Virus record (IMG/VR): IMGVR_UViG_3300042402_000894
Coordinates: 1-43,159 of that record
Source of the DNA: a virus
DNA: 43,159 nt
Strand: one strand, 5' to 3'
Part shown: positions 1 through 43,159 of the stretch, one piece after another
How positions within the stretch are numbered: the stretch's first letter is position 1
Layout of the letters: every line of letters begins with the position of its first letter
Translations under genes and position numbers: made by a program
The notes under the pieces: generated by a model
What the model was told of the DNA's origin: nothing
Seen by the model: only the letters and a program-made list of their open reading frames with translations
The model's database searches: none

Positions 1-1
1 A

Positions 2-304
2 CCATTAGAATCATTTGGTTCTCTAATTGTGGCAACTGGTATTGACTACTCTTATAATGGTAGTGGTGTGACATTTAAAGCACTTCCTCCAAATCAGGGT
101 GGTAGTGGTGTTGCAAATCCGGCATTTGAAATTACGGAATTGGGTGGTGGTAGAATCTACTTCACATCCGGTAATGAAACTGGTGACTTTAGAATTGGTA
201 CTGGTTTAAGTATTAATCAGGCAACTGGTACTCTTGTGGGTAGAACATTTAGTAAATCTCTATTCTCATTAGTAACTCCGTTCTCATTGGCACTACAAAT
301 ATAA
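2..304 (+). CDS. virion structural protein, 3' end only (5' truncated by window edge)
   Basis: The frame is open from base 2 to a TAA at 302-304, so the gene begins upstream of the window. A GTG at 29 could be scored as a start, but the reading frame continues in front of it, so it is probably internal. The visible part is about 100 residues, rich in Gly, Ser and Thr. The C-terminal stretch, with GDFRIGTGLSINQATGTLVG followed by a hydrophobic tail, resembles the C-terminal end of structural proteins I recall from T4-like marine phages. It lies 25 bases before another virion gene and at the head of the fibre locus, consistent with a tail-fibre or baseplate-associated component. Family name is uncertain; its virion role is inferred from context and composition. 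Confidence 0.6.
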   Translation, partial: PLESFGSLIVATGIDYSYNGSGVTFKALPPNQGGSGVANPAFEITELGGGRIYFTSGNETGDFRIGTGLSINQATGTLVGRTFSKSLFSLVTPFSLALQI

Positions 305-329
305 AAAAGAAAAATAAAAAAATAAAAAA

Positions 330-1247
330 ATGGCAGAAGTTTTTGTACCCTTAAATCGGTTTCAGTCAGTAGTAACAGGATTGACTGGAGAGCCCGATGA
401 AATCTACACAACACCAGCAGGTGTATCATCGATTGTGTTATCTTGTCAAATTACAAATAATAGTTTGGTAACACAACCCGTAACTATATTTGTAACATCA
501 AATAAAGAATTACCTGTACCTCAATTTGGAAATGTATTTAGTGGTAGTTCATTTATAAGTGCTTCTGTATCTTTATTAAATTTTAGTGGAAGTTTTTCCA
601 GCGCATCTTTATTATTAAACGCAAATAGGCAATTTTTAAGAAAAGAAATAGCGGCCTATACAAATAATCAAAATAATTTATCAGAAACTCCATTTACTTT
701 TATATCAGATTACTTTGAACAAAATACTTTGGATGATGTAGATGCTATAAAATACGATATAGTTAATAATACAACAATTAGAACAAATAAAGCAGCAAAA
801 GCTTACTTTGATAAAAATGGTGTATCTGCCATCGATACAACTGAATATTCTGCATCAATATTTGCTTTAGATTATTTAAAAGTATTATCAAATCAAATTA
901 TAAAAAACCAATCAACAACAGGTTCAGCACTTTCACCACTATTATTTCAAAATGCAGTTACACAATCAGTATTAACTGGATTTAATAACGGAACAAACGC
1001 TGGTGTATCTGCATCTATATATGTGGTGGATTCTTTAATAGATAGTATTAAGGCTACAATCGAATCTCCTGTATTTGTTGAACAAGAAGCTGTAAGATTG
1101 GTGACAAACGTAACAATCCCGCCAGCAGATTCACTTTCACCGGTAGTTTCTGGTAAATTGGTATTAGAAGAAACATATGGTTTTATAGTATCCGGCTCAA
1201 CTGAATTAACTGTAGTCCTTTCTTTGCTAGAGAGTGCGAATGAATAA
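330..1247 (+). CDS. virion protein with a beta domain interrupted by a helical insert
   Basis: A 305-residue protein starting at an ATG behind an A-rich leader, typical of Bacteroidota translation starts. No enzyme motif is visible. Residues about 15-60 (with YTTPAG, then ITNNS and VTIFVTS) and about 255-305 (VSGKLVLEETYGFIVSGS, then VVLSLLE) match, in order, the two halves of the 110-residue protein at 13193-13525. The middle, roughly residues 100-235, is different in composition, predicted largely helical, and has no counterpart there. The simplest reading is one beta-sandwich with a large insertion. Position between a structural gene and a giant fibre gene suggests a fibre-attachment, neck or decoration component. 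Function is inferred only from neighbours and from the shared domain. Confidence 0.7.
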   Translation: MAEVFVPLNRFQSVVTGLTGEPDEIYTTPAGVSSIVLSCQITNNSLVTQPVTIFVTSNKELPVPQFGNVFSGSSFISASVSLLNFSGSFSSASLLLNANRQFLRKEIAAYTNNQNNLSETPFTFISDYFEQNTLDDVDAIKYDIVNNTTIRTNKAAKAYFDKNGVSAIDTTEYSASIFALDYLKVLSNQIIKNQSTTGSALSPLLFQNAVTQSVLTGFNNGTNAGVSASIYVVDSLIDSIKATIESPVFVEQEAVRLVTNVTIPPADSLSPVVSGKLVLEETYGFIVSGSTELTVVLSLLESANE

Positions 1248-1267
1248 CGATAATATTATAGATTTAA

Positions 1268-1295
1268 TATTTATAGTAGAAATTTCATATTTATA
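1268..1295 (+). promoter_or_regulatory. tandem late-promoter-like TATTTATA boxes
   Basis: Two exact copies of TATTTATA occur at 1268-1275 and 1288-1295, 20 bases apart, in the 67-base gap before the giant fibre gene. The second ends 20 bases before the ATG. The same octamer precedes most other late operons here. There is no TTTG element at the expected -33 distance, so these look like a phage late class rather than host sigma-A promoters. Confidence 0.6.
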
Positions 1296-1314
1296 ACAAA
1301 GCTAGCAAGAACTA

Positions 1315-4300
1315 ATGGCAATAAGTAATCTTTTAACAGGTAGGGTAAGGGTAGTATCGCCTAAAAATGTAACATCTGACAGGTATCAATTTCTTGATTT
1401 ATCTCAAGCGGAGCCGAATTTAGGAGTACCATCATTCTCAGCTTCATTATTAACTAATCCTGCTATTGTAGTTTCGGATGACCAAGGTAATAGAGGATTT
1501 GCAAGAACAATTAGTTTAGACCAAATATCAGGTTCTTTTTCTGGTTCATTTCAAGGGGATGGCTCTCAATTAACAAATATTCCTGCAGCAACCGCTAGAT
1601 TGATAGCAAGTGGTTCAGCAACTGCATCTTTTGTAGAAGGAAATTTAGTTGTAAATACAAATACAACAATTCAAGGAAATTTAAATGTAAGAGATTCTAT
1701 ATTTGCAGACCAACTTATTGTAAATATAGTTTCATCATCAATAATTTATTCTTCTGGGTCAAACCTATTTGGTAATACTGATTCAAATATACAACAATTT
1801 ACAGGCTCGGTAAGAATACAAAGTGAATTGATTGGTAATAATATTACAGGTTCTTCATTTACTGGTTCATTTACTGGTTCATTTTTTGGGGATGGTAGAG
1901 ATTTATTTAATTTACCCCAAGCTACTAGATTATCAACTGGTTCTGTAACTGCATCAGTAAGTCCTGAATTTGGATTTAAAGTAGAATCAATACAAAGTGG
2001 TTCTCAATTTACTGGAAGTTTATTTGTAAGTGGTAATATAACTGCAGATTTTTATTTTGGCGATGGCTCCAATTTAAAAAATGTACCTTCAACAGTAGCA
2101 CCTAGAATTGCTAGTGGTAGTGTAACTGCATCAATTGCACCAAATACTGGATTTATTGTAAATACATTTGCACAATTTGAATTTCCTGTATCTGCATCAA
2201 TGTTTAGTGGTAGTGGTAGGGGTTTATTTGATATACCTCGTTCCGCATTAACCCCTGATGCATTAACGGCAACATTAATAGCAACTGGTTCTATAACTGC
2301 TTCGGTAAGTCCTGATTATGGATTTAAAGTTGAGGCAGGTGACTTGGGTTCTCAATTTAGTGGTTCTCTTTTTGTAAGTGGTGGTAACATAAGAGTAGAA
2401 ACTGGTTCATTTTTTAGTGGTAGTGGGGTTGGTTTAAAAGATATACCTCGTTCAGCACTAACACCTGATGCATTATTAAGTACTTTAATTGCAAGCGGTA
2501 GCGTAACTGCATCGGTAAGTCCTGATTATGGATTTATTGTTGTATCTGCTAATAGTGGTTCTCAATTTACTGGTTCTCTTTTTGTAAGTGGTGGAATTGA
2601 AATTAATTCTGGTTCATCTTACTCTGGTAGTGGTGCTAGATTATTTGATATACCTGTAAAGGCATTAAAAGATTTAGACCTTTCAAAAATATCTAGCGGT
2701 AGTGCAACGGCATCAATTTCTCCTGATAAAGGATTTATAGTTAATACATTTTCTACGTTTAGTGGAAGTATGATAATATCAGCATCTGCTGTATATCATA
2801 CAAGCGAATCATTGAATACTACTCTTAATATATCTCAATATCAAGATATTACTTACATTCTTAATGGTGATATTGCAAATACAAATCCAACATTAACTTT
2901 AGTAAGAGGCATAACATATACAATTAATGTAGATGCACCCGGACATCCATTTTGGATTAAAACTGCACAATCTGTAGGGCAAGACGATTTATATAATGAT
3001 GGTATAACAAATAATGGAGCTGAATTTGGAGTAATAACATTTTCGGTAGCATCTAACGCACCCAACACATTATACTACAATTCAGAATATGATATCTTCA
3101 TGCGTGGTGTTATTAATGTAGTTGATACGCTTCTAAAAAGAGAAGGTGAATTAAAAGTAATAGCAAATACAAATATTACGGGTAATACATCTATTGTAGG
3201 TAATACAACAATTACTGGAATTACAAATATTACTGGTGGATTAATTGTAAGTAAGCAATCGGTGTTTGAATCGACTATTACAGCATCAATGTTTAGTGGT
3301 AGTGGTAGGGGTTTATTTGATATACCCCGTTCAGCATTAACCGAAGATGCATTTAGAATAGCAAGTGGTAGTGTAACTGCATCGGTGAGTCCTGTTTATG
3401 GTTTTAGAGTTGAAACTGATAAAACTGATATAAGTGGGTCTGTTGTATATGGGGCTCAGTTTACATCATCTGTTGATATTAGTGGAAGTCTTAGAGCAAA
3501 TATTGTAATTGCTAATGAAATTAGTGGTTCTGATATTAGTGGTTCATTCCAAGGAGATGGTAGTAGATTAACAAATATTATTGTACCACCACAAACTGCA
3601 ACAAGAATTGTATCGGGTTCTGTAACTGCTTCAGTTGCACCAAATACAGGATTTGTAGTTACTTCTACTGATTTTGGTTCTACTATTATTGGAGGACTCG
3701 GAATTACTGGAAGCTTATTTGTAAGTGGAACTATTTCATTAGGGTCTGGTTCATTTTTTAGTGGTAGTGGTGAAAAATTATTTAATATCCCTAGAACAGC
3801 ATTAACACCAGACGCATTATTATCAACATTTATAGCATCTGGTAGCGTAACTGCGTCTGTATCGCCTAATTTTGGATTTAAAATAGAATCAACTGAAAAA
3901 GGTACACAATTTAGTGGAAGCTTATTTATAAGTGGAGCGGGTGTATTTTTAAATTCAGGCTCATTTAGTGGTAGTGGTAAAAATTTATTTGATATCCCTA
4001 TATCAGCACTTTCTGATTTAGATACATCAAAAATATTTAGTGGTAGTGTAACCGCATCAATTTCTCCAAATAGAGGATTTGAAGTATTTGCAGCAACATC
4101 AAATTTCTCTGGTTCAATATCCGCATCTGTATTTAGTGGTAGTGGTAGGGGTTTATTTGATATACCACAATCCGCATTGTCATCTGAGGTGTTTAGGATA
4201 TCGAGTGGTAGTACAACTGCATCCGTATCTCCTAACTTTGGATTTAGAGTACAATCTTTCGAAAGTGGTTCTGATTTTAGTGGAAGTATTAGAATTGATT

Positions 4301-7300
4301 CATCTTCATTCATATATGCAGAAGGTGCGTTTTTAAGAAACATCCCTCGTAATGCATTGACAGAAGAGGCTTTAATATCTACTGAAATTAAATCAGGTTC
4401 GGTAACCGCATCTGTATCACCAAACGAAGGATTTAAAGTAACATCAATAGAAAGTGGTTCTCAGTTTAGCGGAAGTTTATTTGTAAGTGGTGGATATATA
4501 AGAGTTGAAACCGGTTCATTCTTTAGTGGTAGTGGTGCTGGATTATCTGATATTCCTGAATCCGCATTATCATTTAAAATTAATAGGATTGCAAGTGGTT
4601 CGGCAACTGCATCTATATCACCTGATTATGGTTTTAGAGTAAATACATTCTCTACAATTAGTGGAAGTTTTATTGTATCATCATCCAATAGAACTATACC
4701 AACTTATGATATAGATAAAGTATTTAATGTATCTAATGATGGTAGTAATTCTTATATATTTGATGGAGCTGCAAGTGGTTCAAATCCAACTTTAACTTTA
4801 GTTAGAAATGTAGAATATGTATTTAATGTAAACGCCACAGGGCATCCGCTTTGGATTAAAACAGTAAATGGTCCTGGCTCTAACAACGCATATAATACTT
4901 GGGTAACTAATAATGGTGAAGATAATGGAGTTATAACATTTTTAGTTTCTGGTAGTGCACCTGATACATTATATTATAATTGCCAGTTTCACGGAAGTAT
5001 GGCAGGTACTATCAATGTAGTAGATGCATTATATATTCCGGCTGAAATAAAATTAATTGGTGAAACAAAAATTGAAGGTAATATTACCGCATCAATGTTT
5101 AGTGGTAGTGGTAAGGGATTATTTGATATCCCACAATCAGCAATATCCGGAGATACTGTTAGAATAGCTAGTGGTAGTGTAACTGCATCCGTATCTCCTA
5201 ATTTTGGATTTAGAGTTGCTTCATTTGAAAGTGGTTCGGATTTTAGCGGAAGTATTAGAATTGATTCTTCATCGTTTATTTATTCAGTAGGTACTTATTT
5301 AAGAGAAATTCCTAGAGCAGCATTAACCGAAGATGCATTAGTATCATCGGAAATCAAATCGGGTTCAGTAACAGCATCTGTAAGTCCTGATTTTGGATTT
5401 AGAGTAATAACTCCATTCTCATCTTCGGTTGATGAATCTGGGTCATTTAGTACTCAAATTGGTTCTAGATTTACAGGCTCAGTTGATATAAGTGGTAGTC
5501 TATTTGTAAATGATGTTAGTGGGGCAATTTACATTGGTTCATCTTCATTCATATATGGGGTTGGTACTTATTTAAGAAACATTCCTCGTTCAGCATTGAC
5601 TGAAGATGCATTAATATCTACGGAAATTAAAAGTGGTAGTGTAACGGCATCTGTAAGTCCTGATTTTGGATTTAAAGTAATTGCAACTGATATTGTGAGT
5701 GGCTCTATATATGGTTCTCAATTTACTGGAAGTGTTGATGTGAGTGGTAGTTTAAAAGCATTTTATTTAATAGGCGATGGTTCTCAAATTACAAATGTAC
5801 AAGCAGCAGCATCCCCATTGATAGCAAGTGGTTCTGCAACGGCATCGGTAGCAAGTGGTGATACATTTATAGTAACTACTGGAGCAACTGGTTCTGGTTT
5901 AGATTTCCAAATTGGTACACGCATAACTGGTAGTGTTGATATTAGTGGTAGTTTACAATCTCAATTCTTTATTGGAGATGGTAGATTTATTACAAATGTA
6001 CAAGCGGCAGCTGCACCATTCATTGGTAGTGGTTCGGCAACGGCATCTGTTCAAAGTGGTGATACATTTATAGTAACTACTGGAGCAACTGGTTCGGCTA
6101 TTGGTTCTAGATTTACTGGTAGTGTTGATGTTAGTGGAAGTGTAAAAGCTTTCTTATTCATAGGAGATGGGTCTCAATTAACAAACGTACAAGCATCAGC
6201 TGCACCATTGATAGCAAGTGGTTCGGCAACGGCATCTGTTCAAAGTGGAAGACAATTTGTTGTTACTACTCTCGGTACATTTGCTAGTGTAGGTTCTAAT
6301 TCAGGTTCGTATTATGGCTCTGTATTTACGGGTTCTGTAAGTATTAGTGGTTCTATATCATCATCTCGTTTTGAAGGTGATGGTGGTGGATTATTCAATA
6401 TCCCAGCATCGGCATTAGAAGATTTACAATTAGATAGAATTCAATCTGGTTCTGGTAGAGCAATTATAGACCCATTAAAATTAGATGTAAACGTACCAAT
6501 AACAGCAGCACTTTATATAGGTGATGGTGGTGGATTATTTAACATTCCTGCAAATGCATTGCAAGACCTTAAATTAGATAGAATCATATCTGGTTCTGTT
6601 GAGGGTGTAATATCACCAAATAAAGGATTAGAGGTAAATACATCTGTAAGAATATTCTCTGGTTCATTAACTGTAAGTGGTTCTGTATTTGTAAGTGGTG
6701 GTAATGTTGTAGTAGCAAGTGGTTCGGCATTTGTTGGAGATGGTAGTGGTTTAACAAATATTAGTTTAGCAAATATATCATTTGAAACATTTATATTAAA
6801 GAGTGGTTCATTTACAGCATCAATTTCTCCTGATAAGGGATTTATAGTAAACGCTTCGGCTAGTATTTGGGGAGATGCATATATTGGAAATAATTTAAGA
6901 GCATATAATATTACAGGAAGTAATCAAATATATTCTCCTCATGTAAGTGGTGGATTATATGGTACATATACATATCAAGGAAATGGACCTACTGCATCTG
7001 CTGATTATGATATTTTAAGATATGACCCAACTAGAGGACATTATATTCCTCAACCGGAAACTTCATTAACTGAGACTGTATCATTTAATAATGTAAGTAG
7101 TTTAACAATTGTACATAATTTGGGAATTAGATACCCAATGGTACAGGTTTATGCAACTGGTTCTGAAGACCAAATTTTACCAGGAACAATAAAATCAATT
7201 AATGATGATACAATTCAAATTGTATTTAGTGGATTGACAAGTGGACATGCTGTAATTGGTAGTGGTGGTTCTTTGATAAACGGAAGTATACCTGGTGATA

Positions 7301-10300
7301 GAGTTATTGGTGCAGTACTTTCATCATCATATGCATTTGTTGCAGAAACGGCAAGAAATGTTACTGGATTTGACTCAGCATCATTATCAGCATTGAATGA
7401 TATTCAAAACTTAGTTAGAAATTCTCAAACATCATCAATGAGTGTGTTTAGGGCAGTAAGTTCTTCTTACGCACTAACCGCATCATATGCATTAAACGCA
7501 GGACAAGGTAGTGGTACTGAATTATTTATATACCAAACAAGTTCATTAGTAAAAGCACAAGTAGGTAAAATTCACTTTACTGGTTCTGGTGTTGATGTAA
7601 TATCGTCTGGTTCGGATGGTGTATTGGTAAGAATATTAGGTGGTGGTGGCGGCGGTGCTGGTTTTGGTGATTTACTTAGTTCACAAACTTCTTCAATGTT
7701 AGTTGGAACTGCATCTTTAGCATTCACCGCATCATATGCAATGTTTGCATTATCTTCTGGTAATACTGATACGGCATCATTCTTACAAATTAATAAAGAC
7801 CAAACAATTAACGCATCACTTACAATTAGTGGTAGTATTGGTGTTAGTGGTAGTATAAGAATAGGTACATTGATATCTGGGTCTTCCGATAATGTAGTTG
7901 TTTGGAATAGTGCAACAAAAATATTAGAGACACGAAATGTAGCAGGTGTACAAGGTTCTTCTGGTTCGGCAGGTTCGGCAGGTACATCTGGAACTGAAGG
8001 CTCGGCAGGTACATCGGGAACTTCTGGTACATCTGGTACGGAAGGTTCGGCAGGTACTTCAGGAACTTCTGGTACAAGTGGTAGTGAGGGCTCTTCTGGA
8101 ACTTCGGGAACTTCTGGTACTGAAGGTTCAGCAGGTACATCTGGAACTTCTGGGTCAACTGGCTCTGATGGTACATCAGGAACTTCTGGAACTTCTGGTA
8201 CATCAGGAACAACTGGTAGTGACGGTACATCTGGAACTTCTGGAACATCGGGCACAACTGGTAGTGAAGGAACATCAGGAACTTCTGGCACAAGCGGCAG
8301 TAGTGGTACTAGTGGAAGTAGTGGTACATCAGGAACTTCTGGCACAAGCGGAACATCAGGAACTTCTGGAACAAGCGGTACATCAGGTACTTCTGGAACT
8401 TCTGGTAGTGGTGGTTCATCTGGCACATCGGGAACTTCTGGCACAAGCGGAAGTACGGGAAGTAGTGGTACTGCTGGTAGTAGTGGAACTTCTGGTACAT
8501 CGGGAAGTAGTGGAAGTAGTGGCACATCAGGAACTTCTGGTTCAACTGGTAGTAGTGGAACATCGGGTACATCTGGTTCAACAGGTACGGGTGGTTCATC
8601 GGGCACATCAGGTTCAGCAGGAACTTCTGGAACAAGAGGCACAAGTGGTAGCGCTGGTTCATCTGGTACATCTGGAACTTCTGGTACAAGTGGTGGTGCG
8701 GGTTCGTCTGGTACAAGTGGTAGTGGTGGTACATCGGGAACTAATGGTAGTGCTGGTTCATCGGGAACTTCTGGAACTTCTGGAACAAGCGGTAGTGATG
8801 GTATAAGTGGAACATCAGGAACGTCTGGCACATCGGGAACTTCTGGAACTTCAGGCTCAACAGGATCATCAGGAACTTCTGGAACTTCTGGTACATCAGG
8901 AACTTCAGGTACAACTGGTTCTGATGGTACATCAGGAACTTCTGGAACTGATGGTACAAGCGGAAGTAGTGGCACATCAGGAACTTCAGGTACAACAGGA
9001 AGTGATGGAACTTCTGGAACTTCTGGTAGTGATGGTTCATCGGGAACAAGCGGAACTTCTGGCACATCGGGAACTTCAGGAACAACTGGTAGCGATGGAA
9101 CTTCTGGTACAAGCGGCACATCGGGAACAAGCGGTAGTGATGGAACTTCTGGCACAAGCGGTTCAACTGGTAGTGATGGTACAAGCGGTACGAGTGGTAT
9201 TGGTACTGATGGAACGTCTGGAACAAGTGGTACGTCTGGAACTTCTGGCAGTGATGGAACTTCAGGAACTTCTGGTACAAATGGCAGTGAGGGAACTTCT
9301 GGCACAAGCGGAATAAGCGGTAGTGATGGAACTTCTGGTACTTCGGGCTCTGACGGAACTTCTGGTACAAGTGGTAGTGATGGAACTTCTGGCACAAGCG
9401 GAATAAGTGGTAGTGATGGAACGTCTGGAACATCAGGCACATCAGGCTCTAATGGAACTTCTGGAACAAGTGGTAGTAATGGTACAAGCGGCACATCTGG
9501 AACTTCTGGAACAAGTGGTATTGGTACGGATGGAACTTCAGGAACAAGCGGAATAAATGGTACTGATGGTACATCGGGAACTTCTGGAAGTGATGGTACG
9601 TCTGGAACTTCTGGAACAAGTGGTTCGGCTGGTACAAGCGGTACATCAGGAACTTCTGGATTAGACGGAACATATTTTGGTAGTAGTGGTACTTCAGGAA
9701 CTTCTGGGACAAGTGGCTCAAGCGGCACAAGTGGTACTTCAGGAACTTCTGGATTAGATGGTACATATTTTGGTAGTAGTGGTACGAGTGGTGTTGGTAC
9801 TGATGGTACATCAGGAACTTCTGGCACAAGCGGAATCAATGGAAGTGATGGAACTTCTGGCACAAGCGGAATCAATGGTAGTGATGGTACATCAGGAACT
9901 TCTGGTTTGGATGGAACATTCTTTGGTACTAATGGAACTAGTGGAGAAAATGGTACTTCGGGAACTTCTGGAGCAGGAACATCAGGAACTTCTGGTACAA
10001 GTGGTACATCAGGAACTTCTGGACAAGATGGAACATTCTTTGGTAGTAGTGGTACGAGTGGAGAAAATGGTACTTCGGGAACTAGTGGAGCAGGAACTTC
10101 TGGTACATCGGGAACTTCTGGAACTTCGGGTACTTCTGGATTGGATGGTACATATTTTGGCTCATCGGGAACTTCTGGTAGTGATGGTACATCGGGAACT
10201 TCTGGAGCAGGTACATCGGGCACTTCTGGCGAAAATGGTACTTCGGGAACTTCTGGGTTAGATGGAACATTCTTTGGTAGTAGTGGTACATCGGGAGAAA

Positions 10301-11499
10301 GTGGAACATCTGGGACTTCGGGAGAAAGTGGAACATCTGGAAGTTCAGGAGAAAGTGGTTCGTCAGGAACTTCTGGTACTTCTGGATTAGATGGTACATT
10401 ATTTGGTAGTAGCGGTACATCTGGAACTTCTGGAACAAGTGGTACAAGCGGAAGTAGTGGTTCATCTGGAACTTCAGGAACTTCTGGTTTAGATGGTACA
10501 TTATTTGGAAGTAGTGGTACGTCTGGAGCTAGTGGTTCATCGGGAACTTCTGGAGTAAGTGGAAGCAGTGGTACATCTGGAACTTCTGGTACATCGGGAA
10601 CTTCTGGCGTTAATGGTACAATGTTTGGGTCATCAGGAACTTCTGGAACATCGGGAGCAATTGGTTCTACTGGGGCGGCAGGTTCGTCTGGTACGAGCGG
10701 TACAAACGCTCCGGGATTTTCATCTGGTACTTCTGGTACTTCTGGATTAGCAGGAACAAGCGGAATAAATGGAACAAGCGGAACTAGCGCTCCGGGATTT
10801 TCATCTGGTACTTCTGGTACTTCTGGATTGACGGGCACGAGTGGAATAAATGGTACGAGTGGTACAAACGCTCCAGGATTTTCTTCTGGAACATCCGGAA
10901 CTTCTGGATTAACTGGAACAAGCGGAATAGATGGTACAAGCGGTACAAACGCTCCGGGATTTTCATCTGGTACTTCTGGTACTTCTGGATTAACTGGAAC
11001 ATCGGGAACATCGGCACCTGGTATAACTTCTGGAACATCTGGTACATCTGGATTTCCGTTAACTGGTACTACAAATAATGGTTTACTTACATATATTGAT
11101 TCACCACAGGGTGTTCAAGTTGAATCTTCGATATTATTTGATGGAACTACTTTATCAGTAATAGGTAACGTAGCATCAACAACATTTAGAGAAACTTATT
11201 CGAATTTAGGAACTGGTGCAAGTGCAACATTGGATTTATCTACGGCAAATAACTTTAGAAGACAATTTAATGGCACTGCAACAGTATCATTCGTAAACGC
11301 ACCAGCAGCAAATGCATTCGGATTTACTTTAGTAGTTGTAAATGCTGGAGCATATTCAATTACATGGCCTGTTAATGTTGATTGGGCAGGTGGAAATGCA
11401 CCATTATTAACATCTTCTGGAACTGATGTTTTAACTTTTTATACTTATGATAATGGTACAACATATTTAGGATTCACAACTGGTAAAAATTTAAGTTAA
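1315..11499 (+). CDS. giant collagen-like tail fibre with cupredoxin domains
   Basis: A 3394-residue, very Ser/Gly/Thr-rich fibre. Residues about 1-90 are a non-repetitive head, presumably for attachment. From about 95 to 1850 there are about 22 copies of a SGSVTASVSPxFGF-type unit, joined by SGSLFVSGG, FFSGSG and LFDIPRSALT segments. Two cupredoxin-like domains (about 500-605 and 1125-1235) interrupt this array. A beta segment near residues 1925-1985 (SLTIVHNLGIRYPMVQVYA) is of a kind common in tail fibres, and SSYALTASYA-type alanine-rich segments follow. Residues 2214-3246 are Gly-X-Y collagen-like. The last ~150 residues are a globular beta tip. No S74 chaperone is present. The gene follows tandem late promoters, and an adhesin candidate and a tail-assembly chaperone lie directly downstream. 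Role: long trimeric host-recognition fibre (inferred from composition and order). Confidence 0.85.
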   Translation: MAISNLLTGRVRVVSPKNVTSDRYQFLDLSQAEPNLGVPSFSASLLTNPAIVVSDDQGNRGFARTISLDQISGSFSGSFQGDGSQLTNIPAATARLIASGSATASFVEGNLVVNTNTTIQGNLNVRDSIFADQLIVNIVSSSIIYSSGSNLFGNTDSNIQQFTGSVRIQSELIGNNITGSSFTGSFTGSFFGDGRDLFNLPQATRLSTGSVTASVSPEFGFKVESIQSGSQFTGSLFVSGNITADFYFGDGSNLKNVPSTVAPRIASGSVTASIAPNTGFIVNTFAQFEFPVSASMFSGSGRGLFDIPRSALTPDALTATLIATGSITASVSPDYGFKVEAGDLGSQFSGSLFVSGGNIRVETGSFFSGSGVGLKDIPRSALTPDALLSTLIASGSVTASVSPDYGFIVVSANSGSQFTGSLFVSGGIEINSGSSYSGSGARLFDIPVKALKDLDLSKISSGSATASISPDKGFIVNTFSTFSGSMIISASAVYHTSESLNTTLNISQYQDITYILNGDIANTNPTLTLVRGITYTINVDAPGHPFWIKTAQSVGQDDLYNDGITNNGAEFGVITFSVASNAPNTLYYNSEYDIFMRGVINVVDTLLKREGELKVIANTNITGNTSIVGNTTITGITNITGGLIVSKQSVFESTITASMFSGSGRGLFDIPRSALTEDAFRIASGSVTASVSPVYGFRVETDKTDISGSVVYGAQFTSSVDISGSLRANIVIANEISGSDISGSFQGDGSRLTNIIVPPQTATRIVSGSVTASVAPNTGFVVTSTDFGSTIIGGLGITGSLFVSGTISLGSGSFFSGSGEKLFNIPRTALTPDALLSTFIASGSVTASVSPNFGFKIESTEKGTQFSGSLFISGAGVFLNSGSFSGSGKNLFDIPISALSDLDTSKIFSGSVTASISPNRGFEVFAATSNFSGSISASVFSGSGRGLFDIPQSALSSEVFRISSGSTTASVSPNFGFRVQSFESGSDFSGSIRIDSSSFIYAEGAFLRNIPRNALTEEALISTEIKSGSVTASVSPNEGFKVTSIESGSQFSGSLFVSGGYIRVETGSFFSGSGAGLSDIPESALSFKINRIASGSATASISPDYGFRVNTFSTISGSFIVSSSNRTIPTYDIDKVFNVSNDGSNSYIFDGAASGSNPTLTLVRNVEYVFNVNATGHPLWIKTVNGPGSNNAYNTWVTNNGEDNGVITFLVSGSAPDTLYYNCQFHGSMAGTINVVDALYIPAEIKLIGETKIEGNITASMFSGSGKGLFDIPQSAISGDTVRIASGSVTASVSPNFGFRVASFESGSDFSGSIRIDSSSFIYSVGTYLREIPRAALTEDALVSSEIKSGSVTASVSPDFGFRVITPFSSSVDESGSFSTQIGSRFTGSVDISGSLFVNDVSGAIYIGSSSFIYGVGTYLRNIPRSALTEDALISTEIKSGSVTASVSPDFGFKVIATDIVSGSIYGSQFTGSVDVSGSLKAFYLIGDGSQITNVQAAASPLIASGSATASVASGDTFIVTTGATGSGLDFQIGTRITGSVDISGSLQSQFFIGDGRFITNVQAAAAPFIGSGSATASVQSGDTFIVTTGATGSAIGSRFTGSVDVSGSVKAFLFIGDGSQLTNVQASAAPLIASGSATASVQSGRQFVVTTLGTFASVGSNSGSYYGSVFTGSVSISGSISSSRFEGDGGGLFNIPASALEDLQLDRIQSGSGRAIIDPLKLDVNVPITAALYIGDGGGLFNIPANALQDLKLDRIISGSVEGVISPNKGLEVNTSVRIFSGSLTVSGSVFVSGGNVVVASGSAFVGDGSGLTNISLANISFETFILKSGSFTASISPDKGFIVNASASIWGDAYIGNNLRAYNITGSNQIYSPHVSGGLYGTYTYQGNGPTASADYDILRYDPTRGHYIPQPETSLTETVSFNNVSSLTIVHNLGIRYPMVQVYATGSEDQILPGTIKSINDDTIQIVFSGLTSGHAVIGSGGSLINGSIPGDRVIGAVLSSSYAFVAETARNVTGFDSASLSALNDIQNLVRNSQTSSMSVFRAVSSSYALTASYALNAGQGSGTELFIYQTSSLVKAQVGKIHFTGSGVDVISSGSDGVLVRILGGGGGGAGFGDLLSSQTSSMLVGTASLAFTASYAMFALSSGNTDTASFLQINKDQTINASLTISGSIGVSGSIRIGTLISGSSDNVVVWNSATKILETRNVAGVQGSSGSAGSAGTSGTEGSAGTSGTSGTSGTEGSAGTSGTSGTSGSEGSSGTSGTSGTEGSAGTSGTSGSTGSDGTSGTSGTSGTSGTTGSDGTSGTSGTSGTTGSEGTSGTSGTSGSSGTSGSSGTSGTSGTSGTSGTSGTSGTSGTSGTSGSGGSSGTSGTSGTSGSTGSSGTAGSSGTSGTSGSSGSSGTSGTSGSTGSSGTSGTSGSTGTGGSSGTSGSAGTSGTRGTSGSAGSSGTSGTSGTSGGAGSSGTSGSGGTSGTNGSAGSSGTSGTSGTSGSDGISGTSGTSGTSGTSGTSGSTGSSGTSGTSGTSGTSGTTGSDGTSGTSGTDGTSGSSGTSGTSGTTGSDGTSGTSGSDGSSGTSGTSGTSGTSGTTGSDGTSGTSGTSGTSGSDGTSGTSGSTGSDGTSGTSGIGTDGTSGTSGTSGTSGSDGTSGTSGTNGSEGTSGTSGISGSDGTSGTSGSDGTSGTSGSDGTSGTSGISGSDGTSGTSGTSGSNGTSGTSGSNGTSGTSGTSGTSGIGTDGTSGTSGINGTDGTSGTSGSDGTSGTSGTSGSAGTSGTSGTSGLDGTYFGSSGTSGTSGTSGSSGTSGTSGTSGLDGTYFGSSGTSGVGTDGTSGTSGTSGINGSDGTSGTSGINGSDGTSGTSGLDGTFFGTNGTSGENGTSGTSGAGTSGTSGTSGTSGTSGQDGTFFGSSGTSGENGTSGTSGAGTSGTSGTSGTSGTSGLDGTYFGSSGTSGSDGTSGTSGAGTSGTSGENGTSGTSGLDGTFFGSSGTSGESGTSGTSGESGTSGSSGESGSSGTSGTSGLDGTLFGSSGTSGTSGTSGTSGSSGSSGTSGTSGLDGTLFGSSGTSGASGSSGTSGVSGSSGTSGTSGTSGTSGVNGTMFGSSGTSGTSGAIGSTGAAGSSGTSGTNAPGFSSGTSGTSGLAGTSGINGTSGTSAPGFSSGTSGTSGLTGTSGINGTSGTNAPGFSSGTSGTSGLTGTSGIDGTSGTNAPGFSSGTSGTSGLTGTSGTSAPGITSGTSGTSGFPLTGTTNNGLLTYIDSPQGVQVESSILFDGTTLSVIGNVASTTFRETYSNLGTGASATLDLSTANNFRRQFNGTATVSFVNAPAANAFGFTLVVVNAGAYSITWPVNVDWAGGNAPLLTSSGTDVLTFYTYDNGTTYLGFTTGKNLS
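2800..3123 (+). other. cupredoxin-like domain 1 with degenerate copper site
   Basis: Within the giant fibre. It contains PTLTLVRGITYTINV, GHPFWIKT (His544), a TNNG segment, then LYYN and an MRGVINVVD end, in the order of a plastocyanin/azurin-like beta sandwich. At the ligand loop the Cys and His positions are Ser590 and Asp593; Met596 remains. Compared with the second copy it has lost two of the expected copper ligands and is probably structural only. Confidence 0.65.
4684..5025 (+). other. cupredoxin-like domain 2 with complete ligand set
   Basis: Within the giant fibre. It has PTLTLVRNVEYVFNV, GHPLWIKT (His1177), VTNNGEDNGVITF, and then YYNCQFHGSMAGTINVVD, giving Cys1223, His1226 and Met1229. 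This His plus Cys-x2-His-x2-Met arrangement fits a type 1 copper site, although plastocyanins typically have a longer His-Met spacing. Copper binding is therefore possible but unproven. Confidence 0.65.
7954..11052 (+). repeat. collagen-like Gly-X-Y tract of the giant fibre (~1030 residues)
   Basis: Residues 2214-3246 are almost entirely Gly-X-Y triplets, mostly GTS, GTE, GSD, GSS, GSA and GIN/GLD. It is broken by nine aromatic interruptions such as GLDGTYFGSSG between 9658 and 10625, and by four APGFSSG segments between about 10711 and 10970. The same peptide is spelled with many synonymous Ser, Thr and Gly codons. Collagen-like fibre shafts are known in phages and are expected to trimerise. 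A long open frame on the minus strand here is a by-product of this composition. Confidence 0.9.
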
Positions 11500-11503
11500 A
11501 GTT

Positions 11504-12406
11504 ATGGGAATATTTAGAAGATTAGTAGAATCAGATTCATCGCAAGTTTTTCCTTTTGTATTTAAAGTAACAACAACTACTGCAAATACGGTATTTACTT
11601 GTCCTTTAGTAGATTATGCTGGATTATCACCATCTTTATTTATTAATTGGGGAGATGGTAACACATCACCACTAATAACAGCATCGAATTCAGCAAATAG
11701 AATTCATACATACACAAGTGTAGGAACTTACATAATTACTATAAGTGGATTTATGCCAGGATTTTCAGTAAATAATAATTCAGCAATTAGAAATCTTATT
11801 ACTGAAATAGTACAATTTGGAATAGTTGGTTTAAGAACAATTAATTTTTATGGTTGTCAAAACGTAACATCAATACCAAGCAGCGCATCTTTAAGTGCAG
11901 TTGGTGGATATACTGGATTAGATGAAGTGGTATCTTTTTCAGGATTCATGCAAGCAACTAGAATTACATCAATACCAGCTGATATGTTTCAATATTCTAC
12001 AAAAGCAACAACATTTTCAAACACTTTTGCATCTGTATTAACATTAACAACAGTTCCATCTGGATTATTTAATAATGTACCAAACGTAACAACATTTGCA
12101 TCTTGCTTTTTTGGTTGTACCGCACTAACATCAGTACCTTCTGATTTGTTTGACCAAAATACAACCGCTGTAAACTTTTCTGGTACTTTTTATAATTGTA
12201 GAGCACTTACAAATGTATTACAATTTACATATAATACAAGCGTAACTATTTTTAATAATGTATATAATATGAGTAGTACGGTAAATTCATTGTCTGGTAC
12301 TGCTCCGGAAATTTGGAATAGAATACCAATTCCAGCCGGTACTAACGCATTTAATAATTGTACTGGATTAACAAATTTTGCATCAATACCTTCAACTTTT
12401 AAATAA
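11504..12406 (+). CDS. PKD plus leucine-rich-repeat-like adhesin candidate
   Basis: A 300-residue protein starting 4 bases after the giant fibre stop. Residues about 15-85 look like a PKD-type immunoglobulin fold: FINWGDGNTS (47-56) and, after a gap, HTYTSVGTYIITISG (68-82). The rest carries short repeats such as TSIPADMFQYSTKATTFSNT, TTVPSGLFNNVPNVTTFASC and TSVPSDLFDQNTTAVNFSGT, typical of BspA-like or surface-protein (DUF285-type) leucine-rich repeats with about 25-residue period. Many T-even phages encode a fibre-tip adhesin right after the long fibre, so this is a good candidate for the receptor-binding tip. It has no signal peptide, consistent with a virion protein. The tip role is inferred; the repeat assignment is by eye. 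Confidence 0.7.
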   Translation: MGIFRRLVESDSSQVFPFVFKVTTTTANTVFTCPLVDYAGLSPSLFINWGDGNTSPLITASNSANRIHTYTSVGTYIITISGFMPGFSVNNNSAIRNLITEIVQFGIVGLRTINFYGCQNVTSIPSSASLSAVGGYTGLDEVVSFSGFMQATRITSIPADMFQYSTKATTFSNTFASVLTLTTVPSGLFNNVPNVTTFASCFFGCTALTSVPSDLFDQNTTAVNFSGTFYNCRALTNVLQFTYNTSVTIFNNVYNMSSTVNSLSGTAPEIWNRIPIPAGTNAFNNCTGLTNFASIPSTFK

Positions 12407-12407
12407 T

Positions 12408-12851
12408 ATGTATTTACGAATTATAAACGATACGATTAACTATCCTTATACTATTAATGAGTTAAGAAATTCATATCCAAATACAAGCTTACCATCCGAA
12501 TTAACGGATGAAGCTTTGATTAAATGGGATATGTATGTAGTACAACCAACTCCAATGCCGGTTGATTACACAAAAAATATTACCGAAGGAACTCCTACTT
12601 TAATTGATGGGGTTTATTATAAAAGTTGGAATCAAACTAATGCTACTTCGGAAGAAATTTCTTATAGAATAGAAAATCAATGGGAACAAGTAAGAGTATT
12701 AAGAAATCAATTATTATCTGAGTGTGATTGGACACAATTAGCAGATATACCAACTGAAACGAAAGAATTGTGGACATCATATAGAGCACAATTAAGAGAT
12801 ATTACATCTCAATCCAATCCTTTTTCTATTAATTGGCCTGTGAAACCTTAA
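12408..12851 (+). CDS. tail-fibre assembly chaperone (Phage_tail_APC-like)
   Basis: 147 residues. I chose the ATG at 12408, one base after the upstream stop; a longer frame from 12378 would overlap the upstream gene and add ten unlikely residues. The C-terminal third, with VLRNQLLSECDWTQLAD, then ELWTSYRAQLRDIT and NWPVKP, matches the signature of the phage tail assembly chaperone family PF16778. Such proteins assist folding or trimerisation of tail fibres and are normally encoded next to the fibre they serve. Located immediately after the giant fibre and the adhesin candidate, it probably acts on one or both. It has no S74-type or enzymatic motif. Confidence 0.8.
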   Translation: MYLRIINDTINYPYTINELRNSYPNTSLPSELTDEALIKWDMYVVQPTPMPVDYTKNITEGTPTLIDGVYYKSWNQTNATSEEISYRIENQWEQVRVLRNQLLSECDWTQLADIPTETKELWTSYRAQLRDITSQSNPFSINWPVKP

Positions 12852-12864
12852 AAGGAAATTATTT

Positions 12865-12874
12865 TATATTTATA
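12865..12874 (+). promoter_or_regulatory. late-promoter-like TATATTTATA
   Basis: TATATTTATA lies in the 50-base gap after the assembly chaperone, 28 bases before the next ATG, with no TTTG at the -33 position. It matches the element before most late units in this window. Confidence 0.6.
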
Positions 12875-12901
12875 CCTATAACAAAAAGTATATAGATATA
12901 A

Positions 12902-13180
12902 ATGGTAATACATAGTCCAATATTTTCAGGTTCAATTTCACAAGCTTCAAATGCGTACGCAAATTTAAGTGGTTCATTTACTGGGTCCTTTACTGGTTCG
13001 TTTAAGGGTACTATTGATGTGTCACAAGCATCATTTGATAACTTATTTGTAAATAGTAAATTATCTGTAACTGGTTCTCAAATTATAACCGGTTCAATAT
13101 ATTTAACGCAAGGCGGATATTTGGTGGATGGTGTAAACGTATTAGACTCAGCAATAGCTTTTGCAATAGCATTAGGATAA
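12902..13180 (+). CDS. small fibre-like virion protein
   Basis: 92 residues, with a Ser/Gly/Thr-rich N-terminal half containing LSGSFTGSFTGSF, the same SGSFTGS motif found near the start of the giant fibre array. The C-terminal half (TGSIYLTQGGYLVDGVNVLD) is a short beta-type tail. It is the first gene of a new late unit and lies 12 bases before the next small gene. It may be a short fibre, a fibre-shaft connector or a remnant of a fibre gene; no specific function can be assigned. No signal peptide or membrane segment. Confidence 0.6.
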   Translation: MVIHSPIFSGSISQASNAYANLSGSFTGSFTGSFKGTIDVSQASFDNLFVNSKLSVTGSQIITGSIYLTQGGYLVDGVNVLDSAIAFAIALG

Positions 13181-13192
13181 AAATAAAACAAA

Positions 13193-13525
13193 ATGGCAAA
13201 TACATTTAAAAATAGTATAACAAGTTCAATAGGTACATCTGGTGTTAAAGTATATGAAGCGCCAGCAGGAACAGCAGCAACAATAATTGGTGTAAACATA
13301 GCAAATACTACAACACAAAATATATCTGTAAGTGTAATGCTTAGAGATAATGGTGGAAATAAATGTGTGTATTTGGTAAGAAATGCTTTAATTGTACAGG
13401 GTAGTTCAAATGTTATGGTGGGTGGAGAGCAAAAAGTTGTATTAGAGGCTACGGACTTTATTTCAGTTACATCATCATTGGCAGCTTCGGCAGATGTAAT
13501 TGTTTCGGTATTAGAATTGACATAA
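13193..13525 (+). CDS. small beta-rich virion protein (shares a domain with 330-1247)
   Basis: 110 residues starting at an ATG after an A-rich leader. The sequence runs VKVYEAPAGTAATIIGVNI, then a central strand region (KCVYLVRNALIV), then GEQKVVLEATDFISVTSSL and a VIVSVLEL end. It aligns by eye with the two outer parts of the 305-residue protein near the left end of the window, without the helical insert. Such small beta proteins sit beside fibre genes in T4-like environmental phages, and a role as a fibre-base or decoration protein is plausible. Function unproven; expressed with the second giant fibre, 16 bases upstream of it. Confidence 0.65.
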   Translation: MANTFKNSITSSIGTSGVKVYEAPAGTAATIIGVNIANTTTQNISVSVMLRDNGGNKCVYLVRNALIVQGSSNVMVGGEQKVVLEATDFISVTSSLAASADVIVSVLELT

Positions 13526-13541
13526 TAAAAAGATATATTAA

Positions 13542-16500
13542 ATGGAGTTTAACGGTAATAATCCTAATGGTTTAAATCAGACTAGTGTAAATAGTATATC
13601 ACTTTTTGTAAGTGGTTCTCCTATTTTAAATGCTTCATCTGAATCTATAAGTGTTGTGGGAAACTTCAGTGCTTCTAAAATACAAACGGATGAGATTGAT
13701 TCATTTGGTAATAATCCGTTACAAATAAAAGCAAATACACAAATTAGTGGTTCGGCTAATATTTCATCATCAATATCAGCATCTTTATTTAGAGGAGATG
13801 GTAGTGGATTATTTAATATAAACGCATCATCTATTGGTGATTTGGATAGATTAAAATCAGGTTCTGCAACAGCTATAATTTCTCCAAATAGAGGATTGGA
13901 AATAAATACAGCCGTAACTATAAGAGATTATCTTATTGTAACTGGTAGTGGTATTTTTAGAGGAGATGTTACTGTAGCTGGAAAAATAAATACAACTGAA
14001 TTATTTGCAACATATATTTCATCATCAATAATCTACGCAAGTGGAAGTAATAAATTTGGTGATGCACAAAACGATAAGCAAGAATTTACTGGTAGTGTAG
14101 GAATTACTGGTTCATTATCATTTGGAATTGGCTCACTAAAACCAGATATAACAACCGATGATGTATTGGTTTATAATTCTACAACTGGTAGAATTGGTTT
14201 TAAAACAGCAGCAGCAACATCTGGTACATCGGGAACTTCTGGAACATCAGGTACAACTGGTTCTGCTGGTACATCGGGAACTTCTGGAACTTCTGGCACA
14301 AGCGGCACAAGTGGTACATCAGGAACTTCTGGAAGTAGTGGTACATCTGGCTCTACTGGTAGTGCTGGTACATCGGGAACTTCTGGTTCAACGGGTTCAT
14401 CGGGTACAACGGGTTCGGCCGGTACATCGGGAACTTCTGGAACTTCTGGAAGTAGTGGGACTAGTGGTAGTAGTGGGACTAGTGGCACATCTGGAACTTC
14501 TGGAACAAGTGGTTCAACGGGTTCGGCTGGTACAACAGGTTCATCGGGAACTTCTGGTAGTGGTGGTACAACCGGCTCAGCAGGAACTTCTGGCACAAGC
14601 GGAAGTAGTGGCACATCAGGAACGTCTGGCTCAGCAGGAACTTCTGGTTCAGCCGGAACATCTGGTACGAATGCATCGGCCGGTACATCTGGTGTAAGTG
14701 GTACAACAGGTTCTTCGGGAACTTCTGGAGTAAGTGGTACATCGGGAACTTCTGGTACAAGTGGTACTGCTGGTAGTGGTGGTATAACTGGAGGTGGTGG
14801 TACAAATGGAACTAGTGGAACATCCGGAACTTCTGGTAGTGGTGGCACATCAGGAACTTCTGGAAGTAGAGGTACATCAGGAACTTCTGGTTCATCAGGA
14901 ATAAGTGGAGCAGGTGGAGGTGCTGGTACATCAGGAACTTCTGGTACAAGTGGTACATCAGGAACTTCCGGAAGTGGAGGTACATCAGGAACTTCTGGTA
15001 TAAGTGGAGTACAAGGTTCATCGGGTTCTAATGGAACTTCTGGTACAAGTGGAAGTAGAGGCACAAGTGGTACATCAGGAACTTCTGGTATAAGTGGAGT
15101 ACAAGGTTCATCTGGAACTTCAGGAACTTCTGGTATAAATGGAGTGCAGGGTTCTTCTGGGTCTGCTGGTACAAGTGGTGTAAGTGGTTCTGCTGGAAGT
15201 AGTGGTACAAGTGGAACTTCTGGTGTAAGTGGCTCAGCTGGAAGTAGTGGTACAAGTGGAACTTCTGGTGTAAGTGGTTCTGCTGGAAGTAGTGGTACAT
15301 CCGGAGTAAGTGGTTCTGCTGGTAGTAGTGGTACAAGTGGTAGTAGTGGCACAAGTGGTACATCAGGAACTTCTGGCACAAGCGGAAGTAGTGGTACAAG
15401 TGGTAGTAGTGGAACTTCTGGTGTAAGTGGCTCGGCTGGTAGTAGTGGAACAAGTGGTAGTAGTGGCACAAGTGGTAGTAGTGGTACAAGTGGTAGTAGT
15501 GGCACAAGTGGTACATCAGGAACTTCTGGTACAAGCGGAAGTAGTGGAACAAGCGGAAGTAGTGGAACAAGCGGAACTAGAGGTACATCAGGCACCTCTG
15601 GAACAAGCGGAAGTAGTGGAACATCAGGTTCGTCTGGCACATCAGGAACTTCTGGTTCAGCAGGTACATCGGGATTATTATCATTAGCAGGTACAACTGA
15701 TAATGGTGTAATCACATTAAATGGAACTGCACCAAACGCAACCGTTGAAGCAAATTTAAGATTCGATGGTACTACATTAGCGGTAACTGGTAATGCTACA
15801 ATTAGTGGTGACCTTACTGTAAGTGGTACAACAACATATATTAATACAACAACTTTAAATGTAGGTGATAATATTATTACACTTAACGCAGATATTGGAG
15901 CAGCAACTGCACCAACTGAAAATGCTGGTATAGAAGTTAAGAGAGGAAACGCAGCAACAAAACAATTTATTTGGGATGAGGGTAATGATAGATGGTCATT
16001 TGATGATAATACATATGTAAATGGAAATATTCAGGGAACTGGTAACATTGTTATATCAGGTACAATTAATACTGGACAAGGTGTAACTGAGGTTTATTTA
16101 ATGGACCAAAACGTAAGAACTACCGATGGTGTAACATTCGCAACCGTTAATACTGGACAGGGTGCTAACGAATTATACGCAATGAACCAAAATGTTAGAA
16201 CAACTGATAATGTTCAGTTTACTAATTTAACTGCAACCGGACAGGTTACTCTTAATAATAGTCAAACTAGACCTGCATCTTTAGCAACTCTTAATAACTA
16301 TCATACTAGAATGGGTGGTAGTGATGTTTATCTTAACGTTGCATCATTGGATGGTACATATGGCTATCAGGTAGCATTACAATCTGGTAGAAATAGTGAT
16401 AATGCTAACTTTGGAATGTTATTAAATCCAAATGGTGGCAATATAACTGTTGGACAATATACTGCATTAGGATATACTTTAGGCGTAGCTGGTACTGGAT

Positions 16501-19500
16501 ATTTTACAAGTAATTTAGCAGTTGGTGGTAACACTTATTTAGGTTCAACTTCACAAATATCTTCTGGTAAGGTAAGTATTTGGGCAGGTGGAGCTGGTGG
16601 TGTTGGTTGGAGTACTGGTTTGAATATTGGTGATGCATCAAATTATACTGGATTCATACAAGATGCTGGTGTATCTCGTTGGAGAAACTTTGGTACGGGT
16701 GGATATGATTGGTATAATAGTTCGGCATCCACTCAATTAATGTCATTGAGTAATGCTGGTATTCTATTCGTATCTTCGGAAATTAGAACACCAATATTTC
16801 GTGATAACGATAATACTGCATTTTATCTTGATGCCGCATCAACATCATATTCTCTTAGAATTAATGGAGGTATTGAAACAACTGCACCAAACGGAGCAGT
16901 TCTATTAAAACATTCTGTATCGGAAGCTAATGCTTGGTTATTCCAAGAAAACGCTGCAGATTGGGGACTATATTGGTTTAATACAGGTACACAAGCCGGT
17001 CAAGTAATTGGAGATTATACAACGGTAGGTGCTGAATTATTTGGATTTAGAAATGCAACTACAACTAATGCATACAATCCACCTGATAGTTGGACTGGTG
17101 TAACTGCATCAACTTTTTCAACATGGATGCTATCTAATTTTAGTGGTTATCTTTGGACAGCTGGAACTCAATTTTCCGCTACGGATATGAGAGCTCCAAT
17201 ATTCAGAGATTCTGCTGACCCATCAAATTATTATTTAGACCCTAATTCACGTTCGATATTATCTTCTTTACAAACAGGAGGTGGCATATCAACTAACACC
17301 AATACTGGAGCAACTATGTTTGGTATGAAATCCGAAGGTGGAAAGTATTTAACTCATAATGCGTTTGGACAAGATGGTGGATATAATTTTCCATCTACAA
17401 CATATGTAACAAACAATAGTAATTCCGCAGCAGGTAATACAACATTTAGAGGAAACGGAACATATCAAGGACATATAGAATCGGGAAGAGTTCCAATTGA
17501 TGCTACAAAAACATATAAAGTATCAGTTTGGATGAGAACTGTAAGTGGTTCGCCGGTTTGTTATCTTTCTTATAGACAACATTATTGGGATTCTGTAGGA
17601 AACCCTGGTAATGGTGGTTGGGGAAATCCATATTTTTATTCCGGTGTACCATCTACTTCTTGGACCGAATATACAATGACAATAGGACCAGCTGGTTCTG
17701 GTGCTGGATATACTCATATGAGTGGAGTTAAATTTGCAGAGCTTGGTTGGTTACACAATTATACAGGAGATGGTGCGGCTTTGGCTGAAATTCAAGGATT
17801 TAAAATTGAAGAAGTAGATAACTTATTAGCAAATAATACCGTTGTATTGGGTGATTTATACGCAAGTAGATTCCTTGATAACAATGATAGTAGTTTTTTA
17901 TTAGACCCAACTTCAACTTCTAGACTTACTATATTAACATTAACATCTACTTTAAATATTCCTAATAACGCATTAATTTCTGTTAATGGTGAGCCTGATG
18001 TTTGGGGAGCTAGATTTAGAACAACAACAAGTACTACAAACCTTGGCGCGGCATTAAAAAATATTATTTGGACAGGTGGTGGTTCAACTGAAGGATTTGC
18101 CATAAGTGGAGTAGGAACTGGTGGTTATGCATTGGAAGTAAGAAATGATGGTATAGTTTGGGCTAGAAATTCTTTTAGAGCACCATCAATATTAAGCGAT
18201 TATTGGTATGATAGTGGTGGTACATTTGTAGCTAGAGCAGGTAGTGGTGCTGGTACAACAAGACATATAAATCTTTCAACCTCTACAACTGACCCATCAT
18301 CAGCATCTGTTGATAGTGGTATTACTTGGGGAGCACGAAGTGATTCGCAACCATATTACTTAATTTATAATAGATTACAAAATTATAATGGAAACTATAA
18401 CAAGCTTACATTAGCTTGGCACACTGGTATTCATATTGGAGCAGAAGCATATTATGGAGGAACTAGAATTTATAATAACTCACCATTTTTAGGCACGGAA
18501 ATTGCATCATTTGGTAGAGGTGATAACTATGTAAGGTCAGAGTATGGTATTCTATCTCCAATTTATTATGATATAAGTGATACTGGATATTTTTTAGACC
18601 CAAGTAATAATGGAAATGGTTTGCGTGTTTATGGTATGGCTAGAATCGGTGGATGGTCTGGCGGTAACTATAATGAAAACATTAGATTAGTAGATGCTGG
18701 AAATAACTATTCTGTAATTACTTTTGGTGCTAGTGGTGATGCTGGAGCAGGTAGATTTAATATATTAAAAAATCCATCCGACCAACTTGAACTTAGAAAT
18801 GTAAGTTCCACAACGTTTTGGTATTGGGACCAAGGTGGTATTGCATATTCAACTACTTCTGTAAGAGCACCATTATTTTATGATAGAGATAATACTAACT
18901 ATTATATAGAACCTTACGGATATAGTGAACTTGCTAACCTTGGGCATGTGATGACAATTACTAAATTGGCAACATCTCCAAATAGTAGAGCATTAACGGT
19001 AGCAAATAATCAGGGTGATAACTCTTGGGGTATAGTTGCAGAATTTAGAGTTAATGGCTCTCCTGGTACCGATAGACCATCAATATTATTCTCTAATGGA
19101 TTTGATAGTCAAACATGGAGTTGTGGATATGGTTACGCAGACTCTGCATACTTTAGAATCAATCATGACCATGGATTTAGAAATGGTTCTTGGGGTGTTA
19201 CTGATTTCTATGTTGATAGAGGTGGTAACTCATATTCTGTTGGTTCATCAAGAGCACCAATATTTTATGACCAAGATAATACTGGATATTATTTAAACCC
19301 TAACGCAACATTCAATTTAAATTTGAATAGTGGTGGTGTAACTTTCAACGGAGATACTTCTGGTATTCACGTTATAAACGCTGAAGGCGTTAGTTCTAAT
19401 GTAAGAGTTGGGGCAGCATGGGGTAGACCTGGTGTTTATAATAGCCCATATTTTTGTATAGGAGCTGAATCATTTATTGAATTCCGTATAGGTAATGTGC

Positions 19501-21137
19501 AAAATGGTTTTGTAGAAAGTAGCTACTTACAAATGGCAGGTTCATTGAGAGCACCAATATTCTATGATTCAAATGACACAGGATATTACGCAGACCCTAA
19601 TGGTACTTCATATTTCAGTATATTTGGTACTCTTAAAATGAGAGCAGATACCAATAGAGCATACGGAGATAACTCTGGTTGGTGGACACATGACCCTTAT
19701 GGGCAAGGATGGGGTAAACCTTATGGTTCGTTCCGTTCATTGGAGGTATCAACTTCTGGTAACTTCTCTACGGAGCCGGCAATGTTCCGTATTCACCAAT
19801 GGGGTTCTGGTTCTTGTGAGTGGTGGAAACCTCAAGGTACTACTGTTTATTTAAGAGAAACTCCTGGCGGTGGTGGTTCTTGGTTTACTAGATATGTGAT
19901 TGAAAGATATGCGGAAAACAATGAAAGTTTTAGAGCACCAATATTCTATGATACCAATAATACTGGATATTATATAGACCCTAACGGATTTACTGAAATT
20001 TTTGGTGGATTAAGAATGAGTGGTGGACATGGTAACTCTACAATAAGAAACCGATTATTGGCATCAAACAATGGAGCTGGTACTGGTCTTGTTCATATGC
20101 AGTGGTGGTGTTCTGAACCAGGTAACACTTGGGATTGGGGTGGATTTGGATACAACGTTGATAATACATATCATGATGGTTCGGGTCCTTACTACTTTAG
20201 TAGACCTAACACATCATTTGGACAAGCATACTTCAGATTTAGTACGGCAGGTAATGCATATTTCTATAATACAAATACTGGAGGTAGTCGTGTTTCTACT
20301 ATGGATTGGTACACCGATGGTACATCATATGCACACAACTACTTAACTGGAGGTAACTCATTAAGAGCACCAATATTTTATGATTCAAACGATACTGGAT
20401 ATTATGTGAATCCTAATGGTACATCTCGTATTGGCGGCCTTCAAATTAGTGGGGCATCTTCTTCACAAAATGAAATTCGTTTCTTTGGAGTTGTGGGTGA
20501 TAACCCTGGTTCATATAACCACGCTGGTATATTTGAAAGAATTTGGAGAAATGGAGATGAATCTGAATTGTTAATATTCAAAGGTAATGACCCTGACGTA
20601 TCAACTATACATGACCGTTTGAGACTTGCGGCTTGTGGTAGAGTTGTATTTCATTCATATAACACATATGGTAATATTGATGATTACATGTCAGCATCTG
20701 GTACTGGTAACATTAATGGTTCTGGATTCTTCAATGGTAATGACCTTTATGTAACCGGTAACGTAGTTGCATACTATTCTGATGAGAGATTAAAAAATAT
20801 TATTGGTGTAATTCCTAACGCTCTTGATAAAATAATAAATTTAAGAGGTTTCTATTATACAAATAATGAAACAGCAAAAAAATGGGGTTATACTGATGAT
20901 AGTATTCAATTGGGGTTATCGGCACAGGAAGTTCAAAAAGTTTTTCCTGAAGTAGTAACTCCTGCTGGATTTGATGTTGAAGCAGATGGAAACTCTATAT
21001 CTGGCGAAAATTATTTGACTGTTCAATATGATAGATTGATACCTGTATTAGTTGAAGCTATTAAAGAATTGAAAGGTGAGTTGGATTTAGCAAAAGCTGA
21101 AATTAACCAATTAAGAGAGGAAATATCAAAAAAGTAG
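13542..21137 (+). CDS. giant tail fibre with collagen shaft and S74 self-cleaving chaperone
   Basis: 2531 residues. Residues 1-225: fibre head with one SGSATAIISPNRGL repeat. 226-711: collagen-like Gly-X-Y shaft. About 765-840: a common tail-fibre beta domain (LNVGDNIITLN, ENAGIEVKRGN, DRWSFDD). About 1305-1425: a jelly-roll, carbohydrate-binding-like segment (TYKVSVWMRTVSGSPVCYL, SWTEYTMTIGP). From about 1080 to 2290: nine copies of a RAPIFYDxNDTGYYxDPNGTS unit. C-terminus: peptidase_S74 intramolecular chaperone beginning SDERLKN, with the Ser2413/Lys2418 dyad, then a coiled coil. By analogy with known S74 fibres, cleavage before Ser2413 would release the last ~119 residues after trimerisation. 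A second, probably receptor-binding, fibre. Confidence 0.9.
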   Translation: MEFNGNNPNGLNQTSVNSISLFVSGSPILNASSESISVVGNFSASKIQTDEIDSFGNNPLQIKANTQISGSANISSSISASLFRGDGSGLFNINASSIGDLDRLKSGSATAIISPNRGLEINTAVTIRDYLIVTGSGIFRGDVTVAGKINTTELFATYISSSIIYASGSNKFGDAQNDKQEFTGSVGITGSLSFGIGSLKPDITTDDVLVYNSTTGRIGFKTAAATSGTSGTSGTSGTTGSAGTSGTSGTSGTSGTSGTSGTSGSSGTSGSTGSAGTSGTSGSTGSSGTTGSAGTSGTSGTSGSSGTSGSSGTSGTSGTSGTSGSTGSAGTTGSSGTSGSGGTTGSAGTSGTSGSSGTSGTSGSAGTSGSAGTSGTNASAGTSGVSGTTGSSGTSGVSGTSGTSGTSGTAGSGGITGGGGTNGTSGTSGTSGSGGTSGTSGSRGTSGTSGSSGISGAGGGAGTSGTSGTSGTSGTSGSGGTSGTSGISGVQGSSGSNGTSGTSGSRGTSGTSGTSGISGVQGSSGTSGTSGINGVQGSSGSAGTSGVSGSAGSSGTSGTSGVSGSAGSSGTSGTSGVSGSAGSSGTSGVSGSAGSSGTSGSSGTSGTSGTSGTSGSSGTSGSSGTSGVSGSAGSSGTSGSSGTSGSSGTSGSSGTSGTSGTSGTSGSSGTSGSSGTSGTRGTSGTSGTSGSSGTSGSSGTSGTSGSAGTSGLLSLAGTTDNGVITLNGTAPNATVEANLRFDGTTLAVTGNATISGDLTVSGTTTYINTTTLNVGDNIITLNADIGAATAPTENAGIEVKRGNAATKQFIWDEGNDRWSFDDNTYVNGNIQGTGNIVISGTINTGQGVTEVYLMDQNVRTTDGVTFATVNTGQGANELYAMNQNVRTTDNVQFTNLTATGQVTLNNSQTRPASLATLNNYHTRMGGSDVYLNVASLDGTYGYQVALQSGRNSDNANFGMLLNPNGGNITVGQYTALGYTLGVAGTGYFTSNLAVGGNTYLGSTSQISSGKVSIWAGGAGGVGWSTGLNIGDASNYTGFIQDAGVSRWRNFGTGGYDWYNSSASTQLMSLSNAGILFVSSEIRTPIFRDNDNTAFYLDAASTSYSLRINGGIETTAPNGAVLLKHSVSEANAWLFQENAADWGLYWFNTGTQAGQVIGDYTTVGAELFGFRNATTTNAYNPPDSWTGVTASTFSTWMLSNFSGYLWTAGTQFSATDMRAPIFRDSADPSNYYLDPNSRSILSSLQTGGGISTNTNTGATMFGMKSEGGKYLTHNAFGQDGGYNFPSTTYVTNNSNSAAGNTTFRGNGTYQGHIESGRVPIDATKTYKVSVWMRTVSGSPVCYLSYRQHYWDSVGNPGNGGWGNPYFYSGVPSTSWTEYTMTIGPAGSGAGYTHMSGVKFAELGWLHNYTGDGAALAEIQGFKIEEVDNLLANNTVVLGDLYASRFLDNNDSSFLLDPTSTSRLTILTLTSTLNIPNNALISVNGEPDVWGARFRTTTSTTNLGAALKNIIWTGGGSTEGFAISGVGTGGYALEVRNDGIVWARNSFRAPSILSDYWYDSGGTFVARAGSGAGTTRHINLSTSTTDPSSASVDSGITWGARSDSQPYYLIYNRLQNYNGNYNKLTLAWHTGIHIGAEAYYGGTRIYNNSPFLGTEIASFGRGDNYVRSEYGILSPIYYDISDTGYFLDPSNNGNGLRVYGMARIGGWSGGNYNENIRLVDAGNNYSVITFGASGDAGAGRFNILKNPSDQLELRNVSSTTFWYWDQGGIAYSTTSVRAPLFYDRDNTNYYIEPYGYSELANLGHVMTITKLATSPNSRALTVANNQGDNSWGIVAEFRVNGSPGTDRPSILFSNGFDSQTWSCGYGYADSAYFRINHDHGFRNGSWGVTDFYVDRGGNSYSVGSSRAPIFYDQDNTGYYLNPNATFNLNLNSGGVTFNGDTSGIHVINAEGVSSNVRVGAAWGRPGVYNSPYFCIGAESFIEFRIGNVQNGFVESSYLQMAGSLRAPIFYDSNDTGYYADPNGTSYFSIFGTLKMRADTNRAYGDNSGWWTHDPYGQGWGKPYGSFRSLEVSTSGNFSTEPAMFRIHQWGSGSCEWWKPQGTTVYLRETPGGGGSWFTRYVIERYAENNESFRAPIFYDTNNTGYYIDPNGFTEIFGGLRMSGGHGNSTIRNRLLASNNGAGTGLVHMQWWCSEPGNTWDWGGFGYNVDNTYHDGSGPYYFSRPNTSFGQAYFRFSTAGNAYFYNTNTGGSRVSTMDWYTDGTSYAHNYLTGGNSLRAPIFYDSNDTGYYVNPNGTSRIGGLQISGASSSQNEIRFFGVVGDNPGSYNHAGIFERIWRNGDESELLIFKGNDPDVSTIHDRLRLAACGRVVFHSYNTYGNIDDYMSASGTGNINGSGFFNGNDLYVTGNVVAYYSDERLKNIIGVIPNALDKIINLRGFYYTNNETAKKWGYTDDSIQLGLSAQEVQKVFPEVVTPAGFDVEADGNSISGENYLTVQYDRLIPVLVEAIKELKGELDLAKAEINQLREEISKK
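14217..15674 (+). repeat. collagen-like Gly-X-Y tract of the second fibre (~486 residues)
   Basis: Residues 226-711 are Gly-X-Y triplets dominated by GTS, GSS, GSA and GVS, with few interruptions (for example GGITGGGGTNG near 14780-14810 and GISGVQGSSG near 15000). Compared with the first fibre it lacks the aromatic GLDGTYFG interruptions. Synonymous codons are mixed in the same way. Confidence 0.9.
16786..20430 (+). repeat. RAPIFYD...TGYYxDPNGTS fibre repeats (nine copies)
   Basis: A motif close to RAPIFYDSNDTGYYVNPNGT recurs near 16786, 17190, 17860, 18550, 18861, 19251, 19549, 19932 and 20367, separated by 100-220 variable residues. The early copies are degenerate, the last five well conserved. 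This repeat is familiar from S74-terminated phage fibres, where each unit caps a beta module; the variable inserts are probably the surface-exposed modules. Confidence 0.8.
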
Positions 21138-21144
21138 AAATACT

Positions 21145-21154
21145 TATATTTATA
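21145..21154 (+). promoter_or_regulatory. late-promoter-like TATATTTATA
   Basis: TATATTTATA lies in the 41-base gap after the second giant fibre and ends 25 bases before the next ATG. No TTTG is present 20 bases upstream. Confidence 0.6.
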
Positions 21155-21178
21155 GAATATAAACATAAATAATTTATT

Positions 21179-21583
21179 ATGGGATTAACATACACATGGG
21201 AATTATCGGGATTGAAAAGACAAAATAGTGAAAATTTTGAAAATATCGTTGTAGGTACTAATTGGAAATTGACCGGTACTGATGAAGATGGTAATTTTGG
21301 AGTTTTCAATGGAGCAACTCCATTTACACCGCAAGATTTAAATGGTGATGGATTTGTTGATTACCACGATCTAACAGAAGAATTAGTATTAGGTTGGGTT
21401 AAAAATGTAGTTAGTGGTTCTAATGAAACTAACTATATGAATCACATCAATCAACAAATTCAAAAAGAAATAAATAATAAGAAATATGCTAGAATTGAAG
21501 TTACTTCGGTAGATTTACCTTGGTCACCAACATCTGGTAGTACTTCATACCCAACACCTTCTGGTTCTGTTCCTGGTTATTAA
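21179..21583 (+). CDS. T4-like virion protein with a calcium-binding-type loop
   Basis: 134 residues beginning MGLTYTWELSGLKRQ. The start, the DEDGNFGVFNGATPF segment and the later LVLGWVKNVV plus helical QIQKEI region resemble a small conserved protein of T4-like cyanophages (which I believe is annotated DUF7936), located near tail genes. Between these, DLNGDGFVDYHDL has Asp/Asn/Asp/Asp/Asp at EF-hand loop positions 1, 3, 5, 9 and 12 and looks like a single EF-hand or dockerin-type calcium loop. The C-terminus is a Ser/Pro/Thr-rich tail. Transcribed from its own late-type promoter and closed by an intrinsic terminator, it forms a single-gene unit between fibre and sheath. Its precise role is unknown; probably a virion or tail accessory protein. 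Confidence 0.7.
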   Translation: MGLTYTWELSGLKRQNSENFENIVVGTNWKLTGTDEDGNFGVFNGATPFTPQDLNGDGFVDYHDLTEELVLGWVKNVVSGSNETNYMNHINQQIQKEINNKKYARIEVTSVDLPWSPTSGSTSYPTPSGSVPGY

Positions 21584-21602
21584 TTAACTAAAACAAAATT
21601 AT

Positions 21603-21654
21603 AAATGTCCAAAGTGCAGATTTAATAATAAATTTGTGTTTTGGACATTTTCTT
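21603..21654 (+). terminator. intrinsic terminator
   Basis: AAATGTCCAAA (21603-21613) is perfectly complementary to TTTGGACATTT (21640-21650). The 26-base loop can form a further ATTTA/TAAAT pairing, and a T-rich run ending TTTTCTTT follows. It ends the single-gene unit before the sheath promoter. Confidence 0.75.
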
Positions 21655-21664
21655 TATATTTATA
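21655..21664 (+). promoter_or_regulatory. late-promoter-like TATATTTATA of the sheath gene
   Basis: TATATTTATA directly follows the terminator T-run and ends 59 bases before the sheath ATG, a longer leader than at other late units. A TTTG occurs at 21633-21636 but with 18-base rather than 20-base spacing, so it may be coincidental. Confidence 0.6.
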
Positions 21665-21722
21665 TGAGTATTAATGTAAGTAATTACTAATATACAATTA
21701 AAATACAAATAGAAGAAACAAA

Positions 21723-24047
21723 ATGTCAGAAAGAATCGTATCACCCGGCGTTTTCACAAGAGAAAATGATTTATCCTTCTTAGCACAAGGAGTAGGAGAA
21801 ATTGGAGCAGCAATTATAGGACCTTTTAAGGAAGGACCTGCATTTATTCCAACAATTATAAGAACACAATCAGAGTTTGAAGATACTTTCGGTACTCCTG
21901 ATGGAACTTATTATAGTGAGTACGCAGTACAAAACTATTTAAGAGAAGCAGGACAAGTAACCGTAGTAAGAGTAGGTGGTGTTGGTGGTTACCAACAAAT
22001 AGCACCTTTAGCAATATTCGCATCAGGTTCATCAGCTCAATCAGTAGGTACTAAATTAATTGGTGTATTACACTCAACTAAAGCAGGAGATGAGAAAGTT
22101 GGTTTTACTGGAGCAAGTGTTGTTAGCAACGATGATATTGATGGTTCGTTTGTAATTAATTCATTAACTGCTGGAGTTAATGTATCGGCATCAATCCTAC
22201 CATCAGCAACAAATGATATAGCTGATGTATTTGGTGAATCTCCATTCGGAGTTAAATCAGCATACGCATATTCATATTTTGAAAATATGGCTGGATACTA
22301 TACTGGTTCTGCTGGAAATAACATTGTAATAACTAGAGTGGTATTACCAACTCAGGATTTCGCATATGATGCACGAGCTGCACAAACACCAATGGTTAAA
22401 TCTCAATTGATTAGTGGTGAAAGATATGATTTATTTAACTTTGTAACTTTAGGACATGGTGATACTTACAATACAAAATATAAAGTAGGTATTTCAAATG
22501 TTAAAGCAGCTGGTGAAGATGGGGCAACTGATTATTCAACTTTCACTGTAACAATTCGTTCATTTAGTGATACTGATAAGAGAAAAAGTGTAATAGAAAC
22601 ATTTAATAATGTAAACTTAGATGCAGCATCTCCTAACTATATAGCTAGAAGAATTGGTGATAGATATAATACAATTGATTCGGATGGTAAGATAACAGAA
22701 AATGGCGATTACTCAAACAAATCAAAATATGTAAGAGTAGTTGTATCAGCACCTGGTTCATTCCCAATATCAGCAGCACCATTTGGACATGGAGCATATA
22801 CAAATCCAATTAAAGCAACAAATAACGCAGAATCACTTTTAATACCTGCAGTAACATATCAAACTAATTCAGTTGGTAACTCATCATCATCTCCATTATA
22901 TTTTAGTGGATTTGACTTTGAAACTACTGGTGTTAAGACAGATAATGCACAATATCTAAAAGCAATTCCTGTAAATGCAGAAACTGGTTCTAATGTTGCT
23001 TTCGCATTTGATTCTCAATTATCATATGTAATGACCGGGTCAGCATCAACTGATATGGTTAAGAGACAATTTATATTAGGATTCCAAGAAGGTTTTGATG
23101 GTATGAATCCAACTGTAGTAAAAGCTAAAGCTGGTGATACTGATTGGGGTAATGCAAATACGCAAGGGTTTAATTGCGCATCTTCAACAACTTCTGGTTC
23201 AGTAGCATACACAAAAGCAATCAACGCTGTATCCAATCCTGATGAATGGGATATCAATATGGTGGTAACACCTGGTATCGTAAGAAGTTTACACCCTGCA
23301 ATTGTAACAAAAGCAATTGATATGGTTGAAGATAGACAAGATTGTTTCTACATCGCTGACTTCAATAATTTTGATGATACGATAACTGAAGCAACAGAGC
23401 AAGCAAACTCAGTTGATTCTAACTATGTAGCAACTTACTATCCTTGGGTTAAGACAATAGATACTAACACAAATAAATTAACAACCGTTCCTCCATCAGT
23501 ATTGATGCCAGCTGTTTTCGCAGCTAACGATAGATTAGCAGCAGAATGGTTCGCACCTGCTGGTTTGAATAGAGGTGGTATTACAGGAGCAGTTAGTGTA
23601 TTGAATAGATTAACACATTCTGAAAGAGATACTCTATATGAGAACAAAGTAAACCCAATCGCAGCATTCCCTGGACAAGGTATTGTAGCATTCGGACAAA
23701 AAACATTGCAAGATAAGGCATCCGCTTTAGATAGAATCAATGTTAGAAGATTACTTATTGTTCTTAAGAAGTTTGTAGCATCTACATCTCGTTTCTTAGT
23801 GTTTGAACAAAACACAGCAACAACTAGAGCAAGATTCTTAAATACGGTTAATCCTTATTTAGAAGCTGTACAACAAAGACAAGGTCTTTATTCTTTTAGA
23901 GTTGTAATGGATGAAAGTAATAACACACCTGATGTAATTGATAGAAATATATTAGCAGGACAAATTTTCTTACAACCGGCAAAGACGGCGGAATTTATCG
24001 TAATAGATTTCAACATCTTACCAACTGGAGCAAGTTTCTCAGCATAA
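21723..24047 (+). CDS. contractile tail sheath protein (T4 gp18-like)
   Basis: 774 residues, longer than T4 gp18 (659). The N-terminus, SERIVSPGVFTRENDLS, followed by GEIGAAIIGPFKEGPAFIPT and FEDTFGTPDG, is the classic sheath start. The C-terminal third has the conserved sheath core: VLMPAVFAANDRLAAEWFAP, RGGITGAVS, a LTHSERDTLYENKVNPIAAF region and FVVMDESNNTPDVIDRN-like sequence ending in the polymerising core strand. The middle (about residues 100-480) is a variable surface insertion. The protein forms the outer contractile tube around the tail tube. It stands alone behind its own promoter, before the tube gene, as expected for a highly expressed structural gene. Assignment is secure from motif order. 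Confidence 0.93.
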   Translation: MSERIVSPGVFTRENDLSFLAQGVGEIGAAIIGPFKEGPAFIPTIIRTQSEFEDTFGTPDGTYYSEYAVQNYLREAGQVTVVRVGGVGGYQQIAPLAIFASGSSAQSVGTKLIGVLHSTKAGDEKVGFTGASVVSNDDIDGSFVINSLTAGVNVSASILPSATNDIADVFGESPFGVKSAYAYSYFENMAGYYTGSAGNNIVITRVVLPTQDFAYDARAAQTPMVKSQLISGERYDLFNFVTLGHGDTYNTKYKVGISNVKAAGEDGATDYSTFTVTIRSFSDTDKRKSVIETFNNVNLDAASPNYIARRIGDRYNTIDSDGKITENGDYSNKSKYVRVVVSAPGSFPISAAPFGHGAYTNPIKATNNAESLLIPAVTYQTNSVGNSSSSPLYFSGFDFETTGVKTDNAQYLKAIPVNAETGSNVAFAFDSQLSYVMTGSASTDMVKRQFILGFQEGFDGMNPTVVKAKAGDTDWGNANTQGFNCASSTTSGSVAYTKAINAVSNPDEWDINMVVTPGIVRSLHPAIVTKAIDMVEDRQDCFYIADFNNFDDTITEATEQANSVDSNYVATYYPWVKTIDTNTNKLTTVPPSVLMPAVFAANDRLAAEWFAPAGLNRGGITGAVSVLNRLTHSERDTLYENKVNPIAAFPGQGIVAFGQKTLQDKASALDRINVRRLLIVLKKFVASTSRFLVFEQNTATTRARFLNTVNPYLEAVQQRQGLYSFRVVMDESNNTPDVIDRNILAGQIFLQPAKTAEFIVIDFNILPTGASFSA

Positions 24048-24068
24048 TATAGAAAAACAAAAAGTAGA

Positions 24069-24076
24069 TATTTATT
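24069..24076 (+). promoter_or_regulatory. variant late promoter TATTTATT of the tube gene
   Basis: TATTTATT lies in the 51-base gap between sheath and tube and ends 23 bases before the ATG. It differs from the consensus only in the last base, and its spacing matches the other late units. Confidence 0.45.
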
Positions 24077-24098
24077 AATATAAAATAAACGGAATAAA

Positions 24099-24587
24099 AT
24101 GGCAGAAATATTAGAGTTTAATAAGATGTTCTATACGAACTTCGAACCAAAAATGAAAAACCGCTACATCTTAGAATGGGATGGTGTACCGGGGTATATG
24201 GTTAAGGCAGCATCAAGACCATCAATCCAATTTGAAACAATCACTTTAGACCATATCAACATCAAAAGAAAGTTGCAAGGTAAAGGTGAGTGGCAAGATA
24301 TCACAATTACTCTTTATGACCCAATTGTACCATCAGCTGCACAATCAGTAATGGAGTGGGTTAGATTAGGTCATGAATCAATCACTGGTAGACGTGGATA
24401 TGCAGATTTTTATAAGAAAGATTTGGATTTCTATATGTTAGGACCAGTTGGTGATAAAATTGAGCAATGGAAGATTAAAGGTGCATTCATTCAGCAAGCA
24501 AACTTTGGCGATGTAGCATTTGATTCTAACGAACCTGCAACAATTGAATTAACATTATCTTACGATTACGCTATTCTTGAATACTAA
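24099..24587 (+). CDS. tail tube protein (T4 gp19-like)
   Basis: 162 residues, the usual length for T4-type tube proteins (gp19 is 163). It shows FNKMFYTNFEPKMKNRYIL at the N-terminus, the MVKAASRPSIQFETI segment, the strand KGEWQDITITLYDPIVPSA and C-terminal ATIELTLSYDYAILEY, in the order seen in gp19-family proteins. It polymerises into the inner tube through which DNA passes. It follows the sheath and is closed by a strong terminator, so sheath and tube can be expressed far above the baseplate genes. Confidence 0.93.
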   Translation: MAEILEFNKMFYTNFEPKMKNRYILEWDGVPGYMVKAASRPSIQFETITLDHINIKRKLQGKGEWQDITITLYDPIVPSAAQSVMEWVRLGHESITGRRGYADFYKKDLDFYMLGPVGDKIEQWKIKGAFIQQANFGDVAFDSNEPATIELTLSYDYAILEY

Positions 24588-24605
24588 TCTAAAAATAACA
24601 AAAAT

Positions 24606-24635
24606 AAGGGGATTTCAAAAGAATCCCCTTTTTTA
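24606..24635 (+). terminator. intrinsic terminator after the tube gene
   Basis: AAGGGGATT (24606-24614) pairs perfectly with AATCCCCTT (24622-24630) around a 7-base loop and runs into a T tract. It is the strongest hairpin in the tail module. Confidence 0.9.
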
Positions 24636-24661
24636 TGCTTTCTAATTTTTTAAAAAGTATG

Positions 24662-24669
24662 TATTTATA
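24662..24669 (+). promoter_or_regulatory. late-promoter-like TATTTATA
   Basis: TATTTATA follows the tube terminator and ends 28 bases before the next ATG. It opens the gp26-like unit. Confidence 0.6.
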
Positions 24670-24696
24670 TATACAAACTTAAAACAAAGTAAAGTT

Positions 24697-25458
24697 ATGA
24701 CAGAAAAAACATACGATTTTCCAACGGAGGTATTGGATTTACCATCAGGAGGAAAGATTTATCCAAAAGAGAGTCCTCTTTCATCTGGACAAATTACTAT
24801 AAAGTATATGACTGCAAAGGAAGAAGATATCCTTGCATCAACAAATTTAATTAGAAAGGGAATAGTATTAGATAAACTATTTGAATCTATTATTGTTGAT
24901 AATATAAATCCAAATGATATTATAATTGGTGACAAAAACGCTATAGTTTTAGCAACTAGATTGTTAGGATATGGTGCAGATTACCCAATTAGTTTTTACT
25001 CATCTAAAACAGGTGAACAAATTGATGCTGTTGTTGATTTATCAAAAGTACAAACAAAAGAAGTAGATACATCTATTTTTAACAACAAAAATGAATTTGA
25101 ATTTACATTACCTTCAAATGGTAAGAAAATAACATTCAAATTACTTACACATGGTGACGAGTTAGCAATTCAAAAAGATATTGATGCTTTGGAAAAATTA
25201 AACAAAGATTCATCGTTTGAAATTACTACTAGATTACGTCATATGATTAAAAGTGTAGATGGTAATAACGATATATCAGCAATATCTAAATTTGTTAATG
25301 GTATGTTAGCAAAAGATAGTAAGGCCTTAAGAAATTACATAAAATCCATATCTCCTGATGTTGATATGGTATTCACCCACATCCATGAAGATGGAGAAAC
25401 CGAGGTAGTTCCCATTACGATGGGAGTTGGGTTTTTTTGGCCTTCCGAAAAATCATAG
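24697..25458 (+). CDS. T4 gp26-like baseplate hub / tail-assembly protein
   Basis: 253 residues. The N-terminal motif FPTEVLDLPSGGKIYP, then LSSGQITIKYMTAKEEDILA, LIRKGIVLDKLFESIIV and GDKNAIVLATRLLGYGADY, are hallmarks of the T4_baseplate family (PF12322, T4 gp26). The C-terminus ends in VGFFWPSEKS; an FFWP ending is what I recall for this family. In T4, gp26 is a baseplate hub component; in the wider family the position just before the tape measure gene also recalls the tail-assembly chaperone of siphoviruses. The downstream frame overlaps its last 32 bases, and a seven-T run at the FFWP codons would allow a frameshift into it. Role within hub or tape-measure assembly is inferred. Confidence 0.85.
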   Translation: MTEKTYDFPTEVLDLPSGGKIYPKESPLSSGQITIKYMTAKEEDILASTNLIRKGIVLDKLFESIIVDNINPNDIIIGDKNAIVLATRLLGYGADYPISFYSSKTGEQIDAVVDLSKVQTKEVDTSIFNNKNEFEFTLPSNGKKITFKLLTHGDELAIQKDIDALEKLNKDSSFEITTRLRHMIKSVDGNNDISAISKFVNGMLAKDSKALRNYIKSISPDVDMVFTHIHEDGETEVVPITMGVGFFWPSEKS

Positions 25459-25645
25459 TTTAAATCTTCACACTCAAATATTTGAGATGGTGAATTACGG
25501 AAATGGGTTTACGGTAATGGATTTGTATAAAATGCCAACCCATCTTAGAAATTTCTACTACAATAAATTAGTAGATGCTAAGAAAAAAGAGAATGAGCAA
25601 GTAGAAACAGCAAATAAAGCATCTAAAGTTAGGATTAAGAGGTAA
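25427..25645 (+). CDS. small hub-assembly / chaperone extension protein, possibly made by frameshift
   Basis: The frame opens at 25409 and overlaps the end of the gp26-like gene in a different frame. The first available starts are TTG at 25427 and ATG at 25487 (52 residues). The sequence NLHTQIFEMVNYGNGFTVMD, then YKMPTHLRNFYYNKL, resembles the small protein following gp26 in T4-like environmental phages. That similarity begins before the ATG at 25487, favouring either TTG initiation or a shift from the upstream gene at TTTTTTT (25432-25438). The C-terminus is lysine-rich. The arrangement (chaperone, overlapping short frame, then tape measure gene) parallels lambda G/GT/H. Whether it exists as a free protein or only as a fused C-terminus cannot be settled here. 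Confidence 0.65.
   Translation: MGFFGLPKNHSLNLHTQIFEMVNYGNGFTVMDLYKMPTHLRNFYYNKLVDAKKKENEQVETANKASKVRIKR
25432..25438 (+). other. candidate programmed frameshift site (T7 run)
   Basis: GTT GGG TTT TTT TGG in the gp26-like frame contains seven consecutive T. Either a +1 or a -2 slip here keeps Phe pairing and joins the gp26-like frame to the downstream 25427-25645 frame, just 18 bases before the normal stop. The only open window for this fusion is 25409-25458. Confidence 0.5.
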
Positions 25646-25669
25646 TTTCCCCTAAATCCTAACTTTTTT
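25625..25669 (+). terminator. intrinsic terminator overlapping the end of a coding sequence
   Basis: AAAGTTAGGATT (25625-25636) pairs perfectly with AATCCTAACTTT (25655-25666), followed by six T. The upstream arm lies inside the last codons of the preceding gene and the stop is in the loop. Confidence 0.8.
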
Positions 25670-25679
25670 GTTTATAAGA

Positions 25680-25687
25680 TATTTATA
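25680..25687 (+). promoter_or_regulatory. late-promoter-like TATTTATA of the tape-measure/baseplate unit
   Basis: GATATTTATAG lies 11 bases after the terminator T-run and 26 bases before the next ATG. It is the only promoter-like element seen ahead of the contiguous genes from 25713 to 33657. Confidence 0.6.
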
Positions 25688-25712
25688 GATAATAACTTAA
25701 AGAAATAGATAT

Positions 25713-25940
25713 ATGGCAAAGAAATACAAAATATCAAAAAAGAATTTAAATGAATTTTTCAGTTTTTTTGGGGATAAGAAAAAACCAGCACAAATTCAAT
25801 CATTAATTGATAAAGACCCGGTTTTACAAAGAATAGATAAAAAAATAGCAGATTTAAACAAAGATGCAGCTGACCAAATGTTTAAGGAATATCCAGATAC
25901 AATTGATATATTAAAAAAATATGGATTATATAAACGATAA
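25713..25940 (+). CDS. small basic protein of the tail module, function unknown
   Basis: 75 residues, rich in Lys and predicted helical, starting MAKKYKISKKNLNEFFSFF and containing PAQIQSLIDKDPVLQRIDKK. No signal peptide, membrane segment or known motif. It is first in the tape measure operon, 13 bases upstream of that gene. Similar small helical proteins sit between the hub/chaperone genes and the tape measure gene in related phages, so an assembly role is conceivable. I do not recognise a family with a defined function. Confidence 0.6.
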   Translation: MAKKYKISKKNLNEFFSFFGDKKKPAQIQSLIDKDPVLQRIDKKIADLNKDAADQMFKEYPDTIDILKKYGLYKR

Positions 25941-25953
25941 TATAATTATATAA

Positions 25954-28353
25954 ATGGCAAAATCGGAAGAAGAAAAATATAAAGGTAATGAAAAGGTACT
26001 TAAGCAGCTTGATGTAGTAAAACGTAAAGAGCTTGAACTAACCGAGCTCAAAAAGGCTCAAAAAAAGCTAGATAAAGAAACTCAGGAGTCTAATAAAAAA
26101 TGGATTGACCAAAAAGAAGCAAATTTAAACAAAGAGAAACAAACATTAGGATATTTTAAGCAACAAGCACAGGAAGCTAAAAAAATTCAAGATGGATTTG
26201 ACGGAGCTACTAAATCATTTGCAAGATTATCTTCAAATGTAAGACAAAGTTTATCGGAAAATAAATCGGGCGGTGGGATATATCTTGGATTGCAAAGACA
26301 AATACTACAATTAGAGGAAGCTAAATTTGACCTTACTGATGAGCAAAGAACACAAAATTTAGAAAATGCATCATTTGCAAAAACTATTACAGATTCATTA
26401 TTGCAACAAGCTGAAGCAACTGAAACAGCAAGGGCAGCTTTATTTGGTCAAACTAAGTTGGAGAAAAAAATAGAAGAAATTGAATTAAGAAGAGCTGAAT
26501 TGGGTGATAATTTGGCAGATAAATTAGTACATGCAATTCATTTAACTGAACAATTGGAACTTAAGGAAGAAAGATTAACTGAAATAAAAGAAGCACAAAA
26601 AGAATTATATGAAGAAGCGCCCGAATCATTAAAAAGTGCAATTGATTTTACTAAAAAGTTAGGAAAAGCAATGACATCGGGCCCATTAGTGGCCATTGTA
26701 TTAGTAGCAGCAGCTTTAGCAGCAGGTATTGAAGCATTTAAGGAATTAGATAAAGCAACCGAAGATTATAGTAAGACTACGGGAATGACTGCCAAACAAA
26801 CGTATCATCTTGCTCATGATGCACATGAAATAGAAATTTCATTTAGAAAAGCTGGTGTAGAGTTAAAACACGTATTTGATGTAGCTAATGATTTGGGAAA
26901 TGTGTTTGGTGATATGACCCACTTCTCACAACAAACATTGGGTGCATTAGCAGGTATTCAAGCTAGAACTGGAGTAACATCAGAAACAGCAGCTAAAGTA
27001 CAGGGTGTATTTGAGCAAGTAGCAGGATATAGTGGAGAAACCGCAGCTAGTTTACAACAACAAATAGCATCATTAGCTCAGCAAGGTAAAGTATCTCCAA
27101 AGGAGGTATTAGAAGATATTGCAGAAAACGCTGAAGCAACTTCTACATTTTTTAAAGGAGATGTTACGGCACTTAAAAATCAAGTAATACAAGCACACCA
27201 GTTAGGTACAACATTAACTAAAGTTGCAAAAACAGCAGAAGCTTTATTGGATTTTGAAAGTGGTATTGAAGATGAATTATTAGCAGCAACATTCGTTGGT
27301 GGTCAATTCAATTTATCTACTGCTAGAGGATTGGCATATGCTGGTAAGACGGTAGAAGCACAAGAAGAAATCCTAAATCAATTAAATCAGGGAGTTGGAT
27401 TTAGAAACCAAGACATATTTGCACAAAAAGCATTGGCAAAGGCAGCTGGTATGAGTATCGAAGATATCAATAAGCAATTGACAATGAAAGAAAAACTTGC
27501 CCATTTAAGTGGGGAAGATAAAAAAAATGCAGAAGCGGCTATTGCAGCAGGATTGGATGTAAAGGATTTGAATGATGAACAATTGAAGCAAAAGACTGAT
27601 GAGTTTATTAAAGGGCAAAAGATAAATGGACAAATAACTGATTTAGAAAATAGTTTTAAAAGTATAGTTGCTACGGTTGGTGGAGCATTAACTCCTTTAT
27701 TTACAGCATTAGGACCTATACTTCAAGCCGTATTACTCCCTGTTGAATTAATGGCAAAGGGATTTGGTACAATTGTTCATTTTGTTAAAGAGTATTCGGG
27801 AATACTTGGTACAATTGCTATTATTATGGGTACATTATATGCTTATCAAAAAGCAATTGTTATATCTCAAAAAGCGGAAGCATTTTGGAGATTGATGAGT
27901 ATGAGAAGAGCGGCAGCAACGGCATCATTAACAGCATTATCCAATCCGGCCAAAGCCCTTATAGGTTTGGGTGTAGCGTCTTTGGTAGTGGGAGCAGCGG
28001 CTTCTATGATGGCTGGTGATATAAAATCTCCGGCAGATGGAAAAACTCAAGTATCAACAAAAGAAGGTGGATTGTTTACATTATCACCAAATGATGATTT
28101 AGTTGCAGCACCTGGAGCAGCAGCAAAAATGGATATGGCATCAAAAATTGGCAAAGGTGGAAATGTGATATCTTCAAATAACGATGGTGGTAAGTATATG
28201 GCATTATTGGGTAGAGTAGATACTTTAATGCAAAAGCTAACAACAGGAGGAATTACAGCACATGCATATATGGATGGTTCAAAGGTTACGGCAAATGTAG
28301 CAAGTAATGTTAATAAAAGTACTAGAAACAACTTTGCATTAGGACAAGGATAA
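25954..28353 (+). CDS. tail tape measure protein
   Basis: 799 residues. Residues 1-80 and about 125-225 are Lys/Glu-rich coiled coil. A hydrophobic stretch, GPLVAIVLVAAALAAGIEAF, lies near 243-262. The central helical region is rich in Ala/Gln with SGETAASLQQQIASLAQQGK. A second hydrophobic block of about 60 residues (LTPLFTALGPILQAVLLPVE to IIMGTLYAYQ) lies near 580-640. The C-terminus is a small Gly/Asn-rich domain. This mix of long coiled coils with two central membrane-like blocks, directly between the hub/chaperone genes and baseplate genes, is characteristic of tape measure proteins, which set tail length and help DNA cross the inner membrane. T4 gp29 is 590 residues. No peptidase motif noticed. 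Confidence 0.8.
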   Translation: MAKSEEEKYKGNEKVLKQLDVVKRKELELTELKKAQKKLDKETQESNKKWIDQKEANLNKEKQTLGYFKQQAQEAKKIQDGFDGATKSFARLSSNVRQSLSENKSGGGIYLGLQRQILQLEEAKFDLTDEQRTQNLENASFAKTITDSLLQQAEATETARAALFGQTKLEKKIEEIELRRAELGDNLADKLVHAIHLTEQLELKEERLTEIKEAQKELYEEAPESLKSAIDFTKKLGKAMTSGPLVAIVLVAAALAAGIEAFKELDKATEDYSKTTGMTAKQTYHLAHDAHEIEISFRKAGVELKHVFDVANDLGNVFGDMTHFSQQTLGALAGIQARTGVTSETAAKVQGVFEQVAGYSGETAASLQQQIASLAQQGKVSPKEVLEDIAENAEATSTFFKGDVTALKNQVIQAHQLGTTLTKVAKTAEALLDFESGIEDELLAATFVGGQFNLSTARGLAYAGKTVEAQEEILNQLNQGVGFRNQDIFAQKALAKAAGMSIEDINKQLTMKEKLAHLSGEDKKNAEAAIAAGLDVKDLNDEQLKQKTDEFIKGQKINGQITDLENSFKSIVATVGGALTPLFTALGPILQAVLLPVELMAKGFGTIVHFVKEYSGILGTIAIIMGTLYAYQKAIVISQKAEAFWRLMSMRRAAATASLTALSNPAKALIGLGVASLVVGAAASMMAGDIKSPADGKTQVSTKEGGLFTLSPNDDLVAAPGAAAKMDMASKIGKGGNVISSNNDGGKYMALLGRVDTLMQKLTTGGITAHAYMDGSKVTANVASNVNKSTRNNFALGQG

Positions 28354-28362
28354 TAATATAAC

Positions 28363-30381
28363 ATGCCAACAATAGAAGAATTATTTAGAAGTAAAAAATT
28401 AAGTAGTGGTAAGACTGCAGAAGAACAATATGCTGTCCGTAACAGTAAAGATAATGAATTAATAGCAGCTGCTGGTTTAATGAAATTACCTCTTAAAGCA
28501 GCAACGGCAATTAGAAGAAGAATATCAACAACTGGTCGTGAAACTTTAGTTGAGCAAGAAACAACTGGATTAAGAGTAATAAGTAAATTATCTTCACCAA
28601 TTATATATGGTACTAAAATAGCAAGATTCACATTACAGCAAAGTGATGATGTACAGGAAATGAAAAGTGCACTTAATGAATCGGCTGGTAATACTGGATT
28701 GTTAGGTGGTTTGGTAAATTCGGTTAGAGGTGCAATTAATTCAGTAAAATCTATATTAGGTGTTCCTCAAAATATAACACCAACTAAAATATATTTAAAT
28801 AAAACTCAATTCAATAGTACAGGAGTATCATCTACCGATACAATGGTTATTTTGAAAAAAATAAAAGATAAATCGGCTGGTACTTTTTTTGGTAAATTGA
28901 TAGGTGATAATATGAATGGTACTCCAACTCAAGTAGGTGGTGGTATCGCTGGGGCAGCAGTTCAAGCCGGAAAAACACAATTAAGAAATTTATTATTAGG
29001 AGACCCAGCTATTGGCCAATCTAATAATGTTAAAGCTGAGGGAGGTATTGCTATTTATGCTACCGATTCTTTTAATTATAGAGATGTAAATGATAAGAAG
29101 TTTTTATTCTTTACATTTGATAATGTATCAGATAGTGTTAGTCCATATTCAAAAAGATTAGCAGGTGCTAAATATCTAACAAATGAATTAATTTCACAAA
29201 GAAGAGATTTATCAAGCAAATATCATTTTATTAAAAAAGTAGAAGATAGAGATTTAGATTATTCAAATGTTGATGTTAAAACGATTAAAACAATTATACC
29301 AAAAAGACAAGAATCAGCATATACAAAGTTTCAAAAAAGAAGATTTGATAAAGTATCTTTACAATCAAAATTAGGACTTACAACAAATGAAACCAATGAA
29401 AATGGTAATCAATCATATGGAAAAAATAAAGATAAATTAAACTTATTAACTACATATACACCCGATGCTAATGGTATTGGTAAAGTTCCGGGTAGTGCAG
29501 ATGCGACTTATGATGATATGGATTTTGTTGCATTAAAATTTCATTCAATAACAAAAAATACTACTGTACAATTCAGAGCAACAATTACTGGATTAACTGA
29601 AACATATGCACCTACTTGGGATTCAAATAAATTTATAGGAAATCCATTTAATTTTTATACATATAATGGAATTGATAGAAATATTCAGTTTAATTTTAAA
29701 GTATATTCATTATCTGTAGAAGAACATATAGCTGCTTGGCAAAGATTAAATTTCTTAGCATCATTAGTATATCCAACATATGGTGGTATTGGTGAAGTGT
29801 ATGCAGTGCCTCCATTTTTGAAATTTACATTAGGAAATATGTTTAAAAATAAAGAATGTTTTATTGACTCTTTAATTTATACAATAGACGATAATAATGT
29901 TTGGGAAATTGGAATACCATATGCATCTTTAAGTGATACTGGATGGAATTCAGCAGTAAAAAATTCACCAGCAGCTAATTATAAATTACCCACTGTTATA
30001 GATGTTGGTATTACATTGAAATTTGTTGAAAGTAAAGAAACTACCAAATCGCACTATGCATTTAGTGATGCACCTGCGGCAAAAGTAAGCAATCCACAAG
30101 CAAACACATTACCAGATGCAACTGTAAAATCTTCTAAAAAATTAAAAAAATTAGATGGTTCGATAATACCTAATCCGGCAGCAGCTAACATAGCTGCGGC
30201 ATCTAAAGCTTCTGCGGATAAGTTATTGAATATGAAGTTATTGGATAAAGCTAATATAGATATGGCAATGAAACCACCATCAAAAGAATCAGGTGTTACT
30301 GGTACAAAGCAATATATATTAGATGGTGAGGTTGTCAGTCAAGAAACATTTGAAAGTGCATTGGGACTTAGTAATCAATAG
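28363..30381 (+). CDS. baseplate / tail-tube junction protein candidate
   Basis: 672 residues. The first ~200 residues are low in recognisable motifs. Residues about 380-540 contain VALKFHSI, VQFRATITGLTETYAPTWDS, FYTYNGIDRNIQFNFKVYSL, VPPFLKFTLGNMFKNKECFI and DSLIYTIDDNNVWEIG. This pattern (a strand with NRxIxF, then PPxLxxTLG and IxSLxxxI) occurs in tube-fold proteins of baseplates, such as T4 gp48/gp54-type tail-tube initiators and other hub components. The C-terminal ~130 residues are Ala/Lys-rich and low complexity. It lies between the tape measure and gp53-like genes, supporting a baseplate role. The exact T4 equivalent is uncertain. Confidence 0.6.
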   Translation: MPTIEELFRSKKLSSGKTAEEQYAVRNSKDNELIAAAGLMKLPLKAATAIRRRISTTGRETLVEQETTGLRVISKLSSPIIYGTKIARFTLQQSDDVQEMKSALNESAGNTGLLGGLVNSVRGAINSVKSILGVPQNITPTKIYLNKTQFNSTGVSSTDTMVILKKIKDKSAGTFFGKLIGDNMNGTPTQVGGGIAGAAVQAGKTQLRNLLLGDPAIGQSNNVKAEGGIAIYATDSFNYRDVNDKKFLFFTFDNVSDSVSPYSKRLAGAKYLTNELISQRRDLSSKYHFIKKVEDRDLDYSNVDVKTIKTIIPKRQESAYTKFQKRRFDKVSLQSKLGLTTNETNENGNQSYGKNKDKLNLLTTYTPDANGIGKVPGSADATYDDMDFVALKFHSITKNTTVQFRATITGLTETYAPTWDSNKFIGNPFNFYTYNGIDRNIQFNFKVYSLSVEEHIAAWQRLNFLASLVYPTYGGIGEVYAVPPFLKFTLGNMFKNKECFIDSLIYTIDDNNVWEIGIPYASLSDTGWNSAVKNSPAANYKLPTVIDVGITLKFVESKETTKSHYAFSDAPAAKVSNPQANTLPDATVKSSKKLKKLDGSIIPNPAAANIAAASKASADKLLNMKLLDKANIDMAMKPPSKESGVTGTKQYILDGEVVSQETFESALGLSNQ

Positions 30382-30399
30382 AAATAATTTTAATAAACT

Positions 30400-30690
30400 A
30401 TGATAAGTAGATACGATAATAATGAAACTAAAAAAACGATTGATGGTAGAACTGTATATAAATCAACAATATATCCAAACATACCATTGAGAGATGATGA
30501 TATCTATGTAGCTACTGAAACCGGAGATAGATTAGATACATTAGCTCATCAGTTTTATAATGATTCATCTTATTGGTGGATTATAGCATCTGCTAATAAT
30601 ATACACAATGCAGTATTTTCATTTACCGAAGGTACTATATTAAGAATACCCCAAAACTATTTAGAAATACTAAGAAATTTTACTAACTAA
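30400..30690 (+). CDS. LysM-type baseplate wedge protein (T4 gp53-like)
   Basis: 96 residues. The stretch VATETGDRLDTLAHQFYNDS, followed by SYWWIIASANNIHN, and then FTEGTILRIPQNYL, is a LysM-like fold as found in the baseplate wedge protein gp53 of T4 and gpX of P2-like phages: a period of helix, WW, aN, then G...LRIP. It contributes to attachment of wedges around the hub. Its stop overlaps the start of the next gene as TAATG, indicating translational coupling. Assignment is strong from motif and context. Confidence 0.85.
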   Translation: MISRYDNNETKKTIDGRTVYKSTIYPNIPLRDDDIYVATETGDRLDTLAHQFYNDSSYWWIIASANNIHNAVFSFTEGTILRIPQNYLEILRNFTN

Positions 30691-33293
30691 TGTGGCCACA
30701 CCTATCAAATATAAATCCAAAGATTGCAGACAAAATTAGAAGTAGAGTAAATACTATCAAATCATCGGAACGTAATGTTTGGATGCGAGTATTTGCTGGA
30801 GCCGGAAATGGATTGATACTAAGTTCAAATAATAATTTTGCTTTATTTAAAGCAGCTGGCCAGGGGGCATCTATATATGGTTCTCCAACTTCTGTTGGTA
30901 CTATTGGGTATGATTGGCTTGGAGCTCCTGTTGCTGGTGGTACTGATAGAGGATTACGTCCATCTCCCGGAGTAGTATCATTTGAAGTAAAGGAAGGAAA
31001 AGACCAAATATCAAAAGAAGCAACTTTGGGAATTAAATGTTTTTCATTACAACAAATGGAAGCAATTCAAAAATATTTTTTAGAACCTGGATATACAATT
31101 TGTGTAGAGTGGGGTTGGAATAGTGATAATGGGGGTATAAATATGATGGATGCAACTGCAGGTAAAGCGGGCATAGTAAAACAAGCCACAGAGAGAAATT
31201 TGAATTATGATGAAATCGAAAAGTTAAGATTATCTTCGGAAGGAGAATATGATACATTTTTTGGATTTATAGTTGGTGGCAATGTTACTAATGAAGGTGA
31301 GCAATTTAATGTAAGTGTTAAATTAAGAGGAGCACCAGCACTACCAACATACTTACAATCTCATCAACATATACAATTAAAGGATAAGACTAGTGGTACA
31401 ATAAGTAATTTTGGCAAATCTGCAAAAGTTTCCCCATATGAACCTGAACTTTTAGATAAAACTAATACTGATACAAATGCTAGGCCTTGGAACAATATGT
31501 ATAATAAATTACCATCACATAGACAAATACAAGATGTAATTGATTATAAACTTAATACGTCTGCATATGATTTTATAAATATGGATAAGGCAGTAATCGA
31601 TGCTATGCTAGTTGATGGTAATGGGGGGTTTTGGTCATTTGATAGACCATTGTTTGGTGAACAGGGAACTGGTGCTAATGTGACTATTGCAGGACAAGAT
31701 ATTCCAAAAGAAAAACTATGGTCACCCCACAGCTATATTACGATGGATTTAGCCGTTGAAATTTTAAATAGAAATGGTGGTTTGGATGAATATAAATTTG
31801 GTGACAAACGTGTAAGAGCTCGTATTAATATAAAAACTGCAGAAATTGGAGCATTTAGATATATGTTTTCAACTAAATCATCTGCATTGATTATACCTGG
31901 AGAACTTCCTGATTTTAGACAATATTTTTGGAATAGAGGTGAAGTAACACAAAAAGAACTTGGTGTATTAGCAGTTAGTGGAGTTGGTGATAAAGGACCA
32001 ATAGATAATTCTATTAATAAAAGAAGTTTTGTAGAATCAAAACCATTGGATATAAACACACCTAATAAAAAAATAAAAGAAACAGAATATTTTTGGGGAT
32101 ATTTAAGAAATCTTTATGTAAACTTTGATATGTTTATAGAAAAATTAAATCAACCAAATAAAACAATAAGAGAAGTATTATTAGATATATTAAATGAAAT
32201 GTCTTCAGCAGTAAATAATTTTTGGAATTTTCAATTGGTTGAAACTCAAGCGGATGCTGATAATAAAGCTCTTGGAATAAAAAAAGGTGATATTATAATA
32301 ACTGTAGTTGATGAAAATTGGGTTGGTAAAAATACAGAACCCGCTACTGCTTTATTTTGGCATACTGGAATTAATTCTCCTTTTTTAGAATCAACATTAG
32401 ACATATCGATTCCATCGGAAATGACTAGTCAAATAGTTTCTCAAAGATTATCAAGAGCAACTCAGCCAAGTATGCCGTATATTAGTACAGCTAAAGGTGG
32501 ATTTTTTGCATCTGAGCCAGATTTATTTTCACAAGACCCAAATCTATTAGCAAACCCACAAACTCAAAAGCAAATAGAAGATGCAAAAGCACAAGCTCAA
32601 CTTGATGAATTGGCAGCACAACCACTCTCACCGCAAGATGAAGCAAAGCAAAAGTTAAGATTAGCTAGAGAAAAAAGGGAAAATGTAGATGCAAATTTAA
32701 CAGAACTTAATGCACAAATACAAGCTGCACCAGATGGACCAGCTAAAAAACAATTAGAAGCTGATTATAAAATAGTGTGGAATTCGGGTGTAGAATTGGA
32801 TAAAGAAATTGAGCAAGCTAAAATAGATAGTGAAAAAGCTTATCAAGATACTGTGGCAGCTAAAAAAGCACAAATTAGTAGTAATTTAGCAAAAATAGAA
32901 ATAGTACCAAATCCTGAATTACCATCTATTCCGGATTCAATGACGGATCCTGAAGGGCTTAATAATGATGATACATTCCACGAAAGATTTCGTATCTACA
33001 CCTTTGATGATACTTCATTTTTAGATAGAATAAAAAATGATTGGTTTATTAATAAAGGTGGATTATCACATCCATTGCCAATACATTATACATTTAAAAC
33101 ATTAGGAATAAGTGGAGTTAGATTTGGAGATACATTTAAAATAAGAGGTATTCCAGCCAAATATGCTGAAAATGGAATATTTCAAGTTCAACAAATAGAA
33201 CATACTTTAACTGATATGTTATGGACAACTACTATAACCGGAGGATTTAGGGCATTGCAATCGCAAGTTGTAACTAAAAAAATAAAGAAATAG
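30690..33293 (+). CDS. baseplate hub protein (gp27/VgrG-type) with coiled-coil insert
   Basis: 867 residues, starting in the TAATG overlap with the gp53-like gene. Residues about 90-150 contain SPGVVSFEVKEGKDQISKEA and PGYTICVEWGWNS, resembling the start of T4-like hub proteins. The C-terminus (FGDTFKIRGIPAKYAENGIF, then VQQIEHTLTDMLWTTTITGG) is typical of hub barrel domains in gp27/VgrG/late-control-D proteins, where a specificity loop ends in an H-x-L-x-x-x-x-W-T motif. Between about 620 and 740 is an Ala/Glu/Lys/Gln-rich coiled coil. T4 gp27 is only 391 residues, so this is an enlarged hub. No lysozyme domain is fused. Probably forms the trimeric hub carrying the spike. Confidence 0.75.
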   Translation: MWPHLSNINPKIADKIRSRVNTIKSSERNVWMRVFAGAGNGLILSSNNNFALFKAAGQGASIYGSPTSVGTIGYDWLGAPVAGGTDRGLRPSPGVVSFEVKEGKDQISKEATLGIKCFSLQQMEAIQKYFLEPGYTICVEWGWNSDNGGINMMDATAGKAGIVKQATERNLNYDEIEKLRLSSEGEYDTFFGFIVGGNVTNEGEQFNVSVKLRGAPALPTYLQSHQHIQLKDKTSGTISNFGKSAKVSPYEPELLDKTNTDTNARPWNNMYNKLPSHRQIQDVIDYKLNTSAYDFINMDKAVIDAMLVDGNGGFWSFDRPLFGEQGTGANVTIAGQDIPKEKLWSPHSYITMDLAVEILNRNGGLDEYKFGDKRVRARINIKTAEIGAFRYMFSTKSSALIIPGELPDFRQYFWNRGEVTQKELGVLAVSGVGDKGPIDNSINKRSFVESKPLDINTPNKKIKETEYFWGYLRNLYVNFDMFIEKLNQPNKTIREVLLDILNEMSSAVNNFWNFQLVETQADADNKALGIKKGDIIITVVDENWVGKNTEPATALFWHTGINSPFLESTLDISIPSEMTSQIVSQRLSRATQPSMPYISTAKGGFFASEPDLFSQDPNLLANPQTQKQIEDAKAQAQLDELAAQPLSPQDEAKQKLRLAREKRENVDANLTELNAQIQAAPDGPAKKQLEADYKIVWNSGVELDKEIEQAKIDSEKAYQDTVAAKKAQISSNLAKIEIVPNPELPSIPDSMTDPEGLNNDDTFHERFRIYTFDDTSFLDRIKNDWFINKGGLSHPLPIHYTFKTLGISGVRFGDTFKIRGIPAKYAENGIFQVQQIEHTLTDMLWTTTITGGFRALQSQVVTKKIKK

Positions 33294-33294
33294 T

Positions 33295-33657
33295 ATGGCA
33301 ATTAATAGAGATAGATACAGTACTATAATTACAAATGGATACTTGTTTAAAGTAAAAGAAATTGAAACATTTGTACCAGCTCCAGATGATAATGATTATC
33401 AGAGAGGATATATTGATAGATATTTTATACAAAAATCAAATGATAACGCAGCACCTATTTTTGAAATAAGTAGAAATCAATATGTATCGTATTTAGTAAA
33501 TCCATTTTTTACTGCAGCAAGTATAGTATGGAGATTGGTTGGTAGTAATGATGAAATATCCCAATCAAATTTAAAATCAATAAAATTGGGATGTGTGGAT
33601 ATGCGTAATTTATATACATATCTTCCCAATACTTTACAATTTGCAAAACCAAATTAA
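33295..33657 (+). CDS. small baseplate-associated protein, function unknown
   Basis: 120 residues, one base after the hub stop. The sequence (RYSTIITNGYLFKVKEIETF, then DYQRGYIDRYFIQKSNDNAA and PFFTAASIVWRLVG) contains several aromatic strands and no catalytic motif. It closes the tail/baseplate operon, ending one base before the tmRNA promoter. Operon position suggests a baseplate component. I do not recognise the family well enough to name it. Confidence 0.65.
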   Translation: MAINRDRYSTIITNGYLFKVKEIETFVPAPDDNDYQRGYIDRYFIQKSNDNAAPIFEISRNQYVSYLVNPFFTAASIVWRLVGSNDEISQSNLKSIKLGCVDMRNLYTYLPNTLQFAKPN

Positions 33658-33689
33658 TTTGGTAGTTTAAGAAATTATTCGTATATTTA
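33658..33689 (+). promoter_or_regulatory. tmRNA promoter (TTTG-N20-TATATTTA)
   Basis: TTTG at 33658-33661 (extended TTTGGTAG) is followed after exactly 20 bases by TATATTTA (33682-33689), a Bacteroidota sigma-A-like -33/-7 pair. The mature 5' end of the tmRNA at 33701 lies 12 bases on, leaving a few bases for RNase P processing. Confidence 0.75.
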
Positions 33690-33700
33690 CATTATATAAT

Positions 33701-34086
33701 GGGGATGCCATGGACTTGATTGCAATGAGAATGGTAGTACCACACGTAGACAGAAGTGCTAGATGTCTTTAAATCTGTACAAAACAATAACTGACGAAAT
33801 GTCAACTATGACCTTTGATTCTATGATGGAATTCATTGGGGCTTCTGAGTACGCATACGCTGCTTAGTTCATTCCGCATCACTCGTGGAACATTTAAATA
33901 GAAGTGAACAAAACGGAGCTCTACTTATCGGCTCTTAAAAACTGATAGGTTGGTGGAAAGCTGTACTAACCATACGGCCCCAATTATTTTGGAAAGTGAA
34001 TAAGATTAAACTTTACCTAAACGTGTGATATGCTGGTATTATGATTACTTTGTAAGACAGGGGTTCGATTCCCCTCATCTCCACCA
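33701..34086 (+). ncRNA. ssrA: transfer-messenger RNA (tmRNA)
   Basis: The 5' GGGGATG (33701-33707) pairs with CATCTCC (34076-34082), followed by discriminator A and CCA (34084-34086), giving a tRNA-like acceptor. The T arm AGGGG-TTCGATT-CCCCT lies at 34059-34075. The total of 386 bases fits one-piece tmRNAs. A short frame ends at TAG 33865-33867; read back, it ends ...GASEYAYAA. Beginning at GGG 33838 gives a nine-residue tag comparable to Bacteroidota tags such as GENNYALAA. The frame is also open further upstream (ACT at 33790 would give 25 residues), so the resume codon is inferred. The role is rescue of stalled ribosomes with SmpB (not seen in this window). A promoter and terminator flank it, so it is an independent unit. 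Confidence 0.92.
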
Positions 34087-34128
34087 AAATCCCATTCTAC
34101 ATTTATTTGGTAGTTTGGGATTTTTTTT
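34087..34128 (+). terminator. tmRNA terminator
   Basis: AAATCCCA (34087-34094) pairs with TGGGATTT (34116-34123), with an inner CTAC/GTAG helix (34097-34100 and 34110-34113), followed by eight T (34121-34128). It begins directly after the CCA. Its loop contains the TTTG of the next promoter. Confidence 0.85.
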
Positions 34129-34137
34129 GTATCTTTG
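34106..34137 (+). promoter_or_regulatory. polymerase-gene promoter (TTTG-N20-TATCTTTG)
   Basis: TTTG (34106-34109, extended TTTGGTAG) and TATCTTTG (34130-34137) are separated by exactly 20 bases, a near-perfect Bacteroidota sigma-A promoter. The predicted start of transcription, about five bases after the -7 box, falls at or just before the ATG at 34144, so the message may be leaderless. Confidence 0.8.
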
Positions 34138-34143
34138 TATCCT

Positions 34144-35427
34144 ATGATAATTGTTGAGTCTATTGATGAATTAAACGAATTGAGTACAAAGCTGGAAACC
34201 GAAATTTCTATTTGGTATCCTATGTGGGTGGACAATGATAAGCACCCTAATAACACTCATATATCGTTTATATTCATTAGAACCCAATCGGACAAGTATA
34301 TACTACCACAACAACATACAGACGCTCTATTACTCTCTAATGAGCAAATATGTGGGGTACTAAATACTATCGGAGAAAAATGGGTATTCCAAAAGAAAAA
34401 GCTACTACAATCTTTTACAAATGTAAGGGAAGGCTTGAATGATGTTGACACTGCTTACTTCTTAAAGCATGGTGAAACAATAGACTACTCTCAACCAATA
34501 CAACACTTAGTGGCTCCCTTTATTCATAAGGGTTACAAAGAGGACATCATTCAATCCATTCCCATTCTCAAATTGTGTGAAGCAATTGAACCAGAATTAA
34601 AAAAATGTTGGAGACAAAAATCTAAAACTTATAATTGGTATAATGATATCTTCATACCAACCTTATCCAGAATTGAACAAACGGGAATTCGTGTCGATAG
34701 GGAAAAATTTATTGATAGATGGCCTCAAGCTCAAAAGCATCTAACCAAAGCGGATTGTGTGTTTACGGAATACAATCCATTTACGGTGACAGGTAGACCA
34801 TCCAATAGACATGGTGGTGTGAACTATGCCGCCCTCAATAAAACGGATGGGACGAGAGAGGTATTTGTGGCTAACGGAATATATCTACAAATGGATTATA
34901 ACGCATATCACCCACGACTAATTGGTAAGTTGATTAAGTTTGATATGCCAAAAGGAAATGTACATGAATGGTTAGCTGAGCAGTATGGATGTGAAGTTGA
35001 TGAAGGTAAGGGTATTACGTTCCGTTTACTATATGGTGGTATTGATGATGATTTTAGACAGATACCTTACTTAAACGCTGTAGCTGATTACGTTGATGAA
35101 CTATGGATGGAAACACAAAAGAGGGGATTCCTACAAACACCACATCGTATGATTCCGTTGGATTGGATTGAACAACCTAACCCACAAAAAGTATTCAACT
35201 ACCTACTTCAAGCGGTGGAAACTGAAATGAATGTAGACAAGATGAGAACAATATTGGATTATATTGAGGGAAGTGAGATTACATTGGATTTATATACATA
35301 CGATTCATTCCTATTTGATGTTCCTACTGATGTGGACTCGAATATGATTAAGGATTTGAAGGATATCATTGAAGAAGGTGGTTTTCCTATTAAAGCTAGT
35401 TGGGGATTAGATTACGGAAAGTTATAA
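34144..35427 (+). CDS. short divergent family-A DNA polymerase
   Basis: 427 residues from the ATG at 34144; a TTG nine bases earlier is part of the promoter -7 box and is unlikely to be used. Residues about 1-130 look like a degenerate 3'-5' exonuclease fold. The palm and fingers are recognisable: TGRPSN, then motif A QMDYNAYHPR (Asp251), motif B GKGITFRLLYGG (Lys289), and motif C YTYDSFLFDVP (Asp387). By eye these align with DYSQIELR, KAINFGLIYG and VHDE of E. coli Pol I. The catalytic Asp residues and the O-helix Lys/Phe/Tyr persist, but the Glu of motif A aligns with His and the HDE motif is YDS. It is much shorter than a Klenow fragment (about 600). Likely phage replication or repair polymerase; activity unproven. 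Confidence 0.75.
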   Translation: MIIVESIDELNELSTKLETEISIWYPMWVDNDKHPNNTHISFIFIRTQSDKYILPQQHTDALLLSNEQICGVLNTIGEKWVFQKKKLLQSFTNVREGLNDVDTAYFLKHGETIDYSQPIQHLVAPFIHKGYKEDIIQSIPILKLCEAIEPELKKCWRQKSKTYNWYNDIFIPTLSRIEQTGIRVDREKFIDRWPQAQKHLTKADCVFTEYNPFTVTGRPSNRHGGVNYAALNKTDGTREVFVANGIYLQMDYNAYHPRLIGKLIKFDMPKGNVHEWLAEQYGCEVDEGKGITFRLLYGGIDDDFRQIPYLNAVADYVDELWMETQKRGFLQTPHRMIPLDWIEQPNPQKVFNYLLQAVETEMNVDKMRTILDYIEGSEITLDLYTYDSFLFDVPTDVDSNMIKDLKDIIEEGGFPIKASWGLDYGKL

Positions 35428-35431
35428 GGGG

Positions 35432-35441
35432 TATATTTATA
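35432..35441 (+). promoter_or_regulatory. late-promoter-like TATATTTATA
   Basis: GTATATTTATAGTATA lies five bases after the polymerase stop; the core ends 26 bases before the nuclease ATG. No TTTG is present at the -33 distance. Confidence 0.6.
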
Positions 35442-35466
35442 GTATATACAAAAATAGTGCTATAAT

Positions 35467-36069
35467 ATGAAAAAAACAATGTTTCTTATTGGTTTCCTAA
35501 TCGTTTCTCTAATTTCTTTTGGACAAGATGTAAGAATTAAAAACGATGTGTTTGAGGTTTTATACTCACAATCATTAGAACAACCCCTAATTATTAAATA
35601 CCGTTCGATTAACCGTCCTACAAATGTTAATAGAGGAGCTATGGATTTTTATAAAGAACCAACGATTAAAACATCAGATGGAGAAGATTATAAAGCAAAC
35701 ATATACGATAAAGGACATGGTGCACCAGCTGCAACATTTTCTGATAATATGGTAAATTTAAAACAAACATTTTCTTACCTAAATTGTATAATGCAGGACA
35801 AATACCTTAATAGAGGTGAGTGGAGATTATTGGAAGAACAAATCCGTAAATGGGATGATACCGAAAACATTACAGTATTAATAAAAACATTCTTTGATAC
35901 TCCTGCAAAAAGAGTAGCAACTGGTGCAGCAATTCCATCTCATTTACAAAAACATATCTATTTTGAAAAACAAAAGAAATGGAAATGTTATGTATTTCTA
36001 AATGAAAAACCTAAATTTTCTTGGGAAGAATTGGAAATGCTATGTGAAGCAAAAGACCACAAATTTTAA
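35467..36069 (+). CDS. secreted DNA/RNA non-specific endonuclease (NUC1-like)
   Basis: 200 residues. Residues 1-20 are a signal peptide: KK, a hydrophobic core, then ISFGQ, a typical Bacteroidota cleavage region. The nuclease core is YDKGHGAPAA, with the general-base His84 in a DKGH variant of the DRGH motif. It continues with LNCIMQ (Asn106, Gln110), YLNRGEWRLLEEQIRKW (Asn115, Trp119, Glu123) and later GAAIPSHLQKHIYF. This order matches the beta-beta-alpha metal NUC1 family, which cuts DNA and RNA with Mg2+. Export to the periplasm or outside suggests degradation of nucleic acid released at lysis, or blocking of DNA from competing phages. Its stop overlaps the next gene (TAATG), so the two are co-translated. 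Confidence 0.8.
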   Translation: MKKTMFLIGFLIVSLISFGQDVRIKNDVFEVLYSQSLEQPLIIKYRSINRPTNVNRGAMDFYKEPTIKTSDGEDYKANIYDKGHGAPAATFSDNMVNLKQTFSYLNCIMQDKYLNRGEWRLLEEQIRKWDDTENITVLIKTFFDTPAKRVATGAAIPSHLQKHIYFEKQKKWKCYVFLNEKPKFSWEELEMLCEAKDHKF

Positions 36070-39000
36070 TGAATATGAATTTATCTGAATTAATAAACGA
36101 AATCCTTTCTGAATGGGCTTATAGAGTGGATGATGGGCAACCAAATCCAAAAAATCCAAAGCATTTGGCTGAGTTATCAATAGTGCTTTCTGAAATGGGA
36201 TTATCTCATATCAAAGCAGAACTATTTGAAAATATCACAGAAGCTGATAAAAAATTTACAAACCCAATTCTTAATAAAGAAATTCCGTATAAAGGAGCAG
36301 ATGGTACTGATAAGAAAGGAATAGTGGGTAACCTATTAAGATTACCAAAAGATAGTCCCGGTAGAGTAGCAGCTGAAAAACTAATGCCACCGGAAGGTTC
36401 TCCAGAAAGAGATTCGGCAATGCAAGATTTAGGAAGTGAGAAAGATGGTAAGAGTACAGGTGGTGATAAAGAGAAAGGTAAAGAAGGTGAGAAAGGTAAA
36501 GAGGGTGAAGGAGAAACGGGAGGTGGTGAAGAAGAAAAAGCAAAAGCAGCTCAAGCTATGTTTGACCCTAACGCTGACCCTGCTATGGGAGCTCGTTTAG
36601 ATAGAGAGAAAGCAGCAAATGATAAATTAGCACAAAAAGATAAAGAAGATTCTGATGCAGAGCAATCAGCAGAAGCACCGAAAGAAGATGGTAAATTTAG
36701 TGAACCATCAAACCCACCACCTCAAAATGAAAAGGGTGTTGAGAAAGATGGTAAGGTAGCTGGAACAACAATTGAAACCGAACCTGGACTGGATGATATT
36801 GATAGTAATCTATTAAAGCAAAGGGTTACTGAAATGGATAAGTATTGGGCGGACCATAAAGCTGATGTAAAAAAGGCTGAAGGTATTGCTAGAGAGAAAA
36901 TGGGATATAGTGAAGAGCAAGCTAAAGGATTGAAGAAAGGTACTCCAGAAAAAGCAGCATATGATAAGGAAGTAAAAAAGAATCAACAACCAACATATAA
37001 TTTATGTAAAGTATCAATTCCAAATTCAAACTTGTTTTGTAATGGAAATAAAAATATTCCAAGAGCAGAAATGCCACAATTCAAAGGTGAGCCTGTTGAA
37101 GGTTCTCAAGCATGGGATGTATTACAAAAGGCAAAAGAAAAAGACCCAACTGCTACCGAAGCAGAGGGAGAACCATACTTTAGACAAATGTTGGCTGATA
37201 AAGGAATTAAAGTAACCGATGCAGAAGTTCCATCTGAAAATTTAAAGGCAACTCAAAATGAATTAGTTGGTGATAAAGTATTGGGTATGGAATCTGGAAT
37301 AGCTGAAGCAATGGCAGATACTATGCCTGATGGCTCTCCTAAAACGGAAGAGCAAAAGGTTAAAGATGAAAAAACTAAAAAGAATTTACTTGCACCAATT
37401 TTTGTAAGTAACGATGGATATGTAGTTGATGGGCATCATAGATGGGCAGCAATTACAAGATATAATATGGAGCATCCTGATAAGCCAATACCATTGAAAG
37501 TAATGATTATTGACCAACCAATTGATGACGCTATAAAAACATCAAATGAATTCGCATCTGAATTTGGTGTAGCAGCAAAAAGTGGTAAACAAGCAGGACC
37601 TGGCGCTGGACCAAATGCAGAACCACCGGCAAATGAACCATCAAGACCAAACACAAATCCAACCGAAGATAAATCAACTATAAAAAGTATGAAGGGTGAA
37701 TCAAAAATTATCAAAGGTAAGAAATCTGGCAAAGATATTCAAACAATTGAAATGGAAGGTGGTGGTATGGTATTTGGTACACAACATAGAAATACTAAAA
37801 TGGTTGATGATATAATTGATAATATAAAATCAACTATACCGCAAGAAAAATGGAAAGATATTGTATTCGTAGGTGAAGGTGGTGTAACCAATAAAGACAC
37901 AGGTGAATTAGTATTTAACGATGAAATGGATTACGCAGTACCAAAGTTTCAAGAAATAGGTGCTGGTGTTGATACATTTGATGGTGATGAATTGGATGTT
38001 CACAAACCAGATTCTAAATTATATAAAAAACAAATTGAAAAAACAGGTCTTAATCAATCACAGGTTAATGCAGGTAATTGGGCTAGTATGATTGGGCAGG
38101 GTGAAGGTACTGATACTATGAAAACCACTACATTCTTAGATGATAGTGGTAAACAATTCTTAAATGATGCGGCAAAAGAGGCTGGATTCCCGGAAATAGA
38201 AAATTGGGATGAACCAACTGAACAGGATATAGATACTCTTTATAGATTATCATTTCCAGAAGATAATGGTGATAAAGAAACTAAAATAAATGATATTCAA
38301 GTTGCATTTAATGAAATTAGAGATGAAAATATTTTAGAGAAAACAAAAGAATTACAAGCAAAAGGTAAAATACCAATTACTATTGCAGGTGAAGGTCATA
38401 TTGATTTGGTTAATAATATGATGAAAAATGAAAATGTACAATATATGAATGAAGAAAATTTACAATTAGCTGATAAATTAATGTTAGAAATGATTTATGA
38501 ATTTATAGATGAGGCTAAGCCAAATGCAAAAGCACAACGTATATTAAATCAACGCATAAAATACAAAGAAGATGGAGTTGACCACGATATAAAAGTATCA
38601 ACTGCACTAAAATATAAAAATTCAGAAAAGGGAGGTCAAAAGAAAGCATATAGAGATGCTTTACAATTGTTGAAAAAAGCTGGGGTTGCTATTCCTGATT
38701 CTGGTACTACTAAAAAACCTGTTGGTAAAACAATAGCACCTAGTGGTTTTAGACAAACGCCTGATATGGAAAAGAAACCAACTAAGGCGGCACCTAAAGC
38801 AGAACCAACACCAAGAAGTGAAACTAATAACCCTCACAAAAAAAATGGCGATGAAGGTAAAACTATATTAGATATAAAGCCGGAAGAAATTGATTCTATA
38901 TTAGAAAAATATGTAAATGCAGGTGAAGCAACTCCTGATGATATGAGAGAGTTGGCACCAAAATACTCAAATCAAGATATGGCTGATGGGTATTCGGATG

Positions 39001-40712
39001 AAGATTACTATTCAAAAAATAAAAAACGTACAACCGCAGTTAGAAAACAACCATATAAGGTAAATAACAAAACAAGATTAGAATTAAAAAACGCAGGATT
39101 CCCTGAAAAATATATTAAATTTTTAGAAAGATGTATTAATACACAAGTTAAGGGTAAGAAACCACCTGTAACTGAATTAATCGCTCAGGGTGGAGCAGGG
39201 CAAATTCAATCTCAATTTGGTGAAGTGATGGCAATGGCATTTATGTCAATCAGAGACCCACAGCAAAGAAGACAACTTGCTGATATTATGAACGCTGAAA
39301 TACAAAAATCAGTAGAAGAATTTGGTGGTGGTAAGCAAAGTCCAATTGCAACTAAAGATTGGGTTGAAGCATCACTAACACATGCCGAAGCATTTGATTC
39401 AGCAATGGATGAGAAGTATGGTAAAGGACAATGGAAATTTGAAGGAGCTGCTTGGGATATTAAAGGTGATATAGAATCATTGGGATTGGATTATAAAAAT
39501 AAAGGATTCTCAACTGATGTAATGTTAAGAGTTCAACCTTTAGATAAAAATGGTAAACCAAACGGACCGGCTCGAGCACAAAAGAACTCATTAAAAAAAG
39601 ATGAAAACATTTTCTTCTTTAATGGTTCAATTAATGAAGTTAATAATTTTGTATTAAATTTCTTAGATGAGAAAGAAAGAAAGAGAGTAAGAGGATATGA
39701 AGCAATATCAACAAAAGCGGGAGCATCAAATAAAAATCCAGAAGATAGAGCGGCAGCATTAGCAGCAGCTGAAAGAATTACAGGGTTAAAAGGAGCTAAA
39801 GCAGTAGCGGCATTAAAACAAAAGTCAGCAGATATTAGAAACAAAGCTTTTGAAGCAGCACCACAAAATGTTAAAGATGCAGTTTCTAAAGTTAGAAATT
39901 TTGGAGCAGCTCAAACGGCATCTGCTGAAAGATTAATTAAAACAGTAAATACTGATATTAAAAATCCAAACAATGTAATTGATAATGCAAAAAACATTGA
40001 TGGTGGTGATAAGGATTTTGCTAAATTCTCATATAAAGCAGTTAAAGAATGTAAAGCTAGTGGTACTAAAGATATGACTACATGTATAAGACAAAAATTA
40101 AGTAAAGCTGGTGAAGATACAACTGATGATAGAATATGTAAAGTAGCTGTTTTAGCTTCTAAAGTAGCTATAGCTGCTGGTGATACTAACGCTGAAAAGG
40201 CTTTAAATAAACACTATAATTTAGCAGTTGAAGCTGGAAACGCTTTAATGGAAGTATTACCTGAAAGTGAAGAACTAATGGGAGGTTTGATGCAGAAATT
40301 AGCAGATGCATTCCCAATGAAGACTTGTATGCAGGGTGAAGAATTTATGTGTATTGATGGTATGAAAGTAACACAAAAGACTTTACAAACTGTATTTGGT
40401 GTGGATTCTTATGATGAATTACAAAAAGGTATGAAATTAAAGAGATTACCAAGTGGTGAAACTATATTGGTATATGGTGCTAAAGATAAAAACGGAGAAG
40501 ATATTCCTATTGGTGTGGTTGGTGCTAGACAAAAGGGTAAGGGATACGAAGGAACTGTTGGTTTTGAGATATCTTGTTCTGATGATTTTGCATTGGCTGT
40601 AGCTGAAGCAAATAAGAAAAACGGAGATGCATCGGAATCAAATGAAAAAGCTAGACAATCTATTGGTAAGAGAGTAGCTACTAGAAAAGTAAAGGCTGAT
40701 AAGAAAAAATAG
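36069..40712 (+). CDS. very large multidomain protein with ParB-like motif, function unknown
   Basis: 1547 residues, starting in a TAATG overlap with the nuclease gene. Residues 1-100 are an acidic/helical head (LSELINEILSE). About 120-250 are low-complexity Glu/Lys/Gly. Around 440-465, FVSNDGYVVDGHHRWAAI carries the DGHHRW motif (454-459) of ParB/sulfiredoxin-like domains, some of which hydrolyse nucleotides or cut DNA. About 560-800 holds a region with VFVGEGG (near 599) and IAGEGHIDLVNNMM (Glu775, His777), recalling TraB/ChaN-type GEGH motifs. About 860-1000 is Lys/Pro-rich linker. About 1010-1230 is a globular domain with GGAGQIQSQFGEVMAMAFMS and AAWDIKGDIESLG. The C-terminus has four cysteines and a basic tail. 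Possibly a virion-packaged or injected protein; this is inference only. Confidence 0.7.
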   Translation: MNMNLSELINEILSEWAYRVDDGQPNPKNPKHLAELSIVLSEMGLSHIKAELFENITEADKKFTNPILNKEIPYKGADGTDKKGIVGNLLRLPKDSPGRVAAEKLMPPEGSPERDSAMQDLGSEKDGKSTGGDKEKGKEGEKGKEGEGETGGGEEEKAKAAQAMFDPNADPAMGARLDREKAANDKLAQKDKEDSDAEQSAEAPKEDGKFSEPSNPPPQNEKGVEKDGKVAGTTIETEPGLDDIDSNLLKQRVTEMDKYWADHKADVKKAEGIAREKMGYSEEQAKGLKKGTPEKAAYDKEVKKNQQPTYNLCKVSIPNSNLFCNGNKNIPRAEMPQFKGEPVEGSQAWDVLQKAKEKDPTATEAEGEPYFRQMLADKGIKVTDAEVPSENLKATQNELVGDKVLGMESGIAEAMADTMPDGSPKTEEQKVKDEKTKKNLLAPIFVSNDGYVVDGHHRWAAITRYNMEHPDKPIPLKVMIIDQPIDDAIKTSNEFASEFGVAAKSGKQAGPGAGPNAEPPANEPSRPNTNPTEDKSTIKSMKGESKIIKGKKSGKDIQTIEMEGGGMVFGTQHRNTKMVDDIIDNIKSTIPQEKWKDIVFVGEGGVTNKDTGELVFNDEMDYAVPKFQEIGAGVDTFDGDELDVHKPDSKLYKKQIEKTGLNQSQVNAGNWASMIGQGEGTDTMKTTTFLDDSGKQFLNDAAKEAGFPEIENWDEPTEQDIDTLYRLSFPEDNGDKETKINDIQVAFNEIRDENILEKTKELQAKGKIPITIAGEGHIDLVNNMMKNENVQYMNEENLQLADKLMLEMIYEFIDEAKPNAKAQRILNQRIKYKEDGVDHDIKVSTALKYKNSEKGGQKKAYRDALQLLKKAGVAIPDSGTTKKPVGKTIAPSGFRQTPDMEKKPTKAAPKAEPTPRSETNNPHKKNGDEGKTILDIKPEEIDSILEKYVNAGEATPDDMRELAPKYSNQDMADGYSDEDYYSKNKKRTTAVRKQPYKVNNKTRLELKNAGFPEKYIKFLERCINTQVKGKKPPVTELIAQGGAGQIQSQFGEVMAMAFMSIRDPQQRRQLADIMNAEIQKSVEEFGGGKQSPIATKDWVEASLTHAEAFDSAMDEKYGKGQWKFEGAAWDIKGDIESLGLDYKNKGFSTDVMLRVQPLDKNGKPNGPARAQKNSLKKDENIFFFNGSINEVNNFVLNFLDEKERKRVRGYEAISTKAGASNKNPEDRAAALAAAERITGLKGAKAVAALKQKSADIRNKAFEAAPQNVKDAVSKVRNFGAAQTASAERLIKTVNTDIKNPNNVIDNAKNIDGGDKDFAKFSYKAVKECKASGTKDMTTCIRQKLSKAGEDTTDDRICKVAVLASKVAIAAGDTNAEKALNKHYNLAVEAGNALMEVLPESEELMGGLMQKLADAFPMKTCMQGEEFMCIDGMKVTQKTLQTVFGVDSYDELQKGMKLKRLPSGETILVYGAKDKNGEDIPIGVVGARQKGKGYEGTVGFEISCSDDFALAVAEANKKNGDASESNEKARQSIGKRVATRKVKADKKK

Positions 40713-40738
40713 AGTTTTTACCCTTCCTTTTGATTTTT

Positions 40739-40748
40739 TATATTTATA
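40739..40748 (+). promoter_or_regulatory. late-promoter-like TATATTTATA
   Basis: TATATTTATA ends 26 bases before the ATG of the small gene that leads the endolysin unit. No -33 TTTG. An AGAGGAAGA stretch just before the ATG is one of the few Shine-Dalgarno-like sequences in the window. Confidence 0.6.
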
Positions 40749-40773
40749 GGTAATAAAAGAAACAAGAGGAAGA

Positions 40774-41205
40774 ATGAAGACACAGTTACTTTGTACATTT
40801 ACAACAAAGGAGGAGTTACAAAACACTCTACAACAAATAAGAGAGACTTATCATATAGTCTACAACTATATCTATATATTACAAAACAAATCCAATTTAG
40901 AGGAATTGTTTGTAACTTATAATATAGATACTGCTTTCCAACCGGAGACTCCATTGGAAAATACAATCCTAATACATAGAAAGAAAGAATCTAATTCACT
41001 TTACACTATCAATGCTCTTAACGAATTGGTTAAAGAGGAAAATGGTGGGGTGTTAGATACATCTTTTGTCATTAATTGGCAGAAGTTTAAGAATTCAATC
41101 ATATTAACAAACGCCGAAGGTACTAAGAAAATACAAACAAGAGTTTTTGAAGTAATTGATTTCGGACAAGGAAATAAAGAAGTTACGGAAGAACAATCTA
41201 AATAA
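40774..41205 (+). CDS. conserved phage protein of unknown function upstream of endolysin
   Basis: 143 residues. It begins MKTQLLCTFTTKEELQNTLQ and continues IRETYHIVYNYIYILQNKSN, then LEELFVTYNID, NTILIHRKKESNSLYTINAL and VINWQKFKNSIIL. It has no signal peptide; MKTQLLCTF is not long or hydrophobic enough. I recall similar proteins in T4-like marine phages, without an assigned role. It leads a late unit and lies eight bases before the endolysin gene, so the two are co-expressed; it shows no holin-like membrane segment. The predicted fold is a small alpha/beta protein. Function unknown. Confidence 0.65.
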   Translation: MKTQLLCTFTTKEELQNTLQQIRETYHIVYNYIYILQNKSNLEELFVTYNIDTAFQPETPLENTILIHRKKESNSLYTINALNELVKEENGGVLDTSFVINWQKFKNSIILTNAEGTKKIQTRVFEVIDFGQGNKEVTEEQSK

Positions 41206-41213
41206 TTTTTATT

Positions 41214-42053
41214 ATGTTATTAAAAAAAGGTGATAATAACGAAAACGTAAAGTTAATGCAACAAAAGCTGGGTATTGAGCCGGCGGTAACTAACTTTGGA
41301 CCTAAAACTGAAGCAGCTGTAAAAGAATGGCAAGCAAAGAATGGTTTAACTGCAGATGGTATTGTAGGACCATCAACTTGGGCAAAGATTATGGGAGAAT
41401 CTGCAGCAGCTCCTACTCCAATCGTATCTGCACCAATAGCACCAGTAGGTGGATTAAAATTAGATAAATTAAAAGGACATATTCCTGATGCAGTAATCGC
41501 AATGATTCCTGATACGGCAGCTAAGTTCCAAATTAATACTCCATTAAGATTAGCACACTTCTTAGCACAATGCGGACATGAGAGTGGTGGATTTAGAGTA
41601 ACGCAAGAAAACCTAAACTATTCAGCTAAAGGATTGGCTGGTATCTTTAAGAAGTATTTCCCAACTGAAGCAGCAGCAACTCCGTATGCTAGACAACCAC
41701 AAAAGATTGCAAACAAAGTATATGCAAATCGTATGAGTAATGGTTCTGAAGCAAGTGGAGATGGTTACAAATTCAGAGGTAGAGGATATATCCAATTAAC
41801 GGGTAGAGATAACTACACTCAATTTGGTAAAGCAATTGGTGAAGATATAGCAAATAACCCAGATGTAGTTAGCAGTAATTATGCATTATTATCCGCAGCA
41901 TGGTTCTGGTCTAAGAATGGATTGAACAAATTAGCAGATGGTGGAGCAGGTGATACTGTGGTAACATCTATTACTAAAAGAGTAAATGGAGGAACAATCG
42001 GATTGCCTGACAGAATCAAACACTTTAAAGAATATTATCATTTATTGGCATAA
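41214..42053 (+). CDS. endolysin: peptidoglycan-binding domain plus GH19
   Basis: 279 residues. Residues 1-60 are a PG_binding_1 domain (LLKKGDNNENVKLMQQKLG, then FGPKTEAAVKEWQAKNGL and DGIVGPSTW). A short Ala/Pro linker (63-80) follows, then a glycoside hydrolase family 19 (chitinase-like lysozyme) domain: RLAHFLAQCGHESGGF with catalytic Glu123, ENLNYSA with likely second Glu132, and the hallmark FRGRGYIQLTGRDNY (187-201). It cleaves the glycan of peptidoglycan at the end of infection. There is no signal peptide, so it presumably depends on a holin, which I do not see in this window. A binding domain at the N-terminus is common for endolysins of Gram-negative hosts. Confidence 0.93.
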   Translation: MLLKKGDNNENVKLMQQKLGIEPAVTNFGPKTEAAVKEWQAKNGLTADGIVGPSTWAKIMGESAAAPTPIVSAPIAPVGGLKLDKLKGHIPDAVIAMIPDTAAKFQINTPLRLAHFLAQCGHESGGFRVTQENLNYSAKGLAGIFKKYFPTEAAATPYARQPQKIANKVYANRMSNGSEASGDGYKFRGRGYIQLTGRDNYTQFGKAIGEDIANNPDVVSSNYALLSAAWFWSKNGLNKLADGGAGDTVVTSITKRVNGGTIGLPDRIKHFKEYYHLLA

Positions 42054-42056
42054 AAA

Positions 42057-42090
42057 TTTGGTAGATTTCTAAAAAAGTTGTATATTTATA
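42057..42090 (+). promoter_or_regulatory. hybrid promoter (TTTG-N20-TATATTTATA)
   Basis: TTTG (42057-42060, extended TTTGGTAG) is followed after exactly 20 bases by TATATTTATA (42081-42090). It combines the host-type -33 element with the late-type box and ends 17 bases before the ATG. Confidence 0.7.
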
Positions 42091-42106
42091 GTATAATGTA
42101 AAAAAA

Positions 42107-42931
42107 ATGGCAAATATTAGATTAAAAGAATTATTATCTGAAGCTGAAGACTTTCAAGCTAGAAGTAAAGAAACTGGAAAGTTAGTACACTTTAAATCAA
42201 AAGATACATACCAAGCTGCAATTAAAGCTGGTACTCACTTAGACCCTAAAGCTAAAAAAGGCGGAACTGCTAAAGCAGCTACAAAACCAAATGATATGTT
42301 TGGTGGAGATTATGCAAAAGATAGAGGTGGTGAAACTTCTAAAGATAATACATCAATCGATGGACAAACTGATGATGAATTATACGATGCTTTGTATGAT
42401 ATGGGATATGATTTCGGAGAACTTGGTAGTGATGATTTTGATGAAGAAGGATTTGCCGATGCAGCAATGAATTTAGGTTACCGATATGATGACAAGAATA
42501 AAGTATGGAATCATAGAGATACAATGGATAGTAGTGAATCTCCTAAATCAACACCAACTCCAAAAATGTCTGGAAATTGGAAACCTGACGAAGATGGTAA
42601 ATTGAGTTCAGACGCAGCAGATGATGTAAGAAATTATTTAAATGATGTAATAGGCGCTGATGGTATGGCTGAAATAGATTATAATACTGGAAATATTCAA
42701 TATGGGTTATCGGATGGTGAAAATAGTATATTTGTTGGTAATGATGGTGGTACATATAATGTATCATTTGAAGGACCTTCTATGGATTTAGATAAAATTG
42801 AACAATCGTATAAATCATTCAAAAATCCAAAAGATGCATTATTATATGCTGGTGAATTAGCAAAAGCAAATAGGAAAGAATTGGAACAAAAGCAAGAATC
42901 AACGAAACTAACATCAATGATTAAAAAATAA
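42107..42931 (+). CDS. acidic protein of unknown function
   Basis: 274 residues. It begins MANIRLKELLSEAEDFQARS, then LVHFKSKDTYQAAIKAGTH. Residues about 85-135 are strongly acidic (DDELYDALYDMGYDFGELGS, DDFDEEGF), and a Ser/Pro/Thr/Lys linker leads to a C-terminal domain containing DDVRNYLNDVIG and IFVGNDGGTYNVSFEG. The N-terminal LKELLSE resembles LSELINEILSE at the start of the 1547-residue protein. There is no signal peptide, membrane segment or catalytic motif. It is a single-gene unit between a hybrid promoter and a strong terminator. Acidic scaffold or virion-internal protein are possibilities, but neither can be supported further. Confidence 0.65.
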   Translation: MANIRLKELLSEAEDFQARSKETGKLVHFKSKDTYQAAIKAGTHLDPKAKKGGTAKAATKPNDMFGGDYAKDRGGETSKDNTSIDGQTDDELYDALYDMGYDFGELGSDDFDEEGFADAAMNLGYRYDDKNKVWNHRDTMDSSESPKSTPTPKMSGNWKPDEDGKLSSDAADDVRNYLNDVIGADGMAEIDYNTGNIQYGLSDGENSIFVGNDGGTYNVSFEGPSMDLDKIEQSYKSFKNPKDALLYAGELAKANRKELEQKQESTKLTSMIKK

Positions 42932-42934
42932 CTA

Positions 42935-42966
42935 AAAGGGAGAAACTAAAAATTCTCCCTTTTTTT
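42935..42966 (+). terminator. intrinsic terminator
   Basis: AAAGGGAGAA (42935-42944) pairs perfectly with TTCTCCCTTT (42953-42962) around an 8-base loop, followed by a T tract. It begins four bases after the preceding stop codon. Confidence 0.9.
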
Positions 42967-42967
42967 A

Positions 42968-42999
42968 TTTGGTAGTATCGGGTATTTTTCGTATCTTTG
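42968..42999 (+). promoter_or_regulatory. host-type promoter (TTTG-N20-TATCTTTG)
   Basis: TTTG (42968-42971, extended TTTGGTAG) and TATCTTTG (42992-42999) are 20 bases apart. It sits immediately after a terminator, with no substantial gene in the next 60 bases, so it presumably contributes to transcription past the window edge or drives a short RNA. Confidence 0.75.
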
Positions 43000-43058
43000 A
43001 GTAAATCTCAAACCCATATAAATGCTTAATTCGGTTATAAAATATACTTCAAAAAAGA

Positions 43059-43090
43059 TTTGGAAAGTCCAATAAATTGTTGTATATTTG
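43059..43090 (+). promoter_or_regulatory. host-type promoter (TTTG-N20-TATATTTG)
   Basis: TTTG (43059-43062) and TATATTTG (43083-43090) are again 20 bases apart, and the -7 box is a full TAnnTTTG consensus. It directs transcription rightward out of the window. Confidence 0.75.
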
Positions 43091-43101
43091 TAATCTCTTT
43101 A

Positions 43102-43135
43102 TATTTATATACATAGAGGGTGAAGGACACTCACC
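43102..43135 (+). promoter_or_regulatory. late-type box and leader hairpin at window end
   Basis: TATTTATA (43102-43109) follows the host-type promoter by 11 bases. A small hairpin, GGTGA (43119-43123) with TCACC (43131-43135), exposes AAGGACA-like bases in its loop. No start codon with a long frame is reached before the window ends, so the gene it serves is outside. Confidence 0.4.
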
Positions 43136-43159
43136 TAAATAAAACCATAAAACATAAAC

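Follow-up and report, generated by a model that had tools for sequence, protein, structure and literature searches.

The window analysed here is the full length of an IMG/VR virus record (G000; 43,159 bases). In this stretch of DNA, a gp26-like gene is flanked by a tail tube gene and a tape measure gene, and it belongs to the gp26/T4_baseplate family PF12322, with a score of 35.7 bits against a curated cut-off of 24.5. Read in its own frame, the gene ends GGG (25429-25431) TTT TTT TGG (25438-25440) CCT TCC GAA AAA TCA TAG (25456-25458), and a second open frame, in +1 (equivalently -2) relative to it, overlaps this end and runs on to 25645. The original prediction proposed that a programmed frameshift joins the two frames, and it described the run of seven T in GGG TTT TTT TGG correctly, as well as the position of the first ATG of the second frame. 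The segment NLHTQIFEMVNYG, which it named as an early part of the second-frame similarity, is indeed found in the +1 frame. There is no earlier ATG, as claimed, but a TTG just before the T run went unmentioned. The pair was also said to lie immediately upstream of the tape measure gene; it is upstream, but a 75-aa ORF intervenes. Phrog and Pfam profile searches gave no family match above chance for this ORF and no convincing family match for the extension on its own. A small ORF is also seen at the place of the 75-aa ORF in some relatives.

Table 1 Features of the gp26-like locus, with positions in the window.
Feature	Position	Strand	Basis
Tail tube gene	24099..24587	+	phrog_4542 E 1.3e-28; PF06841
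gp26-like gene (TAC-N, short form), 253 aa	24697..25458	+	PF12322 E 9.5e-9; phrog_150 E 2.2e-11
GGGAG, SD-like stretch upstream of slip site, putative role	25422..25426	+	Weak SD-like excess in relatives
TTG in extension frame, upstream of T run	25427..25429	+	Not conserved outside closest relatives
Slip site GGG TTT TTT TGG C	25429..25441	+	Sequence; conserved in 345 loci
T7 run within slip site	25432..25438	+	Sequence
+1-frame extension (TAC-C), 68 codons plus stop	25439..25645	+	+1-frame profile matches in 346 loci; protein-level selection
First in-frame ATG of extension, within its conserved part	25487..25489	+	Sequence
Predicted frameshift product (TAC-NC), 315 aa	24697..25645	+	Translation with one base skipped at 25438 or within T run; extended phrog_150 match
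75-aa ORF between extension and tape measure gene	25713..25940	+	ORF list
Tape measure gene	25954..28353	+	phrog_167 E 2.1e-6

The window also holds a full-length tmRNA gene (33701-34086, plus strand; Rfam RF00023, 87.8 bits, E 6.9e-33), which lies within the tail/baseplate gene region, ends in CCA and has the predicted tag DEMSTMTFDSMMEFIGASEYAYAA. Long antisense ORFs at 7572-10838 (minus strand, 1088 aa) and 14171-15715 (minus strand, 514 aa) are probably a by-product of repeats, because they face the Gly-Thr-Ser type tandem repeats of the ORFs at 1315-11499 and 13542-21137.

Reading through the shift lengthens the match of the window to phrog_150 from positions 12-233 to positions 12-271 of 282. 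The same family is covered over 13-280 by T4 gp51, a single ORF, and in cyanophage P-SSM2 over 5-232 by gp26 and 231-278 by gp51. When gp26-type profiles of the +1 loci and of the -1 (cyanophage) loci were compared, they matched with E 1.3e-6 and with the final Phe-Phe in register. A profile of the extension matched cyanophage gp51 more weakly (E 3e-5, probability 72%), and a direct comparison of the extension with T4 gp51 alone was not significant. Judged from these profiles, the extension is homologous to the C-terminal part of gp51, and the window pair is homologous, distantly, to cyanophage gp26/gp51. A structure model of the short form (pLDDT 89.7) matched well to predicted viral baseplate hub proteins and to a predicted baseplate hub assembly chaperone; in the PDB, the highest probability (0.33) was obtained for the HK97 tail assembly chaperone 2ob9, at a non-significant E of 1.8. 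A sequence search of solved structures returned nothing significant for either the gp26-like part or the extension. In T4-like phages, gp26 and gp51 are tail assembly chaperones according to Vladimirov et al. 2022 (doi 10.1016/j.virol.2021.11.003), as that study is cited in PMC12846349 and PMC10885494, and from this literature together with the gene layout and the distant homology we infer a chaperone role for the window pair.

A first scan of viral contigs, with the gp26-like protein as query, gave 80 relatives, among which about 40 distinct junctions keep T7GG with the second frame in +1. With further scans the set grew to more than 400 loci; as some contigs entered it twice (e.g. L281/L372), the number of loci does not equal the number of independent viruses. 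A search with a profile of the extension placed it in +1 in 346 loci, the window included, and in -1 in 38; frame 0 gave no match at all. The -1 set comprises cyanophage-type loci, a split-gene lineage (L276/L281/L372) and one unclassified locus (L369, from LR756511), in which the Phe-Phe motif is absent from the end of the gp26-like ORF. As the profile was built on +1 loci, many other cyanophage loci fall below its threshold, yet these have the same -1 arrangement. In one contig (L003), a difference was seen that breaks the extension.

In all 345 scorable +1 loci, the slip codon is UUU, CUU or CUA, the last of these in five. The most frequent site is TTT TTT TGG (270 loci), followed by TTT CTT TGG (42) and TTC TTT TGG (14), with other sequences in 19. 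Distant isolated phages have the same two-frame arrangement with altered slip sites: we see TTT CTT TGG in immuto, TTT TTT TGG in Mel-JY01 and RM378, TTT TTT CAC in SP-15, TTC TTT CGT in SagM-GXN1 and TTT CTA TTC in the huge phage LR756508. The alignment of homologous loci that the original prediction had proposed thus bears it out, with the slip site and the frame relation both conserved, and the T run recurs in too many independently assembled contigs to be a sequencing error. The locus has overlapping frames upstream of a tape measure gene, a second frame that lacks a conserved start and a conserved slip site, as expected of a tail chaperone frameshift.

Codon usage was compared after clustering 86 relatives at 80% identity; the resulting p-values are rough, as clusters were treated as independent. 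In the clustered loci, the slip-site Phe codon is TTT in 76 of 76, compared with a TTT share of 78% among the remaining Phe codons of these genes (binomial p 7e-9). For the Pro codon that follows UGG, CCT is the choice in 98% of cases, and in 81 of the 82 clustered loci, compared with 35% elsewhere (p 2e-35). No intact T6 in the clustered loci has a T in front of it, compared with 25% of other Phe codons, and L395 is the single later exception. The slip site is, on these codon counts, conserved beyond what chance or the amino acid sequence would give. With CCT in place of CCA, the +1 frame (GGC CTN) retains its Leu, so reading in that frame seems to begin right at the slip site, and the preference is what would be expected if Gly-Leu is read there. 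Further downstream, the ten +1 codons after the gp26 stop (25463-25492), of which eight precede the first ATG, gave approximate dN/dS values of 0.12 for the +1 frame and at least 2.5 for the other two frames, using a simple pairwise count, not corrected for the tree, within the clade of the window. By this measure, the extension is evolving as a protein.

From these comparisons we consider it very likely that short and long tail assembly chaperones are made from the gp26-like gene by +1 ribosomal frameshifting. Most ribosomes would terminate at 25456-25458, giving the short form. In a fraction of them, Phe-tRNA on UUU in the P site (25435-25437), with UGG waiting in the A site, would slip one base forward onto UUU (25436-25438), such that the next codon read is GGC (25439-25441). 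These ribosomes would continue in the overlapping frame and produce the long form with its 68-aa terminal domain. At UUU_U, UUU_C or CUU_U, the P-site tRNA can re-pair one base downstream, and only one of the 345 loci, LIS04 with UUU_AGU, departs from this. The CUU loci resemble prfB in that the tRNA would pass from CUU onto UUU; the CUA loci would permit a +1 slip at the preceding UUU_C. For Flavobacterium phage immuto, the +1 shift predicts the tryptic junction peptide FFPEDGPDGGVDIPIGVSFLGLTPEYR, or ...SFFGLTPEYR.

Pairing of Shine-Dalgarno type upstream of the slip site is in slight excess over synonymous shuffles among the relatives (p 5e-4), and no consistent or stimulating RNA structure was found downstream in the +1 loci. 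The A-site codon UGG is a sense codon and no known strong stimulator of +1 shifting; this and the negative structure result count against the +1 reading.

Ribosomes shifting by -2 at the T run, as has been proposed for phage Mu, would make the same product with one extra Phe at the junction. The original prediction allowed for either +1 or -2 slippage with Phe pairing preserved, and in the window this holds, as Phe-tRNA re-pairs after a -2 slip in TTT TTT TGG just as it does after +1. Across the family the choice narrows: +1 is the most likely direction, because a -2 slip would set Phe-tRNA on UCU in the 14 TTC TTT TGG loci and in one TTC TTT CGT locus, and a single mechanism for the whole family is simpler. 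We therefore regard -2 shifting as unlikely. A -1 shift was rejected for the +1 group, where the -1 frame is closed. Slippage of RNA polymerase on the T run would instead yield mRNAs one base shorter, with no shift by the ribosome. The seven T's of the window and of most relatives would suit such slippage, but the +1 arrangement is kept where the run is broken, as in the TTT CTT TGG and TTC TTT TGG loci and others; at these many loci with an interrupted run, polymerase slippage is unnecessary as an explanation. Homopolymer slippage was thus rejected as a general cause, and we judge transcriptional slippage to be highly improbable.

The extension could also be an independent small gene, with translation beginning at a start codon of its own or resuming by reinitiation past the gp26 stop. 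In the window itself the second frame does contain a TTG and an ATG, which counts against a reading by frameshift only; cyanophage gp51 has a conserved ATG just past the gp26 stop, and two lineages among the relatives have a separate ORF with its own ATG. However, upstream of the extension core, 234 of the 345 loci lack an ATG, and 121 lack ATG, GTG and TTG alike. The TTG of the window is confined to its closest relatives, and in many other relatives the +1 frame is closed by a stop codon right before the run. Nor would an independent gene account for a constraint on codon choice (TTT not TTC, CCT not CCA) that goes beyond the amino acids, or for selection at the protein level on the part of the extension upstream of its ATG. 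With about one third of the loci lacking any start, an own start for the second frame was rejected, and an independent gene seems to us very unlikely. Ribosomal frameshifting in the +1 direction, at an efficiency that would leave the short form as the main product, is what we infer instead.

The original prediction named, as the case against it, homologues with no T run and a good start for the second frame. Such homologues were found only in two small derived lineages with a reorganised junction. In L276/L281/L372, the site reads TTC TTG TAT (L276) or TTC CTT TGG CCA (L281/L372), and the extension is a separate -1-frame ORF that has an ATG to start from. In a tree of 50 gp26-type proteins, this lineage falls inside the +1 group, beside immuto, and most +1 loci are set apart from the cyanophage -1 loci, although the deep branches of the tree are long and unsure. 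In L392/L393, the gp26-like gene ends TTC TTC TGG and the extension is now a separate ORF, with a homing-endonuclease-like ORF of GIY-YIG / I-HmuI-NUMOD-like type (3203-3880; PF01541, E 1.3e-5) exactly between the two. Few as they are, these lineages agree with the notion that the slip site would be retained only where the overlap requires it.

Tail chaperone frameshifting is widely conserved, T4 excepted, according to a 2016 review (PMC5009743), and Vladimirov et al. 2022, on T4-like chaperones, may cover part of the present finding. On sequence evidence, the window very probably has this known kind of frameshift, in a variant for which the isolated phages checked carry no annotation. In lambda, as in the window, a short protein and its frameshift-extended form (G/GT) are encoded before the tape measure gene and the second frame needs no start, but the lambda shift is -1 (PMC5009743) and that of the window most likely +1. 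The lambda G/GT/H arrangement invoked in the original prediction thus fits in layout and in probable function; homology in sequence to lambda G is not established, and the closest homologues are rather the T4-type gp26/gp51 pair. By analogy with lambda gpG/gpGT, one would expect both forms to bind the tape measure protein and the long one to bring in tail tube subunits. The T4-like systems share with the window a homologous short protein (PF12322, phrog_150), a small C-terminal partner near the tape measure gene and a long form that spans both parts; in T4, however, gp51 is one in-frame protein, whereas the window has two frames. A +1 shift is considered very likely for the tail chaperone of the haloarchaeal myovirus HSTV-2 (PMC5009743), which belongs to a different virus group and is likened to the window by direction, not by site.

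Among +1 sites outside tail genes are CUU_UGA of bacterial prfB and UCC_UUU_CGU of influenza PA-X. As is proposed for the window group, UUU or CUU in the P site slides forward onto UUU or UUC; a PA-X-like site, UUC_UUU_CGU, occurs in a Streptococcus phage relative, and immuto-type phages have CUU_UGG_C. The window group differs in that its A site mostly holds UGG, a sense codon unused in prfB and PA-X, and the functions are unrelated. In cyanophages the partner lies in -1 at T_TTT_TTC and has an ATG; in the window group it lies in +1 at UUU_UGG. The gp26-like genes of two large phages, L370 (Atu_ph07) and L371 (PA5oct), also end T_TTT_TTC and have an open -1 frame of about 78-81 codons, which suggests that the -1 version may occur outside cyanophages too.

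Overall, it is likely that a homologous chaperone pair shifts in opposite directions, by -1 at T_TTT_TTC in cyanophages and by +1 at UUU_UGG (or UUU_CGU, CUU_UGG) in the window group; in the former, Phe-Phe is always preceded by T, and in the latter, T almost never precedes an intact T6. If this is true, the +1 group would form a large family of naturally occurring +1 sites whose A-site codon is a sense codon, and the isolated phages examined carry no annotation of it. The comparison widens the evidence for +1 shifting in tail chaperones to a broad set of loci. It also identifies the small C-terminal extension, which has been either left out or entered as a hypothetical protein of its own in isolated phages such as immuto, Mel-JY01, SP-15 and LIS04. 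With homologous genes apparently shifting in opposite directions at the same Phe-Phe site, the sequence rules of frameshift direction would become testable.
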